Source: Opitutaceae bacterium
Lineage (GTDB): Bacteria; Verrucomicrobiota; Verrucomicrobiia; Opitutales; Opitutaceae
NCBI GenBank assembly: GCA_024711005.1
Contig: JANJTQ010000296.1
Coordinates: forward strand, 1-52,740
DNA: 52,740 nt
Direction: 5' to 3'
In this document: one piece after another, positions 1 to 52,740 of the stretch
How the letters are laid out: every line of letters starts with the position of its first letter
Numbering within the stretch: position 1 is the first letter of the stretch
Translations under genes and position numbers: made by a program
The notes under the pieces: generated by a model
The model's database searches: none
Seen by the model: only the letters and a program-made list of their open reading frames with translations
Told to the model about the DNA's origin: nothing

Positions 1-64
1 GACATCCTTTGCGCAAGGGTAAAACATTGACCCCTTTTTACTCCTTGATAGCAATCTTAGTAAC

Positions 65-382
65 ATGAGGGGAAGCGCTAATAGTGGAGATATTCCTGTT
101 ATGTTTACGGCAGGTGGATTGGGGCGAAATTCTAATAACGGCAATACCGCTGGTACTACACGATTGCCCGGACCAGATTACAATGGCGGTGGCATAGCTA
201 TTGATGTGACTAAGGCTGCGCCTGATACGCTAGCCCATGAAATGGGGCATTATTCCACCAATCAAGGTGATGATAGTCACAATAAAAAGGATCCTAATGC
301 AACGATGGCACCCTCGTCGAGCGGTGGAGGCTCAGTTCCAGATAAATGCTTATGCGAGGGCTTCGCTAAAATGTTAAAATGA
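65..382 (+). CDS. Zincin-like metallopeptidase domain protein, probably the C-terminal toxin part of a larger protein
   Basis: A 105-residue reading frame carries HEMGH near residues 58-62, the zinc-binding HExxH signature. It is followed by Gly-Asp-Asp-Ser-His about ten residues on, and by Asn-Ala-Thr-Met-Ala-Pro, which resembles the Met-turn of metzincin peptidases. A Cys-x-Cys sits near the end. There is no signal peptide. The frame stays open upstream to a stop at 20-22, and another frame is open from 3 to 68, so this could be the detached or frameshifted tail of a polymorphic (RHS-like) toxin whose body lies outside the window. The next gene starts one base after its stop, and its product is exported, as expected for a toxin-immunity pair. 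The stretch is clearly more AT-rich than the rest of the window, suggesting transfer. The peptidase fold is a fair call; the toxin role is inference. Confidence 0.55.
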   Translation: MRGSANSGDIPVMFTAGGLGRNSNNGNTAGTTRLPGPDYNGGGIAIDVTKAAPDTLAHEMGHYSTNQGDDSHNKKDPNATMAPSSSGGGSVPDKCLCEGFAKMLK

Positions 383-383
383 T

Positions 384-965
384 ATGAATGCAAAAATCGG
401 CATCTTTCTCGCGATTTGTGTTACATGGGCTTCAGCCGCAGGAGACAGCTTTTCTTCGGGGCTGACCATAAGGCTGGCTCTCTTGGCTCAAGACCGCAGG
501 GACATCTCCATTGAAACAATAGTTGATTTGCATGTTCTCGGTTATGGCCTCCTAACCCGGTCCCTCGGCGGTGGTTCGGATGAGAGATGGGTTCGGATGT
601 CATCGACGGAGGCTAATCTTTATGGCCAAAAAATCTCGGATTTAGATAAACGTATCAAAATCGTCGTAGTGCATCCCAAGCTGGAGCGCGCATCGCATCC
701 GGCGCAGCTGTTTATGGAGCTGAAGTCCATAACTGCGGTTGAGGCGATCGCTATTGGTGGGTGGCGGTTTATATCCAGTGATCGAGACGCCGATGATACC
801 GATGATAGAACATATATGATAAAATTCGTCTATTTAGATGGAGAGTGGAAGATTCTAAAAGTCACTGAGGCGTCGGATAAAGAGCTGTATCCTTATTTGC
901 ACCTTAAGGATGACAAAAGTGAACCCACAGGCCGGCAAGAAGTGAACCCCACAGGCCAACCATAA
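384..965 (+). CDS. Exported protein of unknown function, candidate immunity partner
   Basis: I do not recognise the family. The 193-residue product begins with a short basic N-terminus, a hydrophobic segment (residues 5-18) and Ala-Ser-Ala-Ala, a normal signal peptide, so the protein should act in the periplasm. The body is mixed alpha/beta and ends its ordered part with a strand-like block around Phe-Val-Tyr-Leu-Asp-Gly-Glu-Trp-Lys, similar in style to small SnoaL/NTF2-like folds. It starts one base after the metallopeptidase-like gene and is AT-rich like it, so the two are probably one transcript. The last 15 residues are read through two copies of a short direct repeat, so the original C-terminus may have been replaced. 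The immunity role is inferred from position only. Confidence 0.6.
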   Translation: MNAKIGIFLAICVTWASAAGDSFSSGLTIRLALLAQDRRDISIETIVDLHVLGYGLLTRSLGGGSDERWVRMSSTEANLYGQKISDLDKRIKIVVVHPKLERASHPAQLFMELKSITAVEAIAIGGWRFISSDRDADDTDDRTYMIKFVYLDGEWKILKVTEASDKELYPYLHLKDDKSEPTGRQEVNPTGQP

Positions 966-1222
966 GTGGACATGAGCCAAAGGTGACTGGCGACGAGCCG
1001 ACGGGGTCAAGGAGCCGAAAAAGACGAGCCGAGGGGCAGGGCGATTTTTGTTAGTTTTTAGTTCGCAACGTCCCAATGATCCCGAGCGGCACACGACGCG
1101 CCAGCTCCGAGCAACTGTCACGCCGTCTGCTTCCTCCTCCGCTTACGCTCCGTCCGGTGGAGTGCAACCCCGCCGGGGGCGGCATGGGCCGTGGCGGAAT
1201 AAGTGAACGACACAGGCCAACC
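917..1222 (+). repeat. Three copies of a short direct repeat
   Basis: Copies lie at 917-933, 940-961 and 1201-1222. The shared core reads AAGTGAAC, two variable bases, then CACAGGCC; copies two and three continue to AACC and match at 20 of 22 positions. The first two copies form the 3' end of the preceding exported-protein gene; the third lies 240 bases on. They mark the border between the AT-rich cassette and the normal GC-rich chromosome, so they may be scars of repeated cassette insertion or recombination. Confidence 0.65.
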
Positions 1223-1409
1223 GGGTATGTGAGTAATCAAAAGCGCGCTGAGGGCCTGCGTACCAAATAATGAAAAGACGCATTGAGCAGCTTCTCGATT
1301 ACAAGCCCTCTAAAAGAGGAAAGAGCATCTACATCAAACTGAACACTGCGATGTGTTCGCTCGGCGAAGCGGACGACCGCTACTGGTATGTGCAGAGGGC
1401 TGGATGTTC
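966..1409. other. Stretch without a convincing gene
   Basis: Between the exported-protein gene and the end of the minus-strand repeat-protein gene I see no convincing complete gene. It contains the third copy of the direct repeat. From 1270 an ATG opens a frame whose first 45 or so residues (beginning MKRRIEQLLDYKPSKRGKSI) look protein-like. After about 1410 it runs antisense through the neighbouring gene and loses that character. It may be a 5' fragment of a gene truncated by rearrangement. Confidence 0.35.
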
Positions 1410-2537
1410 TCAGCGGGCCGCGGTCGTTGTATCGCCGCCGAGTGCCGCGAGGGCCCGGTCCCGTAGCGGGCATTCGGGCAGTGCGCCCACCCAGGCTGCC
1501 GCTTCATCCGGAGCTGAAAATCCCCAGGCCGACACCGCCGCCGCCACCGCGGCTGTGCGCAGGTTCTCGTCCGGCAACGCCACCGCGTAAGCCGTCGCCG
1601 CCCGGGGATCGCTTTGTCCCCAGATCGCCACGGCGCCGGCGATGGCGCGTGAACGCGGCAACCCGTCGGGCAATGCCTCCGCCCAGACCGCCGCCGCCAC
1701 CGGATCGGACTCGGCCCACTTGCCTGCCACCGCGGAAAGCAGGCCTGCGTCTTTGGAGCGCGCCGCATGAGCCGCCGCCGCAGGTGCGTCGCGCTCCACC
1801 CAGCCATAGCTCATCTGCACCGCCGCCCGCGAGCGTCCGCGGCCTTCGGGCAACGTGTCCACCCACGCCGCCGCCGCCTTGGGGTCGCTGCTTGCCCATT
1901 GCGCCGCGACTTGCGCCGTCAAATCGTCCCAAAGCACCCGGCGCGATTTCAGCCCTGCGGACAACCGCGCCAGCATCGCGCCCGCAGCGGCCGGATCCGT
2001 CGCCGCCCAGTCCCGAAAATACGGGCCATATAACTCGCGGCTCACCGCGGGGGGCAGCGAGATGTTGAGCGCGGCCACGACCTGCTCCGGATCGCATTGC
2101 CGCAGCGCCGCGACCAACTGATCGCGTCCTTCCTGGCGCAGTTCTTGCGCCCCGCCGGGACGCCCAAACCACTCCGCGACCGCCACGAGGTCGCGGCTCG
2201 TCCAACTGAAAAACAAGGCCTCGCGCAACTCCGCGCGCCAGGCGACCGGTTCCACCGTGAGCAGCCACGCGAACAGCTTCGGCATCTCCGCCGACGGGAT
2301 CCCGTCGGCCCAAGCCCGCAGCGCCTTTTTCCGCCGCGCGGCGTCGGGCTCGGCGCGCAAAGCCGCCATCGGGTCCCGCGGCGCGGGCTCCGCGACGTTC
2401 GTCATGGCATGGGTCGCGCGCGGGGCCGTCGGCGTATTCGCGGACGGATCGCCGGAACGGGATTCGCGTAGCCAAATAATAGATACGGCAACCCCGAGGG
2501 AGACGGCGAGCAGCAGGGAGATGTGTGGGCGCTTCAT
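1410..2537 (-). CDS. Membrane-anchored or exported protein with Asp-Pro/Trp repeats
   Basis: The 375-residue product begins with a basic N-terminus and one hydrophobic segment (about residues 5-23), so it is a signal-anchor or exported protein. From about residue 100 to the end it is made of roughly 30-residue helical units with the pattern Trp-Ala, x, x, Asp-Pro, x-Ala-Ala-x-Trp, a few residues, Leu-Pro-x-Gly-x-x-Arg. At least five units are visible. Repeat proteins of this kind are frequent in Verrucomicrobiota genomes and generally unassigned; the helical repeats suggest a binding scaffold, but no catalytic motif is visible. It lies 79 bases downstream of the GH5 gene on the same strand and could share its transcript. 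Confidence 0.8.
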   Translation of the reverse strand: MKRPHISLLLAVSLGVAVSIIWLRESRSGDPSANTPTAPRATHAMTNVAEPAPRDPMAALRAEPDAARRKKALRAWADGIPSAEMPKLFAWLLTVEPVAWRAELREALFFSWTSRDLVAVAEWFGRPGGAQELRQEGRDQLVAALRQCDPEQVVAALNISLPPAVSRELYGPYFRDWAATDPAAAGAMLARLSAGLKSRRVLWDDLTAQVAAQWASSDPKAAAAWVDTLPEGRGRSRAAVQMSYGWVERDAPAAAAHAARSKDAGLLSAVAGKWAESDPVAAAVWAEALPDGLPRSRAIAGAVAIWGQSDPRAATAYAVALPDENLRTAAVAAAVSAWGFSAPDEAAAWVGALPECPLRDRALAALGGDTTTAAR

Positions 2538-2616
2538 GGCGGATCGGGTTTGGCGACGAGAAACGGGAAAGGCGACGGCCCCGCAAGGGAGCCGCCGCCG
2601 ATGAATCCCCGAACGC

Positions 2617-4698
2617 TCAGGGCGTGGTGATCGTCACGTTGTCGAACGTGGCGGTGCCGAGCGTGGAATTGTTGTAGCTGCACACCGCGAGGCCGACTTG
2701 GACGGTGGAGCCCATGGCGATGGTCTTGGGCGTGCTCATCTGGGTCCAGGTGACGCCGTTGGCCGACTTGTAGCCGGTGAAGACGTTGCCGACGCGGGTC
2801 ACGCGCACCCAGTAAGGGGCCGCGGCCGCGCCGCCGGAACCGGTCGCCGCTGTGGCGTCGGTGGTCAGGCGGGACTGCATGTAGGCGCCTTGCGCCGGGG
2901 TGATGATGGCGTCGGCCATCATCGAGCCGGCGGTGAGGGCGCTGCGGATCATGACGCCGGCGCGGGCGTAGTTGTGGGTGGCGGTCTGGGTGACCACGCG
3001 AGCGGTGACGGTGCAGTCGCCGGTGATGGCGGTGGAGGCGAACTGGAAGGAGTCGGCCGTGCCGCCGATGGTGGTTCCCGAGCCGTTCACGGTGAAGACG
3101 CCGCCGCCGAAGCTTGTGGAACCGGCGACGCCGACGGTGCCGACATCGGCGTTGCTCCAGCCTGCGGGCAGACCGGTTGCCGGGGTGAACTTGACCGCGT
3201 CCGCGATCACATGGCCGTTCGTGCCGGTGTTGGAGATCGTCACCGACCCGCCAGTGGTCCCGAAGGTGTAGGTGCCGACCGAATTCCAGACGCCGCCATT
3301 GGCGGTCTGGTTGACGGTGACACCGGTGGATCCGCCGGAGTGGACGATGGTGACGGGCACGTTGGTCGCGCGGTTCGAGGCGGACGTCCAGCGGACAAAC
3401 ACCTCGTAGTTGCCGGCGGCGAGCAGTGTTGGTGTATAGGCCACGGACTTGGAGCCCTTGCCCGCGTCGCCGTCGTGCAGGTAGTTGTACCCCTCATATC
3501 CGGGAGTCGAGGAGGAGGCGGTCCATGAACTGGTGATCGTGACGGAGCCGCTGTTGGTGTTGTCGATCATCACCTCGGAGGCGGTGCCGCCGTTGTCGCC
3601 ATAGGCTTCGAGCACGGCCATCTGCGGGCGGTCGACGGTGTAGTTGGACGTCGGCTCGCAAGTGAGATTGTAGCCGCCGGTCCAGCGTCCGCCGGACCAG
3701 TAGGTGCCGCTGAGACCGTTGGACTTGATGTAGTCGAGGAAGTTGTCGAGGACCACGTTCCACTCGGCGGTGTAGCCGTCGCTGTGAGGTACGCCGTATT
3801 CGCCGATCAGGCCGCGCACGCCGTTGGCGTTGCACCAGGTGACGAAGGGCTCGACGCTGGAGATGCCGACGGTCGGATAGCGGTTGTCCTGCGCATAGGT
3901 GTCGACGTATTGGCCGGTGCCGCCCTCGTCCCAGTAGGAATGGGCGGAGTAGATGAGACGGTCGGACGGGTCGGTGAGCGCGAGGAGGGCACCGTTGCCG
4001 TCCTTGACCCAGCCCCACGAGCGCGACGAATGAATTCCCTCGATGAGGATCCATTGGTTGTCTCCGTTGGCGCGAATCGCGTTGATCGCGGCCTGGGCGG
4101 CGGCCTGCCAATTGGAGACTGTGCCCTTGGGCTCATTCATGATGTCGTAGCCGTAGATCGCGGCGTCACCCTTGAAATGGTCGGAGAGCCGGTCCCAGAC
4201 ATCGGCGTAGGCCGAGTAGGGAACCTGTGTGCTGCCGACCTGATACTTGGTCCCGTTGACGTGCACTTCGTTGTAGTCGTGCATGTCCAGAATGACCTTC
4301 ATGCCGCGGGCGCGGATGAGGCCGACCGCCGTGTCGAGGTGGCCGAGGTTGGTGCTGTTGAGCGGCGCGTAGAGCGAGTCCTGCACGCGTTTCCATTTGA
4401 ACGGAAGCCGGATGAGGGTGATGCCCTTGCTCTGGTAGTAATCGAGCTCGGCGGCGTTGGGATAGATGTAGTCGGTGCCGTAGGTGCCGGGGATATTGCC
4501 GCTGCCGGTGGCATCGCCGCCCTGGAGGTTGACGCCGAACATCTGGGGCGGGTCCTCGGCGAGCGCGGGACAGGCGAGCACGGTGGCGAGCAAGGCGGGG
4601 CGGAAGGCTTTTGCGAGGCGACGCCGGGTGGCGGAAAAAACGCCGGACGGGGTGGCCGACGGTTGGGGGTATTCTTGATCGGGGCGGGATGTTTTCAT
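2617..4698 (-). CDS. Secreted GH5 family glycoside hydrolase with two C-terminal beta domains
   Basis: The 693-residue protein has a long basic N-region and a hydrophobic segment ending Cys-Pro-Ala-Leu-Ala near residue 47, a signal peptide. Residues 52-350 form a GH5 (cellulase-like) barrel: Ile-Met-Asn-Glu-Pro puts the acid/base at about Glu189, Ile-Gly-Glu-Tyr-Gly puts the nucleophile at about Glu300, and His-Ser-Tyr near 253 is also typical. It should hydrolyse a beta-1,4-glucan or mannan outside the cytoplasm. Residues about 365-500 resemble the golvesin-type beta domain (ending Val-Ile-Ala-Asp-Ala-Val-Lys-Phe), and about 505-693 resemble a LamG/DUF1349-like sandwich; both probably bind glycan. 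A GTG at 4830 would add 44 unrelated residues, so the ATG at 4698, just before the signal peptide, is preferred. Exact substrate is unknown. Confidence 0.9.
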   Translation of the reverse strand: MKTSRPDQEYPQPSATPSGVFSATRRRLAKAFRPALLATVLACPALAEDPPQMFGVNLQGGDATGSGNIPGTYGTDYIYPNAAELDYYQSKGITLIRLPFKWKRVQDSLYAPLNSTNLGHLDTAVGLIRARGMKVILDMHDYNEVHVNGTKYQVGSTQVPYSAYADVWDRLSDHFKGDAAIYGYDIMNEPKGTVSNWQAAAQAAINAIRANGDNQWILIEGIHSSRSWGWVKDGNGALLALTDPSDRLIYSAHSYWDEGGTGQYVDTYAQDNRYPTVGISSVEPFVTWCNANGVRGLIGEYGVPHSDGYTAEWNVVLDNFLDYIKSNGLSGTYWSGGRWTGGYNLTCEPTSNYTVDRPQMAVLEAYGDNGGTASEVMIDNTNSGSVTITSSWTASSSTPGYEGYNYLHDGDAGKGSKSVAYTPTLLAAGNYEVFVRWTSASNRATNVPVTIVHSGGSTGVTVNQTANGGVWNSVGTYTFGTTGGSVTISNTGTNGHVIADAVKFTPATGLPAGWSNADVGTVGVAGSTSFGGGVFTVNGSGTTIGGTADSFQFASTAITGDCTVTARVVTQTATHNYARAGVMIRSALTAGSMMADAIITPAQGAYMQSRLTTDATAATGSGGAAAAPYWVRVTRVGNVFTGYKSANGVTWTQMSTPKTIAMGSTVQVGLAVCSYNNSTLGTATFDNVTITTP

Positions 4699-4831
4699 TT
4701 TGGGTTGGGTAAAGCCCCTTCGCAGCAAACGAAGGGGAATGGGGTAGGGGAATCCGGCAGATGGGCGCGTACGGAAACAACGCGCCGGATGGGTGCGCTT
4801 GGGCGCATCCGTGCAGTCGGCGGTGACCACC

Positions 4832-4938
4832 GAGGTAACGAGGGCGGTGGGACGGTGACGGACTGAAGAAACTCAGCCTCGTTACCTCCCAAGAAACCTG
4901 CCCGTCCCGCGACGCGGGCCAAACCGATTTCTTGGAGG
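4832..4938 (-). terminator. Overlapping inverted repeats, probable terminator of the PEP-CTERM gene
   Basis: GAGGTAACGAGG (4832-4843) is perfectly complementary to CCTCGTTACCTC (4877-4888). A second stem pairs 4885-4896 with 4928-4938 (eleven pairs, one bulge) and encloses the palindrome CCCGCG-A-CGCGGG (4906-4918). The two stems share bases 4885-4888 and so cannot fully form together. The position just past the stop of the minus-strand PEP-CTERM gene suits a terminator, but no T-run follows. Confidence 0.45.
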
Positions 4939-4996
4939 TTCCAACTGTGCCGCGCAGCGCCTCAGCCCCTGTGCTCGGCTGCTACCTGGAAGCGGC

Positions 4997-5833
4997 TTAG
5001 GCGTCGCTGCGGCTGCGAACCTTGCGACGCGTCGCGGCGACGAGGAGCGAGCCGGCGCCGGCGAGGATGGCGTAGGTGGACGGCTCGGGGATGGTCGAGA
5101 CGATCTGCACGGAGTTGAGGAAGCCGCGTGCTTCTCCCGTACCGCCGATGCTGGCGAGGTTGAGGACTTCGCCGGAGGTGATGGAGATGCTGAACTTGGC
5201 GTAGTTGTCGCCGGGGTTGCCCGCCGGCACCCACTCGCCCGTCGCATCCGTCGAGTCAAGGTAGCTGATCTGCTGGCTGGTGGCGGCGTAGTCGGTGTAG
5301 TTGAAGTCACCCGCGGAGGCCGTGCCCACGTAAAGATTTTGAACATGCGCGCTGCTCAGGCTGGTGTTGCGAGCGGTGATGTAGATGTCGTAGGTGCCCG
5401 CGGACAGACCGCTGATCTGGACGCCAACCGCACGCGCGCCGCTGGTTGCCAGGTAGATGCCATCCTTGCCCACGGAGGTGCCGGCATAGATGTCGGAGGT
5501 GGTCATGCCGCCCAGAGCATTGTTGAAGGTGATGCCGGTTTTCTCCAAGTCGATGAGCGTGCTTCCGGAGGTGCTGTTCCCGCCGACGTCGATGGAGATT
5601 CCGCTTGTGGCGGTGCCGTCGGACCAGACGAGACTGCTCGTGGGATTCGCGTCCGTGACCTGATTCCAAGCACTGTCGGCGGTGGAGCCGCTTGCGGTAT
5701 GATAAGGGCTGTTGGTCAAGGCATCGCCCTCGGCGAGCGTCGGACCGAAGTCGAGCTGGAGTACTTGCGCGGTGAGAGAACCGGTCAGGCAGAGGACCGA
5801 CAGGGCGGCGGAGATGAGGTGTTTTGATGTCAT
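4997..5833 (-). CDS. PEP-CTERM sorting domain protein
   Basis: The 278-residue product has a signal peptide (MTSKHLISAALSVLCLTGS onward, cleaved after Thr-Ala-Gln). A Ser/Thr/Gly-rich beta-strand body follows. The C-terminus has Ile-Pro-Glu-Pro-Ser-Thr, a hydrophobic helix and a basic end (Arg-Arg-Lys-Val-Arg): the complete PEP-CTERM tripartite signal. Such proteins are recognised by an exosortase in the cytoplasmic membrane and delivered to the surface, often alongside exopolysaccharide. No exosortase gene is in this window. The body matches no family I can name. The start at 5833 is chosen because the signal peptide begins there; the longer in-frame start would add 22 unrelated residues. 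Confidence 0.85.
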   Translation of the reverse strand: MTSKHLISAALSVLCLTGSLTAQVLQLDFGPTLAEGDALTNSPYHTASGSTADSAWNQVTDANPTSSLVWSDGTATSGISIDVGGNSTSGSTLIDLEKTGITFNNALGGMTTSDIYAGTSVGKDGIYLATSGARAVGVQISGLSAGTYDIYITARNTSLSSAHVQNLYVGTASAGDFNYTDYAATSQQISYLDSTDATGEWVPAGNPGDNYAKFSISITSGEVLNLASIGGTGEARGFLNSVQIVSTIPEPSTYAILAGAGSLLVAATRRKVRSRSDA

Positions 5834-6081
5834 GGGGGTGCAGCGGATGAAAGAGGTTCGGGATGGACGTAATTGTCCGCGCGCTCCGCAGGGGGGCAAA
5901 TTGCATGAATTGAAAAACCTCGATAAAAACTATGGAATTTTGACATCCGAGGAGATCGTTATGCACCCTCTCCACGCCGATCGAGGGAACGAGCCTGCTC
6001 GTGATTCCATCCTCGCGCCCGCGTTCAAACCCTCCGCCGCGTCATCCAAGCCGCGGCAAGCGTCGCGACGAATGGCGTTCG

Positions 6082-6123
6082 TCAGTCTTCAATCTCGGGC
6101 ATCGAGCAGGCGGGGCTCGAAAA
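6082..6123 (-). repeat. Coding copy 1 of a shared 13-residue C-terminal tail
   Basis: These 14 codons encode FSSPACSMPEIED plus stop. The other copy is 21051-21092. The two differ at six positions, the third base of the codons for Phe, Ala, Cys, Ile and Glu and the middle base of the stop (TGA versus TAG), and all the sense changes are synonymous. Similarity stops at the stop codon and just before the Phe codon. Confidence 0.85.
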
Positions 6124-6549
6124 CACACGTGTGGTCTGCGGGCGAGGCGGCAGCTCGGCCGCCGCGGCGGTGACGAGATCGCTCAGGACGGAACGATGGC
6201 ACTGCGCCTCGTTTTCGCAAAAGCAGCCCAAGTTGACGCGCTGGCGGAGCGCCATGGCCGCGACCAACCGGATGGCTTGGCGAGCCGCCGGGCTGCGCAT
6301 TTCGGTGCGATAGCGCCGTGCGAAGGAGGGAAACTTTATTTCTCCGGACCGGTAGATGGCGACGAGTTCGCGGCTGGGTGAAAGCAGGGGCATCCAAACG
6401 TCGAAGTAACCGCCTGACGCATAATCCTCATGCCGTACGCCGCGCGGCGGATAGTGAGCCACGCCGATCGACAACCCCGGTTGATGACGGGCCGTTCCGT
6501 AACGATAGGTGTGCAGATTCAGGGGAGGAGTCTGGCCGGCGGATTTCAT
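6082..6549 (-). CDS. DUF488 family protein with a shared C-terminal tail
   Basis: The 155-residue cytoplasmic protein fits DUF488: it has Pro-Pro-Arg-Gly-Val near the start, Leu-Ser-Pro-Ser-Arg-Glu-Leu, Phe-Ala-Arg-Arg-Tyr-Arg-Thr-Glu, and near the end the hallmark Cys-Phe-Cys-Glu-x5-Cys-His-Arg-Ser-Val-Leu. The function of DUF488 is not established. After the domain comes an extension ending FSSPACSMPEIED, identical to the last 13 residues of the MarR-type regulator that ends at 21051. The ATG at 6549 is preferred over an upstream in-frame start because family similarity begins soon after it. The gene is divergent from the PLP enzyme at 6754. Confidence 0.8.
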   Translation of the reverse strand: MKSAGQTPPLNLHTYRYGTARHQPGLSIGVAHYPPRGVRHEDYASGGYFDVWMPLLSPSRELVAIYRSGEIKFPSFARRYRTEMRSPAARQAIRLVAAMALRQRVNLGCFCENEAQCHRSVLSDLVTAAAAELPPRPQTTRVFSSPACSMPEIED

Positions 6550-6636
6550 GATGATGGAACAGCGTGATCCGATATTAATTGTTGGCAAGGGACCGCCCCC
6601 GGCGAGACTGGGCGGGCTCGGCCGGGACTATTTCAT

Positions 6637-6730
6637 GGCGGGCGTATCAAGGGGAATTATGGAGACGCATATTACGACCGCTAACCGGGGAAATGCCATT
6701 CGCTCGTCCGTCGCGCCCGCCGGTCGGGCG
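6637..6730 (+). promoter_or_regulatory. Leader able to form two mutually exclusive hairpins, candidate riboswitch
   Basis: GGCGGGCG (6637-6644) can pair with CGCCCGCC (6714-6721), closing a 69-base internal region. The same 6714-6719 segment can instead pair with CGGGCG (6725-6730) across a five-base loop, immediately before the ribosome binding site GAGGAG and the ATG at 6754. Alternative pairing of this kind is typical of a riboswitch expression platform. The enclosed region has TATCAAG right after the first stem strand, then GCTAACC and AAATGCCATTC, loosely like conserved elements of the SAM-I aptamer, but the kink-turn is not evident. GC-rich chance pairing is possible. Confidence 0.35.
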
Positions 6731-6753
6731 GAGGTTGCAACGAGGAGTTCGCG

Positions 6754-7941
6754 ATGAGCGCCGCGCTTCCCGGAATCGCCACCCGCTGCGCGCATGCGGG
6801 CGCCCGTCGACGCGAGGTGGACGGTGCCAACGCGCCCTTTCAACCGGCGATCGCGCAGAGCACGATCTTCGATCTTGGGTCGGCGGCGGATGCGGAGGCG
6901 ATTTTTTCAGGGGCGCGTCCCGGTTATGCCTACTCGCGTTTCGGCAACCCGACCGTTGATGTGCTGGCCGAAACCATCGCCGGGCTGGAGGGCGGGGCGG
7001 GGGCGTTGATCACGTCATCGGGCAACGCCGCGGTGTTGTGCGCCGTGACCGCGGCGCTGGAAGGGCGCACCGGGCCGCTGATCGCGCATCAAGACATCTA
7101 CGGCGGCAGCTTTGAGTTGATACAAATATTATCCGATGTCTGCCGCGTGCCGGTGGAGACCGTGGATTCGACCGACCGCGAGGCATGGAGGCGGGCGGTT
7201 TCCAAGGCGGGCGCGGTGCTGCTGGAGACGCCATCGAATCCGTTGATGCGGTTGATCGATCTCGAGGAGACGGTGGCGGCCGCGCGGATCACGGGTGCTC
7301 CGGTGATCGTGGACAACACGGTGGCGACGCCTTTCAACCAGCGTCCGTTCGCCGCGGGTGTCGACTGGATCGTACATTCGACTACCAAGTATTTGAACGG
7401 GCACTCCGACATGATCGGAGGCTGTGTCGTTAAGCGGGAACCCCTGACCGGGAAAAACCGGCGCGTTCACAAGTCACTTGGCGGAACGGTCAACGCACTC
7501 GACGCCTGGCTGGTCCTGCGCGGACTGCGCACGTTTGCCCTCCGAATGGAGGCGCACAATCGCAATGGCCAGGCGGTCGCGGAGTGGCTGGCCCGCCACC
7601 CGGCGGTCGCGCGTGTGTATTACGCGGGCGATCCGACGCATCCCCAGGCGGAGTTGTTTCGCCGGCAAATGCGGCATGGCGGCGCATTGCTTTCGTTTGA
7701 GCTGAAGGGTGGGGCGGACGCCGCCATCCGTTTCATCGACCGCCTGCGACTGGTCGTGCACGCGGTGAGCCTGGGCGGGATGGAAAGCCTTGCGACGCGC
7801 CCGGCGATGTCGAGTCACCGGGGAATGCCTCCCGAAGCACGTCGGGAGGCCGGCATATCCGAAAGCTTGATACGCCTGTCGGTGGGTGTGGAGACGCTTG
7901 AGGATATCCTGGCCGATCTCGACCACGCCCTGGCAAACTAG
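6754..7941 (+). CDS. PLP-dependent trans-sulfuration enzyme (Cys/Met metabolism family)
   Basis: The 395-residue protein matches the cystathionine gamma-synthase / methionine gamma-lyase family over its whole length. Visible are Tyr-Ser-Arg-x-Gly-Asn-Pro-Thr (about 60-67), Asp-Ile-Tyr-Gly-Gly with the ring-stacking Tyr115, Glu-Thr-Pro-Ser-Asn-Pro, Val-Asp-Asn with Asp187, and the Schiff-base Lys212 in His-Ser-Thr-Thr-Lys-Tyr-Leu-Asn-Gly-His. The C-terminal Ser-Leu-Gly-Gly-x-Glu-Ser and Ile-Arg-Leu-Ser-Val-Gly-x-Glu are also present. It acts on a homoserine ester, cystathionine or methionine in the cytoplasm; sequence alone does not decide which. GAGGAG lies eight bases before the ATG. Its leader may be structured (6637-6730). 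Confidence 0.9.
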   Translation: MSAALPGIATRCAHAGARRREVDGANAPFQPAIAQSTIFDLGSAADAEAIFSGARPGYAYSRFGNPTVDVLAETIAGLEGGAGALITSSGNAAVLCAVTAALEGRTGPLIAHQDIYGGSFELIQILSDVCRVPVETVDSTDREAWRRAVSKAGAVLLETPSNPLMRLIDLEETVAAARITGAPVIVDNTVATPFNQRPFAAGVDWIVHSTTKYLNGHSDMIGGCVVKREPLTGKNRRVHKSLGGTVNALDAWLVLRGLRTFALRMEAHNRNGQAVAEWLARHPAVARVYYAGDPTHPQAELFRRQMRHGGALLSFELKGGADAAIRFIDRLRLVVHAVSLGGMESLATRPAMSSHRGMPPEARREAGISESLIRLSVGVETLEDILADLDHALAN

Positions 7942-8040
7942 ACTGGACGCGACCCTGGAGGTAATCGAACTGACGTTGCACGTGGAACCGGGGCGGGCTG
8001 GAGCGGTTCAAACAAAGTCATGGCCGGCGGGGGGGGCCGT

Positions 8041-8120
8041 GTGTAGCCATGCCCGTGCCGGGCGTGCTCCGGGATTCGTCTCCGATTCCGACCCACGCGT
8101 CCGACACGGACGCGGCTACA
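8041..8120. repeat. REP-like imperfect inverted repeat between convergent genes
   Basis: The left arm begins TGTAGCCATGCCCGTGCC (from 8042) and the right arm, read on the minus strand from 8120, begins TGTAGCCGCGTCCGTGTC. The arms are about 28 bases, mostly paired, with an inner spacer of about 22 bases. The element sits in the 196-base gap between the ends of two convergent genes, a common site for REP elements, and could stop transcription from both sides. Confidence 0.55.
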
Positions 8121-8137
8121 ATTTGATTTGAAATGCT

Positions 8138-10390
8138 CTATTCTCTGGTGCCTGCCTGAAGGGTGCGTGAATCGGAGGGTGTTACGACCGGCTTGGACTC
8201 CGGATCTGCGAGGGGTGGGGCGGGCTCAGTCAGCAGGTGGACGGTGCGAAGAAGCGATTGGATGTTGTAGGGTTTCAGGAGAACTTGCGTCACGTTCAGC
8301 CGGGCGAGCGCCTTGTGGTCCAAGGATTCCTCCAGCCCCGAGATGATGGCGGCGCGAAACTTCACCGAGATTTTTCTCAAGGCGTGCAACGTGGTCAGGC
8401 CATCCATCAGCGGCAGTTTCATGTCGATGAGGATGAGGTCGACGTCGGCATGGTTTTGCGCGAACCACGCGATCGCGGCCACGCCATCTTCGGCGGTCTG
8501 AACCCGGTAGCCGTGTTGTTTCAAGGTTGTGCTGGCCGTGAGCCGGATCGCTTCCTCGTCGTCGATGATGAGGACCAGTTCGTTGTTTCCTTGGCGCACC
8601 GCGGTATCGTCGGCGCCCCTTGCCACGGCGGCGCCGGATGATTGAGCCGGGAGGAAGACGTTGAACACCGTTCCTTGACCGAGTTTGGTCGCCACTTCGA
8701 TGAAGCCTCCGTGGGCTTTGATGATACCGAGGGTGGTGGAGAGGCCGAGACCGGTTCCCTTGCCCGCGGGTTTGGTGGTGAAGAAAGGTTCGTACATCCG
8801 GTCGAGCACCGCTTGCGGGATGCCTGTGCCGGTGTCGCTCACGGAGAGGCGCAGGTAGGCGCCGGGTTTGACGTCCTGGCGGGCGCTCGCCTGCAACGCG
8901 TCGATCATGGCGTTCGACGCATCGATCGAGATAACGCCGCCTCCGGGCATGGCGTCACGGGCGTTCACACACAGATTCAGGAGGACCTGATCGACTTGCG
9001 TATCGTCGGCGATGATCGGCCAGAGATCCGCGGCGATCGTGGGATGAATGGTGATGTTCGAGGGGAAGGTCTGTCCGAGCACTTTCTGCAGTTCCTCGAT
9101 CATCGGTCCGACCTCCAGAAGCGAGTGTTCCGCCTCGCCGGTGCCGCGGGCAAAGGTGAGTAGTTGCTTGATCAGGCGCGCTCCGCGCCGGGCGCTTTGA
9201 TGGATGGTTTCCAACATGCGGAGCGCATTGGGATCGGACTGGGTGAGGGTGAGCAGTTCCGAGGCCATGAGGATGGGCGCGAGCACGTTGTTGAGATCGT
9301 GGGCGATGCCGCCGGCGAGCGATCCGATACTGTCCATCCGTTGATTGCGAAGGATGTGATCCTCCATCTGTTTTTGGGCGGTGATGTCGCGCATGGCCAC
9401 GACGGCGCCGTTGATCGTGCCGGAAGCATCACGAATGGGCCGGGCGGTGGTGCTGAGCATGACGCCGTCGGGATGCGGGGCGGTGCGCACAAATATCTCG
9501 ACGTTGTCGCACGAGTGTCCGTCGAGAGCGCGATACATCGGAAGCTCGTCGATCGGGAACGGCGTGATGCGGTCCGGCATGAAGGCGGCGGCGGTCGGCA
9601 TGCCTCCGGGCACCAAGGGGCCGATCAGGTCTTCGGCGGCGGGGTTCATCAGAACGATTTCGTTTCGCGAACTGGCGACGACCAAGCCGTCGCCCATGCT
9701 ATGAATGACCGATTGCAGGATGGTCGCCTGCTTGTGCACGGCTTGCTCGGCCAGCGCACTCTTGACCATCTCGGCTTCCAATTCGGCGGTGCGATCTTGA
9801 ACGCGTTGTTCGAGGCTTTCGGTCAACGCGCGCAATTCGTCCTGCGCTTCGACCAAGGCCAGGTTGCGCTGCACGGCGGTTTCGTAACTGCTGAGGAGCA
9901 GATTGAGGATCTGCAGGCGGTCGGAGTTGATGACGAACCGCTGGCCGGCGAACGTGATCTGGATGTCGATATCGGCCCGGTGCGTATCGGTCTGCAACTG
10001 CCGGTTGCTGATCATATGGTTCACCCGGGCGAGCAGGTATTCCTCCTGATAGGGCTTCACGATGAAGTTGTCCGCCCCGGCTTCGAGTCCGCGAATGACG
10101 TCGACCGGGTCGGCGAGCATCGTCACCAGGACAACCGCGGTTTTGTTGAGCGTGGGATGGTGCTTGATGCGACGGCACAGCTCATAACCGCCGATCTCGG
10201 GCATGTTGACGTCGGTGAGAAGCACGGCGGGCTTGAACGATTCCGCCATCTCCAGGGCCTCCCGTCCATTGGAGACGGCCCGGACATCACAGGAGAGCTT
10301 TTCGAGTACCATGCAGAGCTGCTCACGTTGCGTGGCGCTGTCTTCCGCGACGAGGATGCGAATGGGATTGTTGGGGATGATTGCGGTCAT
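8138..10390 (-). CDS. Hybrid histidine kinase with N- and C-terminal receiver domains
   Basis: The 750-residue protein has no membrane segment. In order: receiver 1 (about residues 8-125; phosphoacceptor Asp in Leu-Leu-Thr-Asp-Val-Asn-Met-Pro, Lys-Pro at its end), a coiled-coil linker (about 170-245), a PAS domain (about 246-360), HisKA with the phospho-His in Ile-Ala-His-Asp-Leu-Asn-Asn-Val, HATPase with Asp-Thr-Gly-x-Gly-Ile and Gly-Thr-Gly-Leu-Gly-Leu-Ser, and receiver 2 (about 615-730; Asp in Leu-Ile-Asp-Met). It overlaps the end of cheB as ATGA, so it is translationally coupled. In the Wsp system this place is held by the diguanylate cyclase WspR; here receiver 1 is the likely target of the CheA at 11490, making a kinase-to-kinase relay. 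That link is inferred. An upstream in-frame start would overlap cheB further without adding conserved sequence. Confidence 0.9.
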   Translation of the reverse strand: MTAIIPNNPIRILVAEDSATQREQLCMVLEKLSCDVRAVSNGREALEMAESFKPAVLLTDVNMPEIGGYELCRRIKHHPTLNKTAVVLVTMLADPVDVIRGLEAGADNFIVKPYQEEYLLARVNHMISNRQLQTDTHRADIDIQITFAGQRFVINSDRLQILNLLLSSYETAVQRNLALVEAQDELRALTESLEQRVQDRTAELEAEMVKSALAEQAVHKQATILQSVIHSMGDGLVVASSRNEIVLMNPAAEDLIGPLVPGGMPTAAAFMPDRITPFPIDELPMYRALDGHSCDNVEIFVRTAPHPDGVMLSTTARPIRDASGTINGAVVAMRDITAQKQMEDHILRNQRMDSIGSLAGGIAHDLNNVLAPILMASELLTLTQSDPNALRMLETIHQSARRGARLIKQLLTFARGTGEAEHSLLEVGPMIEELQKVLGQTFPSNITIHPTIAADLWPIIADDTQVDQVLLNLCVNARDAMPGGGVISIDASNAMIDALQASARQDVKPGAYLRLSVSDTGTGIPQAVLDRMYEPFFTTKPAGKGTGLGLSTTLGIIKAHGGFIEVATKLGQGTVFNVFLPAQSSGAAVARGADDTAVRQGNNELVLIIDDEEAIRLTASTTLKQHGYRVQTAEDGVAAIAWFAQNHADVDLILIDMKLPLMDGLTTLHALRKISVKFRAAIISGLEESLDHKALARLNVTQVLLKPYNIQSLLRTVHLLTEPAPPLADPESKPVVTPSDSRTLQAGTRE

Positions 10391-11493
10391 GGCGAGGTGA
10401 CAGACGTGGAGTTGCCCGGGGTGGAAAGGCGGATGAGGAGGGTGGCGATTTCTTCGGGTGGGAGAATCCACGTGGCGGCGGCTTGCTTCACGGCTTCGCC
10501 GGGCATGCCGAAGACGACGGAGCTATCGCGGTCCTGAGCGACGGTGGCGGCGCCGAGATCGCGTAGCTGTTTCAGCTCCGCCGCACCATCGATGCCCATG
10601 CCGGTCATGAGCACCGCGACCGCACGCGAGCCGTAGGTCGCCGCGATCGATCGAAAGAGCACGCCAACGGCCGGGCGTAGTCCGCGTTCCGGCGGTGAAT
10701 CGATTAATTGGATACGGCCGGACTGCGTGACTCCGAGGTGGAAGCCGTCGGGTGCAAGGTAGGCATGGCCGGGCATCATGGTTTGGTGATGCACGGCCAG
10801 CTTGAGCGGGAATTGCACGCTGCGTGACAACCATTCGACAAGCCCGGGCATGAAGCCCTCCGCCATGTGTTGGACAATGACAATGGGGAAGGGTAGACCG
10901 GCCGGCAGCCGCGACAGCAGTGCTTGCAATGCGATCGGTCCGCCGGTCGAGGCGCCGATGGCGACGATGTCCACCGGTCGGGTGGTCGGGAGCGCCGCGG
11001 CGGACGATGGCGATGCCGGCGTGGTTCCGGGAATCGTCCGCGGCCCTGTCTGCCAGCGGCGGACTAATTTGACCTCGGCCATGGCCTTGACCGCCTGCAC
11101 GAGGGCGCGCGCTTCGCCGACGAACGCGGGGTGGCCCACGCCGCGCGGACGCTGCCGTACGGCGACCGCGCCCGCCGCCATCGCTTGAAAACCAATGTCC
11201 ACTTCGGTCGTGTCCAGGCTGCCGCTGATAATCACTATCGGGATCGGATGCCGATGCATGATCTGCTGGGTTGCTTCGAAACCGTTCAGCTTGGGCATGT
11301 GGACATCCATCGTGATGACATCCGGGCGATGTTCCGCTGCAAGCCGCACGCCTTCCTCGCCGTTTTTGGCCATGCCGATAACGGTCAACTCCGGGTCGGC
11401 CTCCAAAATTTCGCGGAGCAACTCACGCACCACCGCGGAGTCATCCACGATTAATACGCGCAAGGGGCGAGGCGTTGGGGCGGAGCCGGTCAT
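10387..11493 (-). CDS. cheB: Chemotaxis response regulator protein-glutamate methylesterase CheB (WspF-like)
   Basis: The 368-residue protein has an N-terminal receiver (about 11-135; Asp-Asp-Ser at 17-19, phosphoacceptor Asp63) and a C-terminal methylesterase domain (about 174-355) with Gly-Ala-Ser-Thr-Gly-Gly (Ser182), Gln-His-Met (His209) and Met-Thr-Gly-Met-Gly-Ile-Asp-Gly. It removes methyl groups from receptor glutamates, or deamidates glutamines, to reset the signal. Both ends overlap neighbours as ATGA (cheA upstream, hybrid kinase downstream). The receiver's conserved Lys-Pro appears as Arg115-Pro116; other residues look intact. Confidence 0.93.
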   Translation of the reverse strand: MTGSAPTPRPLRVLIVDDSAVVRELLREILEADPELTVIGMAKNGEEGVRLAAEHRPDVITMDVHMPKLNGFEATQQIMHRHPIPIVIISGSLDTTEVDIGFQAMAAGAVAVRQRPRGVGHPAFVGEARALVQAVKAMAEVKLVRRWQTGPRTIPGTTPASPSSAAALPTTRPVDIVAIGASTGGPIALQALLSRLPAGLPFPIVIVQHMAEGFMPGLVEWLSRSVQFPLKLAVHHQTMMPGHAYLAPDGFHLGVTQSGRIQLIDSPPERGLRPAVGVLFRSIAATYGSRAVAVLMTGMGIDGAAELKQLRDLGAATVAQDRDSSVVFGMPGEAVKQAAATWILPPEEIATLLIRLSTPGNSTSVTSP

Positions 11494-13865
11494 AGCAGGC
11501 GATGGACGGTGTCGAGCAGGTTGCTCTCTTCAAAGCTGCGCTTGGCAATGTAGGCGTTGGCACCGGCTTCCAGTCCGCGCTCCCGATCCTCGCTTGAATC
11601 AAGAGAGGTGACGAGGATGACGGGTACCTTGGAAAGATTGGTATCGCCGCGGATTTTTTCGGTGAGGCCGAGCCCGTGGAGTCGGGGCATGTCCACATCG
11701 GTGACGACGAGATCGAAGGGTGCGCTGCGCAATTTTGCGAAGGCATCGATGCCGTCCACGGCGGTCTCAACCGTGAAGCCGGCCGATTCCAGGATGCTCC
11801 GCAGAAGCGTGCGCGAGGTGATGGAATCATCCACGACGAGGATGGTTTTTTTCCGGTCGGCTTCCATGTCCGTCGCGATGACCGCGGGCTGGGCAGCCGT
11901 GCCGGACTCGCCCTGGCGCACGGCGAGGCGGATCAATTCCTGTGCGTCGAGGATCAGCGCCGGTCGACCTGTGCCGAGCACGGTTGCACCGGCGATATGG
12001 GGGAGGCGCGCACCCTGCGGTCCGAGTTTCTTCGCGACGATCTCCTGCTCGCCGCAGATTTCGTCGACGAGCAGGGCCAGTCGGAGGCCACCGGATGCGA
12101 CGATCAACACGGGCCGGTGGCCGGCGTTTTCAGGCGTCGTCGGCGAGACGGGCAGCGCCAGCGCGGCGGCGAGCCGGACCAGGGAAAATTGTTCGCCGCC
12201 GGAGACGATGACCTCGCGATTCTCCAATGTGGAAATCTGCTGTGGCGTCACCCGCTTCACCCGCATCACACTTTCCACGGGAAACACCAGCGAGTAATCG
12301 CCCACCCGGACCACCACGCCGCGGAAGGTCGCGAGCGAGAGCGGCAACGAGAGCCGCAGAGTGGTGCCCTGTCCGGGAGTGCTGTCGATGCGGACAACAC
12401 CGCCCAGCTTTTCGGTCTTTTCGCGAACGATCGCCAGGCCGAGACCGCGGCCCGACAAGTCGGTGATCAACGGGCTGGTGGTGATGCCCGAACCGAACAC
12501 CCACTGCAGGACCTCGTCTTCGCCGAGCGCGGCGGTTTTAGCCGCGTCGAGGGCTCCCGATTTGATGATCGCCTGGCGAAGTTTCGCGGTGTTGATGCCG
12601 CGTCCATCGTCGTTGACGGCGATGTCCACCCGGCCATTGCGCGCGGGGGCGATGCGCACGGCGAGGGTGGCGACGCGAGGTTTGCCGGCGGCCTGGCGTT
12701 CGGCGGGAGATTCGATGCCGTGATCGAGGCTGTTGCGCAGCATGTGGAGAAACGGAGCCTTGAGTTCGGAAAGGACGCGGCGGTCGAGTTCGAGGGCTTC
12801 GCCTTCGATCACGAGGTTGACCTCTTTGCCCTGTTCACGGGCGAGGTCGCGCAAAGGCTGGCGGATGCCATCGAGCAGCCAGGAAAAGGGCAGCATCAGG
12901 AGGTCGCGCGTGCCGGCGAGCAGGGCATCGACCTTCGCACCGAGCGACTGCCGGTCATGCGCGGCGGTGCGGGCCGCCCGATTAAGCCGTGCATCCAAGT
13001 CGGGCAGGAACTCTTTGTGCCAATCAAGAAAGGCGCGAAGCCGCTCGGCGGCTTGCGCGGTGGTCGTCGGTGGCGCACCGGTTGGTGGATGGAGGACGAG
13101 TGAGTTGCAGTCGGCCAACGCCGGCCCCCAGCGTCGGGTCCATTCCGCAAGCGTGGCCGACAAGTGCCGGAGTTCGGCGGCGCGCTCGATCGCGGCAAGT
13201 TTGTCCGCGAGCAGTTCCTCGGCCTGCACGCGCACGGCATTGAGCATGGCGGTGGTGACACGCACGGTTTCCGCGGGAGCGGACTCACTGCGGGGCGCCG
13301 GAGCCGAAGGAGCGGTTTCGTCGGGCGAACTTGGCGCGCTTACCGGAGTGACAGGCGCCTTGGATGGTGGCTGCCCGGGGAAGGAAAATGCGGATGATTG
13401 CAGAGACTCCGACGCTTCAGCGGGTTTTGTTGTCGCGGTCTTCGTCGAAGGGACGGGTGGTCTTGCCCAAGAGGCTTTTTTCAAGGTGTCGATCGTGGCG
13501 ACGATGGACGGCGGGGGCGTCTTGGTTTCCTCGGCTTGGAGCAGTTGTTGGGTGAGATGTGTGGCGCCGAGCAGGGCATCAAGGAGCTCGTGTGTCGGTG
13601 ATACTTCGCGTTGCTTGAGACGCGCCAGAATCGTCTCCATCGCCTGACAAACGGATTCGATCGATGTGACGTTCACCGCGCGGGCGGCGCCCTTGAGGCT
13701 GTGCGCTTCGCGGAAAGCCGTCTCGATGAGGCTGGCGGCAACCTCGGCGGCCGGAGCGGCCTCAAGGTCGAGAAGATGGCGCGACAACGCGTCGATGTGT
13801 TCCTGGGCTTCGCCCTGGAACACCCGCCACAGGCGGTCTCGCAATGCCTTTTCGCGCTCGTTCAT
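11490..13865 (-). CDS. cheA: Chemotaxis histidine kinase CheA with a C-terminal receiver (WspE-like)
   Basis: The 791-residue cytoplasmic protein starts with an HPt domain (phospho-His55 in Ala-His-Ser-Leu-Lys-Gly-Ala-Ala). A Pro/Ser/Thr-rich linker (about 125-200) and a dimerisation region follow. The HATPase domain has His-Met-Leu-Arg-Asn-Ser-Leu-Asp-His-Gly-Ile-Glu, Asp-Asp-Gly-Arg-Gly-Ile and Gly-Arg-Gly-Leu-Gly-Leu. Then come a CheW-like coupling domain (about 520-655) and a receiver (about 668-791; Val-Thr-Asp-Val-Asp-Met-Pro). CheA fused to a receiver is typical of the Wsp, Frz and Pil pathways rather than E. coli-type chemotaxis. It starts two bases after the mcp stop and overlaps cheB by ATGA. 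Confidence 0.94.
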   Translation of the reverse strand: MNEREKALRDRLWRVFQGEAQEHIDALSRHLLDLEAAPAAEVAASLIETAFREAHSLKGAARAVNVTSIESVCQAMETILARLKQREVSPTHELLDALLGATHLTQQLLQAEETKTPPPSIVATIDTLKKASWARPPVPSTKTATTKPAEASESLQSSAFSFPGQPPSKAPVTPVSAPSSPDETAPSAPAPRSESAPAETVRVTTAMLNAVRVQAEELLADKLAAIERAAELRHLSATLAEWTRRWGPALADCNSLVLHPPTGAPPTTTAQAAERLRAFLDWHKEFLPDLDARLNRAARTAAHDRQSLGAKVDALLAGTRDLLMLPFSWLLDGIRQPLRDLAREQGKEVNLVIEGEALELDRRVLSELKAPFLHMLRNSLDHGIESPAERQAAGKPRVATLAVRIAPARNGRVDIAVNDDGRGINTAKLRQAIIKSGALDAAKTAALGEDEVLQWVFGSGITTSPLITDLSGRGLGLAIVREKTEKLGGVVRIDSTPGQGTTLRLSLPLSLATFRGVVVRVGDYSLVFPVESVMRVKRVTPQQISTLENREVIVSGGEQFSLVRLAAALALPVSPTTPENAGHRPVLIVASGGLRLALLVDEICGEQEIVAKKLGPQGARLPHIAGATVLGTGRPALILDAQELIRLAVRQGESGTAAQPAVIATDMEADRKKTILVVDDSITSRTLLRSILESAGFTVETAVDGIDAFAKLRSAPFDLVVTDVDMPRLHGLGLTEKIRGDTNLSKVPVILVTSLDSSEDRERGLEAGANAYIAKRSFEESNLLDTVHRLL

Positions 13866-13867
13866 GG

Positions 13868-15604
13868 TCAGACCGAGTTCAATTTATACTGGCTGACGAG
13901 CGACTGGAGTTTTTGTCCCACGGCGTGGAGGTTGCGCGCGGCCGTCTCGGTTTGTTTGGTGCCGCTGACGTTTTGGTTGCTGGCCTCCCGGATGCTTTCC
14001 ATCGCCGAGGCCACCTGATCCATGCCGGCCGATTGCTGCTGGCTGGAGGCGGCGATCTGCATCGCGGCTTGTGCGCCGGAATCGATGACATCGGCCAGTG
14101 AGCGAATGGCCTCGTTGGCGGCGTTGGATTGTTTCATGCCGGCCTCGACGGTCTTGTCTCCCTGCTCGGCGGCCATCACGGAACGGCTGATGGCCTTCTG
14201 TATATCGTTGAGGATCGTGCGAACCTGAATGGTCGCCTGCTTCGACTGATCGGAGAGCGACTTCACCTCCTGGGCCACGACGGCGAAGCCTCGTCCTTGA
14301 TCGCCGGCCCGGGCGGCTTCGATGGCGGCGTTGACCGCGAGCAGGTTTGATTGTTCGGCGAGGTCGGCGACGGTCGCAACGATCTCGCCGATGGTCTGGC
14401 TTTGCTCGCTCAGCGTGACGACGGTTTCCGCGATGGAGCCCATCTGTTGCTGAATCTTGTTCATGCTTTCCGATGTGGCATCGACGGCGGCGCGGCCGCT
14501 TTGCGCGATGTGCGCGGCGGTCTGCGCGTTTTCCGAGACGAGCCTGGCTTTCTGACTGGCGAGTTGGGCGGTTTGCTTGACCTCCTCGATGGTGGCCGAG
14601 GTTTGGGTAAGCGCGGCGGCGGTTTCGGATGCGCCGGCGGCGACCTGGGTGGTAGCGGCGAGGATCTGGCTGGCGGAGGAGGCAAGAACGGTGGCCGCTT
14701 CCTGTAGTTCACGGGTGGAGTGGCGCAGTCCGGTGCGCATGGTCGCGAAGGCGGTGCCAAGTGTGTCCTTCGAGGACTGTGGCTTCACGTCGCTGACCAG
14801 ATCGCCGCTGGCGATGCGTTGCGCCGCGCCGGCCATCGCCGAGAGCGTGTCGAGCATCTGCGTGAAACTGCGGAACAGTGCGCCGACTTCGTCCGAACGC
14901 GAGGTTTCGGGGAGCTTCACCGAGAGATCGCCGACGGCGATATTCCGGGCGGCGGCGGTGACCTCGGCGAGCGGACGGGCGATCGTGCGCGTCAGCCAGA
15001 CTCCGATGCCAATGATGAGCGCACCCGAAATCATCACCCCGAGAATTACGGTCAATTTCGAGCTTCGCGCATTCTCGATCGTGGCGACGTCGCGCGAGGC
15101 GAGCACCGCCCGTTCCTCCATTTTCATCGTGTCGACGATCCGGCGGATTGCCTTCATGGTTTCCTGTCCCCGGCCTTCCCCGATCATCTTGGTGGCCGCC
15201 TCGATTCCATCCCGGCGACGCGTGTTCAGGATCTCTTCAAACTCGTCGAATTTTTGCGAGACGAGAGGCGTCAGGGAGGCGAGGCGTTGCAGTTGCGCGG
15301 GATTCCCGGCCAGCAAGGTCTCGAGTCGGGCGAGATTGGCTTCGGAGGACTGCCGGGCGCCTTGATAGGGGGCAAGGAACGAGTCGTTTCCGACCAGAAT
15401 GAACCCGCGCTGGGCCGTCTGGCCGTTGAGGGTATCGGTCAATGTGCTTTCGAGCGCGTTGAGGACCTGATGGGAGTGACTGGTGAGGCGGGCGGTTTCG
15501 TCGAATTCCTTGATGCTGAAAAACGACAGGACGGAGAGGACGACTCGCACGATCAGGATCGTGGCGAAGCCGAGGGTGATTTTTAATCCAATGGACCACT
15601 TCAT
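13868..15604 (-). CDS. Methyl-accepting chemotaxis protein with CHASE3-like sensor
   Basis: The 578-residue receptor has an N-terminal membrane helix (about 7-30) and a periplasmic helical sensor (about 31-185) that resembles CHASE3, including Asn-Gly-Gln-Thr-Ala-Gln-Arg-Gly-Phe. A second membrane helix (about 187-207), HAMP (two copies appear likely, about 208-300) and a long coiled-coil signalling domain follow. The tip has [17 protein letters not shown] and Gly-Arg-Gly-Phe-Ala-Val-Val-Ala. It should control the CheA encoded next. The ligand is unknown; CHASE3-type sensors often respond to surface or envelope state. Confidence 0.92.
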
Positions 15605-15644
15605 GATATTTGAAATTTAAGGCGTGGGGGAGGAGCGGGGGTGT

Positions 15645-16283
15645 TTATAACGAGGGGTGGTCGGCCGGGCCGGCGTTGAAGCGGGAGTCGCGGAGAAGCC
15701 GGCGCGCGTCGAGCACGACGAGGGAATCGGCCGTGATGCCGCGGGAGAATTGGGCGCGGAGTCCGGTGAACGTCGGGGGGAGGGCCTGTAACGAGCCTTC
15801 CTCCATGTGTCGCAGACTTCCGGATACAGAGTCGGCGAGCAGGCCGAACTCCGTGGCGCCGTCCTCAAGCACGATGATTTTGTTAAGGTTGGTCAGACCC
15901 TGGGACGAGAGCCCGAAGAACGGCTTCAGATTGAAAATCGTGAGCATTCGTCCGTGGAGATGCGTGATGCCGAGGACAAACGACGGGGCTCCGGGCAACG
16001 GAAGGTAATCATGGAGGTAGGCGACTTCGCGCACATGGGCGGTCTCGATGCCGTAGGTCTCGTGGAGCAGAGAGAACTCAAGCAGCTCGAGGCGGGTGCC
16101 CGTGGACGTCATCGATGCCGGGGCGACGGCCGCGACCCGGGCTCGGGCCCGCAGGATATCCCGCCGACGTTCGGCGGTGGGGGAGGTATTCTGGTCCAGC
16201 AACGCATGCGCCGCCACCATCCGCCGCCGCAGGGCGGACCAGTCGATCGGTGAGCGTGGTTGCGTGGCGACGGGGGTGGGCAT
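15645..16283 (-). CDS. cheW: CheW-like coupling protein with an N-terminal extension (WspD-like)
   Basis: This 212-residue protein has an N-terminal helical extension (about 1-60) and a CheW domain (about 65-200) with Ile-Glu-Thr-Ala-His-Val-Arg-Glu-Val, Leu-Pro-Leu-Pro-Gly-Ala-Pro-x-Phe-Val-Leu-Gly-Ile and Leu-Thr-Ile-Phe-Asn-Leu. CheW domains bridge receptors and CheA. The extension matches the layout of WspD, which sits between wspC and wspE. The ATG at 16283 is one base past the cheR stop; an alternative GTG at 16298 would overlap it. Confidence 0.88.
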   Translation of the reverse strand: MPTPVATQPRSPIDWSALRRRMVAAHALLDQNTSPTAERRRDILRARARVAAVAPASMTSTGTRLELLEFSLLHETYGIETAHVREVAYLHDYLPLPGAPSFVLGITHLHGRMLTIFNLKPFFGLSSQGLTNLNKIIVLEDGATEFGLLADSVSGSLRHMEEGSLQALPPTFTGLRAQFSRGITADSLVVLDARRLLRDSRFNAGPADHPSL

Positions 16284-16284
16284 T

Positions 16285-17691
16285 TTAAGCGACGGCACGA
16301 GTCAAGGTGTGGATCATCTCCGTCAGGTGTCCGACGGTCAGCCCGTCCATGTCGGGCAACTCGGCGTCGGGGGGCGATGCCTGAAGCAGCGTGAGCACGT
16401 GGGCGAAGGAGCGGCGGGCCTCGGCTTTTTTTCCCTGCCGCAATGCGAGATTTCCCAGAGCGAAATGCGCCGGGATGGAGGTGGGTTCCAGGTAAAGCAC
16501 ACGGCGGAGCGCCGCTTCGGTCTCCTCTTGCCTGTCGAGTTCCTGCAGGACGCGGGCGCGCAGGAAGTGGAGCGAGGGATTCATCTTATCAAGGAGGATG
16601 GATTCATCGCAGTCTTGCAGTGCATCGGCCAGTTGGCCGCGGTTTGCGGCGAGGAGGGCGCGCGAGGCAAGAGCGGTCGTATCGGCCGACAGGGTTTGCG
16701 GGGCTGGGTCGGCGTCGATCGAAGGCCGGGAGGTGCTCCGGACGGAAGACACGTTTGCATGAGGCGGCTTGGATCGCGGGACGGGCAGCCTTGGAACCGG
16801 GTGCGGAGAGGGGGAGGCTGCCGGCGTCGCCGTGTCGTCGCTGTCGTTGGTTTTTCGATACAGAAAGACCCCGTCGAAATGAGTGGAGCGAAGACCCGGC
16901 AATCGGCGCGCGGTATGCTCGGTCGGACTGACCGCGAGCCAGCCGGACGGGGTGAGCGAGCGATGAAGGCGGGTCATCGCGGCGTGCGCCTGCCGCTCGG
17001 AGAAATACATCAGCACGTTGCGGCAAAGGATCACGTCCATGTTGCCGGTATCGTGGACCGGGGACGGATAGACGTCTTTGGCGAGGTTGAGTTGGACAAA
17101 GGTGACGCGCGCCCGGGTGCGGGGATTCAGCACGTGGCAACCGGCTTCGGTGGTCCGAAAAAAGCGGTCCTTGATGCCGGGTGGGATCTGGCGAAAGGAC
17201 CAGTCTTTGTAGACGCCCAGCGCGGCCCGATCCAGGAACTCCTGGTTGAGGTCGGTCGCGAGGATGTGGATGTTCCAGTCGTCGATATCGGGGAGCAGCC
17301 GCTCCAGCATCATCGCCAGCGTGTAGGGCTCTTCGCCGGTGCAACAGCCCGCGCTCCAAAGCCGCAGATGGCGGCTTCCTTTTTTGCGGCGGCGGACGAG
17401 TTGGGGAAGTAGGTGGTTTTCCAATACGGCCAGGGTCGCCGGCTCCCGGAAGAAATAGGTTTCCCCGACCGTCAGTCGTTGGGCGAGCACCTCCAGGGTC
17501 CTGTCGGGCAGGCCTCCTTGTTCGAGCCGGTTCACCCAGCCGGCGATGTCCGCCTCTCCGGCCTCCGCGGCCGCTTCGGCCAGGAGCTTCGCCAACTCCT
17601 CCTGGCGGGAGGGCGGAAAGTGAAGCCCGAGACGCTGCTCGATCAGGGCGAGTGCCTGCGAGAATCGGGCTGCCGCGGAGGTGGCGTTCAT
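16285..17691 (-). CDS. cheR: CheR-type protein-glutamate methyltransferase with C-terminal TPR region (WspC-like)
   Basis: The 468-residue protein has the CheR N-terminal helical domain (about 10-75), an SAM-binding methyltransferase domain (about 85-275) with Thr-Tyr-Phe-Phe-Arg-Glu, Trp-Ser-Ala-Gly-Cys-Cys-Thr-Gly-Glu-Glu-Pro-Tyr, Leu-Ala-Thr-Asp-Leu-Asn and Ile-Leu-Cys-Arg-Asn-Val-Leu-Met-Tyr-Phe, a Pro/Ser-rich linker, and a TPR-like region (about 335-450). CheR methylates receptor glutamates; TPR-tailed versions belong to Wsp-like pathways. It overlaps the upstream cheW as ATGA. The predicted product of the pathway's adaptation branch is balanced by the cheB at 10387. Confidence 0.92.
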   Translation of the reverse strand: MNATSAAARFSQALALIEQRLGLHFPPSRQEELAKLLAEAAAEAGEADIAGWVNRLEQGGLPDRTLEVLAQRLTVGETYFFREPATLAVLENHLLPQLVRRRKKGSRHLRLWSAGCCTGEEPYTLAMMLERLLPDIDDWNIHILATDLNQEFLDRAALGVYKDWSFRQIPPGIKDRFFRTTEAGCHVLNPRTRARVTFVQLNLAKDVYPSPVHDTGNMDVILCRNVLMYFSERQAHAAMTRLHRSLTPSGWLAVSPTEHTARRLPGLRSTHFDGVFLYRKTNDSDDTATPAASPSPHPVPRLPVPRSKPPHANVSSVRSTSRPSIDADPAPQTLSADTTALASRALLAANRGQLADALQDCDESILLDKMNPSLHFLRARVLQELDRQEETEAALRRVLYLEPTSIPAHFALGNLALRQGKKAEARRSFAHVLTLLQASPPDAELPDMDGLTVGHLTEMIHTLTRAVA

Positions 17692-18167
17692 GACGCGGGC
17701 ACCTCCGTTAGGGCGAGTACCAGCGCGTGCTCTTCATCAAGCGACAAACAGGCGTCGAGATCGTGGATGAGGATCAGTCCGTCTTCGCGTTTCACCGCCC
17801 CCGCCAAATAGCCGGTGCGGGGGAGGATGTTCGGGGCGGGGATCCACGCGGATTCGCCGACGGTTTCGATCCCGCAGGCTTCGTCCGCGAGCAGGGCGAC
17901 ACGGCGACGGAGGGTGCGGCCGAGGATGAGATGATCGCTCAGGCGGGGCTCGCGCTCGGGGAGTCCAAAACGTTTACGAAGATTGATGACCGGGATCACC
18001 GCGCCCTGAAAATTGATCACCCCCGCGACGATTTCAGGAGCTTGAGGCAGCGGGGCATAGTCGACGAGCCGGATGATCCGGTCCACCGCTTGGAGCGATA
18101 CTCCGTAACGCTGGGTTTCGATCATGAATACAACGATCGTAAGCAGAAGGGGCGTGGGCTGATCCAT
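17688..18167 (-). CDS. cheW: CheW-like coupling protein, first gene of the chemosensory operon (WspB-like)
   Basis: The 159-residue single CheW domain shows Tyr-Gly-Val-Ser-Leu-Gln-Ala-Val-Asp-Arg-Ile-Ile-Arg, Pro-Glu-Ile-Val-Ala-Gly-Val-Ile-Asn-Phe-Gln-Gly and Val-Ile-Pro-Val-Ile-Asn-Leu-Arg. It links receptor and kinase. It is the first of seven minus-strand genes that overlap or nearly touch down to 8138. The ATG at 18167 is chosen because the domain begins there; an upstream in-frame start would add 19 mostly basic residues. Two coupling proteins in one operon is the Wsp arrangement. Confidence 0.88.
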   Translation of the reverse strand: MDQPTPLLLTIVVFMIETQRYGVSLQAVDRIIRLVDYAPLPQAPEIVAGVINFQGAVIPVINLRKRFGLPEREPRLSDHLILGRTLRRRVALLADEACGIETVGESAWIPAPNILPRTGYLAGAVKREDGLILIHDLDACLSLDEEHALVLALTEVPAS

Positions 18168-18231
18168 TCTTTGGCGACGAGGTTTCCCTCGGCGCAAAGA
18201 GAAGCCGCACGTCAAAATCTTCAAGGGTTAA

Positions 18232-18348
18232 TAACGGACGTTACTGAACCCGAGTAGCTTGTGTTGTGATTTATCTAGGGTCTTTCCCTCATTATCCTGC
18301 TGTTTTCCGGACCGCTGATAAACCAAGTCAAATCTGTAACCTATTACA
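18232..18348 (-). promoter_or_regulatory. Upstream region of the chemosensory operon with two small dyads
   Basis: The 205-base gap before cheW is AT-rich compared with its surroundings and contains TAACG-GA-CGTTA (18232-18243) and TGTAA-CCTA-TTACA (18335-18348). These are perfect short inverted repeats and could be operator sites for the operon promoter. No convincing -35/-10 pair was assigned. Confidence 0.3.
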
Positions 18349-18372
18349 AATCGGCTTAATGAAGCAGTTAGG

Positions 18373-20181
18373 CTACGCCTGAGGTCCGGTGTCGGACGGC
18401 GGTCTGCGGGTGAACCATCCGGGCTCGGTCTGGTTATTTTCCTGCCAACGCAGGCGACGGGCCGAGAGGACCGCAGCCCGTCCAAGATACCCGAGCAGTT
18501 CCCGTGGATTGGCGCGGCTTACCACCGGGAGGCGGCCGACGTCGTGGGCATGCATCCGCTCGATCGCATCGTGCAACGCTTCGTCGGGATACGCGCAGAG
18601 CAAATCCCGTGTCATCACCGTGCCGAGTTCTTCGTCGGCCTCGCCGCGTTCGATCGCCGCCAGGAGATCACGACGCGTGATGATGCCGACGAGGGCACCT
18701 TGTTCATCGGTGACGAGGAGCGCGGTGTGATGGCAGACCCCGGGATCGTTTGCGCCAATGCGATCGGCCAGCGCGGCCACTTTCATGCGGACTGAAACGG
18801 TGCCCGGTTTTTTTTCCATTACACGGGCCACGGTTACGTGGGCAAAAACGTCCGCGTCAAATTCCATGGGCACGCGCACGCCGCGTTGCTCCACGGGAGT
18901 CGTCATGAGCGAGCGGGCCGACAACACATGCGCCATGGCCAGCGAGGCGGTCGCGGCCGTCGCGACGGGCCAGAGCACGCCCGCCTGCTGGGTGATTTCC
19001 ACTCCCAGGACGATGGAGGCGAAGAACGCCCGTGAGCCGCCGGCGAAGAACGCCACCATGCCCGCCAGTGCGGCCAATCCCGGGGAAATTTCCGAAATCG
19101 ACAGCGCATTAAAAATCGCGGCGACCAAGGCGCCGAGCCCTCCGCCGACAACCAGCATGGGCGCGAGGGTGCCACCCGACGTGCCGCTGCCCAGCGAGAC
19201 GATCCAGACGACCAACTTGAGTCCGCATACCAGGGCGACCACCGAGAGCGGCAGATTGCCCGTGAGCAAGGCTCCGATCACGTCGTACCCCGCACCGAAT
19301 ACCCGGGGTTCCCAACAGCCGATCAACCCGACAAACAGGCCGCCGATCACAGGGCACCACATCCAGTGCACCGGCAGGCGGGCGAACCCTTTTTCCGCCT
19401 GATGCACCGCGTGGTTGGCGACGACCGCGAGGACGCCGGCGCAGATTCCGATACACGCAAAGATCAGCAAGGACGACCCCGGCGCGCCCAGGTTTTCGGG
19501 CGGGGCGAGGGGAAACAGAGCCGCGTGTTCGCCCCAGATAAATCGAAGCGCCTGCGCACTGGCCGCCGCGATTGCCACCGGGATAAGCGATCGTGCGCGG
19601 AGCTCGAACAACAACAATTCGACGGCCAGCAACGTGGCCGCGACAGGACTTCCAAAGATCGCGGTCATCGCCGCGGCGGCACCCGCCGAAAGCAGGATTT
19701 TCCGTTCGCTGGCCGTCATTGCGAGCGCCTGACCCAGTAACGAACCCACCGCGCCTCCGGTGGCGATCACCGGTCCCTCCGCTCCGTAAGGACCGCCGGT
19801 CCCGATGGAGATCGCCGATGATAACGGTTTCAACAGGGCCACGCGCGGGGTGATCCGGCTGCGATTGGCCAGCACCTGTTGCATCACCTCGGGAATGCCA
19901 TGCCCGATGATCGCGCGCGAACCGTAGCGCGCCATCAAGGCGATCAAGCCGCCGCCGAGCGCGGGAATAACGATCACCCATGCCCCGCGCGTATGATCGT
20001 CCGCCGGTGCCCATTCGGTGGAAAACTTCCCAAAAAACGCCAGTTGGGTGATCCCCCCGATCAAAGCATGCAGTACATGGGCGGCCAATGTGCTGCACCC
20101 GGCGACCAGCACGGCCAGCAAGCTGATGAAAATCAACCGTGCGGCGGGCGACGGAGTGGATCGGGACGGCGTTTCATTCAT
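18373..20181 (-). CDS. ClC family chloride channel/antiporter with C-terminal CBS pair
   Basis: The 602-residue membrane protein has the ClC core (about 15-430): Gly-His-Gly-Ile-Pro at 93-97, Gly-Ala-Glu-Gly-Pro with the gating Glu135, and Gly-Thr-Ser-Gly-Gly-Thr-Leu-Ala-Pro. A Glu in Phe-Glu-Leu-Arg aligns by eye with the internal proton glutamate of E. coli ClcA, suggesting Cl-/H+ exchange rather than a passive channel. Two CBS domains (about 455-585) follow and probably bind nucleotide to regulate transport. It lies 26 bases downstream of the HPP gene on the same strand, so the two are likely one transcript. Confidence 0.92.
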   Translation of the reverse strand: MNETPSRSTPSPAARLIFISLLAVLVAGCSTLAAHVLHALIGGITQLAFFGKFSTEWAPADDHTRGAWVIVIPALGGGLIALMARYGSRAIIGHGIPEVMQQVLANRSRITPRVALLKPLSSAISIGTGGPYGAEGPVIATGGAVGSLLGQALAMTASERKILLSAGAAAAMTAIFGSPVAATLLAVELLLFELRARSLIPVAIAAASAQALRFIWGEHAALFPLAPPENLGAPGSSLLIFACIGICAGVLAVVANHAVHQAEKGFARLPVHWMWCPVIGGLFVGLIGCWEPRVFGAGYDVIGALLTGNLPLSVVALVCGLKLVVWIVSLGSGTSGGTLAPMLVVGGGLGALVAAIFNALSISEISPGLAALAGMVAFFAGGSRAFFASIVLGVEITQQAGVLWPVATAATASLAMAHVLSARSLMTTPVEQRGVRVPMEFDADVFAHVTVARVMEKKPGTVSVRMKVAALADRIGANDPGVCHHTALLVTDEQGALVGIITRRDLLAAIERGEADEELGTVMTRDLLCAYPDEALHDAIERMHAHDVGRLPVVSRANPRELLGYLGRAAVLSARRLRWQENNQTEPGWFTRRPPSDTGPQA

Positions 20182-20207
20182 TACAACAACAAGACGGCGG
20201 TTACTCT

Positions 20208-20702
20208 TCAGCGTTCCGTCGTCTGGGGAATCGCGTGCCAGTAGCGTGGGTATTTATGACGCCGGGTCGTGCGGTGATAAACCGTCGCCATGACGACGAG
20301 CATGATCGTTCCGCCCAACGTCGAGGTGACCAGGAATTCCCAGCTCGGTTTGGCGAGGAATACGATGATTGCATTCGAACCGGCGGGTGGGTGCACCGTG
20401 CGGGTCATCATCATGACGCCCACGCCCAGTCCGGTGGCGACGCCGACCGCCCACCATTGAGGTCCGAGGAATGAGAGGCATCCGAGCGCGATGACCGAGG
20501 CGGATAGATGACCGAACACCACAGAGCGAGGCTGCGAGAGGGGCGCATCAGGCAGCGCAAACAGGAGAAGCGCGGAGGCGCCGAACGAACCCAACAGCAT
20601 CAACCCTTGCGTCGACATGGCGACGAGGGCCAGGGCGGAAACCGAAACAACGGCGCCCAGACTGGCGAGGAGGATCTGTGACTTTCGAAACGCGGGTGAC
20701 AT
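20208..20702 (-). CDS. HPP family integral membrane protein
   Basis: The 164-residue protein is almost entirely hydrophobic, with about four or five membrane helices, and has the family signature Arg-Thr-Val-His-Pro-Pro-Ala-Gly-Ser-Asn (near residue 105). Some HPP proteins of plants and cyanobacteria transport nitrite; the role of most bacterial members is unknown. Pairing with a ClC transporter suggests anion transport or homeostasis, which is inference. The ATG at 20702 sits directly before the first polar/basic residues; a GTG 15 bases upstream is less likely. A dyad lies about 40 bases upstream (20744-20766). Confidence 0.85.
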   Translation of the reverse strand: MSPAFRKSQILLASLGAVVSVSALALVAMSTQGLMLLGSFGASALLLFALPDAPLSQPRSVVFGHLSASVIALGCLSFLGPQWWAVGVATGLGVGVMMMTRTVHPPAGSNAIIVFLAKPSWEFLVTSTLGGTIMLVVMATVYHRTTRRHKYPRYWHAIPQTTER

Positions 20703-20743
20703 GGAAAAGCGGCCCACAAAGAGGACTCATGGGCCGTCTGCCA

Positions 20744-20766
20744 ATATTTATCGTGTCGCGATATAT
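20744..20766 (-). promoter_or_regulatory. Dyad upstream of the HPP-ClC operon, candidate operator
   Basis: TATCG (20749-20753), five bases, then CGATA (20759-20763), within a wider near-palindrome beginning and ending in ATAT. It lies 42-64 bases before the HPP start, where a minus-strand promoter would be; a TAAATA-like -10 sits next to it. The size and symmetry suit a MarR/PadR-type winged helix dimer, and a MarR gene lies upstream on the same strand. Confidence 0.4.
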
Positions 20767-20838
20767 GTGTAGGAAGGCCTGACGCCGGTGGGATTGCCCG
20801 ACGAGGCAAGGCGCAAGACGACTCCACCGGCTCCCCGC

Positions 20839-20877
20839 CCCGGACAGAGTAACCTATTGGGTTACTCCACCTCCGGG
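20839..20877. repeat. Perfect hairpin between the marR and HPP genes
   Basis: GAGTAACC (20847-20854) and GGTTACTC (20860-20867) are fully complementary across a five-base loop, flanked after a small internal bulge by CCCGGA (20839-20844) and TCCGGG (20872-20877). It is downstream of the MarR gene and could end its transcript, though no T-run follows on the minus strand. Confidence 0.45.
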
Positions 20878-20952
20878 CGTTCTTTGTTTCACGAGGGGCT
20901 CGACGGGCTGGCACTACTCTGTGAAGTCGGCGCCCGGCGTCCGAGATGGAGA

Positions 20953-21010
20953 CCCGACGACCTCGTCGTCGGTTGGGAGAGCGCCGATCAAGCCCGACGA
21001 GGTCGTTGGG
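20953..21010. repeat. 16-bp inverted repeat downstream of the MarR gene
   Basis: CCCGACGACCTCGTCG (20953-20968) pairs with CGACGAGGTCGTTGGG (20995-21010) with one G-U pair, around a 26-base loop. With the hairpin at 20839 it fills most of the 348-base gap between the HPP and MarR genes; I see no gene in that gap. Confidence 0.45.
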
Positions 21011-21050
21011 CCTCCACGCTGAGATTCCGCCCGAGCTTAACGGAGTAGTG

Positions 21051-21092
21051 CTAGTCCTCGATCTCGGGCATCGAACACGCGGGGCTCGAGAA
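21051..21092 (-). repeat. Coding copy 2 of the shared 13-residue C-terminal tail
   Basis: These codons encode FSSPACSMPEIED and stop, at the end of the MarR-type regulator, matching the peptide encoded at 6082-6123 exactly while using different synonymous codons at five of the thirteen residues. Confidence 0.85.
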
Positions 21093-21548
21093 GGACTGGC
21101 GAGGGGATTGGTCGGGGAGTTCCGATGATGCTTTGTGAAGCAAGGTGATCAGCTTCGGGCCGATCGTTTTTAGTTCTTCGCGGTGGGCGCGGTACAATTT
21201 TTCGAGAATGCCGAGGCCCTTGGGAGTGAGTGAAACCTCCACGCGCCGCCGGTCCTCGGTCGATGGAGACCGTTTGACCAGTTGAAGAGCTTCCATGCGA
21301 TTCACCAAGCCGACGGCGCTGTGGTGGGCGATGCGCAGCTGTTCGGCGAGTTCGCCGACCGTCACCCAGGAGCGTCCGGGAAATCCTTCGATGGCAAGGA
21401 GCGCCTGGTATTGCTGGGCGGATACGCCGTGTCCGATGGCGGCCGCCTCGCTGAAACCGAGAAACTTGCGCAGCGTGTAGCGAAAGTCGGCCAGCAGTTC
21501 GAAGTCCTCTTTGCTGAGGCTTCCGATGGATTTCTCGGTGGAGGACAT
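21051..21548 (-). CDS. MarR family transcriptional regulator
   Basis: The 165-residue protein has the MarR winged-helix core: Val-Thr-Val-Gly-Glu-Leu-Ala-Glu-Gln-Leu, the recognition helix His-His-Ser-Ala-Val-Gly-Leu-Val-Asn-Arg-Met-Glu, and the wing Pro-Ser-Thr-Glu-Asp-Arg-Arg-Arg-Val-Glu-Val-Ser-Leu-Thr-Pro-Lys-Gly. It should bind DNA as a dimer in the cytoplasm. The ATG at 21548 is preferred; an earlier in-frame start would add 62 unconserved residues and run into the sigma-54 regulator gene. It is followed by the HPP-ClC pair, a plausible target. It ends with the unusual tail FSSPACSMPEIED, shared with the DUF488 protein, beyond the normal end of the fold. Confidence 0.88.
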   Translation of the reverse strand: MSSTEKSIGSLSKEDFELLADFRYTLRKFLGFSEAAAIGHGVSAQQYQALLAIEGFPGRSWVTVGELAEQLRIAHHSAVGLVNRMEALQLVKRSPSTEDRRRVEVSLTPKGLGILEKLYRAHREELKTIGPKLITLLHKASSELPDQSPRQSFSSPACSMPEIED

Positions 21549-21616
21549 GGGAATGAGGGAAGGCCCTCTGTTTTGGCGGCCTCGCACAGGACTGCGAGAA
21601 ATTGCTTCGAGTGACG

Positions 21617-23080
21617 TCAAAGCCGTTCCGTGACGGACGGGCGCCGGAGTTTGAGGCGCTTCATCATCGAAACGAGGGTGGTCGGCTTCACCTTCAACAA
21701 AGCCGCGGCGCCATCCTCCCCGTAGATCTTCCAATTGCGCCGTTGCAGTGCGGTGGCGACGATCTCGCGTTCGCGAATGACGAGTTCGTCGAGCGTCGGA
21801 TCCGAGTCGTCGTCGGCGGGTGGAGCGGACACCGCCCGGAAGTCTTTCGGCGGCGGGTCCCGGTGCGGCAGTTCAAAGTTCAGCCGACCGTCGCGAGCCA
21901 GAATCACCGCCCGCTCGATCACGTTTTGCAGTTCGCGAACGTTGCCCGGCCAGTCGTACGAGTCGAGTTCCCGCAGGTTGGACTTGGTAATCCGCGGAGG
22001 TGGCACGCCCAGGCGACGGGCTGCGTCCCGCGAAAAATGCGAGATGAGGGCGGGAATGTCCTCCTGTCGGTCACGGAGTGGCGGCACTTCGATCGGGAAC
22101 ACGCTCAGTCGATAATACAGGTCGAGTCGGAAGCGTCCCGCGCGGGCCTCGGAGAGCAGGTCTCGGTTCGTCGCCGCGATGATGCGTACGTCGACCGACC
22201 GGGTGCGTTCGTCGCCCAGGCGTTCGAATTGCCCCTCTTGTAGCACGCGCAACAACTTCCCTTGAAGTTCGAGCGGGATTTCGCCGACCTCGTCGAGAAA
22301 CAACGTGCCGCGGTTCGCGAGTTCGAAACGCCCGATCCGGTCCTTGATCGCACTTGTGAAGGCGCCCCGCACGTGCCCGAAGAATTCGCTCTCGAAGAGT
22401 TCCTTGGGAATCGACGCGCAATTCACGCGCACGAGCGGATGATCCTTGCGCGGACTCAGTTCATGAATCGCGTGGGCGACCAACTCCTTTCCGGTGCCCG
22501 ACTCACCGAGCACCAGCACGCCGGCTTCGGTGGGCGCAACCGTGGTGATCTGCGAGATCACCTTTCGCAGCGCCGGGCTGTCGCCGATGATCGAGCCCAC
22601 GTTCTCCCGTATGTCCGCCTGCAACGCCTCGTTTTCCGATTCGAGACACTTGAGTTGATGGATGCAGCTGATCGCCGTGATCGTGCCCGCGATTTCACCG
22701 GCTTCGTTGCGATACGGCGTGGTGCGGAGATACACCCAGCCCATCTGTCCGTCCTTGCGCTTGAGTTCGACCTCGGCGCATCCCGAGCACTCTTTCGTCG
22801 GTAGCTTGGAGGCGGGAGGAACGCCCCTGAACAACACCTCCCGCACATCCGCTCCGAGCAATTCCTCGGGGCGATATCCCGTGATTTCCGAGACCACTCC
22901 GTTCGAATAAAAGATTCGATTCTCGGCGTCGGTGATGATCACACCCTCCGCCAGACTTTCCAGTACGGTCCGGTAAAACAATTCGCGGCTGCCGAGTGCC
23001 GGAGGGGACGACGGCGCGGACGGCGGCGGAGCAGGGCGGTCGACGGGAGTGACGGGTGCGCGGTCTTCGATGGTGGACAT
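21617..23080 (-). CDS. Sigma-54-dependent transcriptional activator with PAS sensor domain
   Basis: The 487-residue protein has a PAS domain (about 32-150), an AAA+ sigma-54 activation domain (about 160-390) with Walker A Gly-Glu-Ser-Gly-Thr-Gly-Lys-Glu (192-199), the sigma-54 contact loop Gly-Ala-Phe-Thr-Ser-Ala (239-244; the usual form is GAFTGA) and Walker B Leu-Phe-Leu-Asp-Glu, and a Fis-type DNA-binding end resembling FhlA/NorR ([14 protein letters not shown]). It lacks a phosphorylated receiver, so it senses through PAS. The PAS contains Cys98, Cys101, Cys139 and Cys145. It is divergent from an RND operon with a -24/-12 promoter, its likely target. The ATG at 23080 is chosen; an earlier frame adds unrelated residues from the promoter region. 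Confidence 0.93.
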
Positions 23081-23205
23081 GCCGCACGGAAGTCGCCGCG
23101 ACAGGTCGTGCAACCACGGATTATCGTTTTGTTTGAAACTGAAATTCGTTGTCAGCGAAAAATCGTTGCGGGTCCGCGGTACGTGAATCGCGCGAGACGA
23201 AATTA

Positions 23206-23223
23206 TTAATCGCTTTGGATTAA
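23206..23223 (+). promoter_or_regulatory. Perfect dyad TTAATC-N6-GATTAA, candidate enhancer site
   Basis: The arms TTAATC (23206-23211) and GATTAA (23218-23223) are perfectly complementary. It sits in the divergent intergenic region, 37 bases before the -24/-12 promoter. Activator sites are more often 80-150 bases upstream, so it may also act as an autoregulatory operator. Confidence 0.4.
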
Positions 23224-23259
23224 CCGGTTGAGCGCCGGGCCCGGTTTTGTGGGCCGGCG

Positions 23260-23275
23260 TGGCATGCCTCTGGCA
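23260..23275 (+). promoter_or_regulatory. Sigma-54 (-24/-12) promoter of the RND operon
   Basis: TGGCATGCCTCTGGCA matches the sigma-54 consensus TGGCACG-N4-TTGCA at all but two positions. The invariant GG and GC have correct spacing. The predicted start is near 23286, only about 18 bases before the ATG at 23304. The activator gene is divergent immediately next to it. Confidence 0.7.
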
Positions 23276-23303
23276 AAGGCCTTCTTCGAACACACCCACC
23301 CTC

Positions 23304-24413
23304 ATGAATCGCAAACACTGGATACTCTCGGCCCTTCTTCTCTTCACCCTTCTCGGCACCACCGGTGGGCTCGCGGCTTGGAAGCTCAAGGCCGCGGACG
23401 AAAACGCGGCTGCGTCGCAGAATCAGCCCGAACCGAGTGAGGCCGTCCGGATCGCGGTCGCCACCAAGCGGGAACACCGCAGCACGTCGACCTCCATCGG
23501 AACCGTCCTCGCTTTGCAGTCCGTTACTCTCCGCAACGAGTTGCCGGGGACGGTTCGGCAGGCGTCGCTTCAGCCCGGCGCCATCGTTGAACCGGGAGCG
23601 GTGCTGGTTGCGCTCGATGTGTCCGTTGAAGAGGCGGAACTCGCCGCCCTCAAGGCACAGGCAGTCCTTGCGGAGGCCAATCTCGCGCGTACGCAAAATC
23701 TCGTGCGCAACCAGGCCTCTCCGGTCGCCGAGGCCGACCGGGCCATCGCCGAGCGTGACGTGGCGCTCGCACAAATCGCGCGGACCCAAGCCGTGATCGC
23801 TCGCAAGACCATCCGCGCTCCCTTTCGCGCCCGGGTAGGTATCGCCGATTTGCACCCGGGACAATTCCTCGAAGCCGGCACCGTGCTCACCACGTTGCAA
23901 GGCGTCGCAGATGCCGCGCACGTCGATTTTGAAGTCACTCAACAGGTCGCGGCCGAACTGCGGCCCGGAGATCGCGTCGACCTGATCGTGCGCGCGGATG
24001 CCGCTCCCGTCGTGGCGGAGGTCGTCGCGGTGGACGCACGCATCAATCCCGCGACCCGCAACGCCACGGTGCGCGCGCGATTCAAGGACGGCGCGTTCGC
24101 GTCCGCACCCGGGGCTTCGGTGCGCGTCCGCGTTGGTCAAGGGCCCGCGCTCGAGGTCGTCGCGGTGCCGTCCAACGCGCTGAGACGCGGGCCTGCGGGC
24201 GATCATGTTTTCGTCATCCAAACCGATGAGGCGGGTCGTGATCGGGCGCATGTCCGTGCCGTGAGGAGCGGGATCATCAACGGTGATGAGGTGCTGATCC
24301 TGTCGGGCTTGGAGCCGGGCGAGCGCGTCGCCGCTTCCGGATCCTTCAAGCTCCGCGAGTCCGTGCTCGTCTCGATTGTCTCCGAGCCGGTTCTCGCCGC
24401 CAACACGCGCTGA
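23304..24413 (+). CDS. RND efflux periplasmic adaptor (membrane fusion protein, HlyD/AcrA family)
   Basis: The 369-residue protein has an N-terminal membrane anchor (about 5-24) with no lipobox Cys. It then has the barrel-sandwich hybrid/lipoyl half (Pro-Gly-Ala-Ile-Val-Glu-Pro-Gly-Ala-Val-Leu-Val-Ala-Leu-Asp), a short alpha-helical hairpin, a second lipoyl half (Ile-Arg-Ala-Pro-Phe-Arg-Ala-Arg-Val-Gly), a beta-barrel and a membrane-proximal domain. It links the inner-membrane pump to an outer-membrane channel. It is 36 bases upstream of the RND gene. No TolC-like channel gene is present in the window. The ATG at 23304 lies just downstream of the predicted sigma-54 promoter. Confidence 0.9.
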   Translation: MNRKHWILSALLLFTLLGTTGGLAAWKLKAADENAAASQNQPEPSEAVRIAVATKREHRSTSTSIGTVLALQSVTLRNELPGTVRQASLQPGAIVEPGAVLVALDVSVEEAELAALKAQAVLAEANLARTQNLVRNQASPVAEADRAIAERDVALAQIARTQAVIARKTIRAPFRARVGIADLHPGQFLEAGTVLTTLQGVADAAHVDFEVTQQVAAELRPGDRVDLIVRADAAPVVAEVVAVDARINPATRNATVRARFKDGAFASAPGASVRVRVGQGPALEVVAVPSNALRRGPAGDHVFVIQTDEAGRDRAHVRAVRSGIINGDEVLILSGLEPGERVAASGSFKLRESVLVSIVSEPVLAANTR

Positions 24414-24449
24414 CGCGCCGCCAGATCATCGCCGATCAACTTTTTCATC

Positions 24450-27400
24450 ATGCGCTCCGTCACCGACATTTTTATCAAACACCCGGTCCTCGCGGTGGTC
24501 GTCAACCTGGTCATCGTCCTCGTCGGCTGGCGGGCGGCAACGACGCTCCCGGTTCAACAGTATCCGCAAATCGAAAGTTCATCGGTTGTCATTACGACCG
24601 TGTACGTCGGCGCCGGCGCGGAGACGGTGCGCGGATTTCTCACGACGCCGATCGAGCGCGCCGTGTCCGCCATCAGCGGCGTCGATCACATCGAGTCAAA
24701 CAGCCGCGCGGGTGTCAGCACCGTGACCGTGCGGTTGAAATTGAACCACGACAGCACGGCCGCTCTCGCCGAAGTGACCGCCCGGCTTCAGCAGGTGCAG
24801 TCCGAACTGCCGTCGGAAGCCGAACCTCCGATGGTCGAGATTCAGCGGACCGACCGACCTTACGGCACGTTCTATCTCAGTTTCAGTTCGACGGAACGCA
24901 GCACGCCCGCGCTGACGGATTGGCTTGCCCGCACGTTGCAGCCACAACTCTCGACGTTGCCCGGCGTGCAACGGGTGACGATCGAAGGCGGGCGTCAGAT
25001 CGCCATGCGAGTGTGGATCGATCCGGACCGACTCGCCGCGCTCAACCTGTCACCGGGCGACGTGCACTCCGCGCTGCGCCGCAACAACTATCTGGCGGCG
25101 GTGGGCCAGACGAAGGGCGATCTCGTGCAGATCAACCTGCTCGCCAACACCGATCTCCGCACCGTCGATGAATTCGCCGAATTGATCGTCGCCGATCGTG
25201 GCGGAGCCATCGTCCGCCTGCGTGACGTCGCCCGGGTCGAGTTGGGCGCCGAGGAGGCGAGCATGATCGCAAAGTACAACCGGCAGGAAGGCGTGTACCT
25301 CGGCATCTGGCCGCTCGTGGGCTCGAACGAAATCGACGTCGCGAAAAACCTGCGCGCAGAGATGGACCGGATCACGCCCACGCTGCCGAAAGACGTCGAA
25401 ATGCGGCTGGTGTGGGATGGCACGATGTTCATGCGTGACGCCCTGGCGGAGATCTCCAAGACGCTCGTCGAAACGATGCTGATCGTGGGACTGGCGGTGT
25501 TCGTTTTTGTCGGTTCCATCCGCACCGCACTGGTGCCGTTGGTGGCGATGCCGGTGTCGCTGATTGGCGCCGCGCTGGTCATGTACCTGTTGGGCTTCAG
25601 CCTGAATCTGCTGACGATTCTCGCGATCGTGCTGGCGGTGGGGCTGGTGGTGGACGACGCGATTGTCGTTGTGGAGAATGTCGAGCGACACATCCGCCTC
25701 GGCAAATCGCGGACCGATGCCGCCATCGCCGGAGCGCGCGAATTGCTCGGGCCCATCGTGGCGATGACGATCACGCTCGCGACCGTTTACACGCCGATCG
25801 CTTTTCAGGGAGGGCTGACCGGTTCGCTCTTCCGCGAGTTCGCGATCACGCTGGCCGCGGCGGTCGTCGTCTCGGGTTTTGTCGCCGTGACGTTGTCCCC
25901 GGTGATGAGCGCAAAATTTGTCCATCCGCAAGGGCAAGAAGGGCGGCTGACCAAACTCGTGAACCGCGGCTTCGAAGTCGTACGGAGACTGTATTCACAT
26001 TCCTTGGACGTCGCGTTGCGCATACGCTGGTCGATTGCCGCCGCGTCGCTGCTCGTGATGGCCGCGGCGTGGCCGCTCTATACGCTGTCGCGCAAGGAAC
26101 TCGCGCCCGTGGAGGACCAGAGTCACATCAGTCTTTTCCTCGAAGCGGCGCCGGACTCCACGCTCGCCGCGACGAATCAGGAAACGCTGAACGTCGTGAG
26201 TGCGATCAACGAGTTCCCGGAGGCCGAGTTTATGTGGTCCCTGACCGCGCCGTGGGGCGGATTCGGTGGCATGGTGACGAAGTATTGGAAAGACCGGGGT
26301 CGTTCGACGGAAGAGATGTATGGCGAAATTTTCGGAGCGGTTTCGCAGACGCCCGGGTTGCGCATTTTTCCGCGGTTGGATCCGCCGCTGCCGACGCCCG
26401 GCCAGTATGACGTTGAACTGGTCTTGAAGAGCGACGCACCGCCCGCGCAGATGCTGGAGATCACCCAGGCGGTGATCGAGGCGGCGCAGGCGAGCGGGAA
26501 ATTTCTCTACGCGGACACCGACCTGAAGATTGATCTGCCGGAAGCGCGTGTGCTTTTGGATCGCGAGCGTGTCGCGGATATCGGGCTTGATCTCGCGGGG
26601 GTGGGGCAGGAGCTTGGCACCTTGCTCGGCGGCGCGCATGTCAACCGCTTCAACCACCATGATCGCAGCTACAAGGTGATCCCGCAGGTGGGCGACGCCG
26701 ACCGGGCCTCGGTGGCTCCGCTGCTCGACCTGAAAATCAAGACTCCCGACGGCGGGATGGTTCCCGTTTCGACCTTTACGCACATCGAAATGAGCACGGC
26801 TCCCCGTTCGCTCAACCGGTTTCAACAACGTGATTCCGTTCGCATCTTTGGAGGGGTGCAGCCCAACGTGACCAAGGAAGAAGCGCTGCGCGTGGTGGAG
26901 GATGCGGCGCGCGCGGTGGGCGGATCGATCGTGGAACTCGACCACGCCGGGGAGTCGCGTCAGATCCGCCAGGAAGGAGGTACGCTGGCGGCGACGCTTG
27001 GACTGGCGGTGGTGTTGATCTACCTGGTGCTGGCGGCGCAGTTTCACAGCTTCCGCGATCCACTGATCGTGCTGTTCGGTTCCGTGCCCCTGGCGATCTC
27101 GGGCGCGCTGGTGTTCAGCTTTCTCGATCTCACCACCATCAACATTTATTCGCAGGTCGGGTTGATCACGCTGGTCGGCCTGATCGCGAAGAACGGCATC
27201 TTGATTGTCGAGTTCGCCAACACGCTGCAGGAACGCGGAGTCGCCAAGGCGGAGGCGCTGCGGGAAGCCGCGCTCACGCGATTGCGCCCGGTGCTGATGA
27301 CCTCCGCGGCGACGGTGTTCGGTCACTTCCCGCTGGTACTGGTGACCGGACCAGGATCGGAGGCACGCAACAGCATCGGCACGGTGCTGGTGGCAGGCAT

Positions 27401-27548
27401 GATTGTCGGGACGGTGTTCACGCTGTTCGTTGTGCCGGTCTTCTATTCGTTGATCGCCGCGCAACACGCGCCAGCCGTGGAGACGGAGGGTGTTGGAGAA
27501 ACCGCCGGCACGTTCACTCCGGCCCAACCCACCGGAGAGTTCGCCTGA
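24450..27548 (+). CDS. RND family efflux transporter (HAE1-like) permease
   Basis: The 1032-residue protein has the full RND layout: membrane helix 1 (about 11-30), a large periplasmic porter domain, helices 2-6 (about 333-560), a second periplasmic domain and helices 7-12 (about 845-1010). Proton-relay aspartates are in Gly-Leu-Val-Val-Asp-Asp-Ala-Ile-Val-Val-Val-Glu-Asn. The end has Gly-Leu-Ile-Ala-Lys-Asn-Gly-Ile-Leu-Ile-Val-Glu-Phe-Ala. It exports a hydrophobic or toxic compound using the proton gradient, with the adaptor encoded just before it. It resembles MexI/MexK-like pumps. Sigma-54 control from the upstream promoter is inferred. Confidence 0.94.
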   Translation: MRSVTDIFIKHPVLAVVVNLVIVLVGWRAATTLPVQQYPQIESSSVVITTVYVGAGAETVRGFLTTPIERAVSAISGVDHIESNSRAGVSTVTVRLKLNHDSTAALAEVTARLQQVQSELPSEAEPPMVEIQRTDRPYGTFYLSFSSTERSTPALTDWLARTLQPQLSTLPGVQRVTIEGGRQIAMRVWIDPDRLAALNLSPGDVHSALRRNNYLAAVGQTKGDLVQINLLANTDLRTVDEFAELIVADRGGAIVRLRDVARVELGAEEASMIAKYNRQEGVYLGIWPLVGSNEIDVAKNLRAEMDRITPTLPKDVEMRLVWDGTMFMRDALAEISKTLVETMLIVGLAVFVFVGSIRTALVPLVAMPVSLIGAALVMYLLGFSLNLLTILAIVLAVGLVVDDAIVVVENVERHIRLGKSRTDAAIAGARELLGPIVAMTITLATVYTPIAFQGGLTGSLFREFAITLAAAVVVSGFVAVTLSPVMSAKFVHPQGQEGRLTKLVNRGFEVVRRLYSHSLDVALRIRWSIAAASLLVMAAAWPLYTLSRKELAPVEDQSHISLFLEAAPDSTLAATNQETLNVVSAINEFPEAEFMWSLTAPWGGFGGMVTKYWKDRGRSTEEMYGEIFGAVSQTPGLRIFPRLDPPLPTPGQYDVELVLKSDAPPAQMLEITQAVIEAAQASGKFLYADTDLKIDLPEARVLLDRERVADIGLDLAGVGQELGTLLGGAHVNRFNHHDRSYKVIPQVGDADRASVAPLLDLKIKTPDGGMVPVSTFTHIEMSTAPRSLNRFQQRDSVRIFGGVQPNVTKEEALRVVEDAARAVGGSIVELDHAGESRQIRQEGGTLAATLGLAVVLIYLVLAAQFHSFRDPLIVLFGSVPLAISGALVFSFLDLTTINIYSQVGLITLVGLIAKNGILIVEFANTLQERGVAKAEALREAALTRLRPVLMTSAATVFGHFPLVLVTGPGSEARNSIGTVLVAGMIVGTVFTLFVVPVFYSLIAAQHAPAVETEGVGETAGTFTPAQPTGEFA

Positions 27549-27562
27549 AGTCATTCAGATTC

Positions 27563-27601
27563 GAAGGCCTGAGGTGTACTCGTGCAAGCGGTCAGGTCTT
27601 C
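27563..27601. terminator. Hairpin between convergent genes
   Basis: GAAGGCCTGA (27563-27572) pairs with TCAGGTCTTC (27592-27601) over ten positions with one G-U pair and a 19-base loop. It follows the RND stop by 15 bases and overlaps the stop codon of the convergent gene, so it can serve as a terminator for the RND operon, though without a clear T-run. Confidence 0.45.
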
Positions 27602-28128
27602 TTGATAGCGCTGTCGTTCCCGTACGACTTGCGCGCGTGGGCTTCCCTCCACCGTCGCTGGCGTAGCCGGGTTGTCTCACGGTGCTCAGCCAGGGATTTT
27701 CTGGGGCGTCCACGTCGTGGCCTCCAGAGAATTTCGGAGTTGGTGAAAAGATTACGGTTTTTAAATTCAACTGCTGCGTCCCGAATCAGAATGGCGCGAA
27801 GCGCCGCCGGAGCCTCGGAGTAACCGAACCACGGGTCATCGAGCACATACTCGGATGACTGCGTCCAGCGAGGAGATGGAATACCTGCATGACGGCACAA
27901 AAAGTCCACCTGTGCGGCCAGGAAGGCATCGGCAATTTCACCGCCCTCGAAACGAGTCTGCAGGCGGGGCGGGCGGTGGGATACGGCCGCGAGCAAACTT
28001 GCGCGTGTCGTGAGCCGGCGCAGCTCGTGAAACCAATCGCGAAGATTCAGCCCGAATTGCTCAAGCGTATCAGCGCGACCGGCCACCGCTCTGGCGGTTC
28101 GTGGGCGGAAGTGATGGCGACTGTTCAT
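27592..28128 (-). CDS. Conserved partner protein of a DUF6036-type nucleotidyltransferase
   Basis: The 178-residue protein has no signal or membrane segment. Its core, from Thr-Leu-Glu-Gln-Phe-Gly-Leu-Asn-Leu-Arg-Asp-Trp-Phe-His-Glu-Leu to Phe-Lys-Asn-Arg-Asn-Leu-Phe-Thr, resembles a family I know from many actinobacteria and some Verrucomicrobiota, next to a predicted nucleotidyltransferase. Its fold is helical and its function unassigned. The C-terminus is very basic, so it could bind nucleic acid. The gene overlaps the end of the nucleotidyltransferase gene by 59 bases, showing close coupling. A toxin-antitoxin or defence role is inference. The ATG at 28128 is preferred over an in-frame start 99 bases upstream. 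Confidence 0.75.
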   Translation of the reverse strand: MNSRHHFRPRTARAVAGRADTLEQFGLNLRDWFHELRRLTTRASLLAAVSHRPPRLQTRFEGGEIADAFLAAQVDFLCRHAGIPSPRWTQSSEYVLDDPWFGYSEAPAALRAILIRDAAVEFKNRNLFTNSEILWRPRRGRPRKSLAEHRETTRLRQRRWREAHARKSYGNDSAIKKT

Positions 28129-28675
28129 GGGGGGAAGTGAGTAGTTTTTCAAGGACCACAACGGTTGCGGCGGGCAGGACGATATCGGGAAAGTATTTAT
28201 CAACGATGCTTTCGATCTCGCTGACATTTTTGATGGACATTTTTTTGAGAAGAAAGGCGATGTCCGCCTCGTCGCCCCCGTATCCCGGCAACGATCTCCG
28301 GCACGCCATGACCTTCATTGCCAGAAGGTATTTGGCCGTGGGCTTCGTGATGTTAATAGCCGGTGCATTTAGTCCCGGAGGAGCCCACACATCACGGGTT
28401 TCAACCATGCTGACGAATTGCTTCACGTCATCGTTGATCCAGTCATCGTGCCATCCGCGTTCTTGGGCGACCGTGGCCGCGAGTCGTCGCCCAACTTCCG
28501 GCGGCCGGATGATTGCATCCACGTCTTTAGTTGTCTGCCGGGCATCGTAAACGAGCATCATCAAGGCTCCGCCGTAGAGCGATACCTCCAAAATGACGTT
28601 TTCTTTCTGCGCCAGCTCGGAAAGACGTGTTAATCCCGCCAATATGTCTGCTTTCGTCAGGTTTTTTAGAGGCAC
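28070..28675 (-). CDS. Nucleotidyltransferase-fold protein (DUF6036-like)
   Basis: The 201-residue protein has the nucleotidyltransferase signature Tyr-Gly-Gly-Ala-Leu-Met-Met-Leu (about 34-41), followed by Thr-Thr-Lys-Asp-Val-Asp-Ala-Ile, giving an Asp-x-Asp metal site. The rest is helical with Lys-Tyr-Leu-Leu-Ala-Met-Lys, as in AbiEii/MNT-like proteins. Such enzymes add nucleotides or AMP to a protein or RNA partner and act in several toxin-antitoxin and abortive infection systems. It starts with GTG. The partner gene overlaps its 3' end; its last 25 or so residues (Ser/Pro/Arg-rich) fall mostly in that overlap. The gene is more AT-rich than the dcw genes beside it. Confidence 0.8.
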   Translation of the reverse strand: MPLKNLTKADILAGLTRLSELAQKENVILEVSLYGGALMMLVYDARQTTKDVDAIIRPPEVGRRLAATVAQERGWHDDWINDDVKQFVSMVETRDVWAPPGLNAPAINITKPTAKYLLAMKVMACRRSLPGYGGDEADIAFLLKKMSIKNVSEIESIVDKYFPDIVLPAATVVVLEKLLTSPHEQSPSLPPTNRQSGGRSR

Positions 28676-28902
28676 AACTTGGAATATATCGTTACGGGGT
28701 GATCGATCAACCCCAATGACCTGAGTTCGTTTGGCTTTTTAAGCAATGGATAGGAGGCGCGGTCTTGAAGCCGCCAAAGGTTCACCAAGCAGCGGCTACA
28801 AGCGGGTAGATCGGGGAAACGAGGGGCAAACCATCGGCGCGTTTTTTTAGAGACCGGCACAAGACGACGCACGGTCCGACTCCGATCAGCTACTTCGCGC
28901 AT
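28666..28902 (-). CDS. Possible small ORF with a Cys-x-x-Cys motif (doubtful)
   Basis: A 78-residue frame overlaps the start of the nucleotidyltransferase gene by ten bases and contains Pro-Ala-Cys-Ser-Arg-Cys-Leu-Val-Asn-Leu-Trp in a very basic N-terminal half. The overlap and position are compatible with a short upstream gene or regulatory frame of the module. There is no recognisable family, and chance is quite possible. If it is not real, 28676-28977 holds no gene. Confidence 0.2.
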   Translation of the reverse strand: MREVADRSRTVRRLVPVSKKTRRWFAPRFPDLPACSRCLVNLWRLQDRASYPLLKKPNELRSLGLIDHPVTIYSKLCL

Positions 28903-28977
28903 GCCGCTCTGCCAGGGCTCGTATGTGAATAAGTTAATAAGTTTTTCCCGAAATCAGGGACTTACAGTGGAGTTATC

Positions 28978-29022
28978 TTGACCAAAGTGGGGGAAAGTGG
29001 GTTGAAATGGGGCACTGTGGGG
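28978..29022 (+). promoter_or_regulatory. dcw promoter and MraZ operator: four TGGGN boxes at 10-bp spacing
   Basis: TGGGG (28988), TGGGT (28998), TGGGG (29008) and TGGGG (29018) occur exactly every ten bases, with five-base spacers. This is the arrangement of MraZ binding boxes described in E. coli and Mycoplasma-type systems. TTGACC (28978-28983) is a good -35, with a TTGAAA-like -10 at 29002, so the boxes overlap the promoter. MraZ, encoded 24 bases downstream, should repress its own cluster. Confidence 0.8.
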
Positions 29023-29045
29023 GACTTGGCGGTCTCTCATCTTCA

Positions 29046-29498
29046 ATGGCTCAACCCGGCACAGCTTTTTACACCGGCCTTTTCAGGCACACCCTCGACG
29101 ACAAGAATCGGGTCACGATTCCGTCGGCGTGGCGCGTTGCGCACGGTGAAGGCGAGCAGTTCCTCGCGACGCCGCATCCGGATGGTTACATCGCCATTCT
29201 TCCTCCCGCCGAGGTCGCCAAACTGCGCGCCAAGATCGAGGCCATCGCTCTGTCCGATGGCTCGGGTCAGGACTTCGCCGCCCGCTTCTTCGCCCAGACA
29301 CAGGCCCTCAGCTTCGACAAGCAGGGTCGCATCATGGTCAACGGCGACCTCCTTTCGCACGCCGGCATCGCCAAGGACGCCGTGCTCGTGGGTTCCCTTA
29401 CCAAATTCAGCCTCTACAGCCCGGATCGTTGGACGAGGGTCGAGCAGCGGACCGCTGGGGAGAACTTCGGCGATCTGATGCGCCGGATCGGGATATAA
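29046..29498 (+). CDS. mraZ: Transcriptional regulator MraZ
   Basis: The 150-residue protein has two AbrB-like MraZ repeats. The first contains Leu-Asp-Asp-Lys-Asn-Arg-Val-Thr-Ile-Pro-Ser-Ala-Trp-Arg, the second Leu-Ser-Phe-Asp-Lys-Gln-Gly-Arg-Ile. It forms a ring-shaped oligomer that binds TGGGN repeats upstream of its own gene and tunes the dcw cluster. Four such boxes lie at 28988-29022. The ATG at 29046 is chosen because it begins right before the family's first strand; an ATG at 29007 lies inside the operator. Confidence 0.93.
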   Translation: MAQPGTAFYTGLFRHTLDDKNRVTIPSAWRVAHGEGEQFLATPHPDGYIAILPPAEVAKLRAKIEAIALSDGSGQDFAARFFAQTQALSFDKQGRIMVNGDLLSHAGIAKDAVLVGSLTKFSLYSPDRWTRVEQRTAGENFGDLMRRIGI

Positions 29499-29501
29499 GC
29501 C

Positions 29502-29732
29502 ATGAGCCCATCCCGTCCTTTTCTTCCGATCCGCTCGCTGGAAATCCCGGCCCGACTCGGGCGCCGCCAGCGTCGCCGCGCGTCCGCTTTCTCCGTCGCG
29601 GACGTCCGCGTTCGCTTCGAGCGGCGCAATCTCGCCGTCGCCCGTGCCGCCCGTCCCGTCTGGCTGCGCGGCCCGCTTTTTCAATCCGTCTCTTCCCATC
29701 CGGCGTTCGACGCCGCTCAGCGGGCAGCCTGA
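29502..29732 (+). CDS. Small very basic protein between mraZ and rsmH, unknown
   Basis: This 76-residue frame begins three bases after the mraZ stop and ends 16 bases before rsmH, which is operon-like spacing. About one residue in five is Arg; there is no membrane segment, signal peptide or known motif. Nothing proves it is translated: its codon third positions are G/C-rich, as expected for either case in this genome. If real, it could be a nucleic-acid or ribosome-binding small protein. Confidence 0.5.
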
Positions 29733-29748
29733 AGCCGCCCTTGTTCTC

Positions 29749-30669
29749 ATGACCCCCGGCCATCAACCCGTACTCCTTCGCGAAACGCTCGAGCTGCTTG
29801 CTCCGCGCACCGGTGGACGTTACCTCGACGCCACCTTTGGCGGAGGCGGACACACCCGTGCGATTCTCGAAGCCGCCCCGGGTGTCAACGTGGTCGCCTT
29901 GGACCGGGATCCCGCCGCGCAACCTCGCGCCGAGATTATCCGGCTGGAATTCGAGGGCCGTTTTGCGCTCATTGACACCGACTTTGCCCATCTCGGTGAA
30001 CTTCCCGTGGATCGGTTCGACGGCATCCTTTTCGACTTCGGCGTGTCGTCTTTCCAACTCGACGACACGGAACGCGGTTTCTCGTTTCGCAACGACGCCC
30101 CGGCCGACATGCGCATGGATCCGCGATTTGGCGTGCCTGCCTCCGTCTGGTTGGAAACCGCCACCGAGGAGATGCTCGTGCGTGCGATCCGCGACTACGG
30201 CGAGGAGAAGAACTGGCGCCACGTTGTGCGCGCCATCGTTGCCGCCCGCGGCTCCGGTACGCTCGCCCGCACCGCTTCGCTTGCGTTGCTCATCGCCGAG
30301 GCCATCCCGCCGCGCGACCGTTTCACCTCGAAGATCCACCCGGCCACGCGTGCCTTCCAAGGGATTCGCATCGCGGTGAACGACGAACTCGGCGCCATCG
30401 AGCGCGCCTTGCCCGCCGCCTTCGAGCGCCTCGCCCCGGGCGGCGTTCTGTGCGCGATCAGCTTCCATTCGCTCGAGGATCGTATCGTCAAACAACTTTT
30501 CCGTCGCCTCGCCGGCCTGCCCGAAGGTGAGGACGACCACCGTCCCCAGGACTTGCGCGTGAAGCACGCCGAGCTTCTGACCCGCGGCCCGATCACGCCT
30601 TCCCCCGAAGAGATCGAAGCCAATCCCCGCAGCCGCTCCTCCAAGCTGCGCGCCGTTCGTAAACTATAA
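29749..30669 (+). CDS. rsmH: 16S rRNA (cytosine(1402)-N(4))-methyltransferase RsmH
   Basis: The 306-residue protein begins [10 protein letters not shown] and has the SAM site [10 protein letters not shown], then [11 protein letters not shown], Gly-Phe-Ser-Phe-Arg, Ile-Arg-Ile-Ala-Val-Asn-Asp-Glu-Leu and [12 protein letters not shown]. It methylates C1402 of 16S rRNA. Family similarity starts at the ATG at 29749; an upstream frame adds unrelated residues. Formerly called mraW, it sits in its usual place after mraZ. Confidence 0.96.
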
Positions 30670-30722
30670 ACTCGACGCCAACAACGCCCACAAATCACCC
30701 GCGCCCGACGCGCCTCCCCGCC

Positions 30723-31133
30723 ATGAATACAAAAACCACCCATGCCTTCGTGAACCAGCTTCTCGTCTACACGCTGGTCATGATCTCCTTCAGCGGATCC
30801 ATTGGCCTGGGCACGGTGTGGCTGCGTCACCAGATTTCCATTACGGCCAACAGCACCCGTCTGCTTGAACAGCGCATCGTCGAGACCGAGCGCCGCCTGT
30901 CCGAACTCAACACCCAGGTCACCGCAGAGCAGTCGATCGACGTGCTCGCCCGCCGTAACAGCGAATGGAACCTCGGTCTTGTTCTGCCCAAGGAACCCCA
31001 GGTCGTGCGTGTGAGCGATTCACCCGAGCGCCGTCTTGCCTCCCGCAACAACGCCGAGGTCTTCGCCGTCGAAACTCCGGCCGCTCTCACGGTCGCGCCG
31101 GTTCGCTTCCAACTCGTCAACAATTACCGCTGA
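30723..31133 (+). CDS. ftsL: FtsL-like septal protein
   Basis: The 136-residue bitopic protein has a short cytoplasmic end, one membrane helix (about 13-33) and a coiled coil (about 40-75), then a Pro-containing tail. This topology, and the place between rsmH and ftsI, is that of FtsL, which with FtsQ and FtsB activates FtsW-FtsI. Sequence identity in FtsL is low across phyla, so position carries much of the call. The 53-base gap from rsmH has no visible element. Confidence 0.75.
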   Translation: MNTKTTHAFVNQLLVYTLVMISFSGSIGLGTVWLRHQISITANSTRLLEQRIVETERRLSELNTQVTAEQSIDVLARRNSEWNLGLVLPKEPQVVRVSDSPERRLASRNNAEVFAVETPAALTVAPVRFQLVNNYR

Positions 31134-31158
31134 TCTCCGCGTCGCGTAACCGAACCCC

Positions 31159-33015
31159 ATGTCGAAAGGCTTCGCATCCAATTACCGTATCGTCCTTCTC
31201 GGAGCAGGCATCCTCGCCAGCTTCGGTTGCATCGGCTTGCGGTTGCTGGATCTTCACGTCTTCGAGCGCGATCGTCTGATCAGCTACGTGGACCGGGCGC
31301 GCCGTCAGATCACCGTTCAGACGGCGAAACGCGGCGACATCCTGGACGCCCGGGGCGATCGCCTCGCCACCTCCCGTTCGTTGATCGTGCTCGGCGTCGA
31401 TCCACAGTCACTCGTCAAAGCCGACGAAGCCAAGTGGCCCGAGCTCGCCCGATTGATTGGGATGCCGCTCAATGAGCTCACCCGCATTTTCACCACCAAG
31501 ACCCGACCGCTTCCCGAGCGCGCCACTGTTTCCGAAACGGAAGCCGTCGACGCGGCCGACGCAGCAGAGCCCGGTCCGTCCGGCGAGCGACTGATCCGCT
31601 GGGCCAAACTCAGCGAGACCGTGGAGGAATCCACCTACGAACAGATCAATAAACTCGGCATCAAGGGGGTCTACGGCAACCGCACCTACACGCGCGCCTA
31701 TCCGCACAATCAGCTCGCCGCCCACCTGATCGGCTTCGTTAACAAGGCCGGCGAACCCGCCGCCGGTATCGAGGCTTTCGCCGATTTTTATCTGCGCGGC
31801 CAGGATGGCTGGCGCGAGTCAGAGAAAGACGGTCTGCGCCGCGAACTCGCCCAATTCCGCAACCGTGAGGTCAACGCGACCGCCGGATACAGCGTGCGCC
31901 TTTCCATCGACGCGGCGATCCAGCACATCGTCGAGCAGGAGATCGAGGAGATCGTCAAGAACTTCAACCCCGCCAAAGTCTCCGTCATCGTGAGCGATCC
32001 GCACAGCGGATTCATTCTGGCGCTGGGCAACTATCCGACTTTCAACCTCAACGAATACAACGAACTCTCGAAGGAAGAGATGGGGATGATGCGCAACGTC
32101 GCCATCACCGACGTTCTCGATCCGGGCTCCACCTTCAAAATCGTCGCCGCCTCCGCCGCCCTCAACGAAGAGCTGGTCACCCCTGCAACGCGTTTCGATT
32201 GCTCGATCGATTCGATCGAATATCGAGGCAAGCCGCGCCGCTTCATGCGCGACGACCACGCCTTCGATCATCCGCTGACCGTCTCGGAAATCATCAGTCA
32301 TTCCAGCAACGTCGGCGCGGCCCGGTTGGGCATGCTCATCGGCGAGGGGAAACTCTACGATTACGCCCGCGCATTCGGCTTCGGTGAGAAGAGCGGTTTT
32401 CCGTTCGGCGGCGAAGTCTCCGGCTTCCTGAACCCGGTGGACAAGTGGAGCGGTGTCGACATCACGCGCATCCCCGCCGGCTACAGCATTTCGGCCACGC
32501 CGATGCAGATCCACTACGCCATGGCGACCATCGCCAGCGGCGGGATGCTCATGCGTCCGCAGATCATCCGTCAGGTCACGGACAGCTCCGGCGAAGTCGT
32601 TTATGATTTCACCGGCACGATCCGTCGCCAGGTGCTCTCGCCCAAGGTCGCCGGGCAGATGGCCCGCATGCTTGAGAAGGTCGTGTCCAGCGAGGGTACC
32701 GCGGGCAAGATCGCCATTCCCCATTTCCAACTCGCGGGCAAAACCGGCACCGCCCAGAAGCTCATCAACGGACGCTACTCCGAGCGCAATCACGTCGGTT
32801 CCTTCGTCGGCTTCTTTCCCGCCAGCCGTCCCCGCGTCGTCGTGACCGTGATTGTCGACGATGCCAAAGTTCCCAACGGACGCATCGCCTACGGTTCCAC
32901 CGTTGCGGCGCCGAGCTTTAAGAAGATTGCGGAGCAGCTTATCCAATACCTCGACATCAAACCGGTCATCGAACCGGGTCGCAATCTGCTGGTCATGGAA
33001 GGAGGCCGTCGATGA
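31159..33015 (+). CDS. ftsI: Septal peptidoglycan transpeptidase FtsI (PBP3)
   Basis: The 618-residue class B penicillin-binding protein has an N-terminal membrane helix (about 10-30), a PBP dimerisation/pedestal domain (about 50-240) starting Lys-Arg-Gly-Asp-Ile, and a transpeptidase domain. The active-site motifs are Ser324-Thr-Phe-Lys, Ser-Ser-Asn, and Lys528-Thr-Gly. It crosslinks peptidoglycan at the septum with FtsW. The sequence overlaps murE by ATGA. No PASTA domain is present at the C-terminus. Confidence 0.95.
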   Translation: MSKGFASNYRIVLLGAGILASFGCIGLRLLDLHVFERDRLISYVDRARRQITVQTAKRGDILDARGDRLATSRSLIVLGVDPQSLVKADEAKWPELARLIGMPLNELTRIFTTKTRPLPERATVSETEAVDAADAAEPGPSGERLIRWAKLSETVEESTYEQINKLGIKGVYGNRTYTRAYPHNQLAAHLIGFVNKAGEPAAGIEAFADFYLRGQDGWRESEKDGLRRELAQFRNREVNATAGYSVRLSIDAAIQHIVEQEIEEIVKNFNPAKVSVIVSDPHSGFILALGNYPTFNLNEYNELSKEEMGMMRNVAITDVLDPGSTFKIVAASAALNEELVTPATRFDCSIDSIEYRGKPRRFMRDDHAFDHPLTVSEIISHSSNVGAARLGMLIGEGKLYDYARAFGFGEKSGFPFGGEVSGFLNPVDKWSGVDITRIPAGYSISATPMQIHYAMATIASGGMLMRPQIIRQVTDSSGEVVYDFTGTIRRQVLSPKVAGQMARMLEKVVSSEGTAGKIAIPHFQLAGKTGTAQKLINGRYSERNHVGSFVGFFPASRPRVVVTVIVDDAKVPNGRIAYGSTVAAPSFKKIAEQLIQYLDIKPVIEPGRNLLVMEGGRR

Positions 33016-34619
33016 TCGGCTATCTCACGCAGAACCACGCTCTCATTCACGCATTTCAGCAACCACGCGCCGCGGCGTCCGTCCGTCGCTCCGCCGATCC
33101 CGTCAGCAACCGCGTCTTTAAAATGGCACCCAAACTCTCCGATTATCTCAGTGAGAACGAGGCGATCGCCGTCAAAGGCACGCTCGACCGTCCGATCTCC
33201 GGGCTCGTGATGGACAGTCGTCGTGTCGTGCCCGGCACATTGTTCTTCGCGCTTCCCGGTCTGCGCGCCGACGGCGCCACGTTTATCGACGAGGCGATCA
33301 ACCGCGGCGCGGTCGCGGTGGTCACCCAAAAGATCCCCACGCCCGCACCCGCCAAGGTCACCTTCATCCAGGTCGCCGACGCGCGCGCCACGCTCGCGAA
33401 AGTCTCCCGGCGTTTCTACAAAGCCCCCGACCGCGACCTCCAGGTGATCGGTGTCACCGGCACCAATGGGAAAACCACGGTCACCCACCTGATCAAGCAC
33501 CTGTTGAGCGACGGGCAGCGCGTCGGTCTGATCGGCACGATCAACTACGACCTCGGCGCCCGCACCGTGCCGTCCTACAAGACCACCCCCGAGTCGCTGG
33601 ACATCTTCGGCATGCTCGCGCAGATGCGCGACGCCGGTTGCAAACAGGCCGTCATGGAAGTCAGTTCCCACGGCATCGATCAGCAGCGTGTGCTCGGGCT
33701 GGAATTCGGCGCCGCCGTATTCACCAATCTCACGCGCGATCACCTCGATTACCACCAATCGATGGAGTCCTACTTCGAGGTGAAGACCCGCCTCTTCACC
33801 GGCCACACCGGTGCCGAGCCGAAGGTGTCCATCATCAACGTGGATGATCCGCTCGGTGCACAACTTGTGGATAAGATCCACGCCGCCGTGCCCGACGCCC
33901 GCGTCGTCAGCTATGGCGAGAGGGGCACCGCCCAGGTTCGCGCCGAAAACGTGGTTCTTGGTTTCAAGAACACCACGTTCAAACTCGTCTGGCCCGAAGG
34001 CGAGATGCAGGTCGAATCACCGCTCATCGGTCGCTACAACGTGAGCAATCTTCTCGCCGCGATCGCGACGGCATGGGGCGTGGGCCGTGATCCGCGCGCG
34101 ATCATCGGTCGCATGCGCGACTTCGCCGGCGTGCCCGGTCGCATGGAGCGCATCGAGGAAGGCCAGGCGTTCAACGTCCTTGTCGACTACGCCCACACCG
34201 ACGATGCGTTGAGCAACGCGCTCGGCATGCTCCGCGCGATCACCCCCGGCCGCCTGCTCGTCGTTTTTGGCTGCGGCGGAAACCGCGACCGCGCCAAGCG
34301 TCCGATGATGGTCAAGGCCGTGCAGGACTACGCCGACTTCGCCTTCGCCACCGCCGACAATCCGCGCAACGAGCCGCTCACGCAGATTTTCAGCGACATG
34401 CAGGCCGGCGTGACCGCGCCGCTCAAAATCACCTGGATCGAGGATCGCCGTCGCGCGATCAGCCTCGCGCTCGACATCGCCAAACCCGGCGACTGTCTGC
34501 TCATCGCCGGCAAGGGCCACGAGACGTATCAGGAATTTGCGGACACCGTCAGCCCGTTCGACGACCGTCAGGTCGTGCGGGAACTGATCGAGATCAAACA
34601 AATCAACCAACACGCGTGA
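33012..34619 (+). CDS. murE: UDP-MurNAc-tripeptide synthetase MurE (meso-diaminopimelate-adding)
   Basis: The 535-residue Mur ligase has Gly-Thr-Asn-Gly-Lys-Thr-Thr from residue 150, Ser-Ser-His-Gly in the central domain, and Asp449-Asn-Pro-Arg452, the motif that selects meso-diaminopimelate. It adds the third residue of the stem peptide. GGAGG before the ATG at 33012 and the ATGA overlap with ftsI support that start; however, family similarity begins near Met38 (ATG at 33123), so the shorter start is a real alternative. Confidence 0.95.
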   Translation: MIGYLTQNHALIHAFQQPRAAASVRRSADPVSNRVFKMAPKLSDYLSENEAIAVKGTLDRPISGLVMDSRRVVPGTLFFALPGLRADGATFIDEAINRGAVAVVTQKIPTPAPAKVTFIQVADARATLAKVSRRFYKAPDRDLQVIGVTGTNGKTTVTHLIKHLLSDGQRVGLIGTINYDLGARTVPSYKTTPESLDIFGMLAQMRDAGCKQAVMEVSSHGIDQQRVLGLEFGAAVFTNLTRDHLDYHQSMESYFEVKTRLFTGHTGAEPKVSIINVDDPLGAQLVDKIHAAVPDARVVSYGERGTAQVRAENVVLGFKNTTFKLVWPEGEMQVESPLIGRYNVSNLLAAIATAWGVGRDPRAIIGRMRDFAGVPGRMERIEEGQAFNVLVDYAHTDDALSNALGMLRAITPGRLLVVFGCGGNRDRAKRPMMVKAVQDYADFAFATADNPRNEPLTQIFSDMQAGVTAPLKITWIEDRRRAISLALDIAKPGDCLLIAGKGHETYQEFADTVSPFDDRQVVRELIEIKQINQHA

Positions 34620-34625
34620 TCCGCC

Positions 34626-36008
34626 GTGCCGCTTTTCCCGCCAGAAAACCTCGCCGCTTGGACCTCCGGTAAATGGACGTCGAATCCCGTGTCGCCGCTC
34701 ACCGGCTTCACCACGGACACGCGTCAGCTGCGCAAGGGGCAGGTCTTTGTCGCGCTTCGTACCGACAAGCGTGACGGGCATGATTTTCTGGCCACTGCGC
34801 TGTCCGCCGGCGCGAGCGCGGCGCTTGTTGCCCGGGCCGATCCCGCGGTCGCGTTGCCGCAGCTCGTCGTGGCCGATCCACTTGTCGCTTTCCAGACGAT
34901 CGCCCGTGAACACCGCCGCGGTTTCCGCAGGCCGGTGATCGGCATCTCCGGCAGCGCGGGCAAGACTTCGACCAAAAACCTGCTTGCGCTCCTGCTTGGC
35001 GGCGAGGAGGGCGGGGTGCTGGCGACCGAGGGGAATCTCAACAACCACCTCGGCGTTCCGCTCACGCTTACGCGCCTCGACCCGGCGAAACACCACTTTG
35101 CGGTGATCGAAGCCGGCATCAGTGCCCCCGGCGAAATGGAGACGCTTGCCGGCATGATCGAGCCCGACTTCGCGATCATCACGCTGGTCGCCCCCGCGCA
35201 TTTGCAGGAACTGGGCGGCATCGAAGGCGTCGCCCGCGCCAAGGCCGTGTTGCCCGCGTCCGTGCACACCGGCGGGACCGCGTTGTTTCCCCAGTCATGC
35301 ATGGCGTTCGAAGCCTTCCGGAAGTTGAAGGTCAGCACCTGGCGGCTTGGCCGCGCCGACCTGCCGCCGGCCAATACATTCTTCACCCTCCTTCAATGCG
35401 CTGATGAGACCCTCATCGCGATGCGGGATTCGGTTTCCGGAAAGGCCCTCAATTTTGCGCTGAATCGTGTTTCCGACGGAATGGCGCAAAACGCCGCGCT
35501 CGCGATTCGCGCCGCGCTCCTTCTTGGCATGCGCGCCGAAACGATCCGCGAACGCCTGGCACATTGGCGGCCCGCCGCGTTGCGCGGAGAGCTTCGCAAG
35601 GAGGACGGACGCCTCTTTTATATCGATTGCTACAACGCGAATCCCGTCGCGATGGGAGACGCGCTCGACGCGTTCTATGCGGTCGCTCCGGACAACGAAC
35701 CGCGTCTGTTGGTGATCGGCTGCATGGGTGAACTCGGCACCGAATCGGCGATGTACCATCGCGCGCTCGGTCGTTCAATCCACCTGCGTCTTCAGGACCA
35801 CCTTGTGGTCATCGGCGACGATGCCGAGTCCGTACGCCAAGGTGTTATTGAAAACGGGGTCCCCCGCCTGCAAGTGGAGGTCGTCGACTCACTCGACCCG
35901 GTGCGGGCCCGGCTGGCGAAATTCAAGGGCGCGGTGTTCATTAAGGGCAGCCGTCGCTATCAACTCGAAACACTTTTGACCGGCGAAACTGCGCCGGCGG
36001 CGCATTGA
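34626..36008 (+). CDS. murF: UDP-MurNAc-pentapeptide synthetase MurF
   Basis: The 460-residue Mur ligase begins with a GTG six bases after murE. Its N-terminal domain has Asp-Thr-Arg and Gly-Gln-Val-Phe-Val-Ala-Leu; the ATP site is Gly-Ser-Ala-Gly-Lys-Thr-Ser-Thr-Lys, and Asn-Leu-Asn-Asn-His-Leu-Gly-Val-Pro follows. Tyr-Asn-Ala-Asn-Pro occurs in the C-terminal half. It adds D-Ala-D-Ala, made by the Ddl encoded at 44172, to complete the cytoplasmic pentapeptide. Confidence 0.95.
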   Translation: MPLFPPENLAAWTSGKWTSNPVSPLTGFTTDTRQLRKGQVFVALRTDKRDGHDFLATALSAGASAALVARADPAVALPQLVVADPLVAFQTIAREHRRGFRRPVIGISGSAGKTSTKNLLALLLGGEEGGVLATEGNLNNHLGVPLTLTRLDPAKHHFAVIEAGISAPGEMETLAGMIEPDFAIITLVAPAHLQELGGIEGVARAKAVLPASVHTGGTALFPQSCMAFEAFRKLKVSTWRLGRADLPPANTFFTLLQCADETLIAMRDSVSGKALNFALNRVSDGMAQNAALAIRAALLLGMRAETIRERLAHWRPAALRGELRKEDGRLFYIDCYNANPVAMGDALDAFYAVAPDNEPRLLVIGCMGELGTESAMYHRALGRSIHLRLQDHLVVIGDDAESVRQGVIENGVPRLQVEVVDSLDPVRARLAKFKGAVFIKGSRRYQLETLLTGETAPAAH

Positions 36009-36086
36009 GACGATGACCTTCGCGCAACAACATTCATATCCCAGAGGGGCGTATTACGGCGACCGTTGCTCCACTTCAATCCGGTC

Positions 36087-37199
36087 ATGCTGAGTTACCT
36101 TTCCAATTACGAAGAATTCTGGGGGCCGCTGCGCGTGTTGCGGTTCATCACCCTGCGCACCCTTTTCGCCGCCGGCACGGCCGCCTTGATCGGGTTTGTC
36201 ATCGGCCCGTGGCTGATCACCCGTCTGCGCGCGCTTAAGTTCGGCCAGCATTATGACGATGATCGCACGGGCGACCTCGCTCATAAGTTCGACAAGAAAA
36301 ACACTCCGACGATGGGTGGTCTGCTCATTTTTCTATCGGTGTTTTTCAGCACCGTGCTGTGGGCCCAGCCGAACATCTGGATTATCGTGGCGCTCTTCGT
36401 TTACACGGCGTTGACCGCGGTGGGGCTTCGTGACGACTACCTGAAGGTGGTGAAGAAGAACCGCGACGGCATCTCGTCGCGCGAAAAGATGTTTTGGCAG
36501 ACGCTGATCACCATTCTGGCGCTCGCCGCGCTCGTCTGGCACCCGATGAGTTCGGAGAAAATTCGCGAGCTTTGGGTGCCATTCCTCAAATATCCGGTGC
36601 TTACCGCCATGCCGGTCGCGGCGCTCTTCGTGCTCGTGTTTTTCTGGGTGGTTGGCTTCAGCAACGCCATCAACCTTACCGACGGGCTCGATGGACTCGC
36701 CATCGGCTGCACCATCACGGTCGCCTTGGTTTACGGCATCATGGCCTACGCCGCCGGCAACGTGAAGATCGCCGAATACCTGTTGATCAGTCACGTCCCC
36801 GGGACGGGCGAACTCACGATTATCTGCGGCGCGCTGGTGGGGGCGGGCATGGCATTTCTTTGGTACAATAGTTATCCGGCTGAACTCTTCATGGGTGACA
36901 CCGGGTCGCTCGCCTTGGGCGGTCTGATCGGCATGGTCGCCTTCATGGTGCAGCAGCCGCTCACGCTGATCATCGTTGGAGGGGTATTCGTCGTCGAGGC
37001 GCTCTCCGTCATCATCCAAGTCGGGTTTTTCAAATACACGCGGCGCCGGTATGGCGAAGGCCGCCGGTTCTTCCGGATGGCTCCGATCCACCATCATTTC
37101 CAAAAAGCCGGCTGGCCCGAGACAAAGGTCGTTCTTCGTTTTTGGATCATCTCGCTCATGTGCGCTCTCGCCGGACTCGGTACGCTGAAACTCCGCTGA
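36087..37199 (+). CDS. mraY: Phospho-MurNAc-pentapeptide translocase MraY
   Basis: The 370-residue membrane protein has about ten helices. Signature blocks are Lys-Lys-Asn-Thr-Pro-Thr-Met-Gly-Gly, Arg-Asp-Asp-Tyr-Leu-Lys, Asn-Leu-Thr-Asp-Gly-Leu-Asp-Gly-Leu-Ala, Phe-Met-Gly-Asp-Thr-Gly-Ser-Leu-Ala-Leu-Gly-Gly, and Ala-Pro-Ile-His-His-His-Phe. It transfers phospho-MurNAc-pentapeptide to undecaprenyl phosphate to form lipid I. The ATG at 36087 matches the normal family start; an earlier in-frame start adds seven residues. The 78 bases between murF and this gene hold no obvious signal. Confidence 0.96.
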   Translation: MLSYLSNYEEFWGPLRVLRFITLRTLFAAGTAALIGFVIGPWLITRLRALKFGQHYDDDRTGDLAHKFDKKNTPTMGGLLIFLSVFFSTVLWAQPNIWIIVALFVYTALTAVGLRDDYLKVVKKNRDGISSREKMFWQTLITILALAALVWHPMSSEKIRELWVPFLKYPVLTAMPVAALFVLVFFWVVGFSNAINLTDGLDGLAIGCTITVALVYGIMAYAAGNVKIAEYLLISHVPGTGELTIICGALVGAGMAFLWYNSYPAELFMGDTGSLALGGLIGMVAFMVQQPLTLIIVGGVFVVEALSVIIQVGFFKYTRRRYGEGRRFFRMAPIHHHFQKAGWPETKVVLRFWIISLMCALAGLGTLKLR

Positions 37200-37234
37200 A
37201 CCCTTAATCCCACCTCACATTCGGAACTCCGCCA

Positions 37235-38527
37235 ATGGCCCTCGTCATCCCCGATTTCGTCAAGCCGCTGCTCGCGCATCCCGTCGCCATTTTCGGCGGG
37301 GGCGTGAGCGGGCGCGGGGTACGGATGCTGATCGGCAGTCTCGGAGGCCAGGGAGTCATCTTCGACCGTCAAGGCGTGGACGGGGCGATCACGGAGTTCC
37401 GCGGCGCGGCGGCGAGCACCCATCATCTCGTTGTCTATTCCCCGGGATTTCCGCCGACGCATCCCTGGATCGCCGAGGCGCGGGCCGCGGGCGCGGTGTG
37501 TTTGTCCGAACTGGATTTCGCCTCACTCTTCTGGCGCGGTTCGCTGATCGCCATCACCGGAACGAATGGGAAAACAACGCTCACCGAATTCCTCACCCAT
37601 GCGCTGCGTTCGATTGGTCGTGATGCGTGCGCGACGGGAAACATCGGCTTCTCGTTTTCCCGACTGGTTCTCGAACGCGACGGTGGCGCGCCGGATTCCA
37701 TTGCGGTGTGCGAAGTCAGTTCGTTCCAAGCGGAAACGCTAAGGTACTTCCGGGCCGATGCCGCGCTGTGGACGAATTTCGCGGAGGATCACCTCGAACG
37801 ACATGGTACGATGGAAGAGTATTTCCAGTCCAAGTGGCGGCTGTTCGAGCGCACGGTGGGCGGCCATGTCTTCGCCGGCGCGAGTGTGCAGCGCTATGCG
37901 GAGAAGTTTGGCCAGACGCTTCCCGCCGAGGCGCAAGTCGCCACCGAGGACCAGCCCGGCGACGTGCTGTTGCGCGGCACGGTTTTCGCGCACTATCCGC
38001 AGCAGGAGAACTTCATCCTGGCGGCCGCATGGTGGCGCAGCCACGGCCTGCGCGAGGCCGCGCTCTATGCCGCCGCGCAGTCCTTCAGTCTCGGCGAGCA
38101 TCGCCTTGCCCGGGTCGCGGTGAAGAATGGCGTTACCTGGTGGAACGATTCGAAGGCGACCAATTTTCACGCAGTCGAAGCGGCGGTGGCGGGTTTTGCC
38201 GCGCCGGTCATTCTGATCGCCGGAGGCAAGTCGAAGGGAGGGGACGCGGGCGCGTTTGTGTCCCGGCTCGTTCCGCATGTGAAACACGCCTTCCTGATCG
38301 GCGAGACACGCAACGTACTTGCCATGTTCGCGGGAGCGAGCGGCCTGTCGCACACGGTCTGCGTAAATTTAAGCGAGGCCGTGCGTCTGGCCGCCACGAT
38401 CGCCGTCGCCGGTGATAACATTCTGCTGAGTCCGGGGTTCTCCAGTTTTGATCAGTTTCAAAGCTACGAGGACCGCGGCCGGCAGTTCGTTGCGCTCGTG
38501 AATAGTGTGGGCGCAGCCGTTGTCTGA
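37235..38527 (+). CDS. murD: UDP-MurNAc-L-alanine:D-glutamate ligase MurD
   Basis: The 430-residue Mur ligase shows Phe-Gly-Gly-Gly-Val-Ser-Gly-Arg-Gly in the UDP-substrate domain, Ile-Thr-Gly-Thr-Asn-Gly-Lys-Thr-Thr in the ATP site, Glu-Val-Ser-Ser-Phe-Gln, and Trp-Trp-Asn-Asp-Ser-Lys-Ala-Thr-Asn in the C-terminal half. It adds D-glutamate to UDP-MurNAc-L-Ala. It lies 35 bases after mraY in the conserved dcw order. Confidence 0.95.
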   Translation: MALVIPDFVKPLLAHPVAIFGGGVSGRGVRMLIGSLGGQGVIFDRQGVDGAITEFRGAAASTHHLVVYSPGFPPTHPWIAEARAAGAVCLSELDFASLFWRGSLIAITGTNGKTTLTEFLTHALRSIGRDACATGNIGFSFSRLVLERDGGAPDSIAVCEVSSFQAETLRYFRADAALWTNFAEDHLERHGTMEEYFQSKWRLFERTVGGHVFAGASVQRYAEKFGQTLPAEAQVATEDQPGDVLLRGTVFAHYPQQENFILAAAWWRSHGLREAALYAAAQSFSLGEHRLARVAVKNGVTWWNDSKATNFHAVEAAVAGFAAPVILIAGGKSKGGDAGAFVSRLVPHVKHAFLIGETRNVLAMFAGASGLSHTVCVNLSEAVRLAATIAVAGDNILLSPGFSSFDQFQSYEDRGRQFVALVNSVGAAVV

Positions 38528-38568
38528 GCTTTATCTTTCCCTCAACTTTTCAAACAAACTCACCACCT

Positions 38569-39447
38569 ATGAAACTCGTCAAAATATTCGGCATTGTCAT
38601 GGCCTTCCATGGCGTCGCCTTCCTGTTTATTTTCGCCATTCCCGGCTGCCGCTCGACCTCCAAGAAACCCGCCCCGACCGCGACCGCGCCTGCGGCCGAC
38701 ACCGGATCTCCGCTGATCGCCACCGAAACCGGGGCGCCATCAATGTATCCAGAATCCTCCTCCGCCGTGCGCTTCAGCCCGACGCGTCCCGGCACGCCGG
38801 CCGCCGCCGAGGTGACCGCGCAGGCCGTGCCCGCTCCCGTTAGCTACACCGTCGTCAAGGGCGACAGCCTCTGGTCTATCGCCAGGAAGAACAACGTCAC
38901 CGTGAAGGAGATTGCCGCGGTCAACAAGATCCGCGTCGACGCCCCATTGAAACTCGGCCAACGCCTCGTCATCCCCGGCAAGGCACCCGCGCCTGTGGCT
39001 CCTTCGACTTCGATCACATCGGTTGCCCTCGGCACGCCCGCCGCGCCTAGCACCAAGACCATCATCCATATCGTGAAGTCAGGCGAAACCTTGGGAGGCA
39101 TCGCCAAAAAATATCAGGTGAAGATCGGCGAGATCGCCACGGCCAACAACATTGCCGACCCCACCAAGATCCGCGTCGGCCAATCGCTCAAGATCCCCGG
39201 CTGGCAGGTGCCCGCCTCGAAACCGGCCACGGCAACCGTCCGTCCGGCCCCGGCCGTTCCGACACCCGCGCCTGCGCCCGCGCTTGCAAAGCCCGCGCCG
39301 GCTCCGCTCGCACCGGTGTTTACCTCGCCGGTTGAGCCCGCGCCCGCCCCGATTTTCGAAAACGAGTCCCCCTTCGTCACCCCGCCCCCCGAGTCGGAGG
39401 CCCCGGTCATTTCCGTCGAGGAGTCCGGCGCCCCCAAGTTCGAATAA
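38569..39447 (+). CDS. Lipoprotein with two LysM domains
   Basis: The 292-residue protein has a signal peptide with a lipobox-like Ala-Ile-Pro-Gly-Cys, placing lipidated Cys27. Two LysM domains follow: about 91-137 (Tyr-Thr-Val-Val-Lys-Gly-Asp-Ser-Leu-Trp) and about 165-209 (His-Ile-Val-Lys-Ser-Gly-Glu-Thr-Leu). The C-terminal third is a low-complexity Pro/Ala tail. LysM binds N-acetylglucosamine-containing glycan, so this is an envelope protein that holds or senses peptidoglycan. There is no catalytic domain. Its place between murD and ftsW is unusual and suggests a division role, by inference. Confidence 0.88.
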   Translation: MKLVKIFGIVMAFHGVAFLFIFAIPGCRSTSKKPAPTATAPAADTGSPLIATETGAPSMYPESSSAVRFSPTRPGTPAAAEVTAQAVPAPVSYTVVKGDSLWSIARKNNVTVKEIAAVNKIRVDAPLKLGQRLVIPGKAPAPVAPSTSITSVALGTPAAPSTKTIIHIVKSGETLGGIAKKYQVKIGEIATANNIADPTKIRVGQSLKIPGWQVPASKPATATVRPAPAVPTPAPAPALAKPAPAPLAPVFTSPVEPAPAPIFENESPFVTPPPESEAPVISVEESGAPKFE

Positions 39448-39472
39448 ATCCTCCTGCGTGATCCGAAACCGT

Positions 39473-39504
39473 ACGCCGGCATCCGTAACCACGGGTGCCG
39501 GCGT
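39473..39504 (+). terminator. Strong hairpin between the LysM gene and ftsW
   Basis: ACGCCGGCATCCG (39473-39485) pairs with CGGGTGCCGGCGT (39492-39504) over 13 positions with one T-G pair and a six-base loop. No T-run follows, so it is not a classic intrinsic terminator. It could be an attenuator or a processing/stability hairpin that sets ftsW and downstream expression apart from the upstream half of the cluster. Confidence 0.6.
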
Positions 39505-39560
39505 GCGGGGTCTTGAGGCGCGTCTTCATCCCACATCGCACTTTTACGGAACCCGCCCTG

Positions 39561-40724
39561 ATGGTCCACGACGTCCCCGCGCCCGATTTCCATCGCGGTC
39601 GCTTCTCGTTTAACCCGGCCGCAGTCATCGTCGTCTGTGCCATCGGTCTGGTCTTTCTCGGGCTCACGATTCTTTTCAGTGCAACCGTCTCATTCAAGGG
39701 CGGCCCGTACTCCTACCTCAACAAGCAGCTGATTGGAGTGGCGATGGCCGGCGTGGCGGCATTCGCCGTCAGCCGTTTCGATCTCGAATACGCCCGCCGT
39801 CATGTGTGGCTCGTCGCCGGAATCACCGTGCTGGCGCTGGTCCTGGTGCTGATTCCCGGAGTCGGCGTCGAAGTGAAGGGCAGTCGTCGCTGGCTCGGAC
39901 TCGGTCCGCTGCGTTTTCAGGTGTCGGAGATCACCAAGATAGCGATGGTCTTCTGTCTGGCCCACTATCTGGCGATCAACCAGACGCGCATCGGCGAATT
40001 CAAGCGGGGTTATCTCATGCCGCTTGGGATCATCGGCGGCTTTGCCGGCCTGATCGTGCTGGAACCTGATTTCGGAACGGCCGCGTTGGTGATGGCGGTA
40101 GGCGTGATCCTGTTGTTTCTGGCCGGCGCGAAATGGCGCTACGTCCTGCCGACGGTCGCGGTGGTGGCGTCGGGTTTCGCCGTGATGGTGATCAACAATC
40201 CCAATCGATTGAAGCGCTTCCTCGCGTATTTGGATGTGGAGGGCAACAAGTCCGCCGGCACCTATCAGCTTTGGCAATCGTTGCTGGCTTTTGCGGTCGG
40301 CGGCACCGATGGCGTCGGCCTGGGGCAGGGGAGACAGCAGCTCAATTTTCTGCCCGAGGCGCACACGGATTTCATTTTTGCGGTGATCGGCGAGGAGCTC
40401 GGACTTCCCTTCACGCTCGGCGTGGTGGGGATCTTCACGATCATCTTCATCGCGGGTTTCGTGCACCTGCGGCGGGCGCCGAATCTGTTTCAATACCTGC
40501 TGGTGACCGGTACCGTCCTCATGATTTGCCTTCAGGCAATCATCAACCTCGGCGTCGTCACCGGTCGGTTGCCCACGAAGGGCATGTCGCTGCCGTTCAT
40601 CAGCGCCGGTCTCTCGAATCTCCTGCTCATGGGCATCTTGATCGGCATCATTCTCAACACGCAGCGCACGTGGTCGCGTACCGGCCTGAGTAGCGGACGC
40701 AGGTCAATGGAGGAGTTGTCGTGA
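39561..40724 (+). CDS. ftsW: Septal peptidoglycan glycosyltransferase FtsW (SEDS family)
   Basis: The 387-residue protein has about ten membrane helices. It has Gly-Ser-Arg-Arg-Trp-Leu-Gly-Leu-Gly, Phe-Gln-Val-Ser-Glu-Ile-Thr-Lys, Glu-Pro-Asp-Phe-Gly-Thr-Ala (the catalytic Asp region of SEDS proteins), Gly-Leu-Gly-Gln-Gly-Arg-Gln, Glu-Ala-His-Thr-Asp-Phe-Ile-Phe, and Leu-Pro-Phe-Ile-Ser-Ala-Gly. It polymerises lipid II at the septum with FtsI. The ATG at 39561 is preferred; upstream residues come from the hairpin region. It overlaps murG as GTGA. Confidence 0.94.
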   Translation: MVHDVPAPDFHRGRFSFNPAAVIVVCAIGLVFLGLTILFSATVSFKGGPYSYLNKQLIGVAMAGVAAFAVSRFDLEYARRHVWLVAGITVLALVLVLIPGVGVEVKGSRRWLGLGPLRFQVSEITKIAMVFCLAHYLAINQTRIGEFKRGYLMPLGIIGGFAGLIVLEPDFGTAALVMAVGVILLFLAGAKWRYVLPTVAVVASGFAVMVINNPNRLKRFLAYLDVEGNKSAGTYQLWQSLLAFAVGGTDGVGLGQGRQQLNFLPEAHTDFIFAVIGEELGLPFTLGVVGIFTIIFIAGFVHLRRAPNLFQYLLVTGTVLMICLQAIINLGVVTGRLPTKGMSLPFISAGLSNLLLMGILIGIILNTQRTWSRTGLSSGRRSMEELS

Positions 40725-41827
40725 GCGAATTTCTCATCTCCTGCGGTGGAACCGGCGGACATCTCTCGCCCGGCATTGCGCTGGCCGAGGGCCTCGCCGA
40801 ACGCGGACACACCGCCACGCTGCTCATCAGCCAAAAACGTGTGGATGCGCGGCTCATCGAAAAATACCCGCACCTGCGTTTCGTTCCAATTCCCGGCGCG
40901 CCGTTCACGTTCAAGCCGGCCGGTTTGGTGCGCTTTGTCGTTTCGCAGACAAAGGGTTTTTTTGTCAGTTTGAAACTGGTCCGCTCGGTGCGGCCCGCGG
41001 GAATCGTCGGCTTCGGCGGCTTTACCACGGCGGCGATCATCGTGGCGGGCAAACTGCGCGGCGTGCCCGTCGCATTGCACGAGGCCAATCGCGTGCCCGG
41101 GCGCGCGATCCGTTCGTTGAGCCGTTTTGCCGGTCGCGTTTATCTTCCTCCCGGCGTCGATCTGACCGGTGTGCGCACGGGTGTCGTTCGCAATGTCGGC
41201 CTGCCGGTGCGGCGTGAAATCGCCCGCCTTCCGCGCGAAGAGGCATGCCGCCGGCTCGGTCTGGATCCTTCCAAAAAAGTGCTGGCGATCTTCGGTGGAA
41301 GCCAGGGGGCGACCGTGCTCAACGAGTGGGCTCGTCGCGAATTTCCCCAATTGGCCGCCGACGGCGTTCAGCTTTATTGCGTGACCGGCCTCGGCAAGGG
41401 CGCGGCGGATGTGGAGACGCTTAAGTCGGCCGGACCCTCGCCGGTCACCGCGATCTTTGTACCGTTTTCCGATCAGGTCGCCGCGTTGCTCTCCGCCGCC
41501 GATCTGGTGGTGGCGCGCGCGGGTGCCGGTTCGATCGCCGAGTTTATCCGCTGCGAAACGCCGTCGGTCGTCATTCCTTATCCGCACGCCGCCGACGATC
41601 ACCAGCGGGCGAACGCGCACTGGTTTCAAGAGCACGGCGGCGCGGTCGTCATTGATCAGACGAAGATCGATTCCGAACTCACCCGCGAAGTGCGCGCGCT
41701 TCTCGCCGACGAAAAGCGTCTGGCCGGGATCCGCGCGAATTTGCGTCGCCTCGGTCAGGCGTCACCGCTCTTGGCGATTCTCGACGACCTGGAAACATTC
41801 AGCCTGAAGGGAGCGACCACCGCATGA
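40721..41827 (+). CDS. murG: UDP-GlcNAc:lipid I GlcNAc-transferase MurG
   Basis: The 368-residue GT-B enzyme begins with a GTG overlapping the ftsW stop. It shows Cys-Gly-Gly-Thr-Gly-Gly-His-Leu-Ser-Pro-Gly at the start, His-Glu-Ala-Asn-Arg-Val-Pro-Gly, Gly-Gly-Ser-Gln-Gly-Ala in the C-terminal half, Arg-Ala-Gly-Ala-Gly-Ser-Ile-Ala-Glu, and Pro-His-Ala-Ala-Asp-Asp-His-Gln. It makes lipid II at the inner face of the membrane. It overlaps the next gene by ATGA. Confidence 0.95.
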   Translation: MSEFLISCGGTGGHLSPGIALAEGLAERGHTATLLISQKRVDARLIEKYPHLRFVPIPGAPFTFKPAGLVRFVVSQTKGFFVSLKLVRSVRPAGIVGFGGFTTAAIIVAGKLRGVPVALHEANRVPGRAIRSLSRFAGRVYLPPGVDLTGVRTGVVRNVGLPVRREIARLPREEACRRLGLDPSKKVLAIFGGSQGATVLNEWARREFPQLAADGVQLYCVTGLGKGAADVETLKSAGPSPVTAIFVPFSDQVAALLSAADLVVARAGAGSIAEFIRCETPSVVIPYPHAADDHQRANAHWFQEHGGAVVIDQTKIDSELTREVRALLADEKRLAGIRANLRRLGQASPLLAILDDLETFSLKGATTA

Positions 41828-44175
41828 GCGCGCCCCTGCCTTCCTTGTTCGGTCATGAGGTGACCACCGTGCATTGCGCGGGCGTTGGCGGCATGGGTTT
41901 GGGGCCGCTGGCGATTTATCTTTCGAGGACCGGCTTTCGTGTGAGCGGAGAGGATGACGGGCTGACCGCCGCGATGCGCGTTCAACTTGAGCGTGCAGGC
42001 GTGGCCGTCACGGGCCCGGGGGAAATCCCCGACGGTTGTCAGCTCGTCGCGTGCTCCTCGGCGATTGTCCCGACTCATCCCGCGGTGCTTGCGGCCAAGG
42101 CGCGTGATCTGCCGATCGTGCGGCGTGGCGAGTTGCTGGCCGAGGTGACCCGAGAGAAGCGACTGGTTGCGGTTTGCGGCTCGCATGGGAAGACCACGAC
42201 GACCGCCATGTTGATCTCGGCGTTGCGCGCGGCGGGTTTTCCCGCCGGACATGTGTTGGGTGGATTGTTTGCCGATGACGCGATCGCGCCCGCCCGTGCG
42301 GGGGCCAACGAGTGGGTGGTCGCCGAGATTGACGAAAGCGACGGCACGATCGGGCGGTTTTCGCCCGAGATCACGGTGGTGGTGAACCTGGATTGGGATC
42401 ACCCTGATTACTACCGCACCGCGGACGAGTTGGAGTCGGCGTTTCGCGCGCTTTTCCAACGGACGAAACGTGCGGTGCTGGTGAACGCAGGATGCGATTT
42501 TTCGAGGCGCGCAAGTAGCGCAGTCTTCCAGCCTGCTCTTGGGCATGGGATGCAGGATGGACGCCCGCGCTACCTTACGTTCGGGCCGGGCGGCGACTAT
42601 TCCGGCGAGATCGTTGGTGCATCCGGTGGACGTATCGAACTCGGGCTGGGCGGACATTTCTCTTTTCCATCCGCAACGGTGCGAGCGTTGGGCGATTTCA
42701 ATGCGCAGAACGCGATCGCCGCGCTGGCGGCGGCCCAGGTGATCGGCGTCGAGGGGCTTTCCGGCCAGGCGCTGGCCGACTTCCCGGGTGTGCGGCGCCG
42801 TCAGGCTGTGTTGCATGCCACGAATAACCTCACGGTTATCGAGGATTACGCGCATCATCCGTCGGAGATTCGCGCGTTGCTCGGCAGTCTGCGTGCGCAA
42901 ACCGACGGACGACTTGTAGTGGTTTTTCAACCACATCGCTTCAGCCGGACCGCTCAGTTCAAGGCGGATTTCGCCGCGGCCCTCGCAACGGGAGATGCGG
43001 TTTACCTGCTCGATGTGTATGGTGCGGGAGAATCTCCGGTCGCCGGAGGAACGACCGCCGATCTGGCGGCCGAATTGCACCGCATCGCTCCGTCGCTGCC
43101 GGTGGTCTATCATCCGGGAGACAATGCCGGGTTGCTGGCGGCGCTCGTTGGTGGCTGCAAGCCGGGGGACTTTGTGGCGTTTGTCGGCGCGGGTGACATC
43201 GACCTGATGGCGCGCGCCTGGCTGGACTCCGTTGTCACCGTTCGTTGGGAGAACCTCGCCGAAGCGTTGCAGGCGATGGTGTCGACGGGGACGCGAGTGA
43301 AACGCGAGGAGTCGCTCGCACGCAAAACCACGATGGGGCTCGGTGGTTGCGCCCGCCTCTATGCCGAGCCGGCGGACGTCGCCGATTTGCAGGCGCTCGT
43401 GAAGACCGCGAAGGCACGCGGTGTGCCGGTCATGCTGCTTGGCCGCGGGTCGAATCTGGTCGTGCCCGACGAAGGCGTGGACGGGCTCGTCATCAGTCTG
43501 CGGCAGCCGTCATGGGAAACATTTGAACCGCGCTCCGATGGCCGCGTCTGGGTGGGGGCGGGACTGAGAATGAAGAATCTTTGCGGCAAGGCGGCCAAGG
43601 CCGGGTTGGTGGGGTTTGAATTTTTGGAAGGCATTCCCGGCAACGTCGGCGGCGCGTTGCGCATGAACGCGGGCGCGATGGGCGGCTGGATGTTCGACGT
43701 GGTCGAGGAGGTCGCCGTGATGACGTACGACGGTGAAGTGCGCACCTTGAAGAAAGCCGAGATGCACGTGGATTACCGGCATTGCGCGGAGTTGCACGAT
43801 GCGATCGCGCTCGGGGCGTTGCTCAAACCCGCCTCGCAATCCGAGGCCGCAACCATCGCCCGGCAGATTGAAACATACCGGGAGAAGCGCCAAAAGTCGC
43901 AGCCACGCGAGCCGAGTGCGGGTTGCATTTTCAAAAACCCGGAGGGCGATTCCGCCGGCCGCCTGATCGATGTGAGCGGACTCAAAGGCGAGCGGGTGGG
44001 GGATGCGGAGGTATCGGCGGTCCACGCCAATTTTATCGTCAATCGCGGCAACGCCACGGCGGCCGATGTCATCGAATTGGTGCGACGCGTACGCGCCCGC
44101 GTCGAGCAGGCACAAGGAGTGAGCCTGGAGCCGGAGGTGCTGCTTTACGGCAAGCAATGGAAGGACGTCTTATGA
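41824..44175 (+). CDS. murC: Fused UDP-MurNAc:L-alanine ligase MurC and UDP-GlcNAc-enolpyruvate reductase MurB
   Basis: The 783-residue protein joins two enzymes that catalyse consecutive steps. Residues about 1-470 are MurC: Cys-Ala-Gly-Val-Gly-Gly-Met-Gly, Gly-Ser-His-Gly-Lys-Thr-Thr-Thr near 120, Glu-Ile-Asp-Glu-Ser-Asp-Gly-Thr and Asp-Tyr-Ala-His-His-Pro. Residues about 485-783 are the FAD enzyme MurB: Gly-Arg-Gly-Ser-Asn-Leu-Val-Val-Pro, Gly-Ile-Pro-Gly-Asn-Val-Gly-Gly-Ala-Leu-Arg-Met-Asn-Ala-Gly, and Ser-Ala-Gly-Cys701-Ile-Phe-Lys-Asn-Pro, where the proton-donor Ser of E. coli is Cys. MurB makes UDP-MurNAc; MurC adds L-Ala. Both ends overlap neighbours by ATGA. Confidence 0.95.
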   Translation: MSAPLPSLFGHEVTTVHCAGVGGMGLGPLAIYLSRTGFRVSGEDDGLTAAMRVQLERAGVAVTGPGEIPDGCQLVACSSAIVPTHPAVLAAKARDLPIVRRGELLAEVTREKRLVAVCGSHGKTTTTAMLISALRAAGFPAGHVLGGLFADDAIAPARAGANEWVVAEIDESDGTIGRFSPEITVVVNLDWDHPDYYRTADELESAFRALFQRTKRAVLVNAGCDFSRRASSAVFQPALGHGMQDGRPRYLTFGPGGDYSGEIVGASGGRIELGLGGHFSFPSATVRALGDFNAQNAIAALAAAQVIGVEGLSGQALADFPGVRRRQAVLHATNNLTVIEDYAHHPSEIRALLGSLRAQTDGRLVVVFQPHRFSRTAQFKADFAAALATGDAVYLLDVYGAGESPVAGGTTADLAAELHRIAPSLPVVYHPGDNAGLLAALVGGCKPGDFVAFVGAGDIDLMARAWLDSVVTVRWENLAEALQAMVSTGTRVKREESLARKTTMGLGGCARLYAEPADVADLQALVKTAKARGVPVMLLGRGSNLVVPDEGVDGLVISLRQPSWETFEPRSDGRVWVGAGLRMKNLCGKAAKAGLVGFEFLEGIPGNVGGALRMNAGAMGGWMFDVVEEVAVMTYDGEVRTLKKAEMHVDYRHCAELHDAIALGALLKPASQSEAATIARQIETYREKRQKSQPREPSAGCIFKNPEGDSAGRLIDVSGLKGERVGDAEVSAVHANFIVNRGNATAADVIELVRRVRARVEQAQGVSLEPEVLLYGKQWKDVL

Positions 44176-45119
44176 AAATTTCCACCCCCGTCATCGCGGT
44201 TCTCTGCGGCGGCACCTCGTCCGAGCGCGAGGTCTCGCTCGGTTCGGGCGCGGCCTCGGCGCTTGCGCTGGCGCGCAGTTTTCCGACCCGGTTGTTCTCC
44301 GTCGATTCCGACGCCTTGCCGGCGGGCCTCGACCCGTCGCGACACGTGGTTTTCTCCACGTTGCACGGCACGTTTGGCGAGGACGGCGGCATGCAACGGC
44401 TGCTGGACGAAGCGGGGGTGGTTTACGCCGGATGTGACGCGGCCTCCAGCGCGTTGACGATGGACAAAGCCGCCACCAAGGCCGCCGCCGCGGCTCGCGG
44501 GATTACCGTGGCAAAGGGACTGACGTTCTCCGCGGCACAAAAACCCGATGTCGAGGCGGTCGTTGCGGAGTTGGGGAATCAGGTGGTCATCAAACCCAAC
44601 GACCAAGGCAGCAGCGTTGGCCTGACGGTGGCGACCGACCGCAGGATGATTGCACAAGCGCTCGCCGCCATCACCGCGGGCAACTGGCTCATTGAGCAAC
44701 GCCTCGTCGGGCGTGAGTTGTCGGTCGGCGTGCTGGGCGGCAAGGCGATGGGAGTGGTCGAAATCCGGCCCAAGTCGGGCGTCTATGATTTCGCGAGCAA
44801 GTACACCAAGGGGGCGACCGAGTATTTCGCGCCTGCGCCTATCGATGAGTCCCTGACGACGACCGTCCGGAGGGCGGCCGAAACCGCCTTCGCCGCCTGC
44901 GGTTGCCGCGACTACGCCCGCGTGGATTTCATCCTCTGTGAGCAAACTGTGGACAACCCGCTTTATTTACTCGAAATCAACACGCTACCCGGCATGAAAG
45001 AGACCAGTCTTTTGCCTATGAGCGCACGCTGCGCCGGGTTGGATTTTACCGCCTTGGTACGGGAACTGGTGAGTCCGGCTGTGCAGCGTTTTTCGGGCAG
45101 TCCACACAAGTATCGATGA
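44172..45119 (+). CDS. ddl: D-alanine:D-alanine ligase Ddl
   Basis: The 315-residue ATP-grasp enzyme has [10 protein letters not shown] at the start, Leu-His-Gly-Thr-Phe-Gly-Glu-Asp-Gly, Val-Ile-Lys-Pro-Asn-Asp-Gln-Gly-Ser-Ser-Val-Gly, Tyr-Ala-Arg-Val-Asp-Phe and Glu-Ile-Asn-Thr-Leu-Pro-Gly-Met. It makes D-Ala-D-Ala for MurF. The start overlaps the MurC-MurB stop and the end overlaps ftsQ, both by ATGA. Confidence 0.95.
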   Translation: MKISTPVIAVLCGGTSSEREVSLGSGAASALALARSFPTRLFSVDSDALPAGLDPSRHVVFSTLHGTFGEDGGMQRLLDEAGVVYAGCDAASSALTMDKAATKAAAAARGITVAKGLTFSAAQKPDVEAVVAELGNQVVIKPNDQGSSVGLTVATDRRMIAQALAAITAGNWLIEQRLVGRELSVGVLGGKAMGVVEIRPKSGVYDFASKYTKGATEYFAPAPIDESLTTTVRRAAETAFAACGCRDYARVDFILCEQTVDNPLYLLEINTLPGMKETSLLPMSARCAGLDFTALVRELVSPAVQRFSGSPHKYR

Positions 45120-46138
45120 GTCAGAGTCGTCCCAATCCTCCCACCACCCGCACCTGGCGCGATATTCCGCAGCCGGTTGCGCCGCGCATGCGCACATTGG
45201 GTCGCGAGGGCAAGAAGCGTCTGGCGATGGCCATCGGCAACATCGTGGGACTCGTGCTTGTTCTGGGCGGGTTCGGCTGGGGAATTTTCGAGGTCATTGT
45301 TTTATGGGAAACCAACCCGACGCGGATCACCGCGCCGACCAAAGGCGTGCCGGTTCGCGACTTCGCGGTGCGCACCGACGGGGTGCTGGACAAGGAGTGG
45401 GTCGCACGGACCCTTCTTCTGCCGAAGGACACAGGCCTCATGGAACTCGACCTCGTCGATCTCAAGCGACGCCTTGAGGAAAGCGGCCAGGTGAGCAAGG
45501 CGGTCATTGAGCGTCGTTTCCCGGATGTTCTCGTGGTGACGCTTCAGGAGCGCACTCCGGTCGCGCGTGTCATGGCCCGTATCGGCAATGCGGCACCGGT
45601 GTCCTTCATGATCGCCCGCGACGGGATGGTGTATTCGGGATTTGGTTACGATAAAGGAATGTCCGAGGAATTGCCGTTCATTGACGGGGTGAAGCTGGTT
45701 CGCGAGGGCTCCGGCTTTGCCCGCATCTCCGGCATGGAAGCGGTGGCCGATCTCCTCGGCACCGCCCAGGCGTCCGCCCCGGCGCTTTATCGTTCGTTCA
45801 AGGTCGTTTCGCTCGCGCGGTTCGCGCTCGACCGCACCCTCACGGTGAAATCGACGGAGGTCGAGGTGATCACGTTCGGCTCGTCGGAGGACAGTTTTTA
45901 CCGGCAGCTCGCCCGCCTCGATTACATCCTGGAGGAGACGCGCCAGCAGAATATCGCCGGACAAATCAAATCGGTGAACCTCGCCATCGGCGACAAACAG
46001 GTGCCGATCTCATTTGAAACCACGCTTAACGATCGGACCGCGCCCGCCGCATCCGCTCTCAGGTCCGCCTCGCCTTCGGGCCCCGGGCCTTTCGCCCTGC
46101 CTCCCCGCAACACTTCTCCTTCGCAACGTGATTTCTAG
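45116..46138 (+). CDS. ftsQ: Cell division protein FtsQ
   Basis: The 340-residue bitopic protein has a cytoplasmic end of about 40 residues, a membrane helix (about 43-64) and a periplasmic POTRA-like domain (about 75-150; Leu-Val-Asp-Leu-Lys-Arg-Arg-Leu-Glu-Glu, then Val-Ile-Glu-Arg-Arg-Phe-Pro-Asp-Val-Leu). A further beta domain and a Pro/Ser-rich tail follow. It recruits FtsL and FtsB to the septum. Sequence similarity is modest, but topology and its place between ddl and ftsA support the call. Confidence 0.88.
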   Translation: MSQSRPNPPTTRTWRDIPQPVAPRMRTLGREGKKRLAMAIGNIVGLVLVLGGFGWGIFEVIVLWETNPTRITAPTKGVPVRDFAVRTDGVLDKEWVARTLLLPKDTGLMELDLVDLKRRLEESGQVSKAVIERRFPDVLVVTLQERTPVARVMARIGNAAPVSFMIARDGMVYSGFGYDKGMSEELPFIDGVKLVREGSGFARISGMEAVADLLGTAQASAPALYRSFKVVSLARFALDRTLTVKSTEVEVITFGSSEDSFYRQLARLDYILEETRQQNIAGQIKSVNLAIGDKQVPISFETTLNDRTAPAASALRSASPSGPGPFALPPRNTSPSQRDF

Positions 46139-47339
46139 AACCAAGTTTATCGGAGCCGTTGAAATCGGCACTTCCAAGGTCAGCGTGCTGATCGGCGAAC
46201 TCACCCAAGGCCGCACGCTTCACATCATCGGGGTCGGCGAATGTCAGTCGCGCGGAGTCATCAAGGGCGCGGTCTCCGACTTCAAGGCCGCCAGCGAAGC
46301 CACGCACAGTGCGCTCATGGCCGCGGAGCAGAGCGCCGGCACGCGCATTGACGAGGTTTACCTCGCCCAGACCGGCGGTCATCTTGAAGGTTTTTACAAC
46401 GAAGCCGCCGTGAATGTTTCCGCCGCCGACAACATGGTGGGCGCGCCCGACATCGACACGGTTTGTCGCCTCGCCAAGGCCAAAAATCTTCCCGACGGCC
46501 GCATGGTGGTTCATCACCTGCGCCGCCCGTTCCGCCTCGACGGCCGCAACGTTCCCGATCCCGAGCACCTCGTCGGCCAGCGTCTTGAGGCCGGTTACTG
46601 GACCGTGCACGGGCTCGAGGGCAAGATCGCCGACAACATCCATGTCATCCGCGGCTTCAACGTTCGTGTCGCCGAACTGATTCTCTCCAGCCTCGCGTCG
46701 GGCACCATCCTTGCTTCCGCCGAGGACAAGCAAAACGGCGTGCTGGTGATCGACATCGGCGCGGGCACCACCGATTTCGTTCTCTATCGTGACGGCTGCG
46801 CGCAGCTCACCGGTGTCGTGCCGGTCGGTGGCGTGCACCTGACCAACGATCTTAGCCTTGGCCTGCGTGTCACCGAGGGGCAGGCGGAGAAGCTGAAGCT
46901 CCGCTTTGGCCGCGGTACCATCGCCACCAAGGACCGCTCCGAAAAGGTCTGGCTCAACGGAGACTTTGCCATCGGTGACCGCCAGTTCCCGCGTCACACG
47001 ATCGAGCAAATCACCGCCGCACGCACCGCCGAGCTGTTTGAAGTCGTGCGCAAAAAACTCGGCCCCGCGTTTTCTCCCGAGAAGGCCGCAGCCGGCGTCA
47101 TCCTGACGGGCGGTTCGGCCAAGCTTCCGGGACTCGACGAAGCCGCCGCACGCGCCTTCGGTGTTCAAACCCGCCTCGGCGAGGCGCCCGGCTGGGTGGC
47201 GGAAAACCTCCGCGATCCGTCCTTCAGCAGCGTGCTTGGCCTTCTGCAATATGGCCTCAGTTCCCGCGCCGATCTTGCCGCGCCCCGACGCCGCACGCGC
47301 ACGCCGGGCTGGGTTGGCAAACTCTTCGCGACCGCCTGA
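46128..47339 (+). CDS. ftsA: Cell division protein FtsA
   Basis: The 403-residue actin-like ATPase starts at a GTG that overlaps the ftsQ end by 11 bases. It has Gly-Ala-Val-Glu-Ile-Gly-Thr-Ser-Lys-Val near the start, Val-Ile-Asp-Ile-Gly-Ala-Gly-Thr-Thr-Asp in the second phosphate loop, and Leu-Thr-Gly-Gly-Ser-Ala-Lys-Leu-Pro-Gly. The end (Gly-Trp-Val-Gly-Lys-Leu-Phe) fits the amphipathic membrane-targeting helix that ties FtsZ filaments to the membrane. A much longer ATG frame from 46014 would overlap ftsQ by 125 bases with no family similarity. Confidence 0.93.
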   Translation: MISRTKFIGAVEIGTSKVSVLIGELTQGRTLHIIGVGECQSRGVIKGAVSDFKAASEATHSALMAAEQSAGTRIDEVYLAQTGGHLEGFYNEAAVNVSAADNMVGAPDIDTVCRLAKAKNLPDGRMVVHHLRRPFRLDGRNVPDPEHLVGQRLEAGYWTVHGLEGKIADNIHVIRGFNVRVAELILSSLASGTILASAEDKQNGVLVIDIGAGTTDFVLYRDGCAQLTGVVPVGGVHLTNDLSLGLRVTEGQAEKLKLRFGRGTIATKDRSEKVWLNGDFAIGDRQFPRHTIEQITAARTAELFEVVRKKLGPAFSPEKAAAGVILTGGSAKLPGLDEAAARAFGVQTRLGEAPGWVAENLRDPSFSSVLGLLQYGLSSRADLAAPRRRTRTPGWVGKLFATA

Positions 47340-47361
47340 CCGCCCTATCGAGGATCACGTC

Positions 47362-48666
47362 ATGACTCCCAACGAACTTCCCCTTACGCACGAAATCCTC
47401 ACCGATCGCACGATCGCGATCAAAGTCGTGGGCATCGGCGGCGCCGGCTCGAATGCGGTCGATCGTCTCAAGATGGAGAACCTCGACCGCCTTCAGATGG
47501 CGGTCATCAACACCGACCATCAGGCCCTCGCCAACTCGCCGGTGCAGGACAAAATTTTCATCGGGTCGACCGTCACGCGCGGACTTGGTGCGGGTGGCGA
47601 CCCCGACCTCGGCCATGACGCCGCCGAAGCCGACCGCGAGAAGATCGCCACGGTCGTGAAGGACTGCGACCTCGTGTTTCTCGTTGCCGGCATGGGTGGC
47701 GGAACGGGCAGCGGAGCGGCCCCAACCGTCGCCGAAATCGCCGCCGAAGCGGGCGCGCTGGTCATCGCCTTTGTCACGCTGCCGTTCACCTTTGAAGGTG
47801 GCCGCCGTGCCAAGCAGGCCGAGGAAGGTCTCGCCGCCCTTCGCAAGGTGTGCGACGCGGTCATTCCGCTGCCCAACGACATCCTCCTTCAGCAAGCCGA
47901 GGACGGTGAAACCGCCCTCGATTCGTTTGCCCGCGCCGACGAATGGATCGGTCGCGGCGTGAAATCAATCTGGTCGATGCTCTTCCGCACCGGCCTGATC
48001 AACCTGGACTTCGCCACGCTTCGTCAGGCGTTTCACACGCGTGGTGGCAAGACGCTCTTTGGTCTGGGTTGTGGCTCCGGCGAGAACGCCGTGGCCGATG
48101 CGATCGAAGGCGTGAAACTCTGTCCGCTGCTGGCCACGCCCGAGTTTGCCCGCAAGGCCGACCGCCTGCTCGTCAACATTGTGGGCGGAACCGATCTTAC
48201 CCTGCCCAAGGTCAACGAAATCATGACCGCGGTGACGGAGCAGTTTGGCCGTGATTCCCATGTCATCATGGGGGCGGTGATCGACGAAGACATGCAGGGC
48301 AAAGTCGAGATCGTCGTGCTCGGCACGAGTGACATCGGCGGACGCGCCGGTGGCGTGCGCCGCCCGGCCACGATGGCGCGGCCGACGCGCGCGTTTAATC
48401 CTTCGTCGGTGAGCAACACCCACGAATTGCCCATCGAAATGGAGACGCCCGCGACTCGCGCCGCCGCCCGTCCCGCGCCTGCGTCGGCGTCGGCAAAGGC
48501 GAAAGTGGCTTCCGAGTTGCCGTTGGAACCGGTCGCGCAGAACGAATTCTCCTTCAGTGAAGTCGAAAGTCGGGGCCACTTTGACAAGACGGACCGCAAT
48601 CTCTTCGAAGGGCAGGACCTGGATGTCCCCACCTATTTGCGCAAGGGCATCCGGCTGGCGTTGTGA
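47362..48666 (+). CDS. ftsZ: Cell division protein FtsZ
   Basis: The 434-residue tubulin-like GTPase has Gly-Ile-Gly-Gly-Ala-Gly-Ser-Asn at about 24-31, the tubulin signature Gly-Gly-Gly-Thr-Gly-Ser-Gly (112-118), Leu-Pro-Asn-Asp, and Asn-Leu-Asp-Phe-Ala-Thr-Leu in the T7 region. An Ala/Pro-rich linker (about 335-395) leads to the tail peptide Asp-Val-Pro-Thr-Tyr-Leu-Arg-Lys, which binds FtsA. It forms the Z-ring. The ATG at 47362 is 22 bases after the ftsA stop. Confidence 0.96.
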   Translation: MTPNELPLTHEILTDRTIAIKVVGIGGAGSNAVDRLKMENLDRLQMAVINTDHQALANSPVQDKIFIGSTVTRGLGAGGDPDLGHDAAEADREKIATVVKDCDLVFLVAGMGGGTGSGAAPTVAEIAAEAGALVIAFVTLPFTFEGGRRAKQAEEGLAALRKVCDAVIPLPNDILLQQAEDGETALDSFARADEWIGRGVKSIWSMLFRTGLINLDFATLRQAFHTRGGKTLFGLGCGSGENAVADAIEGVKLCPLLATPEFARKADRLLVNIVGGTDLTLPKVNEIMTAVTEQFGRDSHVIMGAVIDEDMQGKVEIVVLGTSDIGGRAGGVRRPATMARPTRAFNPSSVSNTHELPIEMETPATRAAARPAPASASAKAKVASELPLEPVAQNEFSFSEVESRGHFDKTDRNLFEGQDLDVPTYLRKGIRLAL

Positions 48667-48835
48667 TCGACACGGGCGCGGCGACTTCGTCGCGTTCGTG
48701 TTGGCCGACGAGTCCCCCGACTCGGTGGCGCCGGTTGATCGAAGTTGTTCGAGGTGACGGTCTGCTCGCCGATTTACGGCCCCTTTGCGAAGGCCCCCCT
48801 TGGCAAGCGCGATCCTTTGTGCACCATCTTCCCTC

Positions 48836-49861
48836 ATGTTTGTCGACGAGTGTGTGATCAAAGTTCAAGCCGGTGATGGTGGTCGCGGAGCCGTGAGCTT
48901 CCGCCGCGAAAAATACGAGCCTTGGGGCGGTCCCAACGGCGGCGATGGCGGCCGTGGTGGCGACGTTGTTTTGCTCGGCGACGACGACACCAACAATCTC
49001 ATCGACTATAAGTACAAGCCGCACTGGAACGCGAAGCCGGGTGAACACGGCCAGGGTGCGGATCGCTACGGCAAGGAGGGCGAGTCCTGCGTGCTTCGCC
49101 TCCCGCTTGGAACCGTGGTGATCGATGAGGAGACCGGCAAACCCGTCGCCGAACTCATCGAGGACGGCGAACGCATCGTTTTGTGCAAGGGCGGCAACGG
49201 CGGCTGGGGCAACATCCACTTTAAGACCGCCACCAATCGGGCGCCCAAGCGCGCCAACGCCGGACAACCGGGCGAGAGCGGCAAGTTCCGTCTTGTCCTC
49301 AAGAGCATCGCCGACATCGGCCTCGTCGGCGTTCCCAACGCGGGCAAATACGCTCTGACCGCCCGCATCACCAAGGCCCGCCCAAAAACCGCCGCCTATC
49401 CGTTCACCACGCTGCACCCGCAGATAGGGGTGATCGAATATCCCGAGACGTTCGACCGCCTGCTCCTTGCGGACGTTCCGGGTTTGATCGAAGGCGCCAG
49501 CGAGAACCGCGGTCTTGGTCATCGTTTCCTGCGGCACATCGAACGTTGCACGCTCCTCATGTTCCTCATCGACATGGCGGGCACCGACGACCGCGACCCG
49601 CGCGAGGATTACGAGACCCTCGTCAACGAGCTGAAGCTTTACGACAAGTCCCTGCTCAAGAAGCCTCGGGTGGTGGTTGCCAACAAAATGGACGTCGAGG
49701 CCTCCGCGGAGAACCTCAAGAAATTCAAGCGCCGCCACAAGGTCGACATCATCGAAATCTCCTGTCTCACGGGAGACGGCATCGACGACCTCACCCAGGC
49801 ATTGCGCAAGCGCGTCATCAAACACGGTGGCAAGACCCGCCTCATCAAGAAAACCGCCTGA
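48836..49861 (+). CDS. obgE: Obg-family GTPase ObgE/CgtA with an altered P-loop
   Basis: The 341-residue protein has the glycine-rich Obg domain (about 1-158; Gly-Gly-Pro-Asn-Gly-Gly-Asp-Gly-Gly-Arg-Gly-Gly) and a G domain (about 160-335) with switch Phe-Thr-Thr-Leu, Asp-Val-Pro-Gly-Leu-Ile-Glu-Gly-Ala, Asn-Lys-Met-Asp and Ser-Cys-Leu-Thr-Gly. It acts in large ribosomal subunit assembly and is normally essential. The P-loop reads Gly-Val-Pro-Asn-Ala-Gly-Lys171-Tyr172, where Ser is expected to bind Mg2+. The codon TAC is at 49349-49351; one base change would give Ser (TCC). The ATG at 48836 matches the family start. A 169-base gap with a small CGAGTC/GACTCG hairpin separates it from ftsZ. Confidence 0.93.
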   Translation: MFVDECVIKVQAGDGGRGAVSFRREKYEPWGGPNGGDGGRGGDVVLLGDDDTNNLIDYKYKPHWNAKPGEHGQGADRYGKEGESCVLRLPLGTVVIDEETGKPVAELIEDGERIVLCKGGNGGWGNIHFKTATNRAPKRANAGQPGESGKFRLVLKSIADIGLVGVPNAGKYALTARITKARPKTAAYPFTTLHPQIGVIEYPETFDRLLLADVPGLIEGASENRGLGHRFLRHIERCTLLMFLIDMAGTDDRDPREDYETLVNELKLYDKSLLKKPRVVVANKMDVEASAENLKKFKRRHKVDIIEISCLTGDGIDDLTQALRKRVIKHGGKTRLIKKTA

Positions 49862-49878
49862 TCATCGCCGCAACCCTT

Positions 49879-50409
49879 ATGAGTCCGAGCCTCATTCCCG
49901 AACACCGCTCCCTGTTGATGCGGGCGAACCGTCTCCTCGGCGCCCACCTCGTCGAAGCCAACCTTGTCAAAATCGAGAATCTGGAAGCCGCCAACGAGCG
50001 TCTGCTCGAGCTGATTTCCTCCGGCGATTATCGCAAGGGTTCCGTGCTCTCCATTCTGGCTTTTGAACTCCAAGTCCTGAAGGAGTGCGACGCCCTCCAG
50101 TATGCGATGGACGAACATGGCGTGGGGCTGGTGGATCTTCGTTCCTACGACGTGCCCGAGGAATTGCGCTCCACGGTCGACCTGGGCGCGTGTTGGGCGA
50201 CTTGGTCGCTGCCGTTTGACCGCGAAGAGGACGTGTATTTCGTTGCCACTGCCTACTACTTGAGCCCGGCGGTCCGGACCTACTGGGAAAAGCAACTTGG
50301 CGGTCCCGTCGTCTGGTTCGGCACGACCCAGGAGATGCTTTCCGAATACCTTGAAAAAATGGAGGAGAGTCGCGCCGCCGGTGGCGCTCCCGCCCCAACC
50401 TCGACCTAA
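49879..50409 (+). CDS. Stand-alone protein resembling the N-terminal domain of type II/IV secretion ATPases
   Basis: The 176-residue cytoplasmic protein has two helix-rich segments: Leu-Leu-Gly-Ala-His-Leu-Val-Glu-Ala-Asn-Leu-Val followed by a helical repeat, and Leu-Lys-Glu-Cys-Asp-Ala-Leu-Gln-Tyr-Ala-Met-Asp-Glu. The pattern resembles the MshEN/GspE-N fold, known in related ATPases to bind c-di-GMP. It lies 17 bases after obgE and six before the ATPase gene, suggesting it works with that ATPase. The domain call is moderate and ligand binding is only possible. No ATP motif is present. Confidence 0.65.
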   Translation: MSPSLIPEHRSLLMRANRLLGAHLVEANLVKIENLEAANERLLELISSGDYRKGSVLSILAFELQVLKECDALQYAMDEHGVGLVDLRSYDVPEELRSTVDLGACWATWSLPFDREEDVYFVATAYYLSPAVRTYWEKQLGGPVVWFGTTQEMLSEYLEKMEESRAAGGAPAPTST

Positions 50410-50415
50410 GCCGTC

Positions 50416-52122
50416 ATGCCTCTCGGAAAAATTCAGACTCAGATTGTCAGCGTGCTCGTGGAAATGGGCCGCCTCAGCGATGCGCAAAGCGACGCCCTTG
50501 TGCACCACCCGGACGACCTTAACGGTGATGCGCTCGACAAGCTTCTCACCGAGGAATATCGCCTCACGCCGTTCCAGATCTTTGTGGCCCGCGCACGCGC
50601 CGTGGGCATGGCGCCCTTCAATGTTTCCCACTGGCGTGTGACACCGCAGACCTTTGAGCGCATCCCGCAGGACTTCTGTCAGGAGCACTCGGTTCTCCCG
50701 GTGGGGCAGGTGGGCGAGACGTTGCTGGTCGCCTTTGCCAATCCATTCGAGGTAGCGATCCCGGCCAAGATTCAGGAGATGACGGGCATGAAGGTCGCCC
50801 GCCTCTTGGGGCGTGAGAAGGACATCAAGGAAAAGTTCGCCCGGGAAAACCAGCCCGCGGCCGGCTTCGAGGACGTGGTGAAGCAGATCGGCGCCGAGTT
50901 CGGCGCCATCGCGGAGGTGCTCGACGAAGAGACGACCACCGAGGATTCCGGTCCGATCATCCAACTCTCCAACCGCATTATTGAGGACGCTTATTTTTCC
51001 GGCACGTCAGACATTCACATCGAGCCTTGGGAAAAAGAGATGATCGTTCGCTACCGCATCGACGGCATCTGTCAGGAGAAGCTCCGGCTTCCCTCCAAGG
51101 TCGGCCCGTCGCTCATCGCCCGTCTGAAGATCATGTGCAATCTCGACATCTCCGAACGTCGATTGCCCCAGGACGGCCGCATCGTGTTCAAGCAGTTTAC
51201 GAAGAAGGGCATCGACATCGATCTACGTGTTTCGACCGCGCCGCTCAATCATGGTGAAGGCGTGGTGATGCGTATTCTCGACAAGCAGAAATCGACGCTG
51301 CCGATGACCGCGCTCGGTTTCTCGGAGGAAAACCTCGTCAAGTATCGCGACGTCATTCGCCAGCCCTACGGGATGATTCTTCACTGTGGTCCGACCGGTT
51401 CGGGCAAATCGATGACCCTCTACTCCGCGCTTAACGAGATCAACTCCCCCGAACTCGTCATCCGCACCGCCGAGGACCCCATCGAATACACGCTGAACGG
51501 CATCAATCAGATGCAGATGCACCGGCAGATCGGACTGACCTTTGCAAGCGCTCTGCGAGCCTTCCTTCGTCAAGATCCCGACATCATTCTCGTGGGCGAA
51601 ATTCGCGACAAGGAAACGGCCAACATTTCCGTCGAAGCCGCGCTCACCGGTCACTTGCTCATCTCGACGCTGCATACGAACGACGCGCCGAGCACGATCG
51701 CCCGTCTCACCGATATGGGCGTCGAGCCCTTCATGATTTCGTCTTCGCTCCTGTGCGTGTGCGCGCAGCGCCTCATGCGTCGCGTGTGCAAGACCTGTCG
51801 CGTGCACTCCGAGCCCACTCCTCGTGAAAAGGAACTGCTTGAAAAGGCGCTGGGCTGGAGCGGTCCCATCTACAAGGCCGCTCCCAAGGGATGCCCCAAG
51901 TGCGGCGGCTCGGGCTACAAGGGCCGCGTGGGTATTCACGAACTGATGATCACCACCGAAGAACTGATCGAGGGCATCAACAAGGGACTGGAAACCGCCG
52001 AGCTGAAGAAGATCTGCATGCGAAATGGTATGAAAACCCTTCACCAGGATTCGCTGCTCAAGGTGAAGGACGGTCTGACCACGATCGAGGAGGCCATTGC
52101 GAACGTTCCGCCGGATCTGTGA
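50416..52122 (+). CDS. Type IV pilus/type II secretion assembly ATPase (PilB/GspE family)
   Basis: The 568-residue protein has an N-terminal GspE-N/MshEN domain (about 1-150) and a hexameric ATPase domain with Gly-Thr-Ser-Asp-Ile-His-Ile-Glu-Pro, Walker A Gly-Pro-Thr-Gly-Ser-Gly-Lys-Ser (325-332), the Asp box Ala-Glu-Asp-Pro-Ile-Glu-Tyr, Walker B Ile-Ile-Leu-Val-Gly-Glu-Ile-Arg-Asp and the His box. A zinc-type Cys-Lys-Thr-Cys ... Cys-Pro-Lys-Cys lies near 460-495. It drives assembly of pili or pseudopili. No pilin or platform gene follows in the window, so PilB versus GspE cannot be decided. Confidence 0.93.
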
Positions 52123-52136
52123 TTCCTCGGCCGCCC

Positions 52137-52643
52137 ATGAAGCACTTGTCCGTCCTTGTCGGCTGCATGGCCGCCCTCTTCGTCGTCGGTTGCTCCAAGA
52201 GCAAGCCCGAGGAGGTGCCCGAAGGGGTCAAACACGAAGCGGCGGCTCTCGTAAGCGAGGCGCAGTTCGCGATGCAGATTCGCGAGTATTCCCGCGCCGA
52301 GGAGCTGATCCGGCGGGCGCTCAAGTTGCGCGAAGATATGCCCGAGTACTGGGTTTCGCTCGGCATGGCGCTCCGCAAAAAAGACGACAAGACCGGTGCG
52401 CGCAAAGCCTACGAAAAGGCGCTCGACTTACATGTGGAGCGCTACGAGTCGGAGAAGACGCCCGAAGGGCTTTCCCAGCAGGCGTTCGTTCTCGCGCTCC
52501 TTGGGCGGACCGAGGAGGCGCTCAAGCTTTTGCAGCAGGGGCTCAAGGAATATCCCGACAGCTCGACGATGAAGGAAATGGCGAATCCGCGCGGACTTCC
52601 CCGGACGTTTAGAACCGACGAATTCAGGGGACTGATGCTGTAA
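52137..52643 (+). CDS. TPR-repeat lipoprotein
   Basis: The 168-residue protein has a lipoprotein signal peptide with the lipobox Val-Val-Gly-Cys19. A TPR-type region follows (about 32-150), with units such as Tyr-Trp-Val-Ser-Leu-Gly-Met-Ala-Leu-Arg-Lys and Ala-Arg-Lys-Ala-Tyr-Glu-Lys-Ala-Leu. It is probably an envelope scaffold. It begins 14 bases after the ATPase stop, so it may be part of the same unit; PilF/PilW-like pilotins are TPR lipoproteins and would fit, but this is inference. Confidence 0.85.
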   Translation: MKHLSVLVGCMAALFVVGCSKSKPEEVPEGVKHEAAALVSEAQFAMQIREYSRAEELIRRALKLREDMPEYWVSLGMALRKKDDKTGARKAYEKALDLHVERYESEKTPEGLSQQAFVLALLGRTEEALKLLQQGLKEYPDSSTMKEMANPRGLPRTFRTDEFRGLML

Positions 52644-52650
52644 CGCCGGA

Positions 52651-52669
52651 GCGCCGGATCAACCGGCGC
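52651..52669 (+). terminator. Hairpin after the TPR lipoprotein gene
   Basis: GCGCCGG (52651-52657) pairs perfectly with CCGGCGC (52663-52669) across a five-base loop, starting seven bases past the stop codon. No T-run follows. A second stem, AACGCC (52717-52722) with GGCGTT (52734-52739), lies at the window edge and may be the actual terminator. Confidence 0.4.
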
Positions 52670-52740
52670 GCGGGTCGGGCGCGAGCAGACGGACCCGTCG
52701 CGGTCATCTACACATAAACGCCGCCGCCCAAGAGGCGTTC

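Follow-up and report, generated by a model that had tools for sequence, protein, structure and literature searches.

The window analysed here, i.e. the whole stretch of 52,740 nucleotides from an Opitutaceae contig, contains two genes of unrelated families, one for a DUF488-N3a protein and one for a MarR-family regulator, and the translations of both end in FSSPACSMPEIED (Table 1). The start of the DUF488-N3a gene was placed at the first ATG of its ORF (6549). The divergent MetB-like enzyme has cystathionine gamma-synthase and methionine gamma-lyase as its best PDB matches, and is under the cut-off of every NCBIfam equivalog among the matches listed. The MarR-HPP-CLC gene order is repeated in a relative (L134), and HPP and CLC genes also flank the tagged DUF488-MarR fusion gene of another relative (L270). 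The HPP family includes a nitrite transporter candidate, described in PMC4137279. In the window, MetB is situated beside DUF488 and the HPP-CLC pair beside MarR, each place having its own tag. Between the two tagged genes (8138-18224, minus strand) there is a chemotaxis-type set comprising a hybrid kinase, CheB, a CheA-like protein, an MCP, two CheW and CheR. The product of a further ORF (4997-5899, minus strand) ends in IPEPSTYAILAGAGSLLVAATRRKVRSRSDA, presumably a PEP-CTERM-like end, i.e. another portable C-terminal sorting signal in the window.

Table 1. Tags, tagged hosts and adjacent genes in the window, and the tagged fusion gene of a relative
Feature	Location	Strand	Pfam match	Remark
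Tag FSSPACSMPEIED with stop TGA	6082..6123	-		C-terminus of DUF488-N3a protein
DUF488-N3a protein, tagged host	ORF 6082-6588; 6082..6549 from first ATG	-	PF22751, E=2.7e-35	
MetB-like Cys/Met metabolism PLP enzyme	6754..7941	+	PF01053, E=7e-119	divergent from DUF488
CLC chloride-channel-type protein with CBS domains	18373..20181	-	PF00654, E=2.5e-70	third in MarR-HPP-CLC set
TM_HPP membrane protein	20208..20717	-	PF04982, E=4.6e-43	directly downstream of tagged MarR
Second tag FSSPACSMPEIED with stop TAG	21051..21092	-		C-terminus of MarR
MarR-family regulator, tagged host	21051-21734 (host entry 21051..21548)	-	PF12802, E=2.3e-15	
DUF488-MarR fusion, 304 aa	L270 (G047) 5101-6015	minus		N-terminal tag; between HPP and CLC genes

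A 40-base degenerate pattern of the tail, with up to three mismatches allowed, has two matches in the window, the mean for 100 shuffles being 0.00, and with the tail patterns used the two window copies are the only matches in the whole 5.01-Mb genome. The shuffle test and the whole-genome pattern scan rule out chance or a local repeat as the origin of the tail. The coding parts of the copies differ in the codons for Phe (TTT/TTC), Ala (GCC/GCG), Cys (TGC/TGT), Ile (ATT/ATC) and Glu (GAA/GAG), that is, by five synonymous and no non-synonymous substitutions, which has a probability of about 3e-4 if substitutions are random over all sites. This bears out the claim of the first-pass annotation that two unrelated proteins share a C-terminal tail with synonymous codon changes only; its count of six differing bases should be corrected to seven, because TGA and TAG, the two stops, account for two differing bases and not for a single one.

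Across 252 family genomes, the tail pattern was matched 18 times, in 17 genomes, and the reversed control pattern five times. Sixteen of the 18 matches, in 15 genomes, are C-terminal tags on MarR, DUF488 or a tiny ORF, and the remaining two (G021, G206) were left out, as they are not terminal tags. All but one of the truly tagged genomes (14 of 15) have a single match, the exception being the window genome with two. Three more tags came, without use of the motif, from MarR orthologs gathered irrespective of their tail: VASSPCSMPELED on MarR in G229, YFSSPCSMPEIEDD on DUF488 in G256, and YASPPCWLHEFED near the N-terminus of the DUF488-MarR fusion in G047, where both host families of the window are joined in one protein with one tag. 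The last case exemplifies that strict patterns miss true tags with other codons. There are thus 18 tagged genomes in the family, including that of the window, with MarR, DUF488, their fusion or a tiny ORF as the host. The first-pass annotation had considered that the tail might be absent from relatives or might be an ordinary intergenic repeat. Besides the window genome, 17 genomes of the family proved to be tagged, and an intergenic repeat read in frame was rejected, the retained tags being in frame near protein ends.

In relatives' stretches with both MarR and DUF488, the tag is present on just one of the two. It is on DUF488, with MarR in the same stretch, in L135, L137, L140, L141, L142 and L275 (the distance between the two genes is 7 kb in L142 and 3 kb in L275), and on MarR, with DUF488 in the same stretch, in L136, L144, L145 and L146 (in L146 the DUF488 best matches another subtype). 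In L143 the tag is carried by a tiny ORF located two bases ahead of a globin gene, the MarR there being untagged. Close MarR copies (n = 26 in 25 genomes, E up to 1e-49; 25 read) form four groups: those with a C-terminal tag (n = 10), with a tag on a neighbour (n = 7), the fusion (n = 1), and those with no tag on them or nearby within the 10-16 kb read (n = 7). On the MarR tree, in which G047 was counted as untagged, the MarR-tag and other-tag states need three changes, with weak support (bootstrap 2-3). The tagged MarR gene in L132 is directly followed at its 3' side by short tandem repeats of the GGCTAGTG type, and its tag has SN added before the stop. When the joined Opitutaceae tail was compared with plasmids, a single match was obtained, under ugpC, and the tail of G062 had no match in PDB.

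To look beyond the family, 84,980 species were scanned with an exact pattern of codons for F-x-[S/T/C/R...]-P-[AP]-C-x-M-[HPQ]-E, yielding 59 stretches, in 54 of which the motif is near an ORF end; L039, L040, L055, L084 and the doubtful L027 were left out. Four of the 54 have the Opitutaceae-type C-terminal form. The others are mostly from Alphaproteobacteria, with a few titled only Proteobacteria or Pseudomonadota, one from Gammaproteobacteria and one from Planctomycetota. The alphaproteobacterial form is longer, F[AS]SP[AP]C-x-MHE-[VIL]-DPAY-x-G, and tends to be situated at the N-terminus of 5-formyltetrahydrofolate cyclo-ligase (5-FCL); in Marinimicrococcus (L075) it is at the C-terminus of 5-FCL, and in L113 it is internal, between 5-FCL and DUF6306 in a fusion. 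PAS, DUF1971, DCC1-like and alpha/beta-hydrolase proteins are further alphaproteobacterial hosts, and a Methylovirgula DUF6306 protein has the N-terminal leader TSPACSMHDADDAYMGY. The DUF6306 domain PF19825 was found in none of the non-DUF6306 tag hosts scanned alongside the 5-FCL-tag-DUF6306 fusion. In Magnetovibrio blakemorei (L152, 5311-5953) the tagged 5-FCL was matched in two pieces, with a frame break around residue 97. A 69-aa ORF of Pseudohongiella (L027/L155), with FPWPACPMHEIDP near its start and no panel genes nearby, is possibly a gammaproteobacterial tag.

A search of 288 genomes from the class of G287 produced 20 matches in 19 genomes (control, four matches); 11 of these are tags, and nine were dropped as not being tags. 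In the class of the window (316 genomes) five genomes matched, one of them new (G682): there, SSPACFLHEFQDP ends a GCN5-related acetyltransferase (PF14542, E=6e-27) encoded directly ahead of a MetB-like gene. In each of the 19 genomes searched whole there was exactly one strict match, these genomes having been picked because they are tagged. The unrelated folds with the tag are DUF488, MarR, 5-FCL, PAS, DUF1971, DCC1-like, alpha/beta-hydrolase, DUF6306 and the GCN5-related acetyltransferase, and small unassigned proteins also carry it. The earlier idea of a transferable C-terminal tag stands as far as a portable peptide is concerned; its restriction to the C-terminus does not, given the N-terminal and internal copies. 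The annotation also did not foresee the spread over two phyla, the MHE form that prevails at N-termini in Alphaproteobacteria, the mostly single match per genome in whole-genome pattern searches, or the tendency towards nitrite/NO-type neighbourhoods.

The most direct view of a change of host comes from two collinear loci with 86-88% identity, L165 and L164 (the latter on a 4.29-Mb contig). L165 has a tagged 5-FCL gene followed by a separate PAS gene. L164 lacks about 590 bp, corresponding to the 5-FCL body; the gap begins right behind the tag and ends shortly ahead of the PAS start, and the tag and PAS constitute one open frame. Over 16 codons the two tags differ by five bases, all synonymous, and by no residue. 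As tag-5-FCL is common elsewhere, the 5-FCL body was probably lost in L164 rather than gained in L165. Similarly, in L154 the tag is kept on an ORF that matches only about residues 1-77 of 5-FCL and in which Pfam finds no domain. The tag being kept without the enzyme argues that it is selected for itself, and both the tag and its mobility between hosts are well supported.

The consensus of the tag is approximately [FYL][AS]SP[AP]C-x-[MLI]-[HP]-E-[ILVF]-[DE]. Over the 16 tabulated Opitutaceae copies the pooled pN/pS is 0.118, but pooled conservation figures of this kind are biased, because the motif searches by which the copies were found fixed several residues. Among the same copies, synonymous sites are near saturation (pS 0.76) while the residues hold. 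The bias is smaller for the window pair and the L164/L165 pair, for the three tags that came from MarR orthologs, and for 5-FCL homologs picked by the protein body alone. Among the latter (30 read of 43 matches listed), the strict tag is present in 14 and the tag core in 20 of 30, and in some of these tag-blind homologs the Met position is occupied by Ala or Ile. A loose protein-level pattern of the tag had no matches in 40 trHb loci and 19 control loci. In the C-terminal Opitutaceae copies (n = 16) Pro is in place of His and 15 copies end in D, the other one adding SN, although both Pro and D were required by the search pattern; the Cys is followed by Ser or Ala, whereas in the other tabulated copies it is followed by Leu, Met, Phe, Ser or Tyr. 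Purifying selection on the peptide, proposed by the first-pass annotation, agrees with the five synonymous and zero non-synonymous differences in each of the two pairs, and the central Cys and acidic end that it had described are also supported.

AlphaFold models were obtained for two hosts. In a tagged 5-FCL (26 sequences, mean pLDDT 83), residues 1-24 and 26-29 are below pLDDT 50. In the window MarR (four sequences, mean pLDDT 68) the same holds for residues 144-156 and 158-165 of 165, this model being weak because the alignment is shallow. The tag is likely to be disordered on both modelled hosts.

We then considered the genes around the tags. Of 61 plasmid records with a tag-like leader, eight were read. 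In six of the eight, one or more genes for globin, Rrf2, nitronate monooxygenase, flavohemoglobin, FdxA, DUF488, DUF1971, nitrate reductase, MetB or HPP occur near the tagged gene; in the Methylobacterium and S. medicae records no such genes are near it. In two further unannotated records, a MetB-like ORF adjoins the tagged ORF. In 82 tagged loci, some of which are from near relatives, the genes within 9 kb are DUF488 (n = 25), Rrf2 (n = 24), globin (n = 24), MetB (n = 20), LysR (n = 16), HPP (n = 11), FdxA (n = 8), NnrS (n = 8), CMD (n = 6) and qNor (n = 5). Leaving LysR apart, a panel gene (the NO-type set, MetB, DUF488, CMD or DUF1971) is found within 9 kb in 60 of these loci, and no such gene in the other 22; the alpha/beta-hydrolase and DCC1-like loci have none. 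Pfam confirms the panel names Bac_globin, NnrS, NorB, Prismane (Hcp) and Rrf2 on sample members.

In a comparison within genomes, 13 of 19 tagged loci and none of 19 untagged 5-FCL loci had one or more panel genes (LysR uncounted), a contrast to be read as partly circular, because it was tagged plasmid loci that had supplied the panel. In the remaining six tagged loci, all alphaproteobacterial, there is no panel gene in the stretch read. The tagged host is 5-FCL in 16 of the 19 pairs, and PAS or DUF1971 in three. Twenty genomes had been searched for this comparison, G299 being left out for having no untagged copy and an extra 5-FCL-like copy of G289 not being used; some stretches end at contig ends, and the G287 control covers only 5.8 kb.

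For verrucomicrobial tags, a MetB-like gene is located within 3 kb in 12 of 21 cases, compared to one of 11 untagged MarR genes, four of which are distant homologs and three more of which have a MetB-like gene at 3.7 to 6.4 kb. The distance to the tag is as short as 37 bases in L283 and 110 bases in L274. No MetB-like gene was found within 3 kb of any of 40 trHb genes. Close trHb homologs (E up to about 1e-38) are present in 10 of 18 tagged and 42 of 234 other genomes of the family (Fisher p=0.0007). At the same time, by the patterns used, all 40 further trHb neighbourhoods lack the tag, seven of them being from tagged genomes with the tag elsewhere, and a very loose rescan gave two non-terminal look-alikes (L179 and L198). 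We thus rejected globin as an obligate partner: since trHb occurs in 42 of 234 genomes not known to be tagged and all 40 further neighbourhoods are untagged, globin needs no tag.

At the level of sequence, it is established that the tag has many unrelated hosts, occupies either terminus, is mostly single-copy in the genomes searched whole, has changed only synonymously in the two pairs compared, and in one lineage is found on a new host, with the body of the old one missing. These features suggest that the tag itself has its own job, apart from that of the carrier protein. We would give an even chance to the proposal that FSSPACSMPEIED is the Opitutaceae form of a selected portable terminal peptide of a nitrite/NO-stress module, docking in trans via its Cys. 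The tag would then belong to the gene module and not to any single protein, and the host would be a mere carrier expressed together with the module. The Ser-Pro-x-Cys-x-hydrophobic-(His/Pro)-Glu core would be bound by a partner that is produced under the same conditions, with the Cys as a reactive or metal-ligating centre, through nitrosation, persulfidation or a metal. More tentatively, the functional unit could be the trans-acting Cys peptide as such, with any co-expressed protein as a carrier in two phyla, outliving its carrier by fusion.

If, alternatively, the tag were a conditional degron, a protease or adaptor would read the Cys peptide, and turnover of the carrier would be switched through the Cys by NO or redox chemistry. 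The tag is indeed terminal, low in pLDDT and independent of the host, with the Cys kept in the tabulated copies, and its hosts include a regulator and enzymes in NO-type neighbourhoods. Nevertheless, we consider this unlikely: the tag is used at the N- and C-terminus alike and is internal in the 5-FCL-tag-DUF6306 fusion, genomes mostly have a single copy, and a substrate-specific degron would not be expected to stay on a new host once the old body is missing. Both the single copy and the persistence on another host fit docking, or an action in trans, better than a single-substrate degron.

Somewhat less probable still is a metal, heme or sulfur peptide, in which Cys, Met/Leu, His and Glu would bind iron, copper or dinitrosyl-iron, or the Cys would take sulfur from the MetB-like enzyme. 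Its appeal comes from the residue make-up, the closeness (3 kb or less) of a MetB-like gene to 12 of the 21 verrucomicrobial tags, and the globin, FdxA and Hcp genes near other tags. A Cys-His metal site, however, cannot be general, because His is replaced by Pro in the 16 C-terminal Opitutaceae copies (where Pro was required by the pattern), and Ala or Ile at the Met position of tag-blind homologs also speaks against this reading.

The tag could also be a host-specific switch, for instance a redox tail in the case of MarR and a regulatory leader in that of 5-FCL, the likeness having been reached or inherited separately. In line with this, 54 of 82 loci have a 5-FCL match close to the tag, and the tag position is common to 10 of 25 close MarR copies. 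It is made improbable by the occurrence of the core on eight families assigned by Pfam or annotation plus the acetyltransferase, by the L164/L165 host exchange, and by the low pLDDT, so that no packing on either host core is predicted. Finally, a DNA or RNA element (a translational coupling signal or a repeat) read in frame by accident might explain why the tag is often at a gene boundary, as before the globin start in L143, but is hardly credible given synonymous sites near saturation with the residues held, the use at both termini, and no more genome copies by the patterns used.

Should the more tentative reading above, of a trans-acting Cys peptide as the functional unit, be right, a passenger peptide on interchangeable carriers would add a new kind of functional element to those known in bacteria. 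The poorly understood DUF488, DUF1971 and DUF6306 and a second 5-FCL of Alphaproteobacteria have in common a portable signal, defined from sequence alone, which also links them to nitrite/NO-type genes. The conserved-Cys peptide offers one testable handle on a hidden partner, and a tag that is constant while its host changes is a natural case in which the function of a peptide is set apart from that of the protein.

In the open-licence literature, among the matches listed, a tag of this kind was not found described, and no mention of the tail strings or DUF6306 was found in that literature. In Pfam, the point of contact is DUF6306 (PF19825), since a DUF6306 protein carries a similar N-terminal leader; neither of the window hosts matches the domain itself, with E up to 1 allowed.

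Among known systems, the heme regulatory motif is a Cys-Pro dipeptide and was rejected, as Pro never follows the Cys in the tabulated copies. Degrons of the ssrA type have a small hydrophobic C-terminal end, and eukaryotic N-degrons an NO/oxygen-sensitive Cys. The tag is similar to both in being short, terminal and not tied to any one host fold. An ssrA-type degron was nevertheless rejected: the end of the tabulated Opitutaceae copies is acidic, not hydrophobic (with D required by the pattern), and the tag can be internal; as for Cys N-degrons, the tag Cys is not residue 2. In cytosolic iron-sulfur assembly, an LDW-type C-terminal targeting tripeptide is carried by unrelated clients of one pathway. 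The tag is likewise a portable motif, but its residues differ and it is also N-terminal, and to our knowledge none of its hosts is an iron-sulfur protein. Encapsulin cargo-loading and microcompartment encapsulation peptides are short and terminal, occurring on unrelated proteins after a flexible linker. The tag differs from them in sequence, in being mostly one per genome instead of marking several cargos, and in having no helix predicted over it in the two models, but it resembles them as a short terminal peptide attached to the N- or C-terminus of unrelated proteins.
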